Shown piece by piece: positions 1 to 64,000 of a DNA stretch of 64,000 nt (position 1 is the stretch's first letter; the number at the start of each line of letters is the position of its first letter). The notes beneath the pieces were generated by a model. It was not told where the DNA came from, did not search any database, and saw only the letters and a program-made list of their open reading frames with translations. The translations under genes and the position numbers were made by a program. Source of the stretch: Pantoea phytobeneficialis. Its GTDB lineage: Bacteria > Pseudomonadota > Gammaproteobacteria > Enterobacterales > Enterobacteriaceae. Where the stretch lies: assembly GCF_009728735.1 (NCBI RefSeq), contig NZ_CP024636.1, positions 2,061,720 to 2,125,719 of the forward strand, written 5' to 3'.

Positions 1-1
1 T

Positions 2-277
2 GTGGTACCGGTGGAAAAAACGTCCGGGAGCTCAGTCAGGGGGCGTGCGCGGATGTCAAAAACAGGCCCGGCAGACGTAAGGGCGAAACTGTATATGGCG
101 GCGATCGTGGCGATCAGGTGGAATGCCCCGGCGAAGGCGCTGTACCAGAGGCTAATCGCGAAGGGCAAAGCCAGCAAGGCCGCGCCTGGAGCGGTGATGC
201 GCAAGCTGGTTCATCAGTGCTTCGGGGTGCTGAAAACGCGGATGAAGTGGGATGAAAATTACGCAGCTACCGCTTGA
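2..277 (+). CDS. IS110-family transposase, C-terminal part (5' end outside window)
   Basis: The reading frame is open from the window edge and ends in TGA at 275-277. The 91 visible residues (SGSSVRGRARMSKTGP, then ALYQRLIAKGK and KWDENY near the end) look like the C-terminal Transposase_20 region of IS110-family enzymes, which catalyse insertion-sequence transposition. The start lies to the left, so intactness cannot be judged. IS110 elements lack obvious long terminal inverted repeats, and none was recognised after the stop. Assignment is by remembered family resemblance only. Confidence 0.7.
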   Translation: MVPVEKTSGSSVRGRARMSKTGPADVRAKLYMAAIVAIRWNAPAKALYQRLIAKGKASKAAPGAVMRKLVHQCFGVLKTRMKWDENYAATA

Positions 278-304
278 CGTTCAAGACGGTAGCTACGGAA
301 TGTG

Positions 305-817
305 CTAAGCCGGCTTTATGCGTGATCGATACCACGGGATAAACGCGACCAGCATATTTCCCCAGAATACGCCGGCTGTTAATCCGCTAATTAAACCATG
401 CGCTAAATTAAAGGTTAACGAATCAATCAGCGCCGGTTGTAAAATCACGGATACCGAAAGCACGTATTTGGCAATAAATGCCACCACCATAAAAATAAGT
501 GGTAGCACCGAGCCGGGACGAATTATCGTCCCTGGCTGACTACTTTGCGTGGTGGGTCGATTCCGGCGTCCGAGCATTGCCCCCAGCAGGCAACCTGATA
601 ACAGGCCCGCGAGCATCACCCCCAGTGCAGCCAGCGTCCAGTGGGTTTCTGTAAACACGCCGTGAATCGCCCACAGCAGGAACAACACGGGAATCAGGAA
701 TAATTTACCCACCGGAACCTCACGCGTTTTAAGGGCTTTGATACCGCGTGACAGAAGATAAATAAACAGAATCCACACCCAAACTGGCGTGTGTTGAATA
801 ATGGCTATTACCAGCAT
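305..817 (-). CDS. Small polytopic membrane protein (DUF6622-like)
   Basis: A 170-residue protein with about five hydrophobic segments: near residues 1-25, 40-55, 62-85, 105-130 and 138-165. A short Arg-rich cytoplasmic loop (GRRNRPTTQSSQ) lies around residue 90. The start is supported by GAGAG a few bases before the ATG. It resembles enterobacterial inner-membrane proteins grouped as DUF6622, but no function is known to me. It is transcribed away from the RND operon and toward the transposase remnant, with no visible operon partner. Confidence 0.6.
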   Translation of the reverse strand: MLVIAIIQHTPVWVWILFIYLLSRGIKALKTREVPVGKLFLIPVLFLLWAIHGVFTETHWTLAALGVMLAGLLSGCLLGAMLGRRNRPTTQSSQPGTIIRPGSVLPLIFMVVAFIAKYVLSVSVILQPALIDSLTFNLAHGLISGLTAGVFWGNMLVAFIPWYRSRIKPA

Positions 818-1072
818 AATTTTCTCTCATTCGTCATCAGGTCATAAAATAGCGCTCGCCAATAAGCGCGTATTATTCACAATAAACTGGACCATTAATC
901 ATTGAGGGGAGGGCGAACTATTTTCGATGATGTATATCAATGTAGAGCATGATAGCTATTCAACAACCCCAACCGCATAAATCCTGCACAGCTCGTGTGG
1001 TTATAAAATTCCCGCTTTTTCGCTTTGCTTACATACGCCTCGCTGCCTGTTTGTTAAACTCCCCGCCGAGAA

Positions 1073-1082
1073 TGAACGTTCA
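1073..1082. promoter_or_regulatory. Palindrome upstream of RND operon, possible TetR operator
   Basis: TGAACGTTCA is a perfect 10-bp palindrome placed 13 bp before the adaptor start codon at 1096. Sites of this form are commonly bound by TetR-family repressors of efflux pumps, and a TetR gene follows the operon at 7009. That this regulator binds here is inference. A TG-extended TAAACT (1055-1060) could be the -10 element, but no good -35 was found. Confidence 0.4.
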
Positions 1083-1095
1083 CTATAGGATTACC

Positions 1096-2256
1096 ATGAT
1101 GGTTTTTCAGCGGTATGTTATTGCAGGTCTGGCATTTTTGATTGTCGCCTGTGACCAGAGTGCAGAGAACAAACCCGGGACAATGGTCACGGAAGTTGGC
1201 GTGAAAACGTTGCAAACAGAACCGGTTACCTTAACCAGTCAACTGACTGGACGCGTTACCGGTACGATGACATCGGATGTGCGTCCCCAGGTGGGCGGTA
1301 TTATCCAGAAGCGTCTGTTTACGGAAGGTGATGAGGTTAAAGCCGGTCAGGTTCTCTATCAGATCGACCCCGCCAGTTATCAGGCCAGTTATGATGAAGC
1401 GGTCGGACAATTGAAAAACGCCGTCGCCGTGGTCAAAAGCAGCAAACTGAAAGCTGAACGCTATGCGGCACTGGTCAAGGAAAATGGCGTTTCCCGTCAG
1501 GATGCTGACGATGCCGAGGCCACCTACCAGCAAAATCTCGCCTCGGTAACGCAATACAAAGCGGCGGTTGAGAGCGCACGCATCAACCTCAATTACACGC
1601 AAATCAAAGCGCCCATCAGTGGCCGCATTGGTATTTCATCCGTCACGCCGGGCGCGCTGGTGACGTCCGAGCAAACCTCGGCGCTGGCGACCATTCGTGC
1701 GTTGGATCCGATCTATGTCGATCTCACCCAGTCCAGCGTGCAGTTGCTGAAGTTGAAACGCCAGCAGGCGTCTTTGCATCAGAACAGTGATGAGGTCCCG
1801 GTGAGCGTGCAACTGGAAGACGGTTCAACCTATGATCACACCGGTAAACTGGAGCTGACGGAAGTTGCGGTGGATGAATCAACCGGTACCGTCACGTTGC
1901 GCGCCATTTTCCCTAACCCGGACCACCAGTTGTTGCCTGGCATGTACGTACGCGCCACCGTCAGCAACGGGGTGAAAAATGATGCGCTGCTGGCGCCGCA
2001 GCAGGGCATCACCCGTGATGCGAAAGGCAATGCCACCGCGCTGGTGGTGGATAAAGACAACAAAGTTGCCAGCCGTGAAGTGGTGACCGATCGCGTGATT
2101 GGCAACAAATGGCTGATCGACAGCGGTTTGCAAAGCGGCGACAAATTGATCGTTGAAGGCACCGGTAAAGTACAACCGGGGCAGACCGTGAAAGCGGTCG
2201 AAACGGGCACCACCACCCCGACTGATGCCAGCGCGAACACCAGCGGAGGGAACTGA
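1096..2256 (+). CDS. RND efflux periplasmic adaptor lipoprotein (AcrA/MexA type)
   Basis: This is the membrane-fusion subunit linking an inner-membrane RND pump to an outer-membrane channel. From the ATG at 1096 (AGGA five bases upstream) the product has 386 residues. An upstream in-frame ATG at 949 is not supported by a ribosome site. The N-terminus is a lipoprotein signal ending in LIVAC with Cys19 as the lipidation site. The barrel-sandwich half-motifs ([20 protein letters not shown] and the later [10 protein letters not shown]) flank an alpha-helical hairpin around residues 110-170, followed by the beta-barrel domain. It sits 2 bp before the pump gene, so the two are co-transcribed. Confidence 0.9.
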
Positions 2257-2258
2257 TT

Positions 2259-5200
2259 ATGTTGGCTCAGTTCTTTATCCGACGGCCTGTGTTTGCCTGG
2301 GTGATCGCCATCTGCATCATGATGTTCGGTATCCTCAGCATCAAAAACCTGCCGATTGCGCAATATCCTGATGTGGCACCGCCGCAAATCAGTATCCAGG
2401 CCACCTACACCGGTGCATCCGCAGAAACGCTGGAAAGTAGCGTGACTCAGGTGATTGAGCAGCAGTTGACCGGTCTGGATGGTTTGCTCTACTTCTCTTC
2501 CACCAGTACCGCTTCAACCGGCCAGGTCAAAATCACCGTTACCTTTGAGCAGGGCACCGATCCTGATATCGCCCAGGTCCAGGTGCAGAATAAAGTGCAG
2601 CAGGCGGAAAGCCGTTTGCCGGACGCCGTGACCCAACAGGGTGTGACGGTCGAGAAGGCACAGAGTGACTTCCTGTTGATCATGGCGTTGTACGACAAAA
2701 ACAACAAAGCCACCTCTTCGGACGTTGCCGACTACCTCGTCAGTAACATGGAAGATACGCTGGCGCGTCTGCCGGGCGTGGGTAGCGTGCAGGTGTTCGG
2801 TGCAGAATACGCGATGCGTATCTGGCTCGATCCGGCCAAACTGGCGTCCTATTCACTGATGCCTTCGGATGTGGAAACCGCGCTGGAAGCGCAAAACACC
2901 CAGGTGTCTTCGGGGCAGATCGGCGCACAACCGGCGAGCAAAGAGCAACAACTGGTCGCCACCGTGCGTTCTCGTTCCCGTCTGCAAACGCCGGAACAGT
3001 TCCGCAATATCGTGTTAAAAAGCCAGACCGACGGTTCAGTGGTGCATCTGAGTGATGTCGCGCGCGTGGAAATGGGCGATGACGACTACAGCGCCAACGT
3101 GCTGGCTAACGGCCATCCGGCATCGGGTATCGCGATTCAACTGGCGTCGGGAGCCAATGCGCTCTCCACGGCGGAGAACGTGAAAAATACCGTGAATGAG
3201 TTCCGCTCCAGCCTGCCGAGTGGTTATGACATCGCCTATCCGCTCGACAGTACCGACTTCGTTAAAATCTCCATCGAGGAAGTGGTCAAAACGCTGGTGG
3301 AAGCCATCATCCTCGTGGTGATCGTGATGTTTGTGTTCCTGCAAAACATCCGCACTACCTTGATCCCGGCGATTGCCGTGCCTGTGGTGCTGCTGGGTAC
3401 CTTTGGGGTGCTGGCGGTATTTAACTACTCGATCAACACCCTGACGATGTTTGGTGTGGTGCTCGCCATCGGGCTCTTGGTGGATGACGCCATCGTGGTG
3501 GTGGAAAACGTTGAGCGTGTGATGCGCGAAGAACGACTGCCGCCGCGAGAAGCCACCGAGAAATCGATGAAGGAAATTACCGGGGCGCTGATTGGTATCG
3601 CGCTGGTGCTGTCAGCGGTCTTCCTGCCGATGACCTTCTTCAGCGGTTCCACCGGGGTGATTTACCGTCAGTTCTCCATCACCATCGTCTCCTCAATGGT
3701 GCTGTCGGTGGTGGTGGCATTGACGCTGACGCCAGCGCTGTGCGCCACCTTACTGAAACCGCACGATCATGAAAGCGGCCAGAAAGGTTTCTTTGGCTGG
3801 TTCAACCGCAGCTACGAAAAAATTCAGGCGCGTTATCACGAGAAAGTCGGGCATGTGATCCACAGCTCGGTGCGTTATTTGCTGATGTATGCGGTGCTAC
3901 TGATTGGCTGTGCCTTTATGTATCTGCGTCTGCCCACCGGCTTCCTGCCGACCGAAGACCAGGGTTACATCATGGTGCAGTACACGCTGGCACCGGGTGC
4001 CACTGAAAACCGCACCAGCGAAGTACGCCGCCAGATCCAGCAATACTTCGCCACCAAAGAGAAGGATAACGTCAACGTCAGCATGCTGGTGAACGGTTTC
4101 AGCTTTGCCGGTAGCGGGCAGAATGCGGGGATTGGCTTTATCTCATTGAAAAACTGGAGCGATCGTAAAGGGACGGAAAACACCGCTGACGCGATTGCCG
4201 GTCGCGCCATGATGAATCTGTCCGGCATCCGTGATGCGCAGGTGTTTGTGCTGTCACCACCGTCGATTTCCGGTCTGGGCCAGTCGAACGGCTTTACCTT
4301 CGAGTTACAGGCGCGCGGCAATACCAGTCGCGACGAGTTACTCAAGCTGCGTAACCAGTTAATCGCCTCCGCCAATCAGGATCCGGTGCTGAGTAGCGTG
4401 CGTGCCAATACCTTGCCGGATCTGCCGCAGTTGCAGGTGGATATCGACGATGAAAAAGCCCAGTCGCTGGGTCTGTCGGTCAGCAATATCAACAGTACCC
4501 TCAGTGCGGCGATTGGCGGGACTTATGTCAATGACTTCACCGATCGTGGCAGGGTGAAAAAGGTCTACATGCAGGGTGACGAGGATTTCCGCAGCAAACC
4601 GGAAGATATCAATAAATGGTTTGTCGCCGGCACCGACAGCGACGGTGACACCACGATGGTGCCATTCTCGTCGTTCTCCTCTTCGCACTGGACCTATGGC
4701 CCGGATGTCCTGTCGCGCTACAACGGTCTGTCGTCCTATGAGATCCAGGGTTCATCCGCCTCGGGTAAAAGTTCGGGGGATGCCATGACGGCGATGGAAA
4801 AACTGGCAAGTAAACTGCCAGCAGGCACCACCTATGCCTGGAGTGGGCTGTCCTACCAGGAACGCTTGTCCGGCAACCAGGCGATGTCGCTGTACGCCAT
4901 TTCGCTGATTGTGGTGTTCCTGTGTCTGGCGGCGTTGTATGAAAGCTGGTCAGTACCGTTCTCGGTAATGATGGTGGTGCCGCTCGGGGTCTTTGGTGCG
5001 CTGCTGGGGGTTACGCTGCGTGGACTGGAAAACGATGTCTATTTCCAGGTGGCGCTGCTCACCATCATCGGCCTGTCGGCGAAGAACGCCATTCTGATCG
5101 TCGAATTTGCTGAGGAGAATTACCGCAAAGGGGAAAACCTGGTGAAAGCTGCGGTCCATGCTGCCTCGATGCGCTTGCGTCCGATCATTATGACCTCGCT

Positions 5201-5420
5201 GGCGTTTACCGCCGGGGTCCTGCCGCTGGCAATATCCACCGGTGCAGGGGCGAATAGCCGTATCGCCATCGGTACGGGCATCATTGGCGGGACGATTTCC
5301 GCCACGCTGCTCGCGATTTTCTTAGTCCCGCTGTTCTTTGTGCTGGTCCGTCGTGTGTTCCCAGGCCTGCCGCATAGTCATGCGAGCCACACTGAATCTG
5401 CTGAGAAGACGGGGGAATAA
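2259..5420 (+). CDS. HAE1-family RND multidrug efflux pump permease
   Basis: A 1053-residue homologue of AcrB, MexB and OqxB. It is a proton-driven inner-membrane trimer that exports hydrophobic drugs or signals. Visible hallmarks are [11 protein letters not shown] at the N-terminus, [13 protein letters not shown] in the first porter segment, the paired aspartates of the proton relay in [18 protein letters not shown] in TM4, and the conserved lysine in [16 protein letters not shown] in TM10. Length is normal for the family. It lies between the adaptor and the outer-membrane channel. Substrate cannot be read from the sequence. Confidence 0.95.
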
Positions 5421-5421
5421 C

Positions 5422-6849
5422 ATGTCAGCAAAACTTTTGGTGGTGTTTTTACCCTGTTTTCTCGTGGGTTGTATGTCGCTGGACCCGGACTATCAACGTC
5501 CGGCGTCACCGGTTGCCAACACCACGCCAAACGGGGATGCCTATAAATCGTTACAGGGTGCGCAGGCGGCTAACTACCGCGATATTGGCTGGCAGGAATA
5601 TATTCTTGACCCCCAACTGCGTCAGGTGGTGACGATGGCGCTGGATAGCAGTCGCGATCTGCGGGAAGCGGTCGCCAGCGTAAAATCCGCCCATGCGCAA
5701 TATGGCGAGGAACGCGCCGATCTGTTCCCGAGCCTGAGTGCCGGGGTGAGCGGTACGCGTTCACGCGCCCTGACCGGTGAAGGTAATCAAACCGCGATCA
5801 GCAATTCTTACAGCGCGGAAGGGAGTGTCAGTTCGTTCGAGCTGGATCTGTTTGGTAAAAACCAGAGTCTGACGCGTGAGCAGTATGAAACGTATCTCAG
5901 CACGCTGGAGGGCGCACGCAGCACGCGCCTGACGGTGCTGTACAATACGGTGGATTACTGGTTAACGCTGGCGGCGGATCGCAGCAATCTGGCCATCGCC
6001 AAAGAGACAGCCGAGAGTGCGCGGCAGTCGATGGAAGTGACGCGTAAGCAGATGGAGCACGGCACCGCTTCAATGGTGGATGTCTCCTCGGCGGAAACCA
6101 CTTACCAGTCAGCAATGGCGGATGTTGCCAGCTACACCACCAGCGTGGCGCAGGACAAAAACGCGCTGGATTTGGTGGTAGGACGCAGCGTACCGGATAA
6201 CCTGTTACCCGCGAATATCGATGCGCTGGGCCAGGCGTTCCGCGACGTCCCCGCCGGGATCTCTTCCGATGCGTTGCTGAACCGCCCGGATGTGCTGGAA
6301 GCGGAGCATAACCTGAAGTCAGCCAATGCCAGCATTGGCGCGGCGCGGGCGAATTTCTTCCCGACCATCTCCCTGACCGCCAGCGGCGGTGTCGGCAGTT
6401 CGGATCTCTCGTCACTGTTCAAAAACGGTGCCGGGATCTGGTCCTTCGCGCCGAGCATTTCACTGCCGATCTTTAAAGGCGGCTACAACGTGTCGTACCT
6501 GAAATACACCAAAGCGCAGAAGGAATACTACGTGGCGGCGTATGAAAAAACGGTGCAAACTGCCTTTCAGGAAGTGGCGGATGCGCTGGCCCGACGCGGC
6601 ACCATCAATGATCAGTTGACCAGCCAGCGTAATAACGTGGCGGCATCGCAGACCTATTACCATCTGGCCGACCTGCGTTATCGCAACGGGGTGGATACTT
6701 ACCTGAATGCACTGACCGCGCAGCGCACGCTGTATAGCGCGCGTACCAGCCTGGTCAGCACGCAGCAGGCGTATTACCTGAACCTGATCACCTTCTACAA
6801 GGTGATGGGTGGCGGTACAGCGTTGAAAGAATCTGACCTGAAGTTGTAA
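5422..6849 (+). CDS. Outer-membrane efflux lipoprotein (OprM/NodT type)
   Basis: This 475-residue channel subunit completes the tripartite pump. The start at 5422 is one base after the pump stop, with GGGGGA eight bases upstream. The signal ends in LVGC, giving a lipidated Cys17. MSLDPDYQRP follows, as in OprM-like proteins. Two outer-membrane efflux repeats (about residues 60-250 and 270-460) contain the typical NRPDVLEAEHNL and QTAFQEVADAL segments. Having its own channel gene means the system need not rely on TolC. A hairpin follows the stop codon. Confidence 0.92.
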   Translation: MSAKLLVVFLPCFLVGCMSLDPDYQRPASPVANTTPNGDAYKSLQGAQAANYRDIGWQEYILDPQLRQVVTMALDSSRDLREAVASVKSAHAQYGEERADLFPSLSAGVSGTRSRALTGEGNQTAISNSYSAEGSVSSFELDLFGKNQSLTREQYETYLSTLEGARSTRLTVLYNTVDYWLTLAADRSNLAIAKETAESARQSMEVTRKQMEHGTASMVDVSSAETTYQSAMADVASYTTSVAQDKNALDLVVGRSVPDNLLPANIDALGQAFRDVPAGISSDALLNRPDVLEAEHNLKSANASIGAARANFFPTISLTASGGVGSSDLSSLFKNGAGIWSFAPSISLPIFKGGYNVSYLKYTKAQKEYYVAAYEKTVQTAFQEVADALARRGTINDQLTSQRNNVAASQTYYHLADLRYRNGVDTYLNALTAQRTLYSARTSLVSTQQAYYLNLITFYKVMGGGTALKESDLKL

Positions 6850-6855
6850 AACATG

Positions 6856-6884
6856 CCGTGGGCCAATTTGGTATCGGCCCACGG
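6856..6884 (+). terminator. Hairpin after RND operon
   Basis: CCGTGGGCC and GGCCCACGG form a 9-bp GC-rich stem with an 11-nt loop, beginning 7 bases after the channel stop codon. The downstream TAAAATG is only weakly T-rich, so termination efficiency is uncertain. Confidence 0.5.
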
Positions 6885-6958
6885 TAAAATGTAAGCGGAT
6901 TTTTGTCCCGGCTATCGGCAAAAATCCGCGTACTGTACTATGTCGCGCTCTTAAATAC

Positions 6959-6980
6959 GTAGCGGCGCGATTTATCGCGC
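6959..6980 (+). repeat. REP-like palindromic repeat, single copy
   Basis: A canonical copy of the window-wide repeat: GTAGCG followed by the palindromic core GCGCGATTTATCGCGC. It ends 28 bp before the TetR start codon at 7009. Arms GCGCGAT/ATCGCGC can pair across TT. Confidence 0.85.
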
Positions 6981-7008
6981 AGGTTATTTTTTGAATAAGG
7001 AATTAAAT

Positions 7009-7590
7009 TTGACCAGGCCAGAGCAGCAAGACTTTTTGCACCAGCGTAAACAGCTGATTATTGCTGCGGCGAAAGTCTGTTTCAGTCGTTCTGGTTTTCA
7101 TGGTGCCAGTATGGCGGATATGAGCGCCGAAAGTGGTTTGGGTGCCGGGCAAATCTATCGTTATTTTAGCAGCAAAGAATTATTGGTGAGCGAAACGGTA
7201 AAAGTGATCGCTGAAGAGTGGCGAACTTTTCTGGAAAAGAAACTCAGCCAGCAGCCCGAGGTGGCGGATATTATCGCCAGAGATTCTGCGTTCTGGCGTG
7301 AGTGGTCGATAAAAGACCAGTGTTTATTACTGGAGGTCTATTCTGAAGCCTCACGTAATGCCGCCGTGCGAGATATTCTTGCGCAGCAGGAACAACAACT
7401 TATTTCTGCTCTTGAGCCGGTTTTTCAACAACAAAATCCACAAATCAGTGCGGAGCAGCGTTTTAACCAGATCCATTTTTTGTTGTTACTGATTGATGGC
7501 GTAGCCTGTCGCACTTTTGTCGATAATGATTTGAATCAGCCCGAGTTGTTGCGACTCAGCACTATCCTCAATCAGCATTTGTTACCGTAA
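7009..7590 (+). CDS. TetR/AcrR-family transcriptional regulator, likely pump repressor
   Basis: A 193-residue regulator with an N-terminal TetR helix-turn-helix (about residues 12-55, including GASMADMSAESGLGAGQIYR and YFSSKELL) and a ligand-binding C-terminal domain. I prefer the TTG at 7009, which has AAGG eight bases upstream, over the TTG at 6991. It follows the RND operon in the same direction, so a role in controlling that pump is the natural guess. A TGAACGTTCA palindrome lies before the adaptor gene. It ends one base from the stop of the next, convergent TetR gene. Confidence 0.85.
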   Translation: MTRPEQQDFLHQRKQLIIAAAKVCFSRSGFHGASMADMSAESGLGAGQIYRYFSSKELLVSETVKVIAEEWRTFLEKKLSQQPEVADIIARDSAFWREWSIKDQCLLLEVYSEASRNAAVRDILAQQEQQLISALEPVFQQQNPQISAEQRFNQIHFLLLLIDGVACRTFVDNDLNQPELLRLSTILNQHLLP

Positions 7591-7591
7591 T

Positions 7592-8167
7592 TCATTGTTG
7601 GGCAACGTTATTATTGACATCGCTGATGATATCGTCAAAAAATGGCACAAAGGCGGGTGCAATTTCACGTTGTTTCATACAGCGGCGAATAATAATGCCA
7701 TCAATGATTAATGAGAGCACATATAAACGCGTATGAATAACGCTGGCGTCTTTACCCGGATACAACGCCTGTTCTTTATTAATAAAATTCTCTCTGAGGC
7801 TTTTCCATGCATCGGTCATGATTTGCATAATGCGTGGGTTACGCATGGCTTCAGACGATATCTCCATCAATAACACAATATCGTTTTCGACTTCGTGGGG
7901 CACCAGACCCGCAGAGAACAGTGGTAAACGTGCCTCACCACCCGATTTGGCAATCTGCTCCAAATCATCATTAAGCAAATCTTTCAGCCGTTGGGTGATA
8001 GTGAATACCAGCGCCTCAATAATCGACTCTTTATTGGTGAAATATTTATAAATCAGGCCAACGCTAATATTTGCCTGGCTGGCAATATTCTGGATTGATG
8101 TCTGATAAAAGCCTTTTAATCTCATGCACTGTTCAGCAGCGTCAAGGATCTGTTCTTTACGGTTCAT
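7592..8167 (-). CDS. TetR-family transcriptional regulator divergent from pirin
   Basis: A 191-residue protein starting with MNRKEQILDAAEQCM, with the typical HTH segment TSIQNIASQANISVGLIYKY and FTNKESIIEALV, then a divergent ligand-binding domain. The ATG at 8167 is chosen because the HTH starts right after it. The 21 extra residues of the longer frame are not family-like. It is divergent from the pirin gene at 8334, and a 15-bp odd palindrome lies between them. Local control of pirin and of itself is inferred. Confidence 0.85.
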   Translation of the reverse strand: MNRKEQILDAAEQCMRLKGFYQTSIQNIASQANISVGLIYKYFTNKESIIEALVFTITQRLKDLLNDDLEQIAKSGGEARLPLFSAGLVPHEVENDIVLLMEISSEAMRNPRIMQIMTDAWKSLRENFINKEQALYPGKDASVIHTRLYVLSLIIDGIIIRRCMKQREIAPAFVPFFDDIISDVNNNVAQQ

Positions 8168-8235
8168 GATGACGGGCCTGAGGGAAATAAAAGCGTATTT
8201 TACGCAACTTATTCCGCGCTGGCTAATCATCTATT

Positions 8236-8300
8236 GTCAAAAATTTTGACTTAAGCCAGCAAATCACCCCACTGGTGTCTGTTTCTTCCTTCTCTATGAT
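8236..8300. promoter_or_regulatory. tetR-pirin intergenic operator and pirin -10
   Basis: GTCAAAAATTTTGAC at 8236-8250 is a perfect 7+1+7 palindrome between the divergent start codons, a typical TetR operator shape. TGACTTAAG occurs twice, at 8247-8255 and 8314-8322. TATGAT at 8295-8300 is a good -10 candidate for pirin, but the -35 is poor. The pirin ribosome site is AGGGAGA, eight bases before its ATG. Confidence 0.5.
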
Positions 8301-8333
8301 GGCGGTATCAAACTGACTTAAGGGAGAACGACC

Positions 8334-9038
8334 ATGAATCTGTTACGTGCACAGCGCGATCAGCTGTTTGAGTATGGCCCTTTCACCATCCGCCGTCAGC
8401 GTCCGGGCGAGGCATTTGGTCCACTGGCGATCATCGACCAGATGACGCTGAAAACCGGGGCGCAGGTGCCGATGCACCGCCATCAAAACGATGAGATTTT
8501 CACTTACGTCTGGCGCGGTTCTTCTCAGCACCAGCATGAAAATGGGGAGCGCACGCCGCTCAACGCCAAACGCGTGATGGTGGTCAGTGCCGGTGAGGGG
8601 CTGCGCCACGAAGAATCCGCGCCGCTGATCGAAACCGAAATGTTGCAGGCTTACATTCGCCCGGCGCAGGAAGGTGGTGAGGGACGGGTGCAGCACTTCA
8701 CCCGTACCGAGGGCGCTGCGGTAAATGCCTGGACGTTGCTCGCGGGGCCTGAAGGCAGTGATGCACCGTTGGCCTTGCGCCAGGCGATCTATGTGTATGA
8801 CCTCAAACTGGAACGCGACCAGCAACTGGCGATTCCGCAGCGCGCAGGTTTCGCCGTCTGGGTGACGCTGCTTGACGGTGTCGTGCGGGTCGGCGATCAG
8901 CGCTTGCATAAAGGTGATGCCATCAGTGATGCCGTTTCCCTGCCCGAGATTCAGGGGGAGCGTGATGCCACGGTGATTGCTTTTCTGGTAAAGGCCGATG
9001 CCCCAGCCGTGACCAGCGGCACCGTCAGCGGACAATAA
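8334..9038 (+). CDS. Pirin-family bicupin protein
   Basis: A 234-residue cytoplasmic bicupin similar to YhhW-type pirins, some of which have quercetin 2,3-dioxygenase activity. The N-terminal cupin keeps the metal-binding pattern: MHRHQNDEIFTYVWRG followed by QHQHENG, with a Glu/His near HEESAP. The C-terminal cupin is degenerate, as usual. Physiological substrate is unknown. It is divergent from the TetR gene and is followed by a strong hairpin, so it is probably a single-gene transcript induced through that regulator. Confidence 0.85.
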   Translation: MNLLRAQRDQLFEYGPFTIRRQRPGEAFGPLAIIDQMTLKTGAQVPMHRHQNDEIFTYVWRGSSQHQHENGERTPLNAKRVMVVSAGEGLRHEESAPLIETEMLQAYIRPAQEGGEGRVQHFTRTEGAAVNAWTLLAGPEGSDAPLALRQAIYVYDLKLERDQQLAIPQRAGFAVWVTLLDGVVRVGDQRLHKGDAISDAVSLPEIQGERDATVIAFLVKADAPAVTSGTVSGQ

Positions 9039-9043
9039 GAAAA

Positions 9044-9075
9044 CCGTAAGGGCGCGATAAATCGCGCCCTTACGG
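9044..9075. repeat. Perfect 15-bp-arm hairpin, divergent REP variant
   Basis: Arms CCGTAAGGGCGCGAT and ATCGCGCCCTTACGG flank AA. The centre matches the window-wide repeat, but the outer arms are GTAAGGGCGC instead of GTAGCGGCGC, with matching changes on both sides. It begins 5 bases after the pirin stop and may act as transcript end or stabiliser. Confidence 0.8.
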
Positions 9076-9184
9076 ATCTTTGCTAACCGACAAACCCGCG
9101 CAGCGAGAATCCTTCTCATTTTCACATCTCGTTAACGATCCGTGACCCGCCTCTGAGTTTTGCCGCGTAGAGCCGTGCAATATT

Positions 9185-9225
9185 CTGACATATCGTAATA
9201 CTAGATATATCTAATTATTCGATAT
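9185..9225 (+). promoter_or_regulatory. Promoter with TAGATATATCTA dyad before the SDR operon
   Basis: CTGACA (9185-9190), 17 bp, then TATCTA (9208-9213) gives a plausible sigma70 promoter. TAGATATATCTA (9202-9213) is a perfect 12-bp palindrome covering the -10. An outer pair, ATATCG (9190-9195) and CGATAT (9220-9225), is symmetric about the same centre. Similar sequences precede the padR gene (14519-14530) and the VOC-dioxygenase operon (23350-23377). I infer a common operator for the PadR-DUF2218 regulator. Confidence 0.6.
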
Positions 9226-9262
9226 CGCACACTCATCAACGCGGAGTTTTCCGGGAGCAATC

Positions 9263-10045
9263 ATGGATCTGGGCATTGGTAACAAACTCGCTTTTATCTG
9301 TGCGTCGTCGCAGGGGCTGGGGCTGGCGTGCGCGCAGGCGCTGGCAGCGGAAGGGGTACATGTCACCCTGAACGGACGCAACGAAGCCAAATTGCAGCAG
9401 GCCGCGCAGCGCCTGCGCGAGCAAAACCCGACGGCGCAGGTCAGCTATATCTGCGCGGATTTAACCAGTGCCACCGGGCGCGATACTATCCTTTCGGCCT
9501 TACCGCAGATCGACATTCTGGTGACCAACAATGCCGGGCCACAGCCCGGTGCGCTGGCAGACTGGCAAGCCGCAGCGCTGCGTGAGGCGATGGAAGCCAA
9601 TTTTATTCCTGCCATTCAGCTCATCCGCGCCTGGTTACCGGCCATGCAGGCCCGGCGTTTTGGTCGCATCATCAACATCACCTCCGCTATGGTTAAAACC
9701 CCGCATTACATGATGGGGCTGTCCACCTCGGCCCGCGCAGCGCTGACGGCAATGTGTAAAGCCATCAGCCAGGAAGTGGTGCGTGACAACGTCACCATTA
9801 ATAACCTGTTGCCGGAGCGAATCGATACCCCGCGCCAGGAATTTATGCTGCAACGTTTAATCGCCAAAGAAGGCATCAGTCGCGAACAGGCGCGGGAGCG
9901 CAATGTGCAATCCATCGCCGCCCGGCGGTATGGCACGCCGGAAGAATTCGGCGCGGCTTGCGCGTTTCTGTGCAGCCAGCAGGCCGGGTTTATTTCGGGG
10001 CAGAACTTGCAACTGGATGGCGGTTCCTATCCGGGGTTGATCTGA
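9263..10045 (+). CDS. SDR-family oxidoreductase with atypical active site
   Basis: A 260-residue Rossmann-fold protein of the short-chain dehydrogenase type. The N-terminal cofactor loop reads CASSQGLGLACAQAL, and the NNAG motif appears as TNNAGPQPG around residue 90. SA is present in NITSAMVKTP, but where YxxxK is expected the sequence is GLSTSARAALTAM. The catalytic Tyr and Lys therefore appear replaced by Ser and Arg. Some divergent SDRs share this type of sequence. It is the first gene of the plus-strand catabolic operon, and its stop overlaps the next start (TGATG). Likely acts on an intermediate of aromatic breakdown, but the reaction is not clear. Confidence 0.85.
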   Translation: MDLGIGNKLAFICASSQGLGLACAQALAAEGVHVTLNGRNEAKLQQAAQRLREQNPTAQVSYICADLTSATGRDTILSALPQIDILVTNNAGPQPGALADWQAAALREAMEANFIPAIQLIRAWLPAMQARRFGRIINITSAMVKTPHYMMGLSTSARAALTAMCKAISQEVVRDNVTINNLLPERIDTPRQEFMLQRLIAKEGISREQARERNVQSIAARRYGTPEEFGAACAFLCSQQAGFISGQNLQLDGGSYPGLI

Positions 10046-10431
10046 TGAACATCCCCCACGCGCAATTACTTGAGTTTGAACAACAGCGCCAGCAGGCGTT
10101 AATTCACGCCGATTTGCCGCGTCTGGCCAGCATGTTGGCGGAAGACCTGGTGCATATCCACAGCACGGGCATGGTGCACAACAAAGCGCAATTTCTGGCA
10201 CATGTGCAACGTATGGGCGGGTTCATCGCGATTCAGCGGGACACGCCCGCCATCCGCGTGGAGGGTGATATCGCCATCCTCACCGGCCACACGCGCAACC
10301 GGGTGCGGCTGCTGGAAACGGGAGAAGAGGCGGAGCGCTACGGTTTCTCGACGCTGGTGCTACGGCGCACACCTTCCGGCTGGCAAATTTTGCTCTCGCA
10401 GTTAACTCCTACAGCAAAGGAAAAAGCATGA
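10045..10431 (+). CDS. NTF2-like (SnoaL/DUF4440) protein
   Basis: A 128-residue cone-fold protein. Segments such as FEQQRQQALIHADLPRLASM, AEDLVHIHSTGMVHNKAQF and the C-terminal WQILLSQLTP fit the DUF4440/NTF2 family. These proteins may be small isomerases, dehydratases or ligand carriers. The start at 10045 overlaps the SDR stop, and the stop overlaps the next gene by ATGA. This tight coupling places it in the same pathway. The exact role is unknown. Confidence 0.78.
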   Translation: MNIPHAQLLEFEQQRQQALIHADLPRLASMLAEDLVHIHSTGMVHNKAQFLAHVQRMGGFIAIQRDTPAIRVEGDIAILTGHTRNRVRLLETGEEAERYGFSTLVLRRTPSGWQILLSQLTPTAKEKA

Positions 10432-11279
10432 AACTGGTACGTTTTACCGAACAGGGCCGCACGCGTATTGGCAAGGTGGTGGATGATCAGGTGATTGACC
10501 TCTCCGGAGTACCTGGCGTCACCGGCTCAATGCGCCAATTGTTGACCAGCCTGGCAACGCTGCGCCCGCGACTGGAAGCGGTGCATAGCCCGGCGTATGC
10601 GTTAGCGACAGTACAACTCGAAGCGCCGATCCAGGACGCGCAGAAGTTCCTTGGCATTGGCATGAACTACCGTAAACACGCTGAAGAGGCGCGTCAGGCG
10701 GGGATCCCCATCCCGGAAAGCCAGTTGTGGTTTAACAAGCAAGTCTCCTGCATCAACGGTCCTTTCTCCCCGGTCGTGAAGCCCGCAGCCAGCGAGAAAA
10801 TGGATTACGAGATCGAGTTAGGCGTGGTGATTGGCAAACGCTGTCGCCATGTCAGCGCCAGCGACGCCGCCAGCGTGATTGCCGGTTATCTGATCGTCAA
10901 TGATGTCTCGGCACGCGACTGGCTGCATAAATCACCGACCTTTACGTTGGGTAAATCCTTCGACACCCACGGTCCGATTGGTCCGTGGATCACCACCGCC
11001 GATGAGATCCCTGACCCGTTGCGGCTGGAGATGAAGTTGTTCGTCAACGGTGAACTCCGCCAGCACGCCGACAGCGGTGACATGATTTACGACATCTACG
11101 CGCAGATTGCATACCTGTCGACGGTGATGACGCTGGAACCGGGCGACATCCTGGCGACCGGAACGCCTTCCGGCATTGGTGCGCCAACCGGACGCTTCTT
11201 ACAACCCGGCGATGTGATGCGGCTGGAGATTGAAGGCCTTGGTCATATCGAGAATCCGGTGGTTGAGGAACGCATATGA
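10428..11279 (+). CDS. Fumarylacetoacetate hydrolase-family protein (first of two)
   Basis: A 283-residue enzyme with the FAH C-terminal domain. KFLGIGMNYRKHAEEA opens the domain, the metal-binding acidic pair is in DYEIELGVVIG, followed by IVNDVSARDW, and TGTPSGIG closes the site. Family members hydrolyse, hydrate, decarboxylate or isomerise ring-cleavage products with Mg/Mn. The gene overlaps both neighbours by 4 bp (ATGA), so it is translationally coupled in the operon. Substrate cannot be assigned; a ring-fission diketo acid is likely. Confidence 0.88.
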   Translation: MKLVRFTEQGRTRIGKVVDDQVIDLSGVPGVTGSMRQLLTSLATLRPRLEAVHSPAYALATVQLEAPIQDAQKFLGIGMNYRKHAEEARQAGIPIPESQLWFNKQVSCINGPFSPVVKPAASEKMDYEIELGVVIGKRCRHVSASDAASVIAGYLIVNDVSARDWLHKSPTFTLGKSFDTHGPIGPWITTADEIPDPLRLEMKLFVNGELRQHADSGDMIYDIYAQIAYLSTVMTLEPGDILATGTPSGIGAPTGRFLQPGDVMRLEIEGLGHIENPVVEERI

Positions 11280-12499
11280 CCAGCCAAAATTTTCGCGATT
11301 ATTTAATGCCCAATGATGCCGAGCGCATCGGCCTGGCGCGCGGGGTGGATCTGCATACCTACGGCGCGCGCATGTTGGCAACCGAGAAAGCGCAGAAACT
11401 CAAAGCCCACTGGCAGGCGATGCTGGATGAAACCTTCCGCGGCATTACCCCCAATGGCGAGGTGCAGTCCGGTCTGTTCAGCTTGCAAGATGAGGGGTTT
11501 GCCGTGGAAGAGGCGGTGAGGGCAGCGCAGGCGCTTTTTGCCAGCCTCGATAGCGCCCGACAGCAGCAGGTGAGTTACGCCATCGATGCGCCACAGTGGC
11601 GCGCCTGGTACAACCCGGAAATCCCGTTTAACGATTACGGTGTCAGGCTGGATGAAACCTCGGCGGTGACCCACGAAGCCTTCTGGTCGCTGCTACGGAG
11701 TTGTACCAGCGCGGCGGGTTTTAGCCGGGTGCAACAGGTGATGGATGCCAACCATTTTCTCGGTGAACTGTACGATCTCACCCACATTATGAACCGCTGG
11801 AGCTTCCATTTTTTGCTGTTCGGTTCACCTTCCGCTACCCAGCCGTGGGGCTGGTCGATTTACGGTCATCATGTGGCGTTTTGCTGTTTTATCGTCGGGC
11901 GGCAACTGGTGATTGCCCCGACCTTTTTCGGCGTTGAACCCAATGTTATCGAACGGGGGGATGCCAGCGATTGCGTGTTGTTTCGCGACGAGGAGCAACT
12001 CGGTCTGGCCTTGATGCAGTCGCTCAGCGCCCGGCAGCAACATCGCGCCACGATCTATCAGTTAATGGAAGATCCCGCCATGCCGGCCGATCGCTTTAAC
12101 TTTGCCGATCAGCGTCACCTTGGCGGTGCATTTCAGGACAATCGGGTGATCCCGCTTGAGGGCGTCTGCGTGGCGGAATTTACGCCCGCGCAGCGTCAAC
12201 AAGTGATGGCGCTGGTAGCGGTGTTCCTGGCTTTCCTGCCCGACGGACCGCGCGCTGCGCGCCTGCAACAGATTGAGGCCCAGCTCGATAACACCTGGTG
12301 GAGCTGGATTGGCGGTTGTGGTGATGACGATGTGTTCTATTACCGGCTGCAAAGCCCGGTGGTGATGCTGGAGTTTGATCATCACAGCGGCATGTGGCTG
12401 ACCAATGAAGAACCGGCGCGTTTCCATATTCATACCATTACCCGCATTCCCAACGGGAACGACTACGGCAAAGCGTTGTTGTCGCAGTTGCAGCAGTAA
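11276..12499 (+). CDS. DUF3500-family protein
   Basis: A 407-residue protein matching my memory of DUF3500. It has a Trp- and His-rich core with WGWSIYGHHVAFCCF, FFGVEPNVIERG and a C-terminal YYRLQSPVVMLEFDHH. Conserved His and acidic residues suggest a metal-dependent enzyme, but no activity is established to my knowledge. There is no signal peptide, so it is probably cytoplasmic. It overlaps the FAH gene by ATGA, tying it to the catabolic operon. Confidence 0.75.
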   Translation: MTSQNFRDYLMPNDAERIGLARGVDLHTYGARMLATEKAQKLKAHWQAMLDETFRGITPNGEVQSGLFSLQDEGFAVEEAVRAAQALFASLDSARQQQVSYAIDAPQWRAWYNPEIPFNDYGVRLDETSAVTHEAFWSLLRSCTSAAGFSRVQQVMDANHFLGELYDLTHIMNRWSFHFLLFGSPSATQPWGWSIYGHHVAFCCFIVGRQLVIAPTFFGVEPNVIERGDASDCVLFRDEEQLGLALMQSLSARQQHRATIYQLMEDPAMPADRFNFADQRHLGGAFQDNRVIPLEGVCVAEFTPAQRQQVMALVAVFLAFLPDGPRAARLQQIEAQLDNTWWSWIGGCGDDDVFYYRLQSPVVMLEFDHHSGMWLTNEEPARFHIHTITRIPNGNDYGKALLSQLQQ

Positions 12500-12616
12500 A
12501 CCCAGGCGCAACGCCTGAATTCCTGTCGTACCGGGTGACGTCGTTCTGCCCGGGTAACCCACAGTGCCAGTTGACCGTTCCCGTCAGGGATTTCGGGCGG
12601 CTTCGCTGTGCCCCAC

Positions 12617-12667
12617 GCGCGAGAAATCGCGCCGTAATTGAAATCGCGCGATAAACCGCGCCGCTAC
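12617..12667. repeat. Two REP-like copies between DUF3500 gene and porin gene
   Basis: Two same-orientation, slightly degenerate minus-strand copies: GCGCGAGAAATCGCGCCG from 12617, and a copy ending CGCGCCGCTAC at 12646-12667. The second ends 17 bp before the porin ATG, so it lies in the leader or spacer of an otherwise continuous operon. Confidence 0.75.
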
Positions 12668-12684
12668 AATGAGGTTATCAGGCA

Positions 12685-14019
12685 ATGGATGTTCATAAAA
12701 AAGCCAAAATTGCTGCATTAACCGTAGTGCCTCTGGCGTTGTTCTGCGGTACTTGCTTTGCGGAGGCTTCACCTGCAACGGACTCCGATAGCGTTAACGA
12801 CTGGCTCACACAAGGCAATATCTCTGGCGAGCTAAAAACCATGACCTTTTTTAAAGAGTTCAGCGGCACCCAGGTTAACAAACGCACCAGCTCGGTGGGC
12901 GGAGATATTCAATATCGCAGCCCACAAATCGGCGGTTTTAGCGCCGGGGTGGGCGTGTACGGGGCGTATAACCTCGGGCTGAATCCTTCCGACCCGGAAC
13001 GTACCGAAATCTATCTGCCGTCGGAAAACACCACGGTGCTGGGTAAAGCCTTCCTGCGTTATCAGGGCTATGGCTTTGATTTGCAGGGAGGACGTTTAGG
13101 TCTGGATACGCCGTTTGCCAATGAAGGGGAAGGCTGGACCATGATCCCGGCGCTGTATCAGGGATTCGGCGGCAGTTATGCGTTGGATGATAAGGGCGAC
13201 CTGAAACTCAACGCCTGGCGCATCTACCGCTTCAAACCGGAAAGTTCCGACCAGTTCGGCAAAGGGGATGCCGGTAACCCGGAAATCGAGGACACCAGCA
13301 TGCCGTCGGTGGACAGCGACGGTTTCACCACGGTGGGGCTGCGCTACGGTCAGCAGTGGAATACGGTGGCGGAAGCCTGGTACTACAACTTCGATAAACG
13401 CGCTCAGCTGGGCTACGGTGGCGTCCAGCTACCGGTTTCGGCGTTGAAATTCGGCAACTGGACACCGTACTGGGGCGCGCAGTATCTGCATGAATGGGAT
13501 GCCAGCGACCAGGCGTATCCTTATCACAATATCGATACCGATCTTTATTCCGGGCGTATCGGCATGAAAACCCGCAATCATGATCTGTATTTCGCCGCGA
13601 CGTATGTGCCACGCAAAGATGATGCCTTCCTTAACGGTGGCTTCTTCGCGCCTTATAGCTACGGTATTTACGACCATACCCCGCTCGAAAGTGGTCAGCC
13701 GTTGGTGTCGATGGTCACCACCAACCAGCCGGGCAAGGCCTTTGCCTTACGCTACGCGTACCATGATGAAAAGTATCTCGGGGTGTTTGGCGTGACGCGT
13801 CTGGAACTGGAGGATTCCAGCGGGATCTACTATCCGCTACCGGCGGAGAACATCAATGCCGCCTTTATGATCCTCGGCTATAACGTCACGCCGCGTCTGC
13901 ATCTGGAATTCGAGTTTGACTACGTCCATTCACCGAATGAGGTGACGGGTAACTACCATGCGGAACGTCTGCGTCTGGTATATCGCTTTGGCGCGAAAAT
14001 GGCAGATGATGATTATTAA
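12685..14019 (+). CDS. OprD-family outer-membrane porin
   Basis: A 444-residue protein with signal peptide MDVHKKAKIAALTVVPLALF...CFA and a beta-barrel rich in alternating aromatic residues, ending in an outer-membrane-type C-terminus. GNISGELKTMTFFKEF and FLRYQGYGFDLQGGRLGLDTP are typical of OprD/OpdK-type substrate-specific porins, which admit carboxylates and aromatic acids. Position inside the catabolic operon suggests uptake of its substrate across the outer membrane. The ribosome site is GAGG, ten bases upstream. Confidence 0.88.
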   Translation: MDVHKKAKIAALTVVPLALFCGTCFAEASPATDSDSVNDWLTQGNISGELKTMTFFKEFSGTQVNKRTSSVGGDIQYRSPQIGGFSAGVGVYGAYNLGLNPSDPERTEIYLPSENTTVLGKAFLRYQGYGFDLQGGRLGLDTPFANEGEGWTMIPALYQGFGGSYALDDKGDLKLNAWRIYRFKPESSDQFGKGDAGNPEIEDTSMPSVDSDGFTTVGLRYGQQWNTVAEAWYYNFDKRAQLGYGGVQLPVSALKFGNWTPYWGAQYLHEWDASDQAYPYHNIDTDLYSGRIGMKTRNHDLYFAATYVPRKDDAFLNGGFFAPYSYGIYDHTPLESGQPLVSMVTTNQPGKAFALRYAYHDEKYLGVFGVTRLELEDSSGIYYPLPAENINAAFMILGYNVTPRLHLEFEFDYVHSPNEVTGNYHAERLRLVYRFGAKMADDDY

Positions 14020-14031
14020 TCAGGAGATGAT

Positions 14032-14418
14032 ATGAGCCGACGCGAAAGTATCTATATTGATGCCTTTCCCCATACCAATCCGATCCCGGCGGCGTGTCGG
14101 ATAGGCGCGATGTTGTATTCCGGGGTGATCTACGGACGCGACCCACAGACCCAGCAGGTGCCTGCCGATCTCGGCGAGCAGTGCGCGCTGATGTTTAGCC
14201 ATATCGAAAGCATCGTTAAGGCGGCGGGTGGCACGCTGGAGGACGTCATTAAGGTGACGTTATGGATGCAGGATAAATCGCAACGTGAGGTGGTGAACCG
14301 CTACTGGCTGGCGACATTCCCGGATGCCAACGCCCGCCCGGCACGCCATGCGCTGGACGGCAACTTTAGCGGTAATACCTTAATTCAGTGTGACTTTATC
14401 GCGGTACTGGATCGTTAA
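14032..14418 (+). CDS. RidA/YjgF-family protein
   Basis: A 128-residue member of the Rid family (enamine/imine deaminases and related ring-cleavage enzymes). The family arginine lies in NARPARHAL, and the C-terminal strand is TLIQCDFIAVL. The second conserved acidic position reads CD rather than the common E[CI]. Twelve bases separate it from the porin stop, with AGGAGATGAT before the ATG. In aromatic pathways such proteins deaminate aminomuconate-like intermediates or remove reactive imines; either would fit here. Confidence 0.85.
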   Translation: MSRRESIYIDAFPHTNPIPAACRIGAMLYSGVIYGRDPQTQQVPADLGEQCALMFSHIESIVKAAGGTLEDVIKVTLWMQDKSQREVVNRYWLATFPDANARPARHALDGNFSGNTLIQCDFIAVLDR

Positions 14419-14499
14419 TCTCTCATTGCGGGCAGTGATTGTATCTGCCCGCACCTTTCTCTATATTCCCTGTGCAACGGAAACGATGGCCGTAACGAC

Positions 14500-14530
14500 T
14501 TGGACTATGTCGGAAATTTCGATATATTTA
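14500..14530 (+). promoter_or_regulatory. padR promoter with overlapping dyad
   Basis: TTGGAC (14500-14505), a 17-bp spacer and TATATT (14523-14528) form a strong sigma70-type promoter. TCGATATATTTA (14519-14530) overlaps the -10 and matches the 9202-9213 palindrome at 10 of 12 positions. This suggests that the PadR protein represses its own gene. Confidence 0.6.
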
Positions 14531-14580
14531 AAATTCAGTGATCATTGTGTGGTTATTTGCGTAACTGCGTGGGGGCAGTC

Positions 14581-15402
14581 ATGGTTGGACAAAGCGAAAT
14601 GGATACGCAGCCTGCGGCTGGCAAAACGGGTCGCCGGGCGCGTGCCTTCGATTATGGCGAGTTACGCCTGCTGTTGCTGGCGATCATCGCCAAACAACCC
14701 AGCCACGGCTATGAGCTGATCCATGAAGTAAATGAACGTCTGGGCGGCACCTACAAACCCAGCCCCGGCGTGCTCTATCCGGCGCTCACCTGGCTGTACG
14801 ATCGCGGCTATGCCGAGATTGACTTAGAAAAGGGCGGGCGCAAACGCTACCGCATCACCGACGAAGGGAATGCGTTCCTCAGTGCCAACAAAACCGTGAT
14901 TGATATGTTGGTGGCGCGTGTGGTGCCAAAACATCAGGGACAAGGCAAGTCGCCGCAGGCGATTGTTGAGGCGATGGACCATCTGAAACGTGCGTTAAGT
15001 CTGCGTGCCAAAATGGAGCCGGTGGCGGATCAGGTGGTCACGCGTATCGGGGAGATTATCCATGTTGCCGCTAACCAGATTGAAGCGTTGCTCAATGCGC
15101 CGACCCTGAGCGAAGGTGCGGCGAAGTGCGTGGCCGATATCGTGACGCCAAACGGCGAGCGTTTTCTGCGCCGTCTCGGCAGCCATTTTCAGCACCGCAC
15201 CCCGGTGGTGATGGATGAGAACAGCGGCCATTTCCGCATGAGTATGGGGGAGGTTCGTATGGAAGTGCTGGACGGTATTTTCCGCGTCACCCTCACCGCG
15301 TTGAATGAAGAGAAGCTGACCGAGATGCAGCATATTCTGGTGCGCCATCTGGAAGAGGCAGCGGTACGTGAAACGTTGGAAGTGATATGGCAGCAGGTTT
15401 AA
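14581..15402 (+). CDS. PadR-family regulator fused to DUF2218 domain
   Basis: A 273-residue two-part protein. Residues about 20-100 form a PadR winged helix: LRLLLLAIIAKQPSHGYELI, SPGVLYPALTWLYDRGY and GRKRYRITDEG. Residues about 185-270 match DUF2218: VTPNGERFLRRLGSHF, then FRMSMGEVRMEVLDG and RHLEEAAVRE before WQQV. DUF2218 is otherwise a small stand-alone domain often seen with iron or siderophore genes, so it may sense a ligand. The ATG at 14581 has GGGGG upstream. The gene lies between two convergent catabolic operons whose promoters share a dyad also present in its own promoter. A local repressor role is inferred. Confidence 0.85.
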   Translation: MVGQSEMDTQPAAGKTGRRARAFDYGELRLLLLAIIAKQPSHGYELIHEVNERLGGTYKPSPGVLYPALTWLYDRGYAEIDLEKGGRKRYRITDEGNAFLSANKTVIDMLVARVVPKHQGQGKSPQAIVEAMDHLKRALSLRAKMEPVADQVVTRIGEIIHVAANQIEALLNAPTLSEGAAKCVADIVTPNGERFLRRLGSHFQHRTPVVMDENSGHFRMSMGEVRMEVLDGIFRVTLTALNEEKLTEMQHILVRHLEEAAVRETLEVIWQQV

Positions 15403-15412
15403 GGTAAAAACC

Positions 15413-15434
15413 GCGCGATAAATCGCGCCGCTAC
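15413..15434 (-). repeat. REP-like copy opposing the 60-bp array
   Basis: A canonical copy in reverse orientation, 10 bp after the padR stop codon. It reads GCGCGATAAATCGCGC followed by CGCTAC. With the first array unit it can form a larger inverted pair. Confidence 0.8.
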
Positions 15435-15450
15435 CGAAGATTGCCCGGTT

Positions 15451-16015
15451 TGTAGCGGCGCGATTTATCGCGCAAATCCGTGCATCCGTATCGTCAATCA
15501 TTGTCCGGTCTGTAGCGGCGCGATTTATCGCGCGAATCCACGCATCCGTATCGTCAATCATTGTCCGGTCTGTAGCGGCGCGATTTATCGCGCGAATCCA
15601 CGCATCCGTGTCGTCAATCATTGTCCGGTCTGTAGCGGCGCGATTTATCGCGCAAATCCGTGCATCCGTGTCGTCAATCATTGTCCGGTCTGTAGCGGCG
15701 CGATTTATCGCGCAAATCCACGCATCCGTGTCGTCAACCATTGCCCGGTCTGTAGCGGCGCGTTTTATCGCGCAAATCCGTGCATCCATATCGTCAACCA
15801 TTGCCCGGTCTGATTTGCGCGATTTATCGCGCAAATCCGTGCATCTGTGTCGTCAATCATTGCCCGGTCTGTAGCGGCGCGATTTATCGCGCGAATCCAC
15901 GCATCCGTGTCGTCAACCATTGCCCGGTCTGATTTGCGCGATTTATCGCGCAAATCCGCGCATCCGTGTCGTCAACCATTGCCCGGTCTGATTTGCGCGA
16001 TTTATCGCGCAAATC
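15451..16015 (+). repeat. 60-bp tandem array of REP-like palindrome plus fixed linker
   Basis: Nine complete units and a partial tenth start at 15451, 15511, 15571, 15631, 15691, 15751, 15811, 15870, 15930 and 15989. Each begins with the palindromic repeat and continues with a nearly constant linker (GCATCCGTATCGTCAATCAT with few changes, then TGCCCGGTC or TGTCCGGTC). Units at 15811, 15930 and 15989 start TGATTTGCGCG instead of TGTAGCGGCGCG. That makes 59-bp units whose arms GATTTGCGCG/CGCGCAAATC pair fully. The array fills the gap between two convergent operons. Long open frames across it arise because 60 is a multiple of three. Confidence 0.92.
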
Positions 16016-16022
16016 AGAGCGA

Positions 16023-16787
16023 CTAGCGAAAATCCGCCGCCAGCGCCGAGGTGGCTTTCACCAACAATCCCACATCGCTACCCACCGCAACAAAGGTGGC
16101 ACCCAGCTCCAGATAACGGGCGCAGAGCCTGGGATCGGCACTCAAAATTCCCGCCGCTTTACCGTGAAACTGAATGCGTACCAGCGCCGCCTCAACCACC
16201 TCCTGGACTTCCGGCGCACCTGGCTTGCCGGGAAAACCCATATCCGCCGCCAGATCGGCAGGTCCAATAAACACCCCATCGACCCCGTCAATAGTGGCAA
16301 TGGCATCCAGTTGCGCCAGACCAGCACGGCTTTCCACCTGCACCAGCAGGCAAATCTGTGCATTGGCGCTGGTGAGATAATCTGGTGTGCGGTTAAAGGC
16401 TGAGGCCCGTGCCAGCGCCGCGCCGACGCCACGGATACCCTGCGGTGGATAACGTACCGCTTTCACCAGCGCCTGAGCCTGTGCGGCACTCTCCACCATC
16501 GGGATCAGCAACGTTTGTGCGCCAATATCCAGCAACTGCTTAATCAGCCAGGGTGCATCCATTGGCGCACGCACCACCGTATGCGCGGGCGAGGCTGCCA
16601 GCGCCTGTAACTGCTGCATCAACAGCGGTACGTCATTGGGGGCGTGCTCGCCATCCAGCAGCAGCCAGTCAAACCCGGCACCGCCACAGATCTCAGCACT
16701 GTAAGGATTGGCGAGCGCCAGCCACAGGCCAATTTGCGGCTGTTGGTTGTGCAGCGCCTGTTTAAAACGATTAATCGGTGCAGACAT
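16023..16787 (-). CDS. hpaI: HpcH/HpaI-family aldolase
   Basis: A 254-residue class II pyruvate aldolase like 4-hydroxy-2-oxoheptanedioate aldolase. It would release pyruvate plus a semialdehyde in the last step of a meta-cleavage pathway. The base/metal set is visible: [46 protein letters not shown] and [10 protein letters not shown]. The second ATG (16787) is preferred because GAGG then sits five bases upstream. It follows the hydratase gene with 7 bp between stop and start. It is the last gene of the operon and ends next to the 60-bp array. The symbol reflects family, not proven substrate. Confidence 0.85.
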
Positions 16788-16794
16788 CATTACC

Positions 16795-17598
16795 TCACGC
16801 AAAGTAGCAGCTGACGGAACCGTGACGGCCATAGTCAGCATGGATGGTGTCGCCGTGACGGGCCTCGATCGGACGGATAAACGAACCGGCAAGCACGATT
16901 TGGCCGGCGGCAAGGTGGTCGCCATACTGCGCCAGTCGGTTCGCCAGCCAGGCGATGCCGCGTGCCGGATGGTTCAGAACCCCGGCCCCTAAACCGGTTT
17001 CCTCGACTGTGGCGTTGCGCGACACAATCGCGCCCATCCAGCGCATATCGACATTTTCTGGCGCAAACAACTGGCTACCTAACACGATGCCTGCGTTGGC
17101 GGCATTATCAGAGACGGTATCGACGATAGTGCGCGCTTTGCCGCTGGCAGCATCGCTACGCACGATGCGGGTGTCGAGAATCTCCAGCGCCGGTAGCACA
17201 TAAGCGGTGGCGGCCAATACCGCTTCAACGTCCACGCCTGGCCCGCGCAGTGGCGCGTTAAGTACGAATGCCAGTTCCGCCTCGATACGTGGCTGAATAA
17301 AGCGGTCAGCCGGGATGGTGGCCCCGTCATCAAACACCATGTTGTCGAACAGCACGCCGGAATCGGGAGTGTCGATATTCAAGGCGTACTGCATCGCTTT
17401 CGATGTCAGGCCAATTTTCCAGCCGATGACCTTCCGCCCGCCCTCAATTTTTTGCCGCACCCACGCCTGTTGCACCGCATAGGCATCATCCAGCGTCATC
17501 TGCGGGTAGCGCAGCGACAACAACCCGGTCTGGCTGCGGCTACGCTCGGCCTGGTCCAGCGCTTCGACGGCGGCGAATAACTCGCTCTGGCTTAACAT
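16795..17598 (-). CDS. hpaH: 2-oxo-hept-3-ene-1,7-dioate hydratase-like enzyme
   Basis: A 267-residue member of the HpaH/MhpD hydratase family, which adds water to 2-hydroxydienoates before aldol cleavage. Family marks are [29 protein letters not shown], the metal-binding [11 protein letters not shown] and a C-terminal [15 protein letters not shown] at 17598 has GAGG seven bases upstream. A GTG at 17604 is possible but less well placed. It sits between the FAH gene (TGA at 17601-17603) and the aldolase, matching the order of reactions. Confidence 0.87.
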
Positions 17599-17600
17599 GG

Positions 17601-18476
17601 TCACACCTCATCCTTAACGTGATTGCGCAGGGTGCCAATCCCTTCGGCGTGGACTTCAATCACATCACCGGGCTTCAACCAGACCGGTGGCTCAAAGCGC
17701 GCGCCCGCACCGGTGGGGGTGCCGGTGAAGATGATGTCGCCGGGATTAAGCGGGATAAAGGTTGAGATATAGGCGATGATCCAACGGAATGAGAACGTCA
17801 TATTGCAGGTGCGGTCGTCCTGACGCAGTTCACCGTTAACATGGGTGGTCAGACGAATATCCGCGATCTGCGCGGCTTCGGTAAAGGGCACCAGCCACGG
17901 GCCAATCGCGCCGGAGCGATAGAAGTTCTTACCCTGAGTGACATTGAATTTACTGTGTCGCACCCAGTCGCGCACCGTGCCTTCATTGCCAAGCGTAATG
18001 GCAGCGATATGGTTTAACGCCTCGCTTTCAGGAATCCGGCGACCAGATTTGCCGATCACCATCACCACTTCACCTTCGTAATCAAGCTGCTCACTCTCGG
18101 CGGGGCGCAGCAGCGGCTGCTGATGGCCGGTGAGTGATTCAGGAAAACGGACAAACATCGACGGATAATCCGGCGCGCTCTGACCGTCTTTATATTCAGC
18201 GTTGCGGTTGGGGTAGTTCACACCAATGCACAGAATTTTGCCTGGTTGCTCAAGCGGCATCTCGAACTGGATATCGGTCAGGGCATAATCCACCGGCAGG
18301 TTTTTCGCCTCGGCGGCCAGCGCGGTGAGGGCGTTATCAGCGATCACCGCATCCAGCGTCGGCCAGCGATTGGCAAAGCGCGGCTTAAGGTCGATCACCC
18401 CAGCGCCACTGATCAAACCATAGCTTTGCACCTGACCCTTTTCGGCGGAAAAACGGATAAATTGTGGTCGTTCCAC
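17601..18476 (-). CDS. Fumarylacetoacetate hydrolase-family protein (second of two)
   Basis: From a GTG at 18476, with AGGGAG seven bases before it, the product has 291 residues. The longer open frame up to 18554 adds 26 unrelated residues. KILCIGVNYPNRNAEY opens the catalytic domain, DYEGEVVMVIG gives the acidic metal pair, and LGNEGTVRDWVRHSKFN and FTGTPTGAGARF follow. It differs clearly from the 10428 paralogue. In homoprotocatechuate-type pathways the equivalent step is decarboxylation and isomerisation of the ring-cleavage product, which would fit its place before the hydratase. Confidence 0.87.
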   Translation of the reverse strand: MERPQFIRFSAEKGQVQSYGLISGAGVIDLKPRFANRWPTLDAVIADNALTALAAEAKNLPVDYALTDIQFEMPLEQPGKILCIGVNYPNRNAEYKDGQSAPDYPSMFVRFPESLTGHQQPLLRPAESEQLDYEGEVVMVIGKSGRRIPESEALNHIAAITLGNEGTVRDWVRHSKFNVTQGKNFYRSGAIGPWLVPFTEAAQIADIRLTTHVNGELRQDDRTCNMTFSFRWIIAYISTFIPLNPGDIIFTGTPTGAGARFEPPVWLKPGDVIEVHAEGIGTLRNHVKDEV

Positions 18477-18596
18477 GGGTTTTCTCCCTATTTTGGCAAA
18501 AATGCGGCGAGCAGAAGCCCGCCGCTCCCAGCATGAAGGCTGAGCAGTTTTCAAGACACAGGAGGGTTTGCGGCGTTGACGCAGCGCCGTGGCGCG

Positions 18597-19643
18597 TTAT
18601 GCCAGGTTGAACATGCGCGCGGCGTTACCACCCAGAATGTTGGCTTTGTCTTCGGCGCTGATATCGAGACTCTCGATGGTTTCAATGCCTTTAAAGAACC
18701 AGTCTTTACGGATCGGGTAGGAGCTGCCGTACAGGATGTTTTTGCCGCCAATCACTTTCACTGCGGCTTCCAGTTGCGCTTTGCCCCATTGCGGCGCGCC
18801 GGAGGTATCAAAGAAAATGTTGTTGCTCAGTTGCGCACGCAGGTTGCCGGTGCCGGTCTGGAAACGATCCACCGCATCGTTGAACTGATGTTGTGGCGGT
18901 ACCAGCATATCGGCGAAGGCGTAGAACGCACCGCCCAGCATCGAGTGGATAAAGCGCAGGTTTGGCAACTCATCAAACATGCCGCTGAACAGCTCACGAC
19001 CCACCGCAGTCGCCTGATCCACGCAGCGACCAAACTGGCGACGCTGGTTGGTGTAAGGCAGCACGGAGTTGAAATCCACCGGCAGCGGGGTGTGGTGAAC
19101 CACCACCGGCACCTTGAGGTCGTTGAGGAACGTCAGGTATGGACGGAACGCCGGGTCATCGAGGTAGATTTGGCCGTAGTGCGCCACGATTTGCGCGCCA
19201 CGGAAACCGAGTTGATTCAGGCAACGGTCCACTTCACGCAGGCAATCGTCAGTCCCCCACGGTGGAACCACCGCCAGCGCTGACATGCGGCCTTCGCTGC
19301 GTTTCACGTATTCCGCCATGCGGGTGTTGACCTCTTTACAGGTCTCCAGATCCAGCCACTCCTGCCACACCGGCAGACGGAAAATGGCGTGATCAACCCC
19401 GGCTTTCTCCATATCCGCCAGTTGGCTTTCCAGCGTGTATTGCCCTTCGGCGTAGTTGAGGTTAACAAAGCCTTTCGGCTGCTCAATGATCAGCTGGCTC
19501 AGTTCCTTGCCTTCAATTTTCTCCACGCGAGTGTGCACGCCATATTGTTTTGGCACGCAGTCGAGAAATGAATTCAGCAGTTTCTTGTCAGAAAACAGCT
19601 CGCCCGGCAGCCAGTGCATGTTGGCATCGATAATCTTGCTCAT
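18597..19643 (-). CDS. Amidohydrolase-2 family protein with altered metal and catalytic residues
   Basis: A 348-residue TIM-barrel protein of the ACMSD/resorcylate decarboxylase group by overall pattern. Family members decarboxylate or hydrate aromatic acids using a metal. Here the usual DxHxH at the N-terminus reads DANMHWLPG, so the first His is Asn. The usual GSDYP near the C-terminus reads ILYGSSYPIRK, so the catalytic Asp is Ser. The His residues in VVVHHTPLP and RFIHSMLGG remain. It sits between the monooxygenase and FAH genes. It may be a decarboxylase or hydratase with changed chemistry, or a non-catalytic partner. Confidence 0.8.
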   Translation of the reverse strand: MSKIIDANMHWLPGELFSDKKLLNSFLDCVPKQYGVHTRVEKIEGKELSQLIIEQPKGFVNLNYAEGQYTLESQLADMEKAGVDHAIFRLPVWQEWLDLETCKEVNTRMAEYVKRSEGRMSALAVVPPWGTDDCLREVDRCLNQLGFRGAQIVAHYGQIYLDDPAFRPYLTFLNDLKVPVVVHHTPLPVDFNSVLPYTNQRRQFGRCVDQATAVGRELFSGMFDELPNLRFIHSMLGGAFYAFADMLVPPQHQFNDAVDRFQTGTGNLRAQLSNNIFFDTSGAPQWGKAQLEAAVKVIGGKNILYGSSYPIRKDWFFKGIETIESLDISAEDKANILGGNAARMFNLA

Positions 19644-19678
19644 AGTCAGTTCCTTTCTGTCTCAATTAAGGGGATAAA

Positions 19679-20965
19679 TTATTTTTGGGTGGCAAAAACT
19701 GATTTGTATTTCGTCGGTTGGTCGGTCTCTTTTTCTGTCGGGATGCGCATACCGGCTTTGGCGTGGTACTCGCTGAAAATCGACAGGGCTTCTTCGTGCG
19801 GGAAGATGTTTTCAATGTCGTCGAACGGCTTACCACCGCTACGTTCTTCGACGATACGGCGCACCACTTCCGGGCCTTCGCCGCGTGATGCCAGCACCAG
19901 CCAGTTCACCTTCTCGCGGCGCTCCAGCTCATAGGCTTGCAACGCGGCGACCGGGTCAGCGATGGTGGCGAGTTTCTCGGCGATGACGCGGGCATCGACA
20001 AACGCCTGGCAGACGCTGTTGCCACCGCGCGGATACATGGCATGGGCGGCGTCGCCGAGCAGGGTGATGCGGCCAAATGACCATTGCGGTAACGGGTCAT
20101 GGTCGATCAACGGGAACAGATAGCATTCGCGGGCGTTGCGGATCATGGCGCTGACATCGATAAAATCGAGCTGGCAGTCGTCAAACACATGCTCAATCTC
20201 TTTGACGCCGGTTTCCTGGTTCCAGTCCTCTTCGCTTTGTGGTTTCTCGTTCTGCTCAATCACCCAGTTCACCAGTTGATTGCCCTGGTCATCGACGTTG
20301 TTCTGGATCGGATAGACGATCAGCGTGCCCTGACGAATCGGATCGCCGATATGCAGAATGCTGCCGCCGGTTTTGAACGGCGGCATCACGGTGACGCCGC
20401 GATATAAGGTCAGACCGGAGAAGTGGCTGCGGGCTGATTCCGGCAGCAGTTTGCGGCGCACCACCGAACGGATACCATCGACGCCAATCACCACATCGGC
20501 GCGCACGCTTTGCGGAGCATTGGGATTGAGACGGGTATCAAAATGCACGGTTACGCCGCTGTCATCCTGTTCGAAATGGCTGCAACGGCAACCAAGGGTG
20601 ATGGCATCCGCACCGAGGCGTTCCTGTACCGCTTTGTACAGCATCATTTGCAGATGGCCGCGATGGACGAAGCGTTGGTCGTATTCGTAGCCCATATGCT
20701 TGCCGCATTGCTCGCCAAAAATTTGCTGGCCGTAGCCGGTATAGAAAATGGACTCTTTAGCTTCTACGGAGATGTCGACAAAGGCGTCGTACAAACCCAT
20801 TTCAGTAATTTCTTTCACCGCATATGGCTTGATATCTACGCCGACTCCCAGCGGTTTGATTTCAGCGACGGCTTCAAACAGGCGCGGGCGAAAACCCTGT
20901 TGATGCAGGCGCAGGGCGGCAGCCAAACCGGCCGGGCCGGCACCAATGATGACGATATCCAACAT
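19679..20965 (-). CDS. PhzS-like FAD-dependent monooxygenase
   Basis: A 428-residue class A flavoprotein hydroxylase. The N-terminal dinucleotide site is VIIGAGPAGLAAALRL, the family DG motif is VVIGVDGIRSVVRR near residue 165, and the second FAD motif is ITLLGDAAHAMYPRGGNS near residue 300. EIKPLGVGVDIKPYAV and FVHRGHLQMML closely recall PhzS, which hydroxylates phenazine carboxylate, and salicylate hydroxylases. Such enzymes use NAD(P)H and oxygen to add a hydroxyl, often with decarboxylation, preparing the ring for cleavage. No membrane segment is seen. Confidence 0.85.
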   Translation of the reverse strand: MLDIVIIGAGPAGLAAALRLHQQGFRPRLFEAVAEIKPLGVGVDIKPYAVKEITEMGLYDAFVDISVEAKESIFYTGYGQQIFGEQCGKHMGYEYDQRFVHRGHLQMMLYKAVQERLGADAITLGCRCSHFEQDDSGVTVHFDTRLNPNAPQSVRADVVIGVDGIRSVVRRKLLPESARSHFSGLTLYRGVTVMPPFKTGGSILHIGDPIRQGTLIVYPIQNNVDDQGNQLVNWVIEQNEKPQSEEDWNQETGVKEIEHVFDDCQLDFIDVSAMIRNARECYLFPLIDHDPLPQWSFGRITLLGDAAHAMYPRGGNSVCQAFVDARVIAEKLATIADPVAALQAYELERREKVNWLVLASRGEGPEVVRRIVEERSGGKPFDDIENIFPHEEALSIFSEYHAKAGMRIPTEKETDQPTKYKSVFATQK

Positions 20966-20990
20966 AATGACTTCCTCTTGTTATTCAGAG

Positions 20991-22217
20991 TTAACTGTGG
21001 CTTTTCAGGGTATTAGCTTTGAGATCGTGACCGGGCTGGCGCTGTACATCGCGCAGCCAGATCGGTAATCCGGCGAGGCAGACCACCAGACCACCGAGAA
21101 CCAGCAGTGCCAGCGACTGCGGGTCTTCACTGTTCTGCGCGGCGATAAACAGCGGTGGGCCTAAGAACACACCGACCAGCGTCAGTTGGGTGATCAGACC
21201 GCTGGTGGCTCCGATGCTTTCGCGTGATGGCGCGACCACCGGAGCCAGCGCCCACATGCCCACCAGCAAACCGCTGCCGAACATAAACAGCCAGGAAGCA
21301 CCGATGGACAACATAAAGCCGAGCGGCAGGGTGAAAATCGCCAGCGCGGGTGCGCCGGTCAGTACCAGGCCTACTACGCCAATCGCGGCAGCTCTGACCC
21401 CCCGGTTCAGCAGTGCGCCAACCATCAGGCAGCCAATGCCGTTACATACCATCGCCACCACGTTCCAGTGGGCGACTTCCAGCAGTGGCACGCTGTAGCG
21501 TTTGGCGAGATACGGGGCGAGGGTGGAGATAATGCCGGTTTGCAAAAAGGCATCAGCACCGAAGGAAATACCCAACAGGTAGATCAACGGGCTACGCAGC
21601 ACGGAGCGTAAGCCTCGGGTGCGTGAGAATTGTGCCTTCTCTTCTGGCGTGCGACGCGGCAGGCTGACGGTGGCGACAAACGCCAGGGCCAGCGTCAGGA
21701 CCGAGTGCGCCAGGAAGGCAGCACGCCAGTTGCCAAAATGGTCGGCCAGACCGGCTGAAAGGAACGGCAGCAGAAAACTGGCAGGAACAAAGGTGGACCA
21801 CAACGCCATCGCCATATTACGTTGCTTACCGGTGGTGATGCGGATCAGCAAGGTCACGGCGGCCACGGCGGTTAACACATAACCGATGCCGGTAACGATG
21901 CGCCCGCCCAGCAGCAGATTAAACGACGGTGCCGCGACCACGCAGATATCCCCCAGCACAATCACCACGGCACCGATTAGCAACACCACCCGATCCCCGG
22001 CGCGGTCGACGATATAACCCGCCAGCAGCGCGCCGAGAGCCACCATCAATGATGGCAGCGACATAATCAGGCCGATCTGGCTGTGTTCAAACACATGAAA
22101 CTCTTTGGCAATCGAACCTAACTCAGTCACCGCTTCGCTGACCGTCATGGCTGCCATCACGCCGAGCGCGTAGGCGACCAGAATCCGCACCAGCGGGTTT
22201 TGAATAAATGTACTCAC
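20991..22217 (-). CDS. MFS transporter, probable uptake of the island substrate
   Basis: A 408-residue transporter with about 12 transmembrane segments. The loop 2-3 motif region reads GYIVDRAGDRVVLL, and a motif-C-like LPRRTPEEK loop separates the halves. The GTG at 22217 is preferred to the upstream TTG because GGGAGA lies seven bases before it. It lies inside the catabolic operon 25 bp upstream of the monooxygenase gene, so import (or export) of the aromatic substrate is inferred. Family-level substrate is unknown. Confidence 0.82.
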   Translation of the reverse strand: MSTFIQNPLVRILVAYALGVMAAMTVSEAVTELGSIAKEFHVFEHSQIGLIMSLPSLMVALGALLAGYIVDRAGDRVVLLIGAVVIVLGDICVVAAPSFNLLLGGRIVTGIGYVLTAVAAVTLLIRITTGKQRNMAMALWSTFVPASFLLPFLSAGLADHFGNWRAAFLAHSVLTLALAFVATVSLPRRTPEEKAQFSRTRGLRSVLRSPLIYLLGISFGADAFLQTGIISTLAPYLAKRYSVPLLEVAHWNVVAMVCNGIGCLMVGALLNRGVRAAAIGVVGLVLTGAPALAIFTLPLGFMLSIGASWLFMFGSGLLVGMWALAPVVAPSRESIGATSGLITQLTLVGVFLGPPLFIAAQNSEDPQSLALLVLGGLVVCLAGLPIWLRDVQRQPGHDLKANTLKSHS

Positions 22218-22278
22218 GATCCGTTCTCCCAATAGCTGATTTCACACAGGATTTAGCGTTATGGATTGACGCAGGCGC

Positions 22279-23292
22279 TTAGCCATCATTGGCAAGGGCG
22301 AGAAAGCGCTCCAGCGTGGGCGGATCGATCGGGGTTTCCGGCTGGATAACCGGAACGTTGGCGAAGGGCGTCGCTTCGGTAAACCATTTGTTTTGCGCCG
22401 GGAGTCCCCACTGGTCGGCACGTTTGGGATCGGCCAGATTCCAGCCAAGCGCCGGTTCGATGTCGATATGCTGGTAGTGGGTATTAAACAACTCGATACG
22501 ATGGCCGTCGGGATCGCGGAAGTAGACGAACAGGGCACCGCTGATGCCGTGACGACCCGGACCTCGTTCCAGTTGCGGTGCGTAACCGAGCGCACCGGCC
22601 ACGTCACAGGCGCGGATCATGTCGTTAGTATCGGGCAGGGTGTAGGCAAAATGGTGCAGGCGCGGCCCCGGCCCCTGGGTGAAGACGATATCGTGCGGAT
22701 TCCCTTTGCGCTGTAGCCAGACGCCCCACAGATGTTGATTGTCTTCGACCTGCGACCAGGTGTATTCGCTGACGCGAAAACCCAGCGGCTGATAGAACGA
22801 CCAGGCCTGACGTACATCGCTGGTTTGTAACTGATAGTGGTCAAGGCGCTGGGCGCTGGCACCGCGATAATGCTGGTAATTTTTCAGCATGCGCTCACAG
22901 GCATCCATCGACGCGCAGAATTCCAATGGGACGCCAACATGGTCGCTGACATGCAGGGTTAAGCCCTGAAAGGGCACCTCAACAATGCGCGTTTCCTTAC
23001 CCTGTGCGGCGAAATAGTCTTCCGCTTTATAGATATCGTCATCGCGGCACACGCGCATCCCGATACGGGCGCAGTGGGTATCGCTGGCTTTTTTTAACAC
23101 CAGGCTGTGATGCCCACGTTCCTCTAATCCGCGCAGATACACGCTGGACGCATCCTCATCACTGACCACCAATCCGATTAAATCGGTGTAGAAGCGTTTG
23201 CTGACCTCAAGGTCACGAACGTTCAGGACAACATGACTGGCACGCGTCACGTTGAAAGGTGGCTCCAAAACCAACTCATCGATCTGTGGCAT
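22279..23292 (-). CDS. VOC-family extradiol ring-cleavage dioxygenase (HPCD type)
   Basis: A 337-residue type I extradiol dioxygenase with two vicinal-oxygen-chelate modules. The first begins ASHVVLNVRDLEVSKRFY. The second carries the iron ligands: His in RLDHYQLQTSDV, His in RLHHFAYTLPD and Glu in GHRIELFNTHY. It resembles homoprotocatechuate 2,3-dioxygenases of the Brevibacterium/Arthrobacter type and is unlike the unrelated E. coli HpaD. It is the first gene of the minus-strand operon, so it probably commits the dihydroxylated substrate to meta cleavage. No dehydrogenase for the product semialdehyde is in this operon. Confidence 0.87.
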   Translation of the reverse strand: MPQIDELVLEPPFNVTRASHVVLNVRDLEVSKRFYTDLIGLVVSDEDASSVYLRGLEERGHHSLVLKKASDTHCARIGMRVCRDDDIYKAEDYFAAQGKETRIVEVPFQGLTLHVSDHVGVPLEFCASMDACERMLKNYQHYRGASAQRLDHYQLQTSDVRQAWSFYQPLGFRVSEYTWSQVEDNQHLWGVWLQRKGNPHDIVFTQGPGPRLHHFAYTLPDTNDMIRACDVAGALGYAPQLERGPGRHGISGALFVYFRDPDGHRIELFNTHYQHIDIEPALGWNLADPKRADQWGLPAQNKWFTEATPFANVPVIQPETPIDPPTLERFLALANDG

Positions 23293-23349
23293 GGGTATGT
23301 TCTCTCTTTCAGATAAAAGGGGTACCGCTCAGTGTTGTTGTAATAAATT

Positions 23350-23377
23350 TAGATATATCGTGTTAATAGATATATCT
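23350..23377. promoter_or_regulatory. Twin TAGATATATC sites before the dioxygenase operon
   Basis: TAGATATATCG (23350-23360) and TAGATATATCT (23367-23377) are direct repeats 17 bp apart, each nearly the 12-bp palindrome found at 9202. They lie 58-85 bp upstream of the dioxygenase start codon. The 333-bp gap to the next gene also holds one REP-like copy (23462-23483) and nothing else recognised. No strong -10/-35 pair was found on the minus strand. Confidence 0.6.
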
Positions 23378-23461
23378 CATAATGTTGCCGGGATAGGAGA
23401 TCGAGCGCACAGATTGAAAGGAAAATTTTTGCGGTGTGATAAATCGAATAATGCCGGTTTC

Positions 23462-23483
23462 GTAGCGGCGCGATTTATCGCGC
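23462..23483 (+). repeat. REP-like palindromic repeat, single copy
   Basis: A canonical copy (GTAGCG plus GCGCGATTTATCGCGC) in the gap between the divergent dioxygenase and hydrolase genes. Unlike most copies it therefore lies upstream of both flanking genes. Confidence 0.85.
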
Positions 23484-23625
23484 AGGTTTGTATCGCACTG
23501 TATCTGCATTGCTCCCCAATACATCGCGAGGCAAAAATCCGGGTTAGCAGAAACAAGCGCTATACATCGGGGTGGTGTAATTCAGGCGTTGTCACTTACA
23601 CATCAAATTTTCTGGAGAGAACGCC

Positions 23626-24621
23626 ATGTTACGTAAATCACTGTTAGCGACCCTGATGACCGCCACCGCCCTGTTTGCTACCACTGCTGCGGTGGCTGCC
23701 CCGACTGAAGCCGATTACGCCCAGGCCTTCCACACCATCCACCAGGTGAAAGCCGGGGTGCTGAATGTCGGCTATGTCGATATTGGCCCGCGTGATGGCC
23801 AGGCGGTGATTCTGTTACACGGCTGGCCGTACGATATTCAAAGCTATGCTCAGGTTGCGCCACAGCTGGCGGCACAGGGCTATCGCGTTATCGTGCCTTA
23901 CCTGCGCGGTTATGGTTCAACCCGCTTCCTCTCTGCCAGTACGCCACGTAACGGGCAGCCCTCAGCGCTGGCGGCTGACACCGTGGCATTGATGGACGCG
24001 CTGGGGATCAAACAGGCGGTCTTCGCCGGGTTTGACTGGGGGGCACGTACCGCCGATATCGTGGCGGCGCTGTGGCCGGAGCGCGTGAAATCGCTGGTTT
24101 CCGTCAGCGGTTATCTGATCAGCAGCCAGGAGATCGGTAAAAAACCGCTGCCGCCGCAGGCGGAGCTGCAATGGTGGTATCAGTTCTATTTCGCCACCGA
24201 ACGTGGCCGTGAAGGCTATGCGAAGAACACCCATGATTTTGCCAAATTAATCTGGCAGCAGGCGTCACCGGGCTGGAAATTCAGCGATGCGACCTTTAAC
24301 CAAAGCGCACAGGCGCTGGATAACCCGGACCAGGTCGCCGTGACGGTCAGCAATTATCGCTGGCGTATCGGGATGGAACCGGGAGAAGCGAAATATGCCG
24401 CCTATGAGAAAAAACTGGCGACGCTGCCGGTGATTAGCGTACCGACGATTACGATTGAAGGAGATAACAACGGTGCGCCGCATCCGGCTCCGGCGGCATA
24501 TCGGGCAAAATTCAGCGGCAAATATGAGCATCGTACCTTCAGCGGCAATATTGGTCATAACCCGCCCGCCGAAGACCCGCAGGATTTTGTGAAAGCTGTC
24601 GTTGATGCGGCAAAAATGTAA
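23626..24621 (+). CDS. Secreted alpha/beta hydrolase (epoxide-hydrolase/dehalogenase-like)
   Basis: A 331-residue protein with signal peptide MLRKSLLATLMTATALFATTAAVAA. The oxyanion-hole motif is LLHGWPYD. The nucleophile elbow GFDWGARTA carries Asp rather than Ser, as in epoxide hydrolases and haloalkane dehalogenases. A late His in SGNIGHNPP could complete the triad. It should act in the periplasm. GGAGAG precedes the ATG. It is divergent from the dioxygenase operon and may handle a related compound, but this is conjecture. A rho-independent terminator follows. Confidence 0.83.
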   Translation: MLRKSLLATLMTATALFATTAAVAAPTEADYAQAFHTIHQVKAGVLNVGYVDIGPRDGQAVILLHGWPYDIQSYAQVAPQLAAQGYRVIVPYLRGYGSTRFLSASTPRNGQPSALAADTVALMDALGIKQAVFAGFDWGARTADIVAALWPERVKSLVSVSGYLISSQEIGKKPLPPQAELQWWYQFYFATERGREGYAKNTHDFAKLIWQQASPGWKFSDATFNQSAQALDNPDQVAVTVSNYRWRIGMEPGEAKYAAYEKKLATLPVISVPTITIEGDNNGAPHPAPAAYRAKFSGKYEHRTFSGNIGHNPPAEDPQDFVKAVVDAAKM

Positions 24622-24645
24622 TTCTGTGGTAATAAGTTATTGTCG

Positions 24646-24673
24646 GACCGGTATTTTATGACCGGTCTTTTTT
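24646..24673 (+). terminator. Rho-independent terminator after hydrolase gene
   Basis: GACCGGT and ACCGGTC form a 7-bp stem around an 8-nt AT-rich loop, followed directly by six T residues. Confidence 0.85.
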
Positions 24674-24699
24674 GTCTGGCCCGCTGACAGGAGGTTGTT

Positions 24700-25440
24700 T
24701 TGGAGCACATTGATCACATCCTGGTTGTTGATGATGACCGGGACATCCGCGAACTGATCACCGACTATCTGGTGAAATCGGGTTATCGCGCCACCGGTGC
24801 CGCCAATGGCCGTGAGATGCGTGCGGTGCTGGCAGCGAATGCGATAGACCTGGTGGTGTTGGACATTATGATGCCGGGTGATGATGGTCTGACCTTGTGC
24901 CGCCAGCTACGCAGCGATCCACAACGTAACCTGCCGATTTTGATGCTGACGGCGCGCAGCGAAGACAGCGACCGTATCCTCGGGCTGGAGATGGGCGCGG
25001 ATGATTATCTGATCAAACCCTTTGTCGCGCGTGAATTGCTGGCAAGGATCAAAGCGATTCTGCGCCGTACCCGCGCACTGCCGCCCAACCTGCAAATCAC
25101 CGAAACTGGTCGCCTGATTGCTTTTGGTGACTGGCAACTGGATACCTCGGCGCGCCATCTGCTGGATACCGACGGGGTCATCGTCGCGTTGAGCGGGGCG
25201 GAATACCGTCTGCTGCGGGTGTTTCTCGATCATCCGCAACGGGTATTAACCCGTGACCAGCTGCTGAACCTGACTCAGGGGCGCGATGCCGAACTGTTTG
25301 AACGCTCGATTGACCTGTTGGTCAGCCGTTTGCGCCAGCGGCTGCGCGAGGACGCGCGCGAACCCGCGTACATCAAAACGGTACGCAGCGAAGGTTATGT
25401 GCTGGCTGCGCCGGTCACCATTAAAGAGGTCAATGTATGA
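24700..25440 (+). CDS. OmpR-family response regulator
   Basis: A 246-residue DNA-binding regulator. The receiver domain has the acidic pair in VVDDDRD, the phospho-acceptor Asp in LVVLDIMMPGDDG (about residue 56), a Thr in MLTARSE and the Lys in LIKPF. A winged-helix DNA-binding domain follows from about residue 145, ending VRSEGYVLA. The start is a TTG at 24700 with GGAGG five bases upstream. It overlaps the kinase gene by ATGA. Target genes are not evident; the flanking secreted hydrolases and dipZ-like gene are candidates. Confidence 0.92.
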   Translation: MEHIDHILVVDDDRDIRELITDYLVKSGYRATGAANGREMRAVLAANAIDLVVLDIMMPGDDGLTLCRQLRSDPQRNLPILMLTARSEDSDRILGLEMGADDYLIKPFVARELLARIKAILRRTRALPPNLQITETGRLIAFGDWQLDTSARHLLDTDGVIVALSGAEYRLLRVFLDHPQRVLTRDQLLNLTQGRDAELFERSIDLLVSRLRQRLREDAREPAYIKTVRSEGYVLAAPVTIKEVNV

Positions 25441-26738
25441 GGCTCTGGCCGCGTTCGCTGTTATCGCGTCTGGTGTTGATTGTGCTGCTCGGTCTGGTGC
25501 TGGCAAACGGTATGACGGTGGTCAGCCTGATGATTGAACGGATGAGCAGCGCCAAAACCGTGATGCTCGGCAATCTTGAATACGATGTGGCGACCAGCGT
25601 GGCAATCCTGGATCACCTCTCCCCGTCAGAGCGTCCCGGTTGGCTGGCGAAGCTGGCGCGTGGTAATTATCGCTATGAATTGTCGGCGGGGCAGCCCGGC
25701 CCCTGGCCGGATAGCTGGCGGGCGCGGGATGCCATCCGCTCGTTGCAGGAGACGCTGGGCGGCCAGTACCCGTTGACCTTTACCAATGTACCCGGCCCGC
25801 GTCTGCATATTCAGGCCCATATCACCTTACACGATGGTGCGCCGCTGACACTGGATCTCTGGCCGCGCATGCCCGCGATTGCGCGCTGGTTGCCGGTGGT
25901 GTTGTTTGCCCAACTGATCTTGCTGGCGGTCTGTGCCTGGATAGCGGTACGTCAGGTAGTCAGGCCGTTTATGCGTTTCACCCAGGCGGTGGAAGGGTTA
26001 AAACCGGCCAGCGCCAGTGCCAGCATCATGCCGGAAAATGGTCCGGCAGAGGTGCAACAGGCCGCGCGGGCCTTTAATGCAATGCAGTTGCGTATTCAGG
26101 ACCATTTGCAGGAGCGAGCACAGATTCTGGCGGCAATATCCCATGACCTGCAAACCCCTATCACCCGTATGAAGTTGCGGGTTGAGATGTCGGAACAGCC
26201 CGAACTGCGCGACAAGTTGCTGGGCGATTTAGACAATATGAGCCGCCTGGTACGCGAGGGCATTGACTATGCACGCTCCGCACAAATACCGGATGAGACG
26301 CCGCAGCGTGTCAGCCTCAATGCGTTTTTGGATAGCATTGCCTGTGATTACCAGGATGTGGGAAAAGCGGTCAGCTTTTTGCCCTGCACAGGGCTGGATA
26401 ATTTCAGCATTCGTCAGCAGGCGTTACGCCGCATTATGACCAACCTGATTGATAATGCGCTTAAATTTGGTTCTCAGGCTGAGGTGGCGTTATCCAGAAC
26501 GGCGGAAGGCGGCATGAAAATTCATGTGCGTGATAACGGCCCCGGCATTCCGGAAGACGAACTGGAGGCAGTGCTGAAACCATTTTACCGGGTGGAAAGT
26601 TCCCGTAATCGCCACACCGGCGGCACCGGGCTGGGACTGGCGATCGCTTCGCAATTGATCAATCAGATGTCAGGGAGCCTGATATTGAGTAATCGCGCGC
26701 AGGGAGGGCTGGAGGTTCAGATTATATTAAGGGGATGA
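25437..26738 (+). CDS. Sensor histidine kinase
   Basis: A 433-residue inner-membrane kinase. TM1 is near residues 8-30, a periplasmic region of about 115 residues follows, and TM2 is near 150-170. HAMP is next, then the H-box AAISHDLQTPITRMK with the phospho-His around residue 235. The N-box is IMTNLIDNALKFG, G1 is VRDNGPGIPEDE, and GTGLGLAIA forms G2. It pairs with the preceding response regulator. The periplasmic sensor region has no recognised domain. A weak hairpin (GGTGGGATAA/TTATCTCACC, 26794-26822) follows the gene. Confidence 0.92.
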   Translation: MRLWPRSLLSRLVLIVLLGLVLANGMTVVSLMIERMSSAKTVMLGNLEYDVATSVAILDHLSPSERPGWLAKLARGNYRYELSAGQPGPWPDSWRARDAIRSLQETLGGQYPLTFTNVPGPRLHIQAHITLHDGAPLTLDLWPRMPAIARWLPVVLFAQLILLAVCAWIAVRQVVRPFMRFTQAVEGLKPASASASIMPENGPAEVQQAARAFNAMQLRIQDHLQERAQILAAISHDLQTPITRMKLRVEMSEQPELRDKLLGDLDNMSRLVREGIDYARSAQIPDETPQRVSLNAFLDSIACDYQDVGKAVSFLPCTGLDNFSIRQQALRRIMTNLIDNALKFGSQAEVALSRTAEGGMKIHVRDNGPGIPEDELEAVLKPFYRVESSRNRHTGGTGLGLAIASQLINQMSGSLILSNRAQGGLEVQIILRG

Positions 26739-26951
26739 GCGGCGGTATTCTCAGGTGGCTGCCTCTGATTCTCAGTATTAATTCATATCTGTTGGTGGGA
26801 TAAGTGCGCATTTTATCTCACCCCTCTGTTGTGATCATCATTAATTCATAATCAAATTATTCTTTTTCTATTTTCCTGACCTCATGGCCGTGACAGGGTA
26901 CCGGTACTCAATCGCCACTATTATGCCTAAACCTAAGGTAACGGGTTGATT

Positions 26952-27502
26952 ATGAAAATATCGAATTATGTTGTGCCTTCGATGTGACGCCAGCCGGGGA
27001 TGTTTATCTGTTGGGTCTGATGAATGACAATCGCAAAGTAATACGCTACACCGTGGTCAAAAATGATTTCAAGACCCTCTATTCCGGTGAAGTGAAAAGC
27101 CGCTATGATAGCAATATATTACGCGACTCACGGGAAAACATTGTACCTGGCGACCGTGATGATTTTTATTTTCGTGCCGAATGGAGTTATGATCCTGATT
27201 TCCTGGAAAGCCGTAATTATGGCTCCATCCATCATGTGAAATTGAAAGAACAGCAGAGTGAGACGGTATTTAGCCACAAGGATACCAGTATCAACAGTCT
27301 GTTCCTGAATAAAAACAGCAAGCGTTTATATGCCACAATGGCACCCATCTGGACGCCCGATCAAGGCGAGGCAAAAGTGAAGATTCACAAGATTTGGCAC
27401 CCGCAGGGAGGAAAATTCATGCTGGGTCTGACGGATGATCTCACCAGGCCAGGCACGGTGCAGACGATGGGTGAATCTGTCGCGGTGACGGTCACCCCCT
27501 GA
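26952..27502 (+). pseudogene. Broken propeller-like gene, frameshifted near its start
   Basis: An ATG at 26952 reads MKISNYVVPSM and then stops. The main frame continues without a start as CCAFDVTPAGDVYLLGLM and runs to 27502 (about 172 residues from a GTG at 26984 that has no ribosome site). The body has strand-like repeats (YLLGLMNDNRKVIRY, LYATMAPIWTPDQGEAK) suggestive of a beta-propeller fragment. I do not recognise the family. The join of two frames suggests a deletion or frameshift of a longer gene. The base composition is more AT-rich than neighbours, and the 212-bp gap before it holds no gene. Confidence 0.5.
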
Positions 27503-27668
27503 AGCGTAACCACTTTGTAGCTTTATGTATCAACGCCACCCCCGGACATGCAAGACGACAAAAACCGGGGGGAGCGGAAACGTTGTGAACACAACCAACG
27601 GGTTAAATAACGTCACTGCCAGATGACGCAGTGGTTAATTTCACTCAATCATGTTCACGAGGTTTCTG

Positions 27669-28427
27669 ATGAAAAAGTTCCTGTTTAGTACACTCGCCGC
27701 CGTTATCCTCTCTTCGTCCTGGTCGGCGCTGGCTGCGCCGGTTGACACCGTGGTGTTGGTACACGGTGCGTTCGCCGATGGCAGCAGTTGGAATCAGGTG
27801 ATCCCGCAACTGCAATCCCATCATCTCAAGGTGATCTCCGTTCAGCTGCCGCTGACCTCATTACAAGATGATGTGGCCGCAACCCAGCGTGCGATAGCGC
27901 GTGCGCCGGGTAATGTGGTGCTGGTGGGGCATTCATGGGGCGGTACGGTGATCACCGAAGCCGGGAACGATGCACGCGTCAAAGGTTTGGTATATATCGC
28001 AGCCTTCGCGCCAAACGCCGGGCAATCCACCGGTGAGCTGGCAGGGAGTTATCCACCTCCGGCGGGTAGCGCGGATATCGCCAAAACGCCGGACGGTTTC
28101 CTCTATTTGCCTGCCGCCACGGTGGCGAAGGACTTTGCCGAAGATAGCCCGGCTGCCCGGCAGAAAACCCTGACGGTGACACAAGGACCGATCCGCGCAG
28201 CGGCTTTTGGTGACAAAGTCAGCCAGGCTGCCTGGACGCAAAAACCGAGCTGGTATCTGGTCAGTACCCAGGATCGCATGATCAACCCGGATCTGGAACG
28301 GGCGATGGCACAGCACATTCACGCCCACACCCGCAGCGTGGCCGCCAGTCATACCTCAATGTTGAGCCATCCCACCAGCGTCGCGCAGATCATCACCCAA
28401 GCGGTCGATGGCAGTAACGCCCAATAA
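27669..28427 (+). CDS. Secreted alpha/beta hydrolase (Ser nucleophile)
   Basis: A 252-residue protein. From the ATG at 27669 (GAGG six bases upstream) it has the signal peptide MKKFLFSTLAAVILSSSWSALA. The catalytic fold shows VLVHGAFADGSSW, the nucleophile elbow VGHSWGGTV with Ser, STQDRM with the likely acid, and a late His in ASHTSML. This is the esterase group related to plant-type hydroxynitrile lyase/salicylate esterases. It should be periplasmic. It is 19 bp before the DipZ-like gene and probably co-transcribed. A hairpin CCCCCGG/CCGGGGG (27539-27571) lies upstream. Confidence 0.85.
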   Translation: MKKFLFSTLAAVILSSSWSALAAPVDTVVLVHGAFADGSSWNQVIPQLQSHHLKVISVQLPLTSLQDDVAATQRAIARAPGNVVLVGHSWGGTVITEAGNDARVKGLVYIAAFAPNAGQSTGELAGSYPPPAGSADIAKTPDGFLYLPAATVAKDFAEDSPAARQKTLTVTQGPIRAAAFGDKVSQAAWTQKPSWYLVSTQDRMINPDLERAMAQHIHAHTRSVAASHTSMLSHPTSVAQIITQAVDGSNAQ

Positions 28428-28446
28428 CCCACAGGGGAAAAAACCT

Positions 28447-29634
28447 ATGTCATTCATTATTGCGTTTCTCGCCGGGATGTTGACGTTGCTGAGTCCCTGT
28501 ACGTTGCCGGTGATCCCGTTGGTGTTTGCCAGCGTGCGCGGTAAAAAAGGTCAGATGGTCGCTCTGCTGGTGGGGATGGTGTTGGTCTTCACCGTCGTGT
28601 CTCTGCTGATTTCGGTCGCCAGTAGCTGGGTGGTGCAGGTGACGCAAGCGGGGCGCTGGCTGGCGTTGTTATTCCTGGCACTGACGGCCGTCACGCTGCT
28701 TTCGACGCGGGCGGCCCAGGTAATCACCGCACCCTTGACGCAGTTGGGTAACCGTATCAATGACGCCAGCAATCGACGTAGCGGCCTCGCCGCAGCGCTG
28801 CTGGCGGGGTTGGCGATTGGCATGTTGTGGTCGCCCTGCGCCGGGCCGGTGCTGGGGGCGATTCTCAGCCTGGCGATCACCGCCAAAGATCCCCTCTCCG
28901 TTGGCTCGCTGCTGATTGCCTATGGCAGCGGTTGCGCACTGATGCTGGCGCTGCTGTGGTTTGCCGGGCGGGGATTGCTGGCCCGCCTGCGTCCGGGGTT
29001 GGCGGTAATGACACGTATACGTCAGGGGGCGGGCGTGTTGATGTTGGCTTCGGTGGCGTTACTGGCCAGCGGCAGGCAGGGCGTTTTACAGGCAGTGCCG
29101 CAGTTGGCGCAAAATCTTGAACAGCGCTTAAGCTACTTCCTGCCGGTCAGCGCCCCCAAAATCACCCCGGTGCCGGTGGTCGAGCAGACACACAGCGGCT
29201 TCCCTGGGCTGGAGGGGGGAACCTCCTGGTTCAACAGCGCGCCGCTCAATCGTGCCGATCTGAAAGGTAAAGTGGTGTTGATTGATTTCTGGACCTATGA
29301 CTGCATCAATTGTCAGCATACGCTGCCGCATGTGCGTGACTGGGCGAAGAAATACCAGGCGGAGGGGTTGATGGTCATTGGCGTTCACACGCCAGAGTAT
29401 CCGTGGGAACGCGACCCGGCGGCGGTGGCACGCGCCATCAAGCAGTGGGGATTACCGTATCCGGTGGTGGCCGATAATAACTACGCCATCTGGAATCGTT
29501 TCGGCAATATGTACTGGCCTGCACATTACATTTTCGATGCTCATGGTCAGTTGCGTTACACCGCGTTTGGCGAAGGGGATTACGCCGGGCAGGAAAAGGT
29601 AATTCAGCAACTGTTGCAGGAGGCAAAAGCCTGA
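28447..29634 (+). CDS. dipZ: DipZ-like thiol-redox membrane protein (CcdA plus thioredoxin domain)
   Basis: A 395-residue fusion. Residues 1-240 form a CcdA-like membrane domain with its two intramembrane cysteines in LTLLSPCTLPVIP and GMLWSPCAGPVLGA. Residues about 270-395 form a periplasmic thioredoxin-like domain with active site DCINCQH. Such proteins pass electrons from cytoplasmic thioredoxin to periplasmic disulfides. The upstream in-frame codons from 28408 overlap the hydrolase gene, while the ATG at 28447 has AGGGGA before it. Co-transcription with a secreted hydrolase and nearby two-component genes hints at an envelope role. Confidence 0.87.
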   Translation: MSFIIAFLAGMLTLLSPCTLPVIPLVFASVRGKKGQMVALLVGMVLVFTVVSLLISVASSWVVQVTQAGRWLALLFLALTAVTLLSTRAAQVITAPLTQLGNRINDASNRRSGLAAALLAGLAIGMLWSPCAGPVLGAILSLAITAKDPLSVGSLLIAYGSGCALMLALLWFAGRGLLARLRPGLAVMTRIRQGAGVLMLASVALLASGRQGVLQAVPQLAQNLEQRLSYFLPVSAPKITPVPVVEQTHSGFPGLEGGTSWFNSAPLNRADLKGKVVLIDFWTYDCINCQHTLPHVRDWAKKYQAEGLMVIGVHTPEYPWERDPAAVARAIKQWGLPYPVVADNNYAIWNRFGNMYWPAHYIFDAHGQLRYTAFGEGDYAGQEKVIQQLLQEAKA

Positions 29635-29635
29635 C

Positions 29636-29707
29636 GTAGCGGCGCGATTTATCGCGCTGCTACGTGCGCGGGGCGGTAAAAACCCGCGCGATAAATCGCG
29701 CCGCTAC
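29636..29707. repeat. Inverted pair of REP-like repeats (BIME-like)
   Basis: A forward copy at 29636-29657 and a reverse copy at 29686-29707 are separated by 28 bp. They could fold into one long hairpin between the convergent dipZ-like and aldehyde dehydrogenase genes. The reverse copy contains the dehydrogenase stop codon (CTA on the plus strand at 29704-29706). Confidence 0.88.
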
Positions 29708-31122
29708 GCGACAGTGAGCGCGCGCGATTCCAGAAACGCGGTGATCCCCGCTTGTCCCATCTCGCGTCCGATACCCGAACAACGAAATCCACCAAAGGGC
29801 GCACGGGGTTCATGTGTCAGGGTATTGATCATCACGCGTCCCGCCAGAATCTGCTCACCAATCTGGCGGGCATGGTTTTCATCTGCGCCAATGACCAACG
29901 CCGACAGGCCATATTGGGTATCGTTGGCAATGGCGATCGCTTCCTGCTCATCACGGTAAGTCAGCATGCACAGCACCGGACCGAAGATCTCGTCGCGTGC
30001 AATCGTCATATCATTGCTGACATCGCTGAATAAGGTAGGTTTGACATACCAGCCGTCACGCAGAGCATCTGGTCGTCCGACGCCCCCGGTCAGCAAACGG
30101 GCACCCTGTTGCACGCCGATATCAATGTAGCGCTGGACCCGCTCCCATTGGCGCTGGTTAATCATCGGGCCAATGGTGGTCGCGGCATCTGCCGGAGGCC
30201 CCGAACGCTGGCGCTGCACGGCAGCGGTCAGTTCATGTTCAAACTCCGCTTTCCGATGTTCCGGTACCAGAATACGCGTACCGGCAATACAGGCTTGCCC
30301 GCTGTTGATAAAGCCGGCCTGCACCGCCAGCTCGGCGGCATGACGGGCATCAGCATCAGGTAAAATCAGGGTGGGGGATTTTCCACCCAGTTCCAGCGTG
30401 ACCCGTTTAAAGCTGTCGGCTGCGCTGCGCAAAATGGCTTTACCTGTCTCGGTCGAACCGGTAAAGGAAATTTTCGCCACATCAGCACTGGTGCTGATGG
30501 CGTGGCCCACGCTGGCACCGCGTCCGGTGACGATATTGAATACGCCAGACGGCAATCCGGCGCGATCTAACGCCCTGGTCACCACGTCGGTTTGCCAGAT
30601 GCTGAACTCGCTCGGTTTAATCACCGTGGTACAACCGGCGGCAATGGCGGTCGCCAGTTTATGGCAGATAAATCCGGCGTTGCTGTTCCACGGCGTGATC
30701 AACCCTGCCACCCCCAGTGGCAGCATTTGTACCGTGGCGCGACCCGCCTGCTGCACAAAGGGGTAGGTGCGCAACTCGGTCATCACCTGTTGCACGACAT
30801 CCGCTGGATAGCGCGCCATCCACTGCGAACGTGAAGCGGGGGCACCATATTCTTCGCGAATCGCCTCGTGTAACGCCTCTTCGCTTTGTTGCAGGACCTC
30901 GACCATATTGGCCAGCAACGCCAGGCGATCTGCGACGCTAAGGCGAGAAAAATCGGCAAAGGCAGCTTTGGCCGCCGCAATCGCTTGTAATGCATCGTTT
31001 TCATCTGCCAGCCGGGCTTTGCCGATAACGCTACCGTCAGCAGGTTTGATAATATCCAGCCACTCGGTGCCCGTCGGAGTGACAAAGCGGCCATTGATAT
31101 AGATGTGTTCGAATGAGCGCAT
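29704..31122 (-). CDS. Aldehyde dehydrogenase (NAD(P)-dependent)
   Basis: A 472-residue enzyme of the ALDH superfamily, oxidising an aldehyde to an acid. The general base Glu is in TLELGGKSP and the nucleophile Cys in NSGQACIAGTRI. FTGSTETGKAI and the C-terminal APFGGFRCSGIGREMG are typical. The start MRSFEHIYINGRF at 31122 has AAGGAG upstream; the longer frame adds 15 unrelated residues. It is divergent from a LysR gene that probably controls it. It could supply the semialdehyde dehydrogenase missing from the catabolic island, though it lies 6 kb away. Confidence 0.9.
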   Translation of the reverse strand: MRSFEHIYINGRFVTPTGTEWLDIIKPADGSVIGKARLADENDALQAIAAAKAAFADFSRLSVADRLALLANMVEVLQQSEEALHEAIREEYGAPASRSQWMARYPADVVQQVMTELRTYPFVQQAGRATVQMLPLGVAGLITPWNSNAGFICHKLATAIAAGCTTVIKPSEFSIWQTDVVTRALDRAGLPSGVFNIVTGRGASVGHAISTSADVAKISFTGSTETGKAILRSAADSFKRVTLELGGKSPTLILPDADARHAAELAVQAGFINSGQACIAGTRILVPEHRKAEFEHELTAAVQRQRSGPPADAATTIGPMINQRQWERVQRYIDIGVQQGARLLTGGVGRPDALRDGWYVKPTLFSDVSNDMTIARDEIFGPVLCMLTYRDEQEAIAIANDTQYGLSALVIGADENHARQIGEQILAGRVMINTLTHEPRAPFGGFRCSGIGREMGQAGITAFLESRALTVA

Positions 31123-31230
31123 CAGGGGTTTCTCCTTGTTAGGCGGGTGTACAGAGCAAGGTAGCACGCGGGCACTGGCGCTATAATCCGCCTAACCCTG
31201 CAAAGGGTATTGCGTCTGACGGAATAATCG

Positions 31231-32124
31231 ATGAATCGAACCGGTATCAGTGAACTTGAAATTGTGCTGGCAGTGGCGCGGCGTGGCAGTTTTAGCGGCG
31301 CAGCCAGTGAGCTGGAGATCTCGCCTTCGGCGGTGACCAATGCTGTCGCGGCGCTGGAAAAGCGCCTTGGGGTGCGGCTGTTTAATCGCACCACGCGCAG
31401 CGTCGGGTTAACCGAGGCCGGGCGGCGTTTTACGCAGAAAATCGCTCCGGCGGTGGAGATGATCCGCAGCGCATCTGAAGAAGTTGCTAGCCAGCCCGCC
31501 GATCCTGCCGGGACGTTGCGTATCAATGTGCCGCCGGAAAGTTGTGCGCTGTGGTATGACGACATTCTGCTGCCGTTTCTCGCGCGCTATCCACGTATTC
31601 GCGCGGAGATCCACAGTCAGAAGGAGAAAGTGGATATTGTGGCGGCGGGTTATGACGCGGGTATCCGGCTGGCGGATGATATCCCGGCGGATATGATCGC
31701 GGTGAAGCTGACGCCACCGTTGCAGATGATTCTGGTCGCGTCCCCCGACTATATTTCCCGCTGTGGCGCACCGGAGCAGCCGCAGGCGTTGAGCGATCAT
31801 CCTTGCATCTGCATGCGTATGGCGGATGGCAGCATTTATCGCTGGGAACTGAGCCAGCAGCAGCGTCGCTATAAGGTTCAGGTCGAGCCGCAGTTGGTGG
31901 TGAATGACTTGGCTTCGGCGCAGAAAGCGGTCACCGGGGGATTGGGCATTGCCTGTCTGTCGCAGCGACATGTCGTAGCGGATATACAGGCTGGCAGGTT
32001 GGTGCGCTTAATGCCGGAGTGGCAGGTTAATCTTGGCGAGCTATGTCTTTATTATCCGGGTCACCGCCTGGTGCCACCGGCGTTGAAGGCGCTCACCGGC
32101 TTTGTCCGGGAGAGGTTTACGTAG
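31231..32124 (+). CDS. LysR-family transcriptional regulator
   Basis: A 297-residue regulator with an N-terminal winged helix (FLAVARRGSFSGAASELEI-like segment, SPSAVTNAVAALEKRLGVRL and FNRTTRSVGLTEAG) and a periplasmic-binding-type effector domain of the CrgA/AaeR group. It is divergently placed 108 bp from the aldehyde dehydrogenase gene, the usual arrangement for control of that gene. TATAAT at 31182-31187 is a possible -10 element. Its TAG stop (32122-32124) lies inside a REP-like repeat. Confidence 0.9.
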   Translation: MNRTGISELEIVLAVARRGSFSGAASELEISPSAVTNAVAALEKRLGVRLFNRTTRSVGLTEAGRRFTQKIAPAVEMIRSASEEVASQPADPAGTLRINVPPESCALWYDDILLPFLARYPRIRAEIHSQKEKVDIVAAGYDAGIRLADDIPADMIAVKLTPPLQMILVASPDYISRCGAPEQPQALSDHPCICMRMADGSIYRWELSQQQRRYKVQVEPQLVVNDLASAQKAVTGGLGIACLSQRHVVADIQAGRLVRLMPEWQVNLGELCLYYPGHRLVPPALKALTGFVRERFT

Positions 32125-32142
32125 CGGCGCGATTTATCGCGC
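32121..32142. repeat. REP-like repeat holding stop codons of two convergent genes
   Basis: One canonical 22-bp copy. The TAG of its GTAGC is the LysR stop (plus strand). The TTA in its centre is read as TAA and ends the RES-domain gene on the minus strand. The two coding regions are therefore separated by only nine bases, all within the repeat. Confidence 0.88.
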
Positions 32143-32595
32143 AAAACGTTGATCGAAACGGAAGGGGATCTCCACCGCATTTTTAATCAGGGGCGCAAAT
32201 TGCGGATGCTCGGGGTTGAGCAGGTAATTAAACTCAACCGGCGATAAGGCGCTGGGCACACGTAACGCAACAGATGCCTGGCTGTCGATCCAAAAATCAC
32301 CAAACTCACGCAACGCAGCGGGGGCCTGCGCGGCCGCCCAGTCCTGCGGTAATTGCGCCGCATCAACCCATTGAATTAAATCGTCTGGCACCTCAATGCT
32401 TAACAGGGTGAAGAAATCGAGAATGCTGGCGCTTTGCAGGTGGATAAGGGTTTCCAGCATGGTGAGGGAGGCGGTTTCGGAAGCGTACACCATCGATACG
32501 CCGATGCTGTTCCAGCGACCGCCACCTTCCCTGGCACCGTAGCCGCTCCACGCCGAGCTGAGAAAACGCGTTTTCGTCATCCGATATAACTTCAC
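32134..32595 (-). CDS. RES-domain toxin
   Basis: A 153-residue RES-domain protein, the toxin of Xre/RES toxin-antitoxin systems. Known members deplete NAD+ or modify targets with ADP-ribose. The motif-bearing residues are YRMTKTRFLSSAWSG..., GGRWNSIGVSMVYASE, MLETLIHLQ and a late Ser in RVPSAL. The start overlaps the antitoxin stop by 4 bp. Its last codons, FAR and stop, are encoded by the REP-like repeat, so the natural C-terminus may have been altered by repeat insertion. Activity cannot be judged from sequence alone. Confidence 0.9.
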   Translation of the reverse strand: MKLYRMTKTRFLSSAWSGYGAREGGGRWNSIGVSMVYASETASLTMLETLIHLQSASILDFFTLLSIEVPDDLIQWVDAAQLPQDWAAAQAPAALREFGDFWIDSQASVALRVPSALSPVEFNYLLNPEHPQFAPLIKNAVEIPFRFDQRFAR

Positions 32596-33035
32596 GAATA
32601 GACACCGTGCTCAAGGCGGGTGATCAGTTTCAGCACTTCATAAGCGCCGGTTTCGGAGGAGACTAAATCGCCGGGTTTTTGATTACCGAGGGCGCGCGCA
32701 GGCTCGTTCAACCATTGCAGCGCCTTTTCTCTGTCGCCTTCAAACAGTTCCACGGCGCGATCCATAACGCGAATAAAACGCACCAGACGTTCGCTCTGTT
32801 CCGCAGTAAAACGGTTTTTTAGCCCACGGGTAAAGGTGGTGCCGGGGATGCCGGTCATATGGCGCAGATCAGCCTGCGTAATACGCGCCCATGACACGAT
32901 ACGGCTGGCGACGGAACCCTCGAGACCGGCATCAATCTGGCCCATCAATAGCACGCCATCGGCACTGGTTAACCCGGCGAACTGCCACAAACGCTCTGGC
33001 GTTACAGGGGTGGCCGGGAGAGTGAATTGTTTCAT
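32592..33035 (-). CDS. Xre/MbcA/ParS-type antitoxin (DUF2384)
   Basis: A 147-residue partner of the RES toxin. The central region TQADLRHMTGIPGTTFTRGL is the Xre-like helix-turn-helix. The C-terminal part, with FIRVMDRAVELFEGDREKALQWLN and a final LITRLEHGVYS, is the DUF2384 toxin-binding domain. GGAGG lies six bases before the ATG. Antitoxin before toxin with an ATGA overlap is the standard order. Autorepression is likely through repeats in its own promoter. Confidence 0.9.
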   Translation of the reverse strand: MKQFTLPATPVTPERLWQFAGLTSADGVLLMGQIDAGLEGSVASRIVSWARITQADLRHMTGIPGTTFTRGLKNRFTAEQSERLVRFIRVMDRAVELFEGDREKALQWLNEPARALGNQKPGDLVSSETGAYEVLKLITRLEHGVYS

Positions 33036-33044
33036 TGTGCACCT

Positions 33045-33087
33045 CCATTTGGTGAGTTAATTATAACCATATGGTGATGGAGTGCAA
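33045..33087 (-). promoter_or_regulatory. Promoter and twin operators of the Xre/RES module
   Basis: On the minus strand, TTGCAC (33087-33082), 16 bp and TATAAT (33065-33060) make a strong promoter six bases after the lplA stop codon. ACCATATGGT (33066-33075) is a perfect palindrome in the spacer. CCATATGGTGA (33067-33077) is repeated 22 bp away as CCATTTGGTGA (33045-33055), next to the ribosome site. This fits cooperative repression by antitoxin dimers. Confidence 0.7.
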
Positions 33088-33092
33088 TGTAC

Positions 33093-34109
33093 TCAACGCA
33101 GGCTGGCGAGCAACCATTGCCCCAACTGCGCCAGTTCGGCCTGCTGTTGTGGATATTCACTCTCCAGACGCGTCAGTTGCGCGGCAACGGCTTCCGGGCG
33201 GTATATTACGCCGCTTAAACGTGCTGCCAGCGTTTCCAGCGGTGCCGGATTCAGGCTATCGGTAAAGATCTGGCAACGGCTGATGCTGCCGCGCTCAATG
33301 TCAAAATGGATCTCCACGCCGCCCCAACTAAAACGTTGATCGAGCAGATGGGAGAAATCCGGTGCCTGGCCGAAATTCCACTCCCAACTGCTTTGTTTGG
33401 CAAATTGTTCGGCAAAACCGGGCAAATCAGGCAAGGCCTCAGGGGAGATAAATTCAGGCTGGCACTGATCCTGATAGTACGCGAACCACGACTGCGTGAC
33501 CGCGTCACAAATTTTCGCATAACTGATATCCGGCATCAGTTCGATCAAATTTGCCACGCGTGAGCGCACGGAGCTAATCCCTTTGGCCTGCAATTTTTTG
33601 ATGTCAGGATTGAGATAATCCGCCAGCCGTGACAGATCTGCGTTCATCAGGAAAGTACCGTGATGGAAACCGCGATCGGGTGTTTCGCGGTAGGCTGAGC
33701 CGGAAATCTTGCGCACATCGCCCGCCACATTGACCACGATATCATTACGACCCGAAGCCTCTGCGCTGATGCCAAGACTCGCCAGCGCGTGCAGGATAAT
33801 CGCGGTCGAGACGCTTTTATCATATTCCGGTTTGCCAGCCATAAAGGTAAAGCAGCAGTTACCCAAATCGTGAAACACCGCGCCACCGCCACTGCTGCGG
33901 CGCGCCAGTTTGATGTGATCTTCCGCCATGCGCCGGGTGTTGCACTCTTTCCACGGATTCTGCGCACGCCCAATCACAATGGTTTCCGCGTTTTGCCAGA
34001 GAAACAACACGCGCTGGGTGGTGGGCATCTGGCGGAAAATACAATCTTCCACCGCAAGGTTAAACCAGGGGTCGTTTGATTGGGACACTAACAAGCGCAA
34101 ACTCGTCAT
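33093..34109 (-). CDS. lplA: Lipoate-protein ligase A
   Basis: A 338-residue enzyme, equal in length to E. coli LplA and very close along its sequence. It activates free lipoate with ATP and attaches it to 2-oxoacid dehydrogenase and glycine cleavage proteins. Signatures are [28 protein letters not shown] and [18 protein letters not shown], with the accessory C-terminal domain beginning near [17 protein letters not shown]. The ATG at 34109 has GGAG six bases upstream; the longer frame adds 23 unsupported residues. The Xre/RES module follows on the same strand with its own promoter. Confidence 0.97.
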
Positions 34110-34353
34110 ACCGGACTCCGTTTCCATCATCAATGCGCCTGATGTTAAGCCATCCGCCACCAGTGAGCCAGTGCACAATCCTGGATTAAACTTTTTGCGC
34201 TAAAAAACACTAACCCATTGAAATGGTGTGCCCTTTGTCAGGATGCCCAAAGCGTGTCGGGCAATCACACATTACCCGGCGGCATAATGCCGCCTATATC
34301 TGTAGGCGGTGAAGCAGCCTGCCTGGGGTTGCTCCTGAATCGCGGAGATAATA

Positions 34354-35466
34354 ATGAAAATTGCTCTACGTCTGGCGTTGCTTACGGCGCTGACTTTTAG
34401 TGCGCCATTGCTGGCGCAAACCTTTGTTTATGTATCCGAAGCCAGTGACGGCAACATTGCCCGTTACAGTCTGAATGAGAAAACCGGCGCGCTGACCTTA
34501 CTCGGGCAAACCTCCGCAGGGGGGAAAGTGATGCCGATGGCGCTGAGCGCCGATCATCATCGCTTGTACGCCGCGATCCGCAGCCAGCCCTTAAGGTTGA
34601 TGAGTTGGACGATTGATGCGCAAAACGGCGATTTGTTGCAGGCCAACGAAACCCCGGCCGCAGCCAGTTATCCCTATATCAGCACCGACAGTCAGGGGCG
34701 TTTTCTGTTGGGTTCTTCCTATGATGGCGATGTGGTGCACGTTTATCGCCTGGCGGCTGACGGCAAGGTTATTGCACCGCCGGTGGCCGCGTATAAAACC
34801 GGCCATGCCGCGCACTCGGTGATTAGCGATGCAACCGGCCGTTCAGTTTATGTTGGCAACCTCGGGACCGACCGGGTGTTACAACTCAATCTTACCCCGG
34901 ACGGCAGCCTGACGCCGATTGGCAGCGGTTTTGTTGCAACGGAAGCCGAGAATGGTGCGCGTCATTCCGTCATGTCGCCGGATAACCGTTATCTGTACAA
35001 CATTGGTGAGATGGGCGGCATCATTACGCAATTTCAGCGCCAGCCCAACGGTGCGTTGAAAAAAATCGCCGAGTGGCCCAACGCAGTGGCAGCGCAATAT
35101 CATCTGCAACATGGTCGTGAGCGCCTGGCCGATTACAACGATCCCACGCCGCGTATCTGGTCGGCGGATATCCGTATCACCCCGAATGGTCGTTTCTTGT
35201 ATGTGACCGAACGCACCAGTAGCACGGTGACGGGTTATCGCGTCAATAAGCAGGATGGCAAATTAACCTTAATCGGCAGCTGGCCGGTGGAAAAACAGCC
35301 GCGCGGCATTGCGATTTCGCCCGATGGACGCTGGTTGATTGCCAGCGGAGAGAAAAGCAACGTCACCGGCAGCTACGCCATTAATCGACGCAGTGGGGTG
35401 CTCAAACGCGTTGGCAGCGCACCCGCTGGCGGCGATGCGAACTGGGTGACGGTGGTGAGTTACTGA
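34354..35466 (+). CDS. Secreted lactonase-type seven-bladed propeller protein
   Basis: A 370-residue protein with signal peptide MKIALRLALLTALTFSAPLLA, followed by repeated blades with YVSEASDGNIARYSLNEKTG, YVGNLGTDRVL and YVTERTSSTVTGYRVN. It matches the 6-phosphogluconolactonase (YbhE/Pgl) family fold, but export to the periplasm suggests another lactone or a binding role. The upstream region contains a hairpin GGCGGCA/TGCCGCC (34278-34294) of unknown meaning. It is followed by a perfect REP-like hairpin shared with the convergent lhr gene. Confidence 0.82.
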   Translation: MKIALRLALLTALTFSAPLLAQTFVYVSEASDGNIARYSLNEKTGALTLLGQTSAGGKVMPMALSADHHRLYAAIRSQPLRLMSWTIDAQNGDLLQANETPAAASYPYISTDSQGRFLLGSSYDGDVVHVYRLAADGKVIAPPVAAYKTGHAAHSVISDATGRSVYVGNLGTDRVLQLNLTPDGSLTPIGSGFVATEAENGARHSVMSPDNRYLYNIGEMGGIITQFQRQPNGALKKIAEWPNAVAAQYHLQHGRERLADYNDPTPRIWSADIRITPNGRFLYVTERTSSTVTGYRVNKQDGKLTLIGSWPVEKQPRGIAISPDGRWLIASGEKSNVTGSYAINRRSGVLKRVGSAPAGGDANWVTVVSY

Positions 35467-35471
35467 CTTTC

Positions 35472-35499
35472 GTAGCGGCGCGATAAATCGCGCCGCTAC
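35472..35499. repeat. Perfect REP-like hairpin between convergent genes
   Basis: Arms GTAGCGGCGCGAT and ATCGCGCCGCTAC (13 bp each) flank AA. It begins 5 bases after the lactonase stop, and its last base is also the final base of the lhr stop codon. It is well placed as a bidirectional terminator or 3' end stabiliser. Confidence 0.88.
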
Positions 35500-38400
35500 T
35501 AACCATACCAACTGTACCCCCTTGGCACGCGAGAAAAACCGGCTTCTTTCAGCGCGGCAAGCAGCGGGGATTGTCCGGCGGGTTGACCGTCAACACGTTC
35601 CAGGGTAAAGCTGAGGTGTTTTTCCCGTCGAAGAGCTACGCCCAGTGCCAGCACTGCGGCATGCTGTTCATCGAAGGTGGCGTTGGTGGCAAACGTCATC
35701 AATTCCTTACCGCCTTGCGGCAGATACAACAACACGCGACCAGCGGCGATCACCACCAGTGCGCCTTGACGGCGGGTGGGGCGATTTCCGGCCAGGCTTA
35801 GCGGCCACGGCAATTGCACACCGAAGGGGTTAGCGGGATCGAGCACCGCCAGCGCTACCGGGGTCCCCACCTGGCGTGGGCTATTGGCGAGTTGGCGCAG
35901 GCGATCAATCACCGTGTGGTCAGCGAACTGGGCGGCCCCCATGCCTGCGACAAAGCGGCCACGCAGCAAACGGCCGCTATCTTCCAGGCCACGCAACACC
36001 GGTTGCAATGCCGGAAAACCGCCGGGCACCTGCTCGGCGATAGCCGCGCCGCGACTGACGACAGCAAAGCGATCGAGCATATTTTCCGTCAATGCCAGGG
36101 CGCGCTCGGTGTCGGCCAGCGCCGGGCGCGCCAGCAACGACCAGCGGCCCGCCATGCTATTGAGGCCGGGACCGCTGGCAACGAGGCGGGTTGGGGCAGC
36201 ATACCCCCGATGTCCATGACGATGGCGGTGGGTACGTGGTCGCGGTGTGCTGGCATGACCGGTAACGCTGCGTAAGGCTGACCAGGTGTCGGTGGTGAGA
36301 TAACCGCGCCAGGCGAGATCCCACATGGCCTGGTAAATCAGGTTGGGATCGCCTTCCTCAGACGTGAGGCGCGGGACCAGTTGGCGCACAAACCAACCGC
36401 TCCCATCCTGTAACAGCGTCAGGATCTGTTGTTGCAACGGCGTCAGGGCGACGTTTTGTCCTTGACTCGCGGGTGGCAAGGTTTCGGCAGCATACTCGCT
36501 CAGATGCAGTGACACCATCCCTTCTGCGGCTGCTGCGGTGCGCTGTCCATGCCAGACCACTTCGCCACTGGAGAGCAATTCGTCCAGCATCGCAGGCTGA
36601 TAATCGCGGACCCGCGCCGGGAGGATCTGCGTTTCCCACAGCGCGGCAGGCAGGGCAATTCCCGCTAGCTGTTCAATCACCCGCACCACGCCGTTGACGC
36701 CACTCAACGCCCCCTGAGCTTCACGCGCGTTGGCATCGCTGATGACTCCCTGACGTTCCAGCAGCAGGGTGACATAGACCGCCGGATCAACCGGTTTCGT
36801 GGCCTCACGCGCCGCCTGGAGCGAGCGCAGGCGCAGGCGACGGAACACATTTTCCGCCACCCACTGCGGTTCATCATCATCAGCAGTGGTGAAGTCACCT
36901 TTCATCAGTTTGCCCTGCTGACGTAATTCTTCCAGCGCATCGATCACCACGGCGACACCAAGGCCGAAGTGACGGGCGAGGTCTTTGCCGGTGAATAACG
37001 CGTGGGTACGGGCATAGCGCTGGAGCAAATCATATAACGGACGTGTCACGGGCTGGAGCAAGGCTGGCGGTAGTGTATCCGGCACGCGGCATCCCAGCGC
37101 ATCACGCAGACGCGAGGCATCTTCTGCCAGCGCCCAGCGTGTCTCACCTGCAATGCTGACGCAGAAGATGCGCTGTGCCTGTTGCAAAGCCTGCAAACCA
37201 TCACTTAACACCTCATCGCCGCTGTAGCGCAGCGCCAGTTCTGCGTGGGTTAGCGGACCGACCTCGCGTAGCAGGTCTGACAACGCTTCGATACTGTTGG
37301 CGTGATAGCTGGCGGGCAGGCGCTGTAACTCTTGTTCCACCCGCGCCACCATGTCAGCATCGAGCAGCTCACGCATATCCACTTCACCGAGCAACCGCTT
37401 CAGCAGTTTGCTGTCCAGTGCCAGCATCGATGCGCGTTTCTCCGCCTGGGGAGCATCGCTGGCATACATAAATTCCGCCACATAACCGAACAACAGCGGT
37501 GCCGCAAAAGGCGAAGGGGATTCGGTGGTGACGTCGGCCAACTGAATCTCTCCCTGTTGCAGACGTGCCATCAGATGGTGCAGGGCAGGAAGATCATAAA
37601 CATCCTGCAAACATTCACGGGCGGTTTCGATCAGGATGGGAAAATCATCGAACTGGCGGGCAACTTCCAGTAACTGCCCGGCACGCAGTCGCTGCTGCCA
37701 TAACGGCGAGCGTTTGCCCGGATTGCGGCGTGGCAGCAGCAGGGCGCGGGCGGCACACTCGCGGAAGCGAGCGGCGAACAGCGCCGACTGACCGACCGAC
37801 TGGCTCACCACCCGTTGCAGTTCATCCGGCTCAAACAGGAACAATTCAGCGCCAGGTACGCGACCGTCGCTATCGGGAAAGCGGGCGACGATACCGTCAT
37901 CACTGGCCACTACGGCGGGATCGATGCCCATGATCCGGGTGATCCGCTCAGCCACCGCCAGCGCCCACGGGGCATGGACGCGTTGACCATAGGGTGAATG
38001 CAGGATGACACGCCAGTCGCCGGTTTCATCCCGACAACGCTCAATCAGCAGCGTGCGGTCGGTGGGGAGCACGCCGGTCGCCTGGCGCTGCTCGGCGATC
38101 AGCGTCTGAATATTATGACGGGCATGGTCATCCAGGGCGTCGGCTATGGGGGCACCCTGATCAACCTCGCGCAGATAGCGCCCAATGGCTTCACCTAATG
38201 CGGCAGAACGCCCCACACCTTCGCCATGCCAGAATGGCAGACGCGCCGAACGCCCCGGTGCTGGCACCACCACCACCTGATCGTGGGTGATTTGCTGGAT
38301 ACGCCAGGAGGTGGCGCCGAGGGTAATAATGTCGTTCACCCGCGATTCATACACCATCTCCTCATCCAGTTCCCCGACTCGCCGCGCGCCAGATTGTTCT

Positions 38401-40067
38401 TCTCCTTCCGGCAACATCACGCTAAACATGCCACGGTCCGGGATGGTGCCGCCGCTGGTGACAGCCAGATGCTGCGCACCGGGGCGACCACTCAGGGTGT
38501 GATTATGTCGATCCCAGATAATGCGCGGGCGCAGATTGGCGAATTCGTCTGAGGGGTAACGTCCGGCCAGCATATCCAGCACCGCTTCGAACGCGGCGCG
38601 TGGCAAGGAGCGGAACGGATCGGCGCACCGTACCAGGGCAAACCAGTCATCAAGCTGCAACGTCTCCATCGCGGCGGCGGCGACAGTCTGCTGGGCCAGG
38701 ATGTCGAGCGGATTGTGAGGCGGGGCGATAGCATCCAGGTCGCCTGCCAGCATCGCTTCAACCGTGACGGCGGTATCCAGCAAATCACGCCGGGTACGGG
38801 GCCAGAATATTCCTTTGGGCGTGCCGCCCACCTGATGTCCGGCGCGTCCGACACGTTGCAGAGCGCTGGCGACCGACAGTGGCGCACCCACCTGAATCAC
38901 CAGATCGATATCGCCCATATCGATACCCAGTTCGAGGCTGGAGGTCGCCACTACGCAACGAAGTTCACCGGCTTTCAGGGCGGTTTCAATCTCCAGGCGC
39001 TGCTCCTTTGACACCGAACCGTGGTGCGAGCGGGCAATCAGGTTGTCCGGCGTCTGCGTGCGTTTTTCCGTGCCGCCGGTAAAGGAGCCGTAATCAAAGG
39101 AGGCTTCCGGTACGGTCGGCTGCTCACCCAACTGGCGGGCGTAGCGTTCATTCAGGCGCGCGGTGAGTTTCTCTGCCAGCCCGCGCGAGTTGGTGAACAC
39201 CAGCGTGGCGCGGTGGCGCAGCACTTCGTCAAGAATGCCCGCTTCAATATGCGGCCAGATCGATCCGGCGGCGAGCGTGGCATCCTGCACAGCCTGACTG
39301 TCCGGACGTTGCTGGATGTCAGTCATATCCGCCACCGGAACGGTGATGGTCAGTTGCAGTGGACGCTTCGCCGCCGGATTGACCACCAGGGTTTCGCCCA
39401 CCCCTCCGAGAAAACGCGCCACGGCCTCGGGGGGACGTACGGTCGCGGATAACCCAATCCGCTGCGCCGGTTGCGCCAGCAATGCATCGAGTCGTTCCAG
39501 ACTGAGCGCCAGATGCGAGCCGCGTTTGCTGCCCGCTACCGCATGGACTTCATCGACGATCACCGTGGATATTCCCCGCAGCGTTTCGCGCGCTTTGGAG
39601 GTCAGCATCAGAAACAGGGACTCAGGCGTGGTGATCAGGATATCCGGTGGGCGGCGTTGCAACTGCGCCCGCTCAGCGCTGCGTGTATCGCCAGAACGCA
39701 TCCCCACCTGCAAGGTGATTTCCATTTCATCCTGCTGGCGGCGTTGTGCCTCCACCCCCGCCAGCGGCAATTGCAGGTTGCGCTGCACATCGGCGGCCAG
39801 CGCCTTCACCGGCGAGATATACAGAATGCGGGTTTTATGACTGCGGGCAACTGCATCTGTCTGGCTGCGCTCACGAAATAGCGCATCGATGGCATGCAGA
39901 AAGGCCGCCAGCGTTTTACCCGATCCGGTTGGTGCAATCACCAGGCAATTTTTACCACTGGCGATGGCCTGCCAGGCTTCCGCCTGAACGGGGGTGGGGG
40001 CAGCAAAAGTGGCTCGGAACCATGCCTGTGTAGCGGGTAAGAAATGCTGGAGAGCTGCGTCTGACAT
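35499..40067 (-). CDS. lhr: Large helicase-related protein Lhr
   Basis: A 1522-residue DNA/RNA helicase, close in length to E. coli Lhr (about 1538). The superfamily 2 core has motif I APTGSGKT near residue 46, the DEVH box in VIVDEVHAVAGSKRG, motif III GLSATVRPPEAVA, and the later motifs VFTNSRGLAEKL and QRVGRAGHQVGG. The winged-helix and Lhr-specific C-terminal domains fill the remaining two thirds. It translocates on single-stranded DNA and unwinds RNA:DNA hybrids in repair. AGGGA precedes the ATG. It appears to be a single gene and intact. Confidence 0.97.
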   Translation of the reverse strand: MSDAALQHFLPATQAWFRATFAAPTPVQAEAWQAIASGKNCLVIAPTGSGKTLAAFLHAIDALFRERSQTDAVARSHKTRILYISPVKALAADVQRNLQLPLAGVEAQRRQQDEMEITLQVGMRSGDTRSAERAQLQRRPPDILITTPESLFLMLTSKARETLRGISTVIVDEVHAVAGSKRGSHLALSLERLDALLAQPAQRIGLSATVRPPEAVARFLGGVGETLVVNPAAKRPLQLTITVPVADMTDIQQRPDSQAVQDATLAAGSIWPHIEAGILDEVLRHRATLVFTNSRGLAEKLTARLNERYARQLGEQPTVPEASFDYGSFTGGTEKRTQTPDNLIARSHHGSVSKEQRLEIETALKAGELRCVVATSSLELGIDMGDIDLVIQVGAPLSVASALQRVGRAGHQVGGTPKGIFWPRTRRDLLDTAVTVEAMLAGDLDAIAPPHNPLDILAQQTVAAAAMETLQLDDWFALVRCADPFRSLPRAAFEAVLDMLAGRYPSDEFANLRPRIIWDRHNHTLSGRPGAQHLAVTSGGTIPDRGMFSVMLPEGEEQSGARRVGELDEEMVYESRVNDIITLGATSWRIQQITHDQVVVVPAPGRSARLPFWHGEGVGRSAALGEAIGRYLREVDQGAPIADALDDHARHNIQTLIAEQRQATGVLPTDRTLLIERCRDETGDWRVILHSPYGQRVHAPWALAVAERITRIMGIDPAVVASDDGIVARFPDSDGRVPGAELFLFEPDELQRVVSQSVGQSALFAARFRECAARALLLPRRNPGKRSPLWQQRLRAGQLLEVARQFDDFPILIETARECLQDVYDLPALHHLMARLQQGEIQLADVTTESPSPFAAPLLFGYVAEFMYASDAPQAEKRASMLALDSKLLKRLLGEVDMRELLDADMVARVEQELQRLPASYHANSIEALSDLLREVGPLTHAELALRYSGDEVLSDGLQALQQAQRIFCVSIAGETRWALAEDASRLRDALGCRVPDTLPPALLQPVTRPLYDLLQRYARTHALFTGKDLARHFGLGVAVVIDALEELRQQGKLMKGDFTTADDDEPQWVAENVFRRLRLRSLQAAREATKPVDPAVYVTLLLERQGVISDANAREAQGALSGVNGVVRVIEQLAGIALPAALWETQILPARVRDYQPAMLDELLSSGEVVWHGQRTAAAAEGMVSLHLSEYAAETLPPASQGQNVALTPLQQQILTLLQDGSGWFVRQLVPRLTSEEGDPNLIYQAMWDLAWRGYLTTDTWSALRSVTGHASTPRPRTHRHRHGHRGYAAPTRLVASGPGLNSMAGRWSLLARPALADTERALALTENMLDRFAVVSRGAAIAEQVPGGFPALQPVLRGLEDSGRLLRGRFVAGMGAAQFADHTVIDRLRQLANSPRQVGTPVALAVLDPANPFGVQLPWPLSLAGNRPTRRQGALVVIAAGRVLLYLPQGGKELMTFATNATFDEQHAAVLALGVALRREKHLSFTLERVDGQPAGQSPLLAALKEAGFSRVPRGYSWYG

Positions 40068-40235
40068 CCGATTTCCCTGATTTCACTAAGGTGCGTTTTG
40101 CAGTGTAGCGAAAGCGAGCGCAGGTCGGTTTATTTATCAACAGACTAAATGAGGCTTATGCGGCAGCGGTGTGCTTTTTACTGTTGTTCATGTTTTTAAC
40201 ACTAAAAACTTGAATCTGATAAACCAGATCGCTAA

Positions 40236-40391
40236 CACGGGCCTCCGGCAAAAGCCTTGCTGGGTATGGCACTGGATATTACGGGTGTTGCAGACAGCCT
40301 GAGCCTTTATGAATCACTGAATGCGACCAGCCGTTATAAGATCGGCATTGATCAATGGCCGTTGGCCAGCAGAAAATGGAATATCGAATGA
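40236..40391 (+). pseudogene. C-terminal remnant of probable partner gene of the AbiEii-like toxin
   Basis: After an in-frame stop at 40233 the frame reads GPPAKALLGMALDITGVADS, then SLYESLNATSRYKIGID and ends RKWNIE at the TGA 40389-40391. That TGA overlaps the ATG of the AbiEii-like frame (ATGA), as in an antitoxin-toxin pair. No upstream coding sequence for the rest of the protein is present before lhr. I infer a truncated AbiEi-like or similar antitoxin. The identity of the family is uncertain. Confidence 0.4.
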
Positions 40392-41302
40392 ATTTACATC
40401 AAGACAAGGACGTCTGGCTCGAATTGGTTCATACCACGGCTGATCACTTTGCCATTCCAGCGGTATATGTTGAAAAGGATGACTGGGTAACTTGGGTGTT
40501 CACAACCTTAGTCAGTCCAGTTTTCATGGCCAATTGATCTTTAAAGGCGGAACGTCGCTTTCCAAAGCCTGGAAACTGATTAACCGTTTCTCTGAAGATG
40601 TCGATCTCGCGGCGCATGTACGCGGAATGTCCGGCAATCAAATTAAACAATTTATCCGTGAGGCGGAAGCTACCCTTGTTGAGGGGCTAAGTTACACCCC
40701 AGACCATCCGGCGGAGTCAAAACACGGGTCATTCCGGAAAACGTGGCATAGCTATCCCCGCTGGGTTGCTGGCGATTTTGGTCAAGCGATGCCGCTGGAG
40801 ATTAATGCCTTCACCACACCAGAACCTTTTATCGCCCGTTGCAATAGCTGAACGATATGGACTGTGCGCATTTTCAGTGAATGTATTAAGTATTGAAAGA
40901 ACAGTGGTGGAGAAAATCATTGCCCTGATTCGTGCTTCACGAGAGAAACGACCTGATGTGGCCTTAAAATCACGCATCCACCATATTTATGATTTATGCA
41001 TGATTAAGCACAACGCTGATTTTGCGCCATTATTTCAGGACGGCGCATTACTCAAGATGTTAAGCATTGTGGAACATGCTGACCGTGAGCAATTCTCTTC
41101 TGCTGGCGACTGGCTGGATCAGCCGTTGAGTCAGGCGGCAATTTTTGCAAACACTGAACAGACATGGTCACACATTCGGGGAGAATTTCATGGGCGCTTT
41201 GCGGTTATGGTTTATGACAGTGACCTGCCGTCAGACAAAGAAGTTATCGGGATGCTTGATGCCGTGCATAAGCAGCTCAAGCAGTATCGCATGCTGGCGT
41301 AG
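40388..41302 (+). pseudogene. AbiEii/AbiGii-type nucleotidyltransferase toxin, frameshifted
   Basis: Three frames together spell one protein. MNLHQDKDVWLELVHTTADH and VEKDDWVTWV lie in the first frame. From about 40500, HNLSQSSFHGQLIFKGGTSLSK and FSEDVDLAAH (the GGTS and DxD nucleotidyltransferase motifs) are in the second. From about 40850, YGLCAFSVNVLSIERTVVEK onward is in the third. A one-base shift near 40495-40505 and a shift, probably with a small deletion, near 40840-40860 break it. Type IV toxins of this family block growth and give phage defence; this copy should be dead. Its TAG stop is inside a REP-like repeat. Confidence 0.75.
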
Positions 41303-41356
41303 CGGCGCGCTTTTGACCTTTGTGGAGTAAACCTGCGCGATAAATCGTGCCGCTAC
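41299..41356. repeat. Degenerate inverted REP-like pair
   Basis: GTAGCGGCGCG starts at 41299 and then diverges. A reverse copy with one change (GCGCGATAAATCGTGC then CGCTAC) lies at 41335-41356. The pair separates the toxin remnant from the convergent yiaJ gene. Confidence 0.75.
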
Positions 41357-41369
41357 GGTACGGATTCTT

Positions 41370-42206
41370 TTACGGTAAGGTACACGCCTTTTGCGGCACC
41401 ACGTATCCCAGCTCTTCCGAAATCGCACGGGCGGTGGCGACCACCGGACCCATCAGTTTTTTCACCCCAATCTGTTGCATCTTGGCGGTGGGCAGTGAAA
41501 TCGACACCGCATAAGGCACCCGTTGCTGAATATCAAACACCGGCGCGGCGATGCAGGAAACACCCAGTTCATTCTCTTCGCGATCCATTGCCGTCTGCTG
41601 CTGACGAATGGACTTCAGTTCTTCCAGCATCTCCGGGAGCGTGGTGATGGTGTTTTTGGTCAACTGTTGAATGCTGTCCTGATGGCTTTGCCAGTAGTGC
41701 GCCGGATATTCTTCGCTGCCCCAGGCCATAAAAATTTTCCCCATCGCTGAACAATACAGCGGCATATGCTGGCCGATATAGGCGCGGGTGCGCATCATCC
41801 CGGTGGTGGGTTCCAGTTTATAAATCAGGATCACATGATCATCTTCGCGGCTGGAGAAGTTGACCGTTTCGCCCACTTCCAGATTCAGTTTCTCCAGATG
41901 CGGGGCAGCGACATGGATGATGTTGAGGGAGGAGAGGGCCTTCTGTCCGACAGAAATAAACTTAGTGGTCAGACGGTAACTGCCAGGCGAGGGTGCCTGC
42001 GTGACATAACCGCTGCTGTGCAAACCCTGCAACAGGCGATGCACGGTACTTTTGTTCATCCCGGACAACTCAGAAAGATGGGCCAACGGGCAACCGTTCG
42101 GGTAGTTGCTCAGTAATTCAATCAGTTGCAGCCCACGAAACAAGCTCTGCGTCCCCAGTGGCTTGTCACTCTTCTCTTCCTTCGCTTTCGCTACTTTAAC
42201 CACCAT
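41370..42206 (-). CDS. yiaJ: IclR-family repressor YiaJ (PlaR)
   Basis: A 278-residue IclR-type regulator nearly collinear with E. coli YiaJ, repressor of the yiaK-S operon. The winged helix spans about residues 20-80: GTQSLFRGLQLIELLSNYPN, GCPLAHLSELSGMNKSTVHR and SYRLTTKFISVGQKALSSLN. The effector domain includes REDDHVILIYKLEPTTGMMR and ENELGVSCIAAPVFD. It is divergent from the ABC operon and 5 kb from yiaK, with a candidate operator in both promoters. The natural effector is probably a sugar acid or lactone of this pathway. Confidence 0.93.
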   Translation of the reverse strand: MVVKVAKAKEEKSDKPLGTQSLFRGLQLIELLSNYPNGCPLAHLSELSGMNKSTVHRLLQGLHSSGYVTQAPSPGSYRLTTKFISVGQKALSSLNIIHVAAPHLEKLNLEVGETVNFSSREDDHVILIYKLEPTTGMMRTRAYIGQHMPLYCSAMGKIFMAWGSEEYPAHYWQSHQDSIQQLTKNTITTLPEMLEELKSIRQQQTAMDREENELGVSCIAAPVFDIQQRVPYAVSISLPTAKMQQIGVKKLMGPVVATARAISEELGYVVPQKACTLP

Positions 42207-42410
42207 CCACGCTTCCTCTTAGTTTTCCCACTCCGATAAAAGAGCAGTCGCCAGATGTTAACCCATGCACTTCAGCCTGGGAATCCTTCGCCAGGTTTAG
42301 TGTGACTTTTGGCGAAAATCCACCCCTTACCGAAGTGAGTGATGCATCACAAATCCGCAACAAGAATTATATCTATTTGTTTATTAATGAAATTTATCCT
42401 CGCTACTTCT

Positions 42411-42459
42411 TTGCTTTTCCTGCGCACCAGGAATAGTATTTTTTGGAATCGTATTTCGT
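42411..42459 (+). promoter_or_regulatory. ABC operon promoter with YiaJ-type operator
   Basis: TTGCTT (42411-42416), 17 bp, TAGTAT (42434-42439) and then TTGGAATCGTATTTCGT (42443-42459) match the layout of the yiaK promoter, where the operator also starts a few bases after the -10. The second half-site here is imperfect. The 325-bp yiaJ-ABC gap holds no other recognised element. Confidence 0.6.
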
Positions 42460-42531
42460 ATGTTGAAATTTAGCGGTGTTTTGATGCTGTCGCCGCTGTT
42501 GATGCTCACCAGGAGTTTGCAGGAGGCGGTA

Positions 42532-44058
42532 ATGCAGCATAGCCCGGGTACACCGGTTCTTACTCTGAGCCATATCACCAAACGCTTTGGCGGTAATCCC
42601 GCCGTTAATGATGTCAGTCTTGAGGTTTTTCCCGGCGAGGTGGTTGCCCTGCTGGGCGAAAACGGTGCCGGAAAATCCACGCTGATCAAAGTGCTGGCCG
42701 GAGTGTATAGCCGGGATGAGGGCGATATCCGCTTTCACGACGCCAGCATCGCGTCGGCCGCCAGTCTGAAAACCGCCACCCGGCAGCCAATCGCCTTTAT
42801 TCATCAGGATCTCGGGCTGATTGAATGGATGACGGTGGCGGAAAATATGGCGCTGGTGATGGGTTTTACCCGTCGTCTCGGCTTGATCGACTGGCGGGCG
42901 GTGCGCGAGCGTTCGCGTGCCGCCCTGAACGATGTCGGCATCATGCTGGACCCGGATGCCCGCGTGTTTGAACTGTCGCGCACCGAGAAATCCCTGCTGG
43001 CGATTGCGCGCGCAGTGGCGGTCAACGCCGAAGTGCTGGTGCTGGATGAACCTACTGCCTCGTTACCCGCCAACGATGTGCGTCACCTGTTCGAAGTCAT
43101 CAACCGACTGAAAAGTCGCAAAGTTGGCATGATTTACGTCACCCACCGCCTTGATGAAGTGATTGAGATTGCCGACCGCATCTGTGTGATGCGTGATGGT
43201 AAACGCGTTGCAGAAGGCAACACTGCCGATTATCAACTGCACGATCTGGTGGAGATGATTGTTGGGGAGGCGCTGGAAGGGAATCAACGGCAACCGCTAC
43301 CGGCTGCGAGCAAACCGGTGCTGGTGTTGGATCAACTCTGCATTGATGAAGTCGGGCCGGTCAGCTTCAGCCTGCAACCGGGCGAAATGCTGGCGCTGGC
43401 TGGCTTACGCGGTGCCGGGCAAGAGGAAATTGGCCGCCTGCTGTTTGGTTTGCGTCAGGCCACCGCCGGGACGCTGCGCTTCCGTGACCAGGCGTATCAG
43501 CCACAGACGCCCCAACAGGCGATGGCGGCTGGCGTGTCGCTGGTGGCGGGGGACCGCACCGGCGAGAGCCTGGTGATGTCGATGAGCGTGCGTGAAAACC
43601 TGTTTCTTAATCCCTGCGCCAGTGGTCATCGGCTTTTGTCACGCTACGGACGGCGTGCCGAAATCGGTGCCAGCTGGTGGAAAGTTCAGTTATTCGATGT
43701 GCGTCCGAAAGACGTCAATCTCGACATCAGCGCCTTATCGGGCGGCAACCAGCAGAAGGTGGTGATGGCGCGCTGGATGCATCTCAATGCGCCGCTGCTG
43801 ATTCTGGAAGACCCCACCGCAGGCGTCGATGTGGGCGCGCGCGAAGAAATCTATCACCTGCTGAATAAAGCGCTGACCGAGGGCGTGGCGGTACTGGTGA
43901 TATCCAATGACCTCGAAGAGATCGCCCATATCTGCAACCGCGCGCTGGTGTTTAACCGTGGTCAGGTGGTCGGCGAATTAAAAAATGAACAGGTTAGCTT
44001 TGCCGGTTTGCTGGAGCTGGCCTCTGCCAGCAGCGCTGCCCCATTAACCACCGTCTGA
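42532..44058 (+). CDS. Sugar ABC transporter ATPase, two-domain (RbsA/MglA type)
   Basis: A 508-residue duplicated ATPase powering monosaccharide import. The first half has Walker A LLGENGAGKSTLIK, a degenerate signature ELSRTEKSLLAIARA and Walker B EVLVLDEPTASLP. The second half has degenerate Walker A AGLRGAGQEEIG, signature ALSGGNQQKVVMARW and ILEDPTAGVDVGAREE. The ATG at 42532, with GGAGG five bases upstream, is chosen over 42460. It is the first gene of an operon with permease, binding protein and SMP-30 lactonase, divergent from yiaJ. Confidence 0.93.
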   Translation: MQHSPGTPVLTLSHITKRFGGNPAVNDVSLEVFPGEVVALLGENGAGKSTLIKVLAGVYSRDEGDIRFHDASIASAASLKTATRQPIAFIHQDLGLIEWMTVAENMALVMGFTRRLGLIDWRAVRERSRAALNDVGIMLDPDARVFELSRTEKSLLAIARAVAVNAEVLVLDEPTASLPANDVRHLFEVINRLKSRKVGMIYVTHRLDEVIEIADRICVMRDGKRVAEGNTADYQLHDLVEMIVGEALEGNQRQPLPAASKPVLVLDQLCIDEVGPVSFSLQPGEMLALAGLRGAGQEEIGRLLFGLRQATAGTLRFRDQAYQPQTPQQAMAAGVSLVAGDRTGESLVMSMSVRENLFLNPCASGHRLLSRYGRRAEIGASWWKVQLFDVRPKDVNLDISALSGGNQQKVVMARWMHLNAPLLILEDPTAGVDVGAREEIYHLLNKALTEGVAVLVISNDLEEIAHICNRALVFNRGQVVGELKNEQVSFAGLLELASASSAAPLTTV

Positions 44059-44080
44059 AAAGGAAGGCAGGAGAAAAATT

Positions 44081-45181
44081 ATGTCAAAAACATCCGTCAA
44101 ATCCACCGCGCTGGAGCAGCGGGTCAGCCTTGCGCAACATGGCTTTGCCCCCTGGTCGATGCAGATAATGACCCGCTACGGCCTGTTGCTGTTATGTGTG
44201 GTGTTAACCCTGTTGTTCTCGGCGCTGTCACCGTCGTTTGCCACCATGCTGACCTTACAGGCGATCCTCGCCAGTAAAGCCAAGATTGCGCTGCTGGCGC
44301 TGGCGGCGACCTTGCCAATGATTGTCGGCAAGATCGACCTGAACGTCGGTTTCGGCATTGTGCTGTGGCATATCCTCGCCATTACCCTTCAGGTGGAGTA
44401 CGGCTTCTCATGGCAGATGGCGGTGCTGACGGTGCTGGTGATCTCGGCGCTCTACGGGTTACTGAACGGCATCCTGGTAGCGCTAGCGGATATTGACAGC
44501 TTTGTCGCCACCCTCGGCTCCGGCACCGTGCTGTACGCCGTGGCGCTGTGGCACTCCGGTGGTCGGCAAATTGTTGGCGATCTGCCGGATGCCTTTAGCG
44601 CGCTGCATCATACCGAGTTGTTCGGCATTCCCATCGGCGCGTTTTATGTGTTGATCGTTGCGCTGGTGCTGTGGCTCGTCACCGAACATACCCCGTTGGG
44701 CCGTTGCATGTATGCGGTAGGTGGCAACCCCACTGCCGCGCGCCTCAACGGCATTGCGGTGAATAAATACATCATCGGGACCTTTATCGCCTCCAGCGTG
44801 TTGACCGGTTTCAGTGGCGTACTGATTGCGGCTGAACAGGGCGTAGGCCAGGCCAGCGTCGGGATGGATTATCTGTTGCCAGCGCTGGTGGGGGCTTTCC
44901 TCGGTAGCACCACCATTCGTCCGGGACGGGTGAACATCTGGGGCACCGTGGTGGGTATCGCCATTCTCGCCATCGGTATTGCCGGGATCCAACAATTTGG
45001 CGGCGACTTCTGGGTCGAACCGTTATTTAACGGCGCGACCTTGTTGCTGTCGATTACGCTTGCCGGTTACGCCCAGCGTCGCCGCCTGCTGAACCAAAAA
45101 GCCGTGGTGCGCAGTCAGAGCGCACCGACCTCTGCACCTGACCATAAACAAAAAACCATCACACCAGGGAATTCATTATGA
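44081..45181 (+). CDS. Sugar ABC transporter permease (RbsC/XylH type)
   Basis: A 366-residue inner-membrane protein with about eight to ten transmembrane segments, starting near residue 30. The EAA-like family segment AVGGNPTAARLNGIAVNKY lies around residue 220, and ALVGAFLGSTTIRPGRVNIWGT follows. Members form the homodimeric pore for pentose or hexose uptake. The Ser/Thr-rich C-terminal tail overlaps the binding-protein start (ATGA at 45178-45181). Confidence 0.92.
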   Translation: MSKTSVKSTALEQRVSLAQHGFAPWSMQIMTRYGLLLLCVVLTLLFSALSPSFATMLTLQAILASKAKIALLALAATLPMIVGKIDLNVGFGIVLWHILAITLQVEYGFSWQMAVLTVLVISALYGLLNGILVALADIDSFVATLGSGTVLYAVALWHSGGRQIVGDLPDAFSALHHTELFGIPIGAFYVLIVALVLWLVTEHTPLGRCMYAVGGNPTAARLNGIAVNKYIIGTFIASSVLTGFSGVLIAAEQGVGQASVGMDYLLPALVGAFLGSTTIRPGRVNIWGTVVGIAILAIGIAGIQQFGGDFWVEPLFNGATLLLSITLAGYAQRRRLLNQKAVVRSQSAPTSAPDHKQKTITPGNSL

Positions 45182-46278
45182 AAAATCAGGCATTGAGTCT
45201 TACCTTGGCCGCTTTGCTGGTGGCCTCCGCCTCCGCGCAGGCTGACAGCTACCTGGATCAGGCGACCGCTGCCGTGGCGAAGGCCACCGCCAGCTCGAGC
45301 ACCTGGGATGGGCCGACCACCGGCCCTAAACTGCAACCGAACAAAAAAATCATTTTTATCGCCTCTGATATGAAAAACGGTGGGGTGCAGGGGGTGCAGC
45401 AAGGGCTGAGTGAAGCGGCGAAGGTCGCGGGATGGAAACTGGAAACTCTGGATGGTGGCGGTTCGGTGAAAGACCAGCTCGCGGCGCTGAATCAGGCAAT
45501 TGCCCAGCGCCCGGATGGCATCGTGATTGGTGGCTGGAACCCGAACGTGGCAAAAATCCCGCTGAAGAAAGCCAAAGAACAAAAGATCGTGCTGATGGCC
45601 TGGCATGCTGAACCGCAGCCGGGACCGATTGCAAAATATGGCGTGACGGACAATATCACCTCCGATTCCAATGATGTGGCGCGGCTGGCGGCGCAATATG
45701 CCGTGGTGAAATCCGGTGGTAAGGCGCAGGTGTTGATCTTCACCGACTCGCTGTACCAAATCGCGCTGGACAAGGCCAATACCATGAAGCAGGAGATTGA
45801 GAAGTGCAGCGGCTGCAAGGTGGTGGAATTTATCGATACGCCGCTGGCGGATACCGCCAACCGTATGCCTTCCATGACCTTCAGCCTGTTGCAGAAATAC
45901 GGCGATCATTTCCAGTACGCGCTGTCGATCAACGATCTCTATTTTGACTTTATGGCTCCGTCGCTGAAAACCGCGGGTAAAGGGGGCAGCAATGCGCCTT
46001 TCAATATTTCTGCCGGTGACGGTTCCATCTCAGCTTTCCAGCGTATCCGTAACAGCGACAGCCAGATCGCCACGGTAGCTGAGCCGCTCAAGCTGCACGG
46101 CTGGCAATTGCTGGATGAGTTCAACCGCGCCTTTGCCGGTCAACCTTCCTCTGGCTATGTAACGCCGGCGCATCTGATCACCAAAGACAATATCGCCAAC
46201 GACGGCGGCCCGGAAAACAACTACGACCCGGCGAACAACTATCAGGGACACTACAAAACCATCTGGGGCGTACAGTGA
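45178..46278 (+). CDS. Periplasmic sugar-binding protein of the ABC importer
   Basis: A 366-residue type I periplasmic binding protein (Peripla_BP_4). The signal peptide is MKNQALSLTLAALLVASASAQA. The binding domain begins at KKIIFIASDMKNGGVQGVQQ; the IVIGGWNPN, VLMAWHAEPQPGP and SAGDGSISAFQRI segments are at pocket positions. A paired CSGC (about residue 205) may form a disulfide. Its ligand is unknown. The catabolic neighbours suggest a sugar acid, sugar lactone or ketose. Its stop overlaps the next start. Confidence 0.9.
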   Translation: MKNQALSLTLAALLVASASAQADSYLDQATAAVAKATASSSTWDGPTTGPKLQPNKKIIFIASDMKNGGVQGVQQGLSEAAKVAGWKLETLDGGGSVKDQLAALNQAIAQRPDGIVIGGWNPNVAKIPLKKAKEQKIVLMAWHAEPQPGPIAKYGVTDNITSDSNDVARLAAQYAVVKSGGKAQVLIFTDSLYQIALDKANTMKQEIEKCSGCKVVEFIDTPLADTANRMPSMTFSLLQKYGDHFQYALSINDLYFDFMAPSLKTAGKGGSNAPFNISAGDGSISAFQRIRNSDSQIATVAEPLKLHGWQLLDEFNRAFAGQPSSGYVTPAHLITKDNIANDGGPENNYDPANNYQGHYKTIWGVQ

Positions 46279-47105
46279 TGCAGCCGGAAAAACTCTGTTC
46301 ACCCGCCATCTGGGCCGAAGGCCCGGTATGGCTGCCGCAGCAGGATGCGGTGGTGTTTAGCGATGTCAAAGGCAACCGGATGTTCCGCTGGCAGCGCAAC
46401 GGTGAGTTGAGCCTGTGGCGCGCCAACGCCAACTATGCCAACGGTAACGCGCGTGACCTTGAGGGGCGAGTGGTGAGTTGTGAACATGGTCGCCGCGCCA
46501 TCAGCCGTACCGAGCATGACGGTAGCGTGACGCTGTTGATTGATAAGGTCGAGGGCAAACGCTTTAACTCACCGAATGATGTGGTGGTACGTTCCGATGG
46601 CACCCTGTGGTTCACCGATCCGCCGTACGGGATCGTCAACGATGAGGAGGGGTATCACGCTCACAGCCAGGTGATCGGTTGTTATCTCTACTGCTTCGAT
46701 CCGGCCAGCGGGCAGCTCAGTATCGCCGCCAGCGATCTGCAACGTCCCAACGGCCTGGCGTTTTCGCCCGATGAAAGCCTGCTGTACGTGGCCGATATGT
46801 CGGTGGTGGATTTCCCCACGCTGGGGCGTCGCCAATTGCGCGTCTACAAGGTGGATGGTCGCGAGTTGATGGCGGGGCAATTCTTTGCCGAGGTGGCACC
46901 GGGTTTTCCTGACGGCTTCTGTGTCGCGGCGAACGGCGATATCTACTGTAGCTGTGCCGACGGCGTGATCATCTTCGACAGCAGCGGTAGGACGCGCGGC
47001 AAAATTGCGTTACCGGAGCGGGTATCGAACTGTACGCTGGGCGGCCCGCAGGGTGACGAGCTGTATATCACCGCCACCACGTCGTTGTATCGGGTGCGTT
47101 TGTAA
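46278..47105 (+). CDS. SMP-30/gluconolactonase-family lactonase
   Basis: A 275-residue six-bladed propeller lactonase, cytoplasmic because no signal peptide is present. Metal ligands fit Glu in WAEGPVW, Asn in RFNSPNDVVV, Asn in LQRPNGLAF and Asp in LYVADMSVVD. Starting at the ATG overlapping the previous TGA (TGATG), it is coupled to the importer. It would open an imported aldonolactone to the free acid and so feed YiaK/LyxK reactions downstream. This substrate link is inference. The TAA stop belongs to a REP-like copy. Confidence 0.87.
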   Translation: MQPEKLCSPAIWAEGPVWLPQQDAVVFSDVKGNRMFRWQRNGELSLWRANANYANGNARDLEGRVVSCEHGRRAISRTEHDGSVTLLIDKVEGKRFNSPNDVVVRSDGTLWFTDPPYGIVNDEEGYHAHSQVIGCYLYCFDPASGQLSIAASDLQRPNGLAFSPDESLLYVADMSVVDFPTLGRRQLRVYKVDGRELMAGQFFAEVAPGFPDGFCVAANGDIYCSCADGVIIFDSSGRTRGKIALPERVSNCTLGGPQGDELYITATTSLYRVRL

Positions 47106-47161
47106 CGGCGCGATTAATCGCGCGGATTTTTCCGGCATCGCGCGATAAATCGCGCCGCTAC
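47102..47161. repeat. Inverted REP-like pair after the SMP-30 gene
   Basis: A forward variant, GTAACG plus GCGCGATTAATCGCGC, lies at 47102-47123 and a canonical reverse copy at 47140-47161. The forward copy supplies the TAA stop of the lactonase gene. The centre TTAA instead of TTTA makes the first core perfectly palindromic. Confidence 0.85.
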
Positions 47162-47288
47162 GCATCGGGGCAGGATCGTCTGTCCCGGCTTCCCCACGTC
47201 TGAAATCTGGCCGATTTGCGGCCGATCACAAAAGTCGATCAAAGTTTTATTTGATTGATTTTAAACGATAAATTTTCCAGCCATTTCT

Positions 47289-47338
47289 TTGACTCCTCTT
47301 TGCTTTCGCCATACGATTTATTTGGAACGACATTCCAA
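47289..47338 (+). promoter_or_regulatory. yiaK promoter with YiaJ-type operator
   Basis: TTGACT (47289-47294), 17 bp and TACGAT (47312-47317) form a strong sigma70 promoter. TTGGAACGACATTCCAA (47322-47338) is a perfect 6+5+6 palindrome placed over the expected transcription start. The TTGGAA half-site and its spacing from the -10 recur at the ABC operon promoter. Binding by YiaJ is inferred. Confidence 0.7.
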
Positions 47339-47381
47339 CATATGAAATATAGGGCGTAGCGCTGGGGAGACAGTAGCCGTT

Positions 47382-48380
47382 ATGAGAATCAGCTATCAGC
47401 AATTATATGAAGAATTCCTGCGCGTCTTGCTGAGTCGCAAGGTGCCAGAGGAGAAGGCCACCGCGTGTGCCGCCATGTTTGCCGAAACCAGCCTGAATGG
47501 TGTCTATTCCCACGGCGTGAACCGTTTTCCCCGTTTTATTCAGCAACTGGATGCCGGACATATCGTGCCGGAGGCCACGGCCAATAAAGTGTTGTCACTG
47601 GGTGCTATCGAGCAGTGGGATGCGCACCGCGCCATCGGCAACATTACCGCGCGCAGCATGATGGATCGTGCCATCGAACTGGCGACCGATCACGGCATCG
47701 GCCTGGTTGCCTTGCGTAATGCTAACCACTGGATGCGCGGCGGCAGTTACGGCTGGCAAGCGGCAGAGAAGGGCTATGTTGGCATCTGCTGGACCAACTC
47801 GATTGCGGTGATGCCGCCGTGGGGGGCGAAAAACTGTGCTATCGGCACCAACCCGCTGATTGTTGCGGTACCGGGTGAACCCATCACCATGGTGGATATG
47901 TCGATGTCGATGTTTTCCTACGGCATGTTGGAAGTGAATCGCCTGGCGGGCAAAACCCTGCCGGTGGATGGCGGTTTTGATAACGACGGCAACTACACCC
48001 GCGATCCCGCCACCATCGAAAACAACCGTCGCATCTTACCTATGGGTTACTGGAAAGGCTCGGCGTTGTCGGTGGTGCTGGATATGCTCGCCACGCTGCT
48101 CTCCAACGGCGCGTCGGTGACCGAGGTGACCGAAGACAACGGTGACGAATTTGGTATCTCGCAGGTGTTTATCGCTATCGATGTCGATCGCCTGATTGAC
48201 GGCGCCACCCGCGACCACAAACTGCAACGCATTCGCGCCTCGATTACCGGTGCCGAACGTGCCGACAGTCAACAGGCGGTACGCCTGCCGGGTGAGCGCT
48301 TCCCGGTGCTGCGGGCGGAAAACCTGCGTCTCGGCATCCCGGTGGATGAGCGTGTCTGGACGCGTATCCAGGCGTTGTAA
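47382..48380 (+). CDS. yiaK: 2,3-diketo-L-gulonate reductase
   Basis: A 332-residue NAD(P)H-dependent oxidoreductase of the malate/L-lactate dehydrogenase-2 family, same length as E. coli YiaK (DlgD). It reduces 2,3-diketo-L-gulonate to 3-keto-L-gulonate. Highly conserved stretches are [51 protein letters not shown] and [17 protein letters not shown]. It is the first gene of a seven-gene operon downstream of the palindromic operator. The start is preceded by GGGGAGA at a rather long spacing of 11. Confidence 0.95.
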
Positions 48381-48394
48381 CGGAGGATAACCCC

Positions 48395-48871
48395 ATGATT
48401 ACCGGACATATCGCCAACACCGATGCACGCCACTATCCGCCCGCTATCGCCCGCGCCATTGCGTATCTGGCCGGTCACGATCTGGCAACGATGGCCGCCG
48501 GACGCCATGTTGACAGCGCCACCGGTTGGCAGGTGCAGGTACTGGATCTGCAAACCGCACCGGCTGAGGAAAACTATCCTGAAGCGCACCGCCATCATAT
48601 CGATGTGCAATATCTGGTGTCGGGGGCGGAGGTGATTGGCGTGGCGAATCAACCCGCCAGCCTGGCGGTGCACCAGCCGTACAACCCCGAACGCGACATT
48701 ATTTTTTACCAGCACGCAGCGGATGAAACTCTGATTCGCATGGTGCCAGGCACCTTTGCGGTGTTCTTCCCGCAGGATATTCACCGACCCAACTGCGCAC
48801 CGGATTTGCCGGGTGCGATCCGCAAAGTGGTGGTGAAGATCCCGACAACCGCGCTGGAGGAGGTCGCATGA
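48395..48871 (+). CDS. yiaL: YhcH/YjgK/YiaL-family protein
   Basis: A 158-residue cupin-like protein of the YiaL family, normal in length. It has EAHRHHIDVQYLVSGAEVIG and the C-terminal FFPQDIHRPNCAPD, with His and Glu residues able to bind a metal. The precise reaction is not established, but members sit in sugar acid operons and may act on sugar anomers or lactones. ACGGAGGATAA precedes the ATG. Its stop overlaps the transporter start by ATGA. Confidence 0.92.
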   Translation: MITGHIANTDARHYPPAIARAIAYLAGHDLATMAAGRHVDSATGWQVQVLDLQTAPAEENYPEAHRHHIDVQYLVSGAEVIGVANQPASLAVHQPYNPERDIIFYQHAADETLIRMVPGTFAVFFPQDIHRPNCAPDLPGAIRKVVVKIPTTALEEVA

Positions 48872-50163
48872 GTCTGACATCAACCGCACTGACGCGTGAA
48901 GGCGTTCCGGCACTGCGCTGGCTGCGCATCATCCCGCCGATTTTGATCACCTGCATCATCTCCTACATGGATCGCGTCAATATCGCGTTTGCCATGCCGG
49001 GCGGGATGGATGCAGAGCTGGGCATCAGCGCTTCGATGGCTGGGTTAGCCGGTGGCATCTTCTTTATTGGTTATCTGTTCCTGCAAGTACCGGGCGGCAA
49101 GCTGGCGGTGTACGGCAACGGCAAACGTTTTATTGGCTGGTCGTTGCTGGCATGGGCGGTGATCTCGATCCTCACCGGGTTAGCCACCAGCCAGTATCAG
49201 TTGTTGGCGCTGCGCTTTGCCCTCGGCGTCGCGGAAGGCGGCATGTTGCCGGTGGTGCTGACGATGATCGGCAACTGGTTCCCGGATAAAGAACGTGGTC
49301 GCGCCAACGCCATCGTCATTATGTTCGTCCCGATTGCCGGGATCATTACCGCACCGCTGTCAGGCTGGATCATCACCAACTGGGACTGGCGCATGCTGTT
49401 CTTTGTTGAAGGGGTGCTGTCGGTGTTCGTTATGGCCTTGTGGCTGTTCACCATCAGCAACCGCCCGCAGGAAGCGCGCTGGATTTCACCCGCCGAGAAG
49501 CAGTATCTGATCAAGACCCTGCACGATGAACAACTGATGATTAAAGGTCAGAACACGCGCAAAGCCTCGCTGAGCCGGGTGATGCGTGAGCCGGTGATGT
49601 GGCGTCTGATCCTGGTGAACTTCTTCTACCAGACCGGGATTTATGGCTACACCCTGTGGCTGCCGACCATCCTCAAAGGGCTGACCAACGGTAATGCCGA
49701 GAAGGTAGGGATGCTGGCGATTCTGCCGTATGTCGGGGCGATTTTTGGCATGTTCCTGTTCTCGGCGCTGTCCGATGCCAGCGGTCGCCGCAAGATTTTC
49801 GTGGCGCTGCCGCTGGCCGGGTTTGCCCTGTGCATGGCGCTGTCGGTGCTGCTGAAAGCACACATCTGGTGGTCGTATGCCGCCCTGGTGGGTTGTGGCG
49901 TGTTTATCCAGTCGGCGGCTGGTGTGTTCTGGAGCATTCCGCCACGCCTGTTTAACGCTGAGGTCGCCGGTGGTGCGCGCGGTCTGATCAATGCGCTGGG
50001 TAATCTCGGTGGGTTCTGCGGTCCGTATATGGTGGGCGTCCTGATTGCGGAGTACAGCAAGGATGCCGGGGTTTACAGCCTGGCGATCTCGCTGGCGATT
50101 GCCTCGCTGCTGGCACTGACGTTACCGGCGCGCTGCGACTCCGCCAAAGGGGAGGCCGCATGA
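48868..50163 (+). CDS. MFS transporter (sugar acid/anion family, YiaX2-like)
   Basis: A 431-residue, 12-segment major facilitator of the anion:cation symporter type (ExuT/GudP group). Key segments are YMDRVNIAFAMPGGMDAELGI, ALRFALGVAEGGMLPVVLTM and NWFPDKERGRANAIV. It occupies the place of the TRAP genes yiaMNO in E. coli. Klebsiella carries an MFS gene, yiaX2, in the equivalent operon. Likely substrate is L-ascorbate, diketogulonate or a related acid. It overlaps both neighbours by 4 bp. Confidence 0.9.
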   Translation: MSLTSTALTREGVPALRWLRIIPPILITCIISYMDRVNIAFAMPGGMDAELGISASMAGLAGGIFFIGYLFLQVPGGKLAVYGNGKRFIGWSLLAWAVISILTGLATSQYQLLALRFALGVAEGGMLPVVLTMIGNWFPDKERGRANAIVIMFVPIAGIITAPLSGWIITNWDWRMLFFVEGVLSVFVMALWLFTISNRPQEARWISPAEKQYLIKTLHDEQLMIKGQNTRKASLSRVMREPVMWRLILVNFFYQTGIYGYTLWLPTILKGLTNGNAEKVGMLAILPYVGAIFGMFLFSALSDASGRRKIFVALPLAGFALCMALSVLLKAHIWWSYAALVGCGVFIQSAAGVFWSIPPRLFNAEVAGGARGLINALGNLGGFCGPYMVGVLIAEYSKDAGVYSLAISLAIASLLALTLPARCDSAKGEAA

Positions 50164-51641
50164 AGAGTTGGTTAGGGCTGGACTGCGGCGGCACCTTTAT
50201 TAAAGCCGGGTTATATGACGCCCAGGGGCGCGAGCTGGCGGTGGCACGACAAAACCTGCCGGTGCTGGTGCCACAGCCGGGCTGGGCGGAACGCGACATG
50301 ACCCAGTTGTGGCAACAGGCGGCGGCGGTGATCCGCGAAGTGCTGCACCAAAGCGGGCAACAGGCGGCGCAGGTGGCGGGTGTCGGGATCTCTGCTCAGG
50401 GCAAGGGGCTATTTCTGCTGGATAAGCAGGGTCAGCCGCTGGGTAATGGCATCCTTTCCTCGGATCGTCGCGCGCTGACGCTGGTGCAGCAGTGGCAGCG
50501 TGACGGTATGCCACAACAACTCTATCCGCAAACGCGGCAGACGTTGTGGACCGGCCATCCGGTGTCGTTGCTGCGCTGGATCAAACAACATGAACCACAG
50601 CGTTACGCGACAATTGGCAGCGTACTGATGGCTCATGATTACCTGCGCTTCTGCCTGACCGGTGCGCTGGCCTGTGAAGAAACCAATATCTCCGAATCCA
50701 ATTTGTATGACATGCAAAGCGGTGGCTGGTCGGCGGCGTTGGCTGAAACCTTAGCGATCAGCGAAATCGTCCCGGCCTTACCACCGATTATCGGCCCGAC
50801 CGAGGTGGCCGGGTATGTCACCGCGCAGGCTGCGGCCTTGTGTGGACTGCGGGAAGGCACGCCGGTGGTTGGTGGGTTGTTTGATGTAGTGTCGACGGCC
50901 CTGTGCGCCGGATTGCATGACGCGACCCGCCTGAACGCGGTAATGGGGACCTGGTCCGTCACCAGCGGCATTACCGACCGCATCATCGCTGAGACCGATT
51001 ACCCGTTTGTCTATGGCCGTTATGCCATCGACGATCAGTTCATCATCCATGATGCCAGCCCGACTTCCGCCGCCAACCTTGAGTGGTTCTGCCAACAGTG
51101 GGGCATCGAAGATTATCAGCAACTGAACGACTGGGTGGCTGCTCTGCCAGCGGCCAGCAGTTCGCTGTTGTTCCTGCCTTTCCTCTACGGCTGCAACGCC
51201 GGGACCGACCTGCACGGCAGTTTCTTTGGTATGCAGGCGGGGCACACCCGCGCGCATCTGGTGCAGGCGATCTATGAAGGCGTGGTGTTCTCGCATCTGA
51301 CCCATCTCAACCGGATGCGTCAGCGTTTCCCGCAGGCCAGCGCGTTGCGTCTGAGCGGCGGGCCGACCCGTTCTGCCCCCTGGATGCAGATGCTGGCCGA
51401 TGCCAGTGGCTTGCCGGTTGAGGTGCCGCAAATTGCCGAAAGTGGCTGCCTGGGCGCGGCGCTGGTCGCGCTCACCGGCACCGGTGCCTATGTCTCGCTG
51501 CAACAGGCGCAGCAGGCGCTGAATCCCGACATCGTCACCTGGCAACCCGATGACACCCGGCACGCCCGTTATCAGCAGAAATATCAACGTTATCAGCAAC
51601 TGGTCAATGCGCTGGCGGCTGCACAAGGAGTTAACCCATGA
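50160..51641 (+). CDS. lyxK: L-xylulose/3-keto-L-gulonate kinase (FGGY)
   Basis: A 493-residue sugar kinase (E. coli LyxK is about 498). It phosphorylates L-xylulose or 3-keto-L-gulonate at position 5/6 using ATP. The N-terminal phosphate loop is GLDCGGTFIKAGLYD. The catalytic Asp lies in GGLFDVVSTALC, MGTWSVTSG begins the second domain, and RLSGGPTRSAPWMQMLAD is the FGGY signature 2 region. It is coupled to the MFS and ulaD genes by ATGA overlaps and provides the substrate for UlaD. Confidence 0.94.
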   Translation: MKSWLGLDCGGTFIKAGLYDAQGRELAVARQNLPVLVPQPGWAERDMTQLWQQAAAVIREVLHQSGQQAAQVAGVGISAQGKGLFLLDKQGQPLGNGILSSDRRALTLVQQWQRDGMPQQLYPQTRQTLWTGHPVSLLRWIKQHEPQRYATIGSVLMAHDYLRFCLTGALACEETNISESNLYDMQSGGWSAALAETLAISEIVPALPPIIGPTEVAGYVTAQAAALCGLREGTPVVGGLFDVVSTALCAGLHDATRLNAVMGTWSVTSGITDRIIAETDYPFVYGRYAIDDQFIIHDASPTSAANLEWFCQQWGIEDYQQLNDWVAALPAASSSLLFLPFLYGCNAGTDLHGSFFGMQAGHTRAHLVQAIYEGVVFSHLTHLNRMRQRFPQASALRLSGGPTRSAPWMQMLADASGLPVEVPQIAESGCLGAALVALTGTGAYVSLQQAQQALNPDIVTWQPDDTRHARYQQKYQRYQQLVNALAAAQGVNP

Positions 51642-52294
51642 GCCTTCCTTTGCTCCAGCTGGCGCTGGACCACACCGACCTCGATGCCGCGCTGAGTACC
51701 GCGCAGCAACTCCATCAGGAGGTCGACATCATCGAGGCAGGCACCATTTTGTGTTTCAGCGCCGGGATTGAAGCGGTACGCCGCCTGCGTCAGCAGCATC
51801 CGGCGAAAACCCTGGTGGCCGATTTTAAAGTCGCCGATGCCGGTGCCACCCTGGCCAGGATGGCGTTTGACGCCGGAGCCAACTGGATGACGGTGATCTG
51901 CGCTGCGCCGCTGGCGACCTTTGCCACCGCACTGGACGTGGCGCGCAGCTATCAGGGCGATATCCAGATCGAGCTGTTTGGTCACTGGACACTGGAAGAT
52001 GCCCGCCAGTGGCGCAGCCTGGGTCTGACGCAGGCCATCTACCATCGCGGACGTGATGCACAGGCCAGCGGTCAACAGTGGAGCCAGCAGGATCTGGCGG
52101 CGATGCAGGCGCTATCCGATATGGGGTTTGCCCTGTCGATCACCGGCGGTATCACCCCGGAAGAACTGCCGCAGTTCCGCAATATCGACGTCAAGGCATT
52201 TATCGCCGGACGCGCATTGAGTGACAGTGTCACCGGCATTGCCACCGCTAACCAATTTCATCAGGCCATTGCCAACATCTGGGGAACCGCATGA
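51638..52294 (+). CDS. ulaD: 3-keto-L-gulonate-6-phosphate decarboxylase
   Basis: A 218-residue TIM-barrel enzyme of the orotidine monophosphate decarboxylase suprafamily (UlaD/SgbH). It converts 3-keto-L-gulonate 6-phosphate to L-xylulose 5-phosphate and CO2 with Mg. The catalytic set is visible in [29 protein letters not shown] and [11 protein letters not shown] with KAFIAGRAL. Whether it is orthologous to sgbH or ulaD cannot be separated here; position in a yia-type operon favours sgbH. Confidence 0.93.
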
Positions 52295-53151
52295 AACGCC
52301 AGCATCCACTGGGAATTTATGAAAAAGCACTGCCGGCCCATCTCACCTGGCCAGAGCGACTGGCCCTGGCGAAAGCCTGTGGCTTCGATTTTGTCGAGAT
52401 GTCCGTCGATGAGACTGATGAGCGTCTGTCCAGGCTGGACTGGAGTAAAGAACAGCGCCTGTCACTGGTCAACGCGATGATTGAAACCGGCGTCAGCATT
52501 CCGTCGATGTGCCTGTCCGGCCATCGCCGCTTTCCGTTCGGTAGCCATGATGCGCAGACACGTCAGCGCGCCGATGACCTGATGGATCGGGCGATTCAAC
52601 TGGCGAAGGATGTCGGCATTCGCACCATCCAGTTGGCTGGTTATGACGTCTACTACGAACCGCACGATGAAGGCACGGTGGCGCGTTTTGCGGCGGGGTT
52701 GTCCCGCGCGGTGGAGCGTGCCGCAGCCGCACAGGTGATGCTGGCGGTGGAGATTATGGACACCGAATTTATCAACGCCATCAGTAAATGGAAGGTGTGG
52801 GAGCAGCAACAGGCGTCGCCTTGGTTCTCCGTCTATCCCGACGTTGGCAACCTCAGCGCCTGGGGCAATGACGTTGCCGCCGAACTGACGCTCGGTATTG
52901 ATCGCATTGCCGCTATCCATCTGAAAGACACCCAACCGGTCACCGCCAGCTCGCCGGGGCAGTTCCGCGATGTGCCTTTTGGTCAGGGCTGCGTCGATTT
53001 TGTCAGCGTGTTCCGCACCCTGAAGCAGCTGAATTATCGCGGGGCGTTTCTGATTGAGATGTGGACCGAAAAAGCCGAGGAGCCGGTGGCGGAGATTGTG
53101 CAGGCACGGCGCTGGATTGAACAAAAAATGCAGGAAGGGGGATTATTGTGA
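52291..53151 (+). CDS. ulaE: L-xylulose-5-phosphate 3-epimerase (L-ribulose-5-P 3-epimerase family)
   Basis: A 286-residue TIM barrel equal in length to UlaE/SgbU. It interconverts L-xylulose 5-phosphate and L-ribulose 5-phosphate. The metal and catalytic acids lie in [14 protein letters not shown] (Glu), [15 protein letters not shown] (Asp), [10 protein letters not shown] (His) and FLIEMWTE (Glu). It is linked to both neighbours by 4-bp overlaps. Confidence 0.93.
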
Positions 53152-53846
53152 GCGTATTAACCTTGAAACAACAGGTACTGGAAGCCAACCTGGCGTTGCC
53201 GCGCCATCATCTGGTTACCTTTACCTGGGGCAATGTCAGCGCCATCGATCGTGCCAGTGGTCTGGTGGCGATCAAACCCTCCGGCGTGGAGTACGACGGC
53301 ATGACGGTGGAGGATATCGTGGTGCTGGAGCTGGAAAGCGGGCGTATCGTGGAGGGCAGCAAGAAACCTTCATCGGATACCGCCACCCATTTGGCGCTCT
53401 ATCGCGCGTTTGCCGACATTGGCGGCATTGTGCATACCCATTCGCGTCATGCCACCATCTGGTCACAGGCCGGGCAGGATTTACCGGCCTGGGGCACCAC
53501 CCATGCCGATTACTTCTATGGCTCCATCCCCTGTACCCGGCTGATGACCGAGCAGGAGATCGTCAATGACTACGAATACAACACCGGACAGGTGATTATT
53601 GAAACCTTCCGCAACCGCGGCATCAGTCCGACGGCGATTCCGGCGGTATTGGTCAATGCCCACGGTCCCTTTGCCTGGGGCAAAGATGCCGACAACGCGG
53701 TGCATAACGCCGTGGTGCTGGAAGAGATTGCCTATATGGGAATTTTTTCGCGCCAGCTAACGCCGGGGATCAAAAGCATGCAGCAGGATCTGCTGGATAA
53801 ACATTTTCTCAGAAAGCACGGCGCAAATGCCTATTATGGGCAGTAA
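53148..53846 (+). CDS. ulaF: L-ribulose-5-phosphate 4-epimerase
   Basis: A 232-residue zinc enzyme of the AraD/UlaF/SgbE class, giving D-xylulose 5-phosphate for the pentose phosphate pathway. It starts with GTG (53148) overlapping the previous stop as GTGA. Marks are [23 protein letters not shown], the zinc-ligand pair [16 protein letters not shown], and NAHGPFAWG with the third His. This last step completes the route from diketogulonate. A perfect hairpin follows 8 bases after the stop. Confidence 0.94.
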
Positions 53847-53854
53847 CTTGTTTA

Positions 53855-53884
53855 CGTCGCGGCGCGATAAATCGCGCCGCGACG
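53855..53884. repeat. Perfect REP-like hairpin, GTCGC variant
   Basis: Arms CGTCGCGGCGCGAT and ATCGCGCCGCGACG flank AA. Compared with the canonical GTAGC/GCTAC arms, an A-to-C change is matched by a T-to-G change on the other side, keeping the pairing. It lies just after the ulaF stop. Confidence 0.85.
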
Positions 53885-53961
53885 GGGCATACTGAACGAT
53901 TCGGTTATATTTGCTGGCAAAAAAATTACGCAGAAATTACCAGACCAAAACAGAAAATAAA

Positions 53962-53980
53962 GCTAATCACTCTCATTATC
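53962..53980. promoter_or_regulatory. Fur-box-like site before the TonB-dependent receptor
   Basis: The 19-bp stretch ending TCTCATTATC matches the classic Fur box GATAATGATAATCATTATC at 14 of 19 positions by my count. It lies 36-54 bp upstream of the preferred start codon (54016), so iron repression of the receptor is likely. Confidence 0.6.
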
Positions 53981-54015
53981 ATTCATCTTTTTTGACACCA
54001 GTGATTACTTTATTC

Positions 54016-56277
54016 ATGAATAATAAACCTGTTCTTATGCGCGGGAAAAAGTTCCCTGCGCCCAGCAGCCTGGCGATGATGATCAGTGTCTGCTGTAACT
54101 TTGCGGTGCACGCTGCATCAGCGGCTGACACCACCACGCAGGTGACTCCGGCGAAAAAAGTTCCACAGGAAAACACCCTTACCGTCACCGCCACCCCGGT
54201 TAACCGCTTCAATCCGGGCGGCGACGCGCTGGTGCCGGCGTATCTTGACGGGCAGGTTGCCAACGGTGGACGCCTTGGCATCCTTGGCGAACAAAGTGCC
54301 ATGAACGTGCCGTTCAGCATCGTGGGTTACACCAATAAAGCCATTCAGGATCAGCAGGCGCGCTCGGTGAGCGATGTGGTGCGCAACGATGCCTCGGTCG
54401 CGACCGGTTATGGTTACGGCAACACCCAGGAAATCTATAAAATTCGCGGCTTTGAGCTGGCCAGTGAAGATATCTCATTTGGTGGCCTGTATGGCGTATT
54501 GCCACGTCAGTTTATGCCGGTGGAACTGGCCGATCGCGTGGATATTCTGAAAGGCGCGAGCGCGTTCCTTAACGGTGTGCCGCCGGGCGGCACCGGCGTG
54601 GGTGGCACCATCAACCTGGAACCGAAACGGGCCGGGAGCGAGCCACTGACCCGCGTCTCCCTTGACTACACCTCGAAATCCCAGGTGGGCGGGGCGCTGG
54701 ATATTGCCCGTCGCTTTGGCGACAACGATCAATGGGGCATTCGCGTCAACGCGGTGCATCGTGAAGGGGAAACGGCGGTGGATAATCAGAAACGCCGCCT
54801 GACGCTGGGCACCATCGGCCTCGATTATCATGGTGATCGCTTCCGAGCCTCACTGGATGCCGGTGCGGAAAAGCAGACGGTGCACGGTGCGCGTTCGGTG
54901 GTGTACACCAGCGGTATGACCAGCATTCCCAAAGCGCCGTCGGCCACCACCAACTACGGCCAGAAATGGGCCTTTACCGACACCAGCAGCCAGTTTGCCA
55001 TGCTAAAAAGCGAATATGATCTCAGCGACAACTGGACGCTGTACGGCGGTATTGGCGGCAACCACACCCATGAATACGGTTCTTACTCCTCACCGACCGT
55101 TAATGACAGCAACGGTGATGCCACTATGGGGCAGATGCGCGTGCCGTATTTCTCCGACGGCCTGTCAAGCCAGGCCGGGATTCGCGGCAAGTTTGACACC
55201 GGGTTTGTAAACCACAGCATCAACTTTGGTTACTCCAGCACCTGGAGCCGCATCCGCAGCTCGTATGCGATGTCTTCCGCCAGCATCAGCACCAATATCT
55301 ACGATCCAACCTATGTTGATGAACCAACCGATGTGGCTTATACCGGCGGCCATATGGACGACCCGCGAGTCACCAGCCGCACCTTCAACAGCGGTGTGTC
55401 GCTGGCCGATACCATGTCGATACTGGATGATCGCGTGCAGCTGATCACCGCGCTGCGCCGTCAGTCGGTCAACGTTACTAACTACGATTACGATGGCGTG
55501 CAGTCGGCCAATTTTAGCCAGATGAAAGTCACTCCAGCATTTGGTCTGGTGTTGAAACCGTGGAAAAACATCTCCTTCTACGCCAACCATATTGAAGCGT
55601 TGCAGGCCGGTGAAACCGCCAGCAGCAGCTACGGCAGCGGTACGGTGGTGAACGGTGGTCAGGTCACCGGTATCGAAACCTCCAAACAAAACGAAGTAGG
55701 GGTGAAAGCCGATTATGGCCGTATCGCCGGTTCAATCGCCGTGTTCGAGATCCGCAAACCGGTAGCGACCTATCGCTATCTCGGCAACAGCAGCGGCACC
55801 GATCAATATGAATACGGTAACTACGGCGAAGAACGTAACCGTGGTCTGGAACTGAGCCTGTTTGGAGAGCCGGTGTACGGCGTGCGCCTGAACGGTAGCG
55901 CCACCTGGATGGACCCGGAACTGACCAAAACTCAGGACGGTACCTATGATGGCAAAGACGCGATTGGCGTACCGCGTTATCAGTTGGTGCTGGGCGGGGA
56001 ATGGGATATTCCGGGCTTGCAGGGCGTGACCGCGACCGGGCGCGTGATCCGCACCGGTTCGCAATATGCTGACGAAGCGAACACCCTGAAAGTGGATGGC
56101 TGGACACGTCTGGATCTTGGCGTGCGTTACGATATGCAACTGCCGAAAAACAACATCGTCTGGCGCGCTACGGTGGAGAACGTCACCAACGAAAACTACT
56201 GGGCATCTGCCAGCGATGGCTACCTGACGCAGGGCGACCCGCGTACCCTGAAACTGTCGATGACCGTGGATTTTTAA
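54016..56277 (+). CDS. TonB-dependent siderophore receptor
   Basis: From the ATG at 54016 the product has 753 residues. The longer frame from 53911 would run through the Fur-box region. The signal peptide reads MNNKPVLMRGKKF...AVHAASA. A TonB-box-like NTLTVTATP follows. The plug has QSAMNVPFSIVGYTNKAIQD, IYKIRGFE and VDILKGASAFLNGVPPGG, and a 22-strand barrel ends in LKLSMTVDF with the terminal Phe. It resembles ferrichrome-type (FcuA/FhuA-like) receptors; ligand unknown. It is not functionally tied to the neighbouring sugar operons. Confidence 0.92.
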   Translation: MNNKPVLMRGKKFPAPSSLAMMISVCCNFAVHAASAADTTTQVTPAKKVPQENTLTVTATPVNRFNPGGDALVPAYLDGQVANGGRLGILGEQSAMNVPFSIVGYTNKAIQDQQARSVSDVVRNDASVATGYGYGNTQEIYKIRGFELASEDISFGGLYGVLPRQFMPVELADRVDILKGASAFLNGVPPGGTGVGGTINLEPKRAGSEPLTRVSLDYTSKSQVGGALDIARRFGDNDQWGIRVNAVHREGETAVDNQKRRLTLGTIGLDYHGDRFRASLDAGAEKQTVHGARSVVYTSGMTSIPKAPSATTNYGQKWAFTDTSSQFAMLKSEYDLSDNWTLYGGIGGNHTHEYGSYSSPTVNDSNGDATMGQMRVPYFSDGLSSQAGIRGKFDTGFVNHSINFGYSSTWSRIRSSYAMSSASISTNIYDPTYVDEPTDVAYTGGHMDDPRVTSRTFNSGVSLADTMSILDDRVQLITALRRQSVNVTNYDYDGVQSANFSQMKVTPAFGLVLKPWKNISFYANHIEALQAGETASSSYGSGTVVNGGQVTGIETSKQNEVGVKADYGRIAGSIAVFEIRKPVATYRYLGNSSGTDQYEYGNYGEERNRGLELSLFGEPVYGVRLNGSATWMDPELTKTQDGTYDGKDAIGVPRYQLVLGGEWDIPGLQGVTATGRVIRTGSQYADEANTLKVDGWTRLDLGVRYDMQLPKNNIVWRATVENVTNENYWASASDGYLTQGDPRTLKLSMTVDF

Positions 56278-56286
56278 CCGATAAAG

Positions 56287-56314
56287 GTTCCGGCGCGATA
56301 AATCGTGCCGGAAC
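56287..56314. repeat. REP-like hairpin between receptor gene and kbaY
   Basis: Arms GTTCCGGCGCGAT and ATCGTGCCGGAAC flank AA, with a single G-T type mismatch. The outer arm differs from the canonical form on both sides in a matching way. It lies 10 bases after the receptor stop and 4 bases from the kbaY stop, suiting a shared bidirectional terminator. Confidence 0.8.
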
Positions 56315-56317
56315 GCA

Positions 56318-58335
<2,018 letters not shown>

Positions 58336-58357
58336 AACACTATCCTTAAGATTAAGC

Positions 58358-58490
58358 CGTGACAGAAAGGCAATCAGATGGTTTCACTACCTTTCTTTTT
58401 GCGGTGTTTTTGTTATTTCAATTAATAATGCAATCTACAAGAAAGAAAGTGAAAGCACAACATGAAAAAGGAAGAAAACGAAAGGTGATA
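58358..58490. promoter_or_regulatory. agaS upstream region with GAAAG-rich AgaR-type sites
   Basis: CGTGACAGAAAGGCAA (58358-58373) recurs with one change upstream of kbaZ (62047-62062). A second cluster (58441-58490) has GAAAGAAAGTGAAAGC and GAAGAAAACGAAAGG. E. coli AgaR sites are known for repeated GAAA/TTTC, so these are likely operators. The region is AT-rich and otherwise empty. A reverse REP-like copy (GCGTGATAAATCACGC form) sits at 58513-58534. Confidence 0.6.
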
Positions 58491-58547
58491 ATAATTAGGA
58501 TGTGCCGAAACCGCGTGATAAATCACGCCGCTACGGATCATGCGGAA

Positions 58548-59007
58548 GTAGCGGCGCGATTTATCACGCAACGCCGTGAGATGCAGCCAACAATTGTAGC
58601 CGCGCGATTTATCGCGCAACGCCGTGAGATGCAGCCAACAATTGTAGCGGCGCGATTTATCGCGCAACGCCGTGAGATGCAGCCAACAATCGTAGCGGCG
58701 CGATTTATCGCGCAACGCCGTGAGATGCAGCCAACAACCGTAGCAGCGCGATTTATCGCGCAACGCCGTGAGATGCAGCCAACAACCGTAGCGGCGCGAT
58801 TTATCGCGCAATACCGTGAGATGCAGCCAACAATCGTAGCGGCGCGATTTATTGCGCAACGTCGTGAGATGCAGCCAACAATTGTAGCCGCGCGATTTAT
58901 CGCGCAACGTCGTGAGATGCAGCCAACAACCGTAGCGGCGCGATTTATCGCGCAACGCCGTGAGATGCAGCCAACAATCGTAGCGGCGCGATTTATCGCG
59001 CAACGCC
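58548..59007 (+). repeat. 48-bp tandem array of REP-like palindrome plus fixed linker
   Basis: Unit starts lie at exactly 48-bp steps: 58548, 58596, 58644, 58692, 58740, 58788, 58836, 58884, 58932 and 58980, giving nine full units and a partial tenth. Each has the palindromic repeat followed by the linker AACGCCGTGAGATGCAGCC and AACAATC or AACAACC. Single-base variants include GTAGCC, GTAGCA, TTATTGCG, TTATCACG and AACGTCG. Long open frames on both strands are a by-product of the period being a multiple of three. The array lies upstream of agaS and splits the aga locus. Confidence 0.93.
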
Positions 59008-59106
59008 CAATGGAGAGAAAATAATTAACAGGCAGGCAAAGGAGAAATAATAAATTATTATATTTAACCTGGCGATAACAATATCACCATAATAATTTCG
59101 TATTGA

Positions 59107-59352
59107 TTAACGGGTAATGAACAATAACCAACTCATAATAGTGACTGCCGACGTCAGAATATAGCCGATGCCTTCACCCGTCATATATCGGCGCATGGTC
59201 ATATGCATATGACCCACCTGAATTTTTTCACGCTTCTCTTCGTGCGTGGCGTTGACGATGGTACGGAACGCGGCAATACCATTGGTCAGCAACAGTGAAC
59301 AAAAAGCAGCAACGGCGAGGGTTAGCATGTTATGCATGGTCATGGATTTCAT
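59107..59352 (-). CDS. Small membrane protein of unknown function
   Basis: An 81-residue frame (or 78 from the second ATG at 59343) with two hydrophobic segments, near residues 8-30 and 60-79. A charged middle contains HEEKREKIQVGHMHMTMRR. It lies between the 48-bp array and agaA. I do not recognise the family. The segment pattern and an AT-rich upstream region support a real gene, but no clear ribosome site was found. Confidence 0.45.
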   Translation of the reverse strand: MKSMTMHNMLTLAVAAFCSLLLTNGIAAFRTIVNATHEEKREKIQVGHMHMTMRRYMTGEGIGYILTSAVTIMSWLLFITR

Positions 59353-59457
59353 TAATTCTGTCAGTCAAAGCGGAAGGCTATTTTATTTCAAGTGCCCGTA
59401 GATTGCAGGTAAAAATTAACTATCAATATCATCGTCCCAAACTTCAATAAATATTTT

Positions 59458-59510
59458 CGCGATAAATCGCGCCGCTACAAAGTGTTATGTCGCGGCGTGA
59501 TTTATCCCGC
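59458..59510. repeat. Inverted REP-like pair next to agaA stop
   Basis: A reverse copy (CGCGATAAATCGCGCCGCTAC form) lies at 59458-59478 and a degenerate forward copy starting GTCGCGGCGTGATTTATC at 59489-59510. They separate the small membrane protein gene from agaA. Confidence 0.78.
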
Positions 59511-59524
59511 CTTGCCGTATTCAG

Positions 59525-60652
59525 TCAGGCAACCGCAACGCCTTTTACCCAGAGCTGCTGTGGAATCAATTGATTATCCAGCGCCAGAATATTGGCCTGT
59601 TTTCCAGGCGCGAGGGTGCCCAACTGGTGAGACAGGCCCAGCAGACGTGCCGGATACAGGCTTGCCATGTGAATCGCCTGTTCGCTACTGACGCCGCCAT
59701 AGCTCACCATATTGCGCACCGCCGCATCCAGCGCCAGTGTACTCCCCGCCAGACCGCCCGCTGCGCTGCGCACCACGCCTGCACGCATCTCCACGTTGTG
59801 GCCGCAGATGGCGTATAACCCATCGGGCATGCCCGCGGCGCGCATGGCATCGGTTATCAGGATGATGCGGTGCGCGGCGCACTGGCAGGTGACACGCATT
59901 ACCGCCGGATGGACATGATGACCATCCGCAATCAACTCCAGCCAGGCGCGGGAATCACTCAACCCGGCTCCGACCATACCAGGTTCGCGATGGTGTAAAC
60001 CACTCATACCGTTGAAGCAGTGCACCAGCCCATCGGCACCGGCATCCAGCGCCGACTGCGTCTGAGCGTAACTGGCGGCACTGTGGCCCAGCATCACGCG
60101 AATACCCCGCGCTTTCAGGTGGCGAATCGCCGTCAGTGCATCAGGTTTTTCCGGTGCCAGCGCCACCATACGCAGCGTGCCTTGCGCGGCCTCGATCAAC
60201 TGATCAATTTCGGCCACCGCCAGCTCGCGAAACCACTCAGGCAGATGCGCGCCACGGTTTTCGGGCGTAAACCACGGCCCCTCGAGGTAGCTGCCAAGTA
60301 ACTGTGCACCCCGGGGATCATGCCGGTAAACGGCAATCCGTCGTAACGCCGCGTCAATTTCCGCCAGCGGGGCGGTGACCGTCGTCGCCAGCCATGCCCC
60401 CACACCTTCACACGCTTTGTGTCGTGCCAGGGTGGTGAGCACCGCCGGATCGTCATCCATCACATCGACGCCCGCGCCGCCGTGAACGTGGGTATCGATA
60501 TACGCCGGACTTAACAGCTCGACATCGCGTCGGCTATCGCCCACGGCAATCGGCTGAATGACGGTGATGATGCCATCAACGATATGGAGTTGCTGATCGT
60601 CGCGCCAGCCACCTTCACACAGCAACCGCCGCGCGCGAATGATCTGTTCCAT
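59525..60652 (-). CDS. agaA: N-acetylgalactosamine-6-phosphate deacetylase
   Basis: A 375-residue amidohydrolase (E. coli AgaA 377) removing acetate from N-acetylgalactosamine 6-phosphate (or the glucosamine analogue). Metal and catalytic residues are visible in SPAYIDTHVHGGAGVDV, SYLEGPWFTPENRGAH, MLGHSAASYAQT, LVHCFNGMSGLHHREPG and ILITDAM with Asp. It is the second gene after kbaZ (12 bp apart), and its product feeds AgaS. nagA identity is possible, but the locus favours agaA. Confidence 0.92.
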   Translation of the reverse strand: MEQIIRARRLLCEGGWRDDQQLHIVDGIITVIQPIAVGDSRRDVELLSPAYIDTHVHGGAGVDVMDDDPAVLTTLARHKACEGVGAWLATTVTAPLAEIDAALRRIAVYRHDPRGAQLLGSYLEGPWFTPENRGAHLPEWFRELAVAEIDQLIEAAQGTLRMVALAPEKPDALTAIRHLKARGIRVMLGHSAASYAQTQSALDAGADGLVHCFNGMSGLHHREPGMVGAGLSDSRAWLELIADGHHVHPAVMRVTCQCAAHRIILITDAMRAAGMPDGLYAICGHNVEMRAGVVRSAAGGLAGSTLALDAAVRNMVSYGGVSSEQAIHMASLYPARLLGLSHQLGTLAPGKQANILALDNQLIPQQLWVKGVAVA

Positions 60653-60664
60653 CAGTGGATCTCC

Positions 60665-61945
60665 TTATGCTGGCTGACAGGCCTGGTGATACTGCTGCAA
60701 CACATCCTGGATATGGTCGATCAGCAGGGCATGGGGCGATGCCGCCAACTGGCCCTGGCGCACCTTGCCATACTGTAACGGCAGATATTGGCTGATCAGC
60801 GGTAACGGTAGCGCGGTATCGGCCAGATTGCGGATCAGCACCTTAAACGCCTCGGCAATCTGCGCATCTGGCCAGTAATAACGCACGCGGTCTGAATAGC
60901 TGAAGCCACGAGCCAGACGGCGGGTGGCACTGTCGCCGTGATAATGGCTATGCCAGTAGTCCGGTTTGTCGAGCATCACGCCATCCAGAACAGTGCGCAG
61001 GTGAGAGCAGGCTTTAGCGCTCAGTAGTTCTTCTTCAATACCCGCCAGGGCAAACAGCGCTTCCCGCAGGGCAAACGTCAGTGCAGGCCCGACTTTAAGG
61101 ATGGCGAAATGGTCGATCACCAACTGCCGCAAGGCTTGCGGGGTTTGATAATCGGTGGAGTGGGCTTCAAACAACGGGCGTCCGGCGCTTTCCGCCCACT
61201 GGCACAACTGTTGGGCTTTTTGTGGCTGATAATCAATGATATGGGTATGGTCAAACTCGACGCCAGGCTGTACCACCAGGCCGATGATACGCGGCCAGAG
61301 TGCTGACAACCCGTGCTGCTCAAATGCCTGATGGTGCGCCATCAGCGTCGCCTGTGCCGCTTCCGGGGTGGTGACGGCTAATTCGGTCAATGTTTCGTGC
61401 GCGCCGCCGGGTACCGGGACTTCAGTGCCAATTACATACACCAGGTCGCGGCAACCAAAGTGCTGCTGGCAGGTGGCTTCGGCAATCGCCGCCAGGCGGG
61501 CGGCGCGCTGTGCCACGATTGCATCGGTCAGCGGCACCGGATCATCAGCGCAGGACATGCTGCAATCCAGGTGGATCTTCTTGAACCCCGCCTGCACATA
61601 ATGCGCAATCAACACCTCCGCGTGCTGCATCGCAACCTCGGCAGGCTGTTTTTGCCAGCGATTCGGGCCGAGATGATCCCCACCCAGAATCAGCTGCTCA
61701 CGCGGGAACTGGCAGCTATCCGCCAGTTGCCAGAGAAAATCTCGAAAGTCAGCGGGGGTCATCCCGGTGTAACCGCCGGTCTGATCGACCTGATTGGAGG
61801 TGGCTTCAACCAGAAGCGGTTGCTGATGGTCACGGGCAAAGCACAGCGCCGCTTCCAGTACTAACGGATGGGCGGAACAGACGGAGAAGATTCCGTTCTG
61901 CTCACCCTGGCGATGACGTTCGATGATTTCAGTTAATAGTTTCAC
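60665..61945 (-). CDS. kbaZ: Tagatose-1,6-bisphosphate aldolase accessory subunit
   Basis: From a GTG at 61945, with GGAG six bases upstream, the product is 426 residues, the same as E. coli KbaZ, and begins [20 protein letters not shown]. An ATG at 61987 would add 14 residues. It stabilises and is needed for full activity of KbaY. Conserved blocks include [48 protein letters not shown] and [15 protein letters not shown]. It is divergent from agaR and forms a unit with agaA. Confidence 0.94.
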
Positions 61946-61985
61946 TTTAGGCTCCACAGGGTCAGATGCCACCCATTCACCTTTC

Positions 61986-62172
61986 ATAATCTTTCGTTAT
62001 GTGCCGGGTAGCGACTTATGAAAACAAAATGAAAGCTATCAGAGGTCGTAACAGAAAGGCAAGGAAAAGATAACGCAAGGTGTGTAGGTTGTTGTGGCTT
62101 ACTGTTGCGCTGACAGAGGTTGCATTTCACCGAAAGAAAGGTGTTAATAGCGCAATCGAAATAAAACGAAAG
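61986..62172. promoter_or_regulatory. kbaZ-agaR intergenic region with AgaR-type sites
   Basis: This part of the 314-bp divergent gap holds CTTTCGTTATG (near 61992), CGTAACAGAAAGGCAA (62047-62062), CACCGAAAGAAAGGTG (62128-62143) and CGAAATAAAACGAAAG (62157-62172). The last fits the repeated RAAAY pattern I recall for E. coli AgaR operators. This supports control of kbaZ-agaA and of agaR itself. Confidence 0.6.
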
Positions 62173-62198
62173 ACTGGATTAACTAATGGCACAATCCA

Positions 62199-62224
62199 TA
62201 GCGGCGCGATAAATCGCGCCGCTA
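62199..62224. repeat. Perfect REP-like hairpin in the agaR leader
   Basis: Arms TAGCGGCGCGAT and ATCGCGCCGCTA flank AA, ending 35 bp before the agaR ATG. Most copies in this window lie after genes. Here the hairpin should be in the 5' untranslated region of agaR and could affect its expression. Confidence 0.85.
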
Positions 62225-62259
62225 CCAGTCTTAAAAGACCAAACTGGCAGGTAAACTCA

Positions 62260-63066
62260 ATGCAGCATTCCGATAACCCAATGGAAAAAAGCGTGGCGGC
62301 CACCAGCGAGCGTCGCGAGCAGATCATTCAGAAATTACGCCAGCATGGCAGTGTGCAGGTGAATGACCTCGCCACCCTATACGGTGTTTCGACCGTGACC
62401 ATCCGTAACGATCTGGCGTTTCTGGAGAAGCAGGGCATCGCGGTGCGGGTGTATGGCGGTGCGCTGATCTGCGATAACGGCACGGCGGCGGAACCTTCGG
62501 TCAAAGATAAAAGTGCGCTTAATGTGTCGGCGAAACGCAGCATCGCCAGCGTTGCCGCTGAGCTGATTAAACCGGGCCACCGGGTGATCCTCGATTCCGG
62601 CACCACCACCTTCGAGATTGCGCGTCATATGCGTCAGCATCAGGATGTGATCGCCATGACCAATGGTATGAACGTCGCCAATGCGCTGGTTGAAGCGGAA
62701 GGGGTCGAGGTGCTGATGACCGGCGGCCATTTGCGTCGCCAGTCGCTGTCCTTCTATGGCGACCAGGCCGATCAATCGTTGCAGAATTACCATTTTGATC
62801 TGCTGTTCCTTGGCGTGGATGCCATCGACCTGGAGCGCGGCATCAGTACCCACAATGAAGACGAAGCGCGTCTGAACCGCCGCATGTGTGAAGTGGCAGA
62901 ACGCATCATCGTGGTGACGGATTCCAGCAAATTTAACCGCTCCAGCCTGCACAAAATCATTGATACCCAACGCATCCACATGATCATCACTGACGACAGC
63001 ATTCCGCAAAACAGCCTCGAAGGGCTGCGCAAAGCGGGGATTGATGTAGTGCTGGTCAGCCAGTAA
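62260..63066 (+). CDS. agaR: DeoR-family repressor AgaR
   Basis: A 268-residue regulator (E. coli AgaR 269) of the N-acetylgalactosamine genes. The DeoR helix-turn-helix is [20 protein letters not shown] followed by [20 protein letters not shown]. The sugar-phosphate sensor domain has [31 protein letters not shown] and [15 protein letters not shown]. The start at 62260 (AGG eight bases upstream) matches the E. coli N-terminus better than the long upstream frame or the ATG at 62281. It is divergent from kbaZ. Confidence 0.95.
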
Positions 63067-63070
63067 ATGG

Positions 63071-63092
63071 CGCGGGCATGGATCTGCCCGCG
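63071..63092. terminator. Hairpin between agaR and the oxidoreductase gene
   Basis: CGCGGGCA and TGCCCGCG form an 8-bp GC-rich stem with a 6-nt loop, four bases after the agaR stop and between convergent genes. There is no T-run, so it is a possible bidirectional terminator only. Confidence 0.45.
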
Positions 63093-63099
63093 TCACGAC

Positions 63100-64000
63100 T
63101 CAGGCTGGCTGCGGTGCAGTCAGCAAACGATCGAGTTTTTCCCACACCGGTGCCAGGTCCACCAACTTACGCTGTTCGCGTGCTTCATCCATCGCCAGTG
63201 CCAGAATCCCCGCTTCGATCGCATCCTGCGGCGACACCGGCAGCGGGCCGCCCCGCAGCACATGATCCATCACTTCCTGCGCCATCTGTTCATCGGCCCC
63301 ATAATGTTGCGACAATGCGGTGCGGGTGGCATAGGTGTTGTCGACGGTTTTCTTGCCGCTCATCACATCGTGCACCCACAGGAAGCCGCGAATAAAATCG
63401 CCCTCAGCCTGACCGCGTGAACCCATGATACAGAAGCGGCGGAACTGGTCCGGCGCGTTGAGATTGGTGTGGAAATTCAGCGCGACGCCGTTGGCGTATT
63501 CCACAATCGCAACCTGGTGGTCGACAATGTCACCATCGCTGTCGAACACCTTGTCATCACCCAGCCAACCCGAGGGTTTTTGATGAAACAGCGCCATATC
63601 GTCCACCCCTTGCTGACGCGGATCGTTTTCCGGCACAAAGTTGCGGCGACCACCGAAGCTGGCGACGCGCATCGGGCGCGAACCGATCAGGCTGTTGTAC
63701 AGATCGAGGTCGTGGCAGCATTTCTCCAGCATAAAACTGCCGGAGTAGCGCGAGTAGCGTCGCCAGTCACGCATAAAAAACGCGCCGTGGTATGGATAGA
63801 TATGTTCCGACGCTTCCACCGAGACGATATTGCCTAACGCCCCTGACTGACGGGCCTGCATCACATCGCGATACATGGGGGCATAGCGCAGCACCAGGCC
63901 GATCAACAACTGCTCCTGACCATACCGGGCCAGCAGCTCCGCCAGTTGGAAGCTTTGCTCCATGCTGGCGACCACCGGTTTTTCGCAGAACACCTTCACA
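63100..64000 (-). CDS. Gfo/Idh/MocA-family oxidoreductase (N-terminus outside window)
   Basis: At least 299 residues are visible, running off the right edge. It begins inside the Rossmann domain at KVFCEKPVVASMEQS, the usual EKP motif carrying the substrate Lys. The C-terminal domain follows, with MLEKCCHDLDLYNSLIG (the family HxxD-type His/Asp motif) and GSRGQAEGDFIRG. Such enzymes oxidise sugars or inositols with NAD(P). The true start lies beyond 64000. The relationship to the aga genes is unknown. Confidence 0.88.
   Translation of the reverse strand, partial: VKVFCEKPVVASMEQSFQLAELLARYGQEQLLIGLVLRYAPMYRDVMQARQSGALGNIVSVEASEHIYPYHGAFFMRDWRRYSRYSGSFMLEKCCHDLDLYNSLIGSRPMRVASFGGRRNFVPENDPRQQGVDDMALFHQKPSGWLGDDKVFDSDGDIVDHQVAIVEYANGVALNFHTNLNAPDQFRRFCIMGSRGQAEGDFIRGFLWVHDVMSGKKTVDNTYATRTALSQHYGADEQMAQEVMDHVLRGGPLPVSPQDAIEAGILALAMDEAREQRKLVDLAPVWEKLDRLLTAPQPA

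Follow-up and report, generated by a model that had tools for sequence, protein, structure and literature searches.

Regulators of the PadR family include VanR and the PadR of Bacillus subtilis, which have a role in phenolic-acid metabolism and whose structures, with the same PadR winged-helix fold as the protein studied here, have been solved with p-coumarate and vanillate. Another described member is E. coli NfeR (YqjI), a nickel-responsive PadR-type repressor of nfeF that acts as a local regulator adjoining its target, with its binding sites placed inside the yqjH-yqjI intergenic region by the title of a study cited in PMC7981267. Excerpts of the same article report that deletion of nfeR in Klebsiella pneumoniae raised nfeF 85-fold, which indicates that the NfeR branch represses. 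The literature that we searched yielded no paper joining the domain of unknown function DUF2218 with PadR, and none on a PadR with a TATATC operator. Here, we describe a PadR-DUF2218 gene that lies between the two arms of an island for aromatic catabolism in the window (the whole 64-kb stretch of DNA that was analysed), together with the paired operators that link it to both arms.

The catabolic island and its fused regulator

The features of the island, with a TetR-like protein gene (7592-8230) beside its left arm, are as follows.

9187..9228, no strand: SDR-operon operator with a 17-bp period (GACATATC at 9187-9194, GATATATC at 9204, weak GATATCGC at 9221-9228)
9263..10045, plus strand: SDR oxidoreductase, which opens the left arm
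9958..10431, plus strand: SnoaL/DUF4440-like protein that probably begins near 10045
10428..11279, plus strand: FAH-family hydrolase of the left arm
11276..12499, plus strand: DUF3500 protein, candidate ring-cleaving enzyme (PF12006, 338 bits)
12685..14019, plus strand: predicted exported protein with a signal-like N-terminus
14032..14418, plus strand: RidA-like protein (PF01042)
14519..14530, no strand: padR operator, a single weaker dyad TCGATATATTTA overlapping the sigma-70-like -10 box TATATT at 14523-14528
14581..15402, plus strand: regulator gene padR-DUF2218, encoding 273 aa when read from ATG 14581 (PF03551, 61.9 bits; PF09981, 70.9 bits; both over cut-offs)
16023..16925, minus strand: HpcH/HpaI-type aldolase
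16795..17604, minus strand: HpaH-type hydratase (TIGR02312, 413.3 bits, cut-off 351.5)
17601..18554, minus strand: FAH-family hydrolase of the right arm
18597..19643, minus strand: Amidohydrolase_2 protein resembling 5-carboxyvanillate and gamma-resorcylate decarboxylases
19679..20965, minus strand: FAD-dependent monooxygenase
20991..22232, minus strand: MFS transporter
22279..23292, minus strand: extradiol dioxygenase heading the right arm, HpaD equivalog (TIGR02295, 330.6 bits, cut-off 321.4)
23352..23376, no strand: dioxygenase-operon operator, exact tandem GATATATC-N9-GATATATC

The PDB match of the extradiol dioxygenase is homoprotocatechuate 2,3-dioxygenase. A fungal DUF3500 protein has been proposed, in excerpts of PMC12388069, as a dioxygenase in gallate breakdown, and our literature search for the substrate of the island found nothing beyond that proposal. 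The predicted exported protein, which had no sequence match in Pfam or PDB, is perhaps a beta-barrel porin.

The fusion named in the original prediction is borne out, as both the PF03551 winged-helix domain and PF09981 (DUF2218) exceed their curated cut-offs, the latter also matching the fold of PA4090. Translation probably starts at ATG 14581, while the open frame extends to TTG 14545; read from the ATG, the protein has no His or Cys before the helix-turn-helix. All 45 fused relatives examined carry 0-1 His plus Cys in this region vs a median of 9 in 75 unfused proteins, and this absence of the His-rich N-terminus speaks for a change of sensor. Fused proteins formed one clade with support of 99/100 in a midpoint-rooted tree of 18 fused and 28 other rows drawn from a larger set. 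A search for a shared theme among DUF2218 neighbourhoods covered 72 of 139 script-called ORFs at 30 loci, of which just four matched DUF2218, reflecting a poor choice of ORFs. The same genome encodes a second NfeR-like PadR beside a siderophore-interacting protein, which could compete for the sites.

Operators within and beyond the island

Four dyad sites occur in the window exactly where the original prediction had placed them, namely 9202-9213 (the perfect palindrome TAGATATATCTA, with the GATATATC of 9204 at its centre), 14519-14530, 23350-23361 (TAGATATATCGT), and 23367-23378 (TAGATATATCTC). No further copies were found in the 64 kb at ≤2 mismatches, again as predicted, vs a mean of 0.51 and a maximum of 3 matches in 100 dinucleotide shuffles. 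The dyads had also been said to cover -10 boxes, and this finds support at padR, where a sigma-70-like match (14501-14528) overlaps the dyad, but not at the SDR promoter; the search for such promoters at SDR and HpaD found none.

Across the whole genome, the single 12-mer had 60 matches at ≤2 mismatches vs 115 for the reversed pattern, and genome-wide over-representation was rejected. Four of these 60 fall inside this 14.2 kb, with P ~2e-5 if the interval is named in advance and P ≤0.027 for any interval of that length. Because the 12-mer is unenriched and the interval P reaches up to 0.027, the single motif judged in one genome alone is only moderately convincing, and the genome scan that had been suggested would, on the loose 12-mer alone, count against the original prediction. 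The tandem operator is specific. Both catabolic promoters carry paired GATATATC dyads at a spacing of exactly 17 bp, an architecture that the original prediction had overlooked, and the extra in-phase units at the SDR promoter make it a 17-bp series resembling the dioxygenase promoter. The arrangement GATATATC-N9-GATATATC, at ≤2 mismatches over 16 positions, had three matches in the 5.7-Mb genome, all in the island, while its reversed control had none.

This pairing recurred in 12/12 left-arm and 13/13 right-arm promoters of 13 aligned islands, with every left-arm pair reading GACATATC-N9-GATATATC, and no other dyad spacing from 9 to 40 bp occurred more than once. These promoter counts leave aside a near-identical strain (L038) and L039, L040, L041, and L043, which appear to duplicate contigs of G033, G288, G162, and G005, and four of the 13 islands (the window and L066-L068) are close relatives that weigh less than independent cases. 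The 17-bp pairing is exact also in islands where the regulator is 58-66% identical and the flanking DNA has diverged. At padR promoters, the 17-bp pair was present in only one of 13; GATATATTTAAA occurred in 10/13, with variants in L070, L072, and L042, in the last of which padR's own site is divergent. Separately, a conserved block lies upstream of the SDR dyads in aligned left-arm promoters.

In all 11 further genomes with the island, 23 tandem matches (≤1 mismatch) were found, 22 at the two catabolic promoters and one outside the island (genome G068). By comparison, among 25 same-genus genomes that lack the fusion (of 29 such genomes, G013, G014, G019, and G024 had no PadR match and were omitted), 24 had no tandem, and the 25th retained 66 bp of the right-arm promoter as a remnant next to an IS605-type (OrfB_IS605) gene. 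When 398 genomes of the phylum were scanned blind, four exact tandems emerged, namely the one in this genome and three that immediately precede NfeR-like padR genes. The tie between the motif and the PadR-DUF2218 gene thus has strong support, and the claim that one regulator and one dyad link both arms is backed by conservation among islands, by near-absence where the fusion is lacking, and by the operators of padR relatives in another class.

Proposed mechanism and its alternatives

We think it very probable that PadR-DUF2218 belongs to the NfeR/YqjI branch and locally represses both arms of the island through the paired GATATATC dyads, with an inducer probably sensed by DUF2218. Dimers of the protein would sit on these dyads and, given the tandem spacing of 17 bp, two would probably lie side by side at each catabolic promoter, possibly three at the SDR promoter, while one weaker dyad over the -10 box of padR would provide autoregulation. 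Both arms would be off until an accumulating aromatic substrate or ring-fission intermediate binds the regulator, probably via the DUF2218 that would have replaced the His-rich, metal-binding tail; the ligand-bound protein would then leave the DNA, and both arms would be expressed together. DUF2218 may be a ligand or metal sensor, as originally suggested, and the inducer is perhaps a catechol or its iron complex. More tentatively, DUF2218 might be a catechol or ferric-catecholate binding domain whose fusion to a tail-less NfeR-type half converted a metal regulator to one that senses the island's ring-cleavage substrate, with the ancestral operator retained. Hints of this kind are the joining of DUF2218 to O-methyltransferases on genes adjoining unfused padR, the His-Phe-x-His and His-Leu motifs of DUF2218 that are invariant in 36 aligned fusions (of 46 fused proteins), and the presence of DUF2218 in methylolanthanin and rhodopetrobactin metallophore loci noted in excerpts of PMC11317620.

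Among the alternatives, activation, in which ligand-bound protein on tandem dyads upstream of the promoters recruits polymerase, has a small chance of being correct: the lack of a sigma-70-like match at SDR or HpaD leaves the placement of operator relative to promoter unfixed there, and the conserved block hints at extra control, but NfeR is a repressor according to the excerpted PMC7981267 and the dyad of padR lies across a -10-like box. It is improbable that the dyads serve another regulator, with padR-DUF2218 a mere neighbour, for the TetR gene that adjoins the left arm occurs solely in the window and L066-L068 across the available stretches of the 13 islands, each of which has fused padR and tandem, and the NfeR-like paralogue, though of the same DNA-binding type, has its kind in the 25 same-genus genomes where the tandem is missing or a remnant only; moreover, the tandems examined outside the island, at the plasmid loci and in the blind scan, adjoin padR genes. 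Chance AT-rich promoter sequence kept by close kinship is already largely refuted and very hard to credit. In its favour, -10 boxes can resemble TATATC, the 12-mer is commoner in reverse, and three near relatives are almost identical here; against it, the exact pairing persists among diverged regulators and flanks and the blind scan picks out padR genes.

Under the preferred reading of local repression by PadR-DUF2218, such a regulator would gain a regulon and an operator open to testing, GATATATC-N9-GATATATC; its sensor would have been replaced in nature while the operator was kept; DUF2218 would acquire a concrete functional hypothesis; and DUF3500, proposed as a type of ring-cleaving enzyme, would be tied to an aromatic pathway under regulation in bacteria.

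Comparison with known systems

VanR and the PadR of Bacillus subtilis are distant (~20% identity in structural alignments), and the solved chain of the stand-alone DUF2218-like PA4090 (PDB 2jpi), deposited as a hypothetical protein, is without a DNA-binding domain. NfeR, at 35% identity over 148 residues, shares the dyad, as the identical 12-mer TAGATATATCTA precedes E. coli nfeR (a predicted site) and CAGATATATCTA, with one mismatch, precedes nfeF. Unlike NfeR, PadR-DUF2218 has no His-rich N-terminal extension but an added C-terminal DUF2218, tandem dyads at 17 bp, and aromatic catabolic neighbours rather than an adjacent nfeF-type siderophore-interacting ferric reductase gene (the 19 surrounding ORFs scanned, 7592-25440, gave no hit to FAD_binding_9 or SIP).

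Unfused NfeR-like PadR proteins on alphaproteobacterial plasmids (Agrobacterium, Ancylobacter, Rhizobium, Marinibacterium, and Martelella) have the tandem just upstream at five of seven loci hand-picked from 138 records (L109 and L110 being without it), a finding that takes the NfeR-type DNA motif outside the nfeF-nfeR pair and into two classes of Proteobacteria. The Agrobacterium protein (L078) is 53% identical to PadR-DUF2218 over 135 residues, while most unfused relatives have a His-rich N-terminus, unlike the fusion. Near these padR genes lie esterases or a gene with a tannase annotation, and at L077, L078, and L112 DUF3500 is close by, as in the island. At L077, L078, and L109, DUF2218 itself is encoded on the gene next to padR, joined to an O-methyltransferase, and at L112 and L113 the next gene matches the methyltransferase part only.

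Operator architecture of the catabolic island

The gene for the PadR-DUF2218 regulator, padR (14581..15402, + strand), is the convergence point of two gene groups within 9.2-23.3 kb of the window, and its product is 100% identical to a protein of Pantoea sp. AS-PWVM4. Judged from strand and spacing, each arm may form a single operon:

Left arm, + strand: SDR, SnoaL-like, FAH hydrolase, DUF3500, predicted exported protein, RidA
Right arm, - strand: HpaD-type extradiol dioxygenase, MFS transporter, FAD monooxygenase, decarboxylase-like amidohydrolase, FAH hydrolase, HpaH hydratase, HpcH aldolase

Adjoining the left arm (7592-9038) are genes for a TetR protein and a pirin/quercetinase-like protein, which in the compared stretches of 13 islands were found only here and in the close relatives L066-L068. 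Between padR and the right arm lies a tandem array (15440-16015; 60-bp period, 9.6 copies), probably a REP-like element, every copy of which has GCGCGATTTATCGCGC or a close variant; this palindrome has at least 38 matches in the window (≤1 mismatch), including a regular series at 58554-59001.

The original prediction placed one dyad motif at both arms and padR and saw no further copies in the window; all four dyads are present and are the sole matches at ≤2 mismatches, against 0.51 expected by shuffling. Genome-wide, the single 12-mer is not enriched (60 matches at ≤2 mismatches versus 115 for the reversed pattern) and thus by itself proves nothing; that 4 of the 60 fall within 14.2 kb has a probability of at most 0.027 for any interval of that size. 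The tandem GATATATC-N9-GATATATC is specific to the island, which holds all 3 matches in the 5.7-Mb genome (≤2 mismatches; reversed control, 0). The dioxygenase promoter carries two dyad cores, GATATATC, spaced by exactly 17 bp, and the SDR promoter carries GACATATC, then GATATATC, then a weak third unit, all at a 17-bp period. A block upstream of the SDR dyads, CGATCCGTGACC...CTCTGAGTTTT (9136-9161), clear in 8 of 12 aligned SDR promoters and weaker in the others, is perhaps an activator site.

Conservation and distribution of the tandem

Across 13 island genomes (duplicates excluded), the 17-bp pair, allowing ≤1 mismatch per core, occurred at 12/12 SDR promoters (in one contig set this promoter sits elsewhere) and 13/13 HpaD promoters, while every other spacing in the 9-40 bp range was seen at most once. 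When more distant islands are aligned, the dyads stand out from diverged surrounding DNA. At the padR promoter there is one dyad, a weaker one, which reads GATATATTTAAA in 10/13 and varies in L070, L072, and L042; a 17-bp pair occurs there in only one of the 13. Whole-genome searches of 11 other island genomes (≤1 mismatch) returned 23 tandems and no reversed matches; 22 lie at the two catabolic promoters, including one on a separate G162 contig that on checking precedes the SDR operon, and the remaining one is elsewhere in G068. The island of Candidatus Pantoea haifensis (L071/L043) looks decayed, with padR, DUF3500, exported protein, HpaD, MFS, and other genes matching as disjoint fragments, as frameshifts or errors of assembly would produce; both tandem operators are kept despite this fragmentation.

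Among 25 same-genus genomes without the fusion, the tandem was absent from 24. The other, G010, has one exact tandem within a 66-bp stretch that shares 85% identity with the dioxygenase promoter of the window:

L130, 1495-1560: candidate remnant in G010, adjoining an OrfB_IS605/TnpB-like gene and a TonB-receptor gene

This 3-kb locus held no match to the island genes queried, and the genome is without the island's regulator; we read the stretch as a likely leftover of a lost island.

A search for the exact tandem across 398 genomes of the phylum yielded four with one site each (reversed control: one genome, G088). One is this window, and the other three sites lie directly upstream of a padR gene resembling that of NfeR (YqjI), the nickel-responsive PadR-type repressor of Escherichia coli; two of these loci have a DUF2218-like stretch downstream. 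In alphaproteobacterial plasmid loci, the exact tandem stands just before padR in 5 of 7, the other two having a core followed 10 bp later by a variant (L109) or a single core (L110). On L109 (Agrobacterium pAt1; 7134-10385), an annotated subtype B tannase gene is divergent from the NfeR-like padR, after which a DUF2218 O-methyltransferase stretch follows. A second, His-rich NfeR-like PadR lies past the dioxygenase promoter in L069 (16829-17566), beside an ORF that resembles, by eye only, a TonB-dependent receptor; similar PadR matches occur in L071 and L076.

A probably exchanged sensor and the likely mode of control

Ahead of the conserved segment opening the DNA-binding domain, 45 fused relatives have 0-1 His plus Cys residues, versus a median of 9 (range 0-16) in 75 unfused relatives. 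In the tree, the 18 fused proteins all group together (99/100), with an unfused His-rich relative next to them; the branches to NfeR and the paralogues are long and their placement is unsure. The predicted structure combines a PadR winged helix with a C-terminal domain like PA4090, and its scores (mean pLDDT 82, pTM 0.45) allow the domains, not their relative placement, to be trusted. In Agrobacterium and Ancylobacter, the gene following padR encodes DUF2218 together with an O-methyltransferase in one frame, and DUF2218 genes are present in two metallophore loci (PMC11317620).

The proposed link of both arms to PadR-DUF2218 through one motif is supported, with the operator now better defined as a 17-bp tandem. 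From these sequence comparisons, aromatic catabolism would be controlled by an NfeR-type regulator whose sensor has been exchanged and whose operator is a tandem. Most likely it represses, two or three of its dimers lying next to one another on each catabolic promoter and a single dimer on the padR promoter. An aromatic compound of the pathway is the probable inducer, and the HpaD, HpaH, FAH, and HpcH enzyme types argue for extradiol meta-cleavage. The substrate could plausibly be a polyphenol, because a fungal DUF3500 protein was proposed to open 1,2,3,5-tetrahydroxybenzene in gallate breakdown (PMC12388069) and because one Agrobacterium padR relative adjoins a gene annotated as a tannase.

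The window protein shares 35% identity with NfeR over 148 residues. In E. coli K-12, TAGATATATCTA begins 33 bp upstream of nfeR, and CAGATATATCTA is found 25 bp away from the nfeF start; NfeR represses nfeF, and nickel relieves this repression (PMC7981267). The DNA motif thus belongs to the NfeR type.
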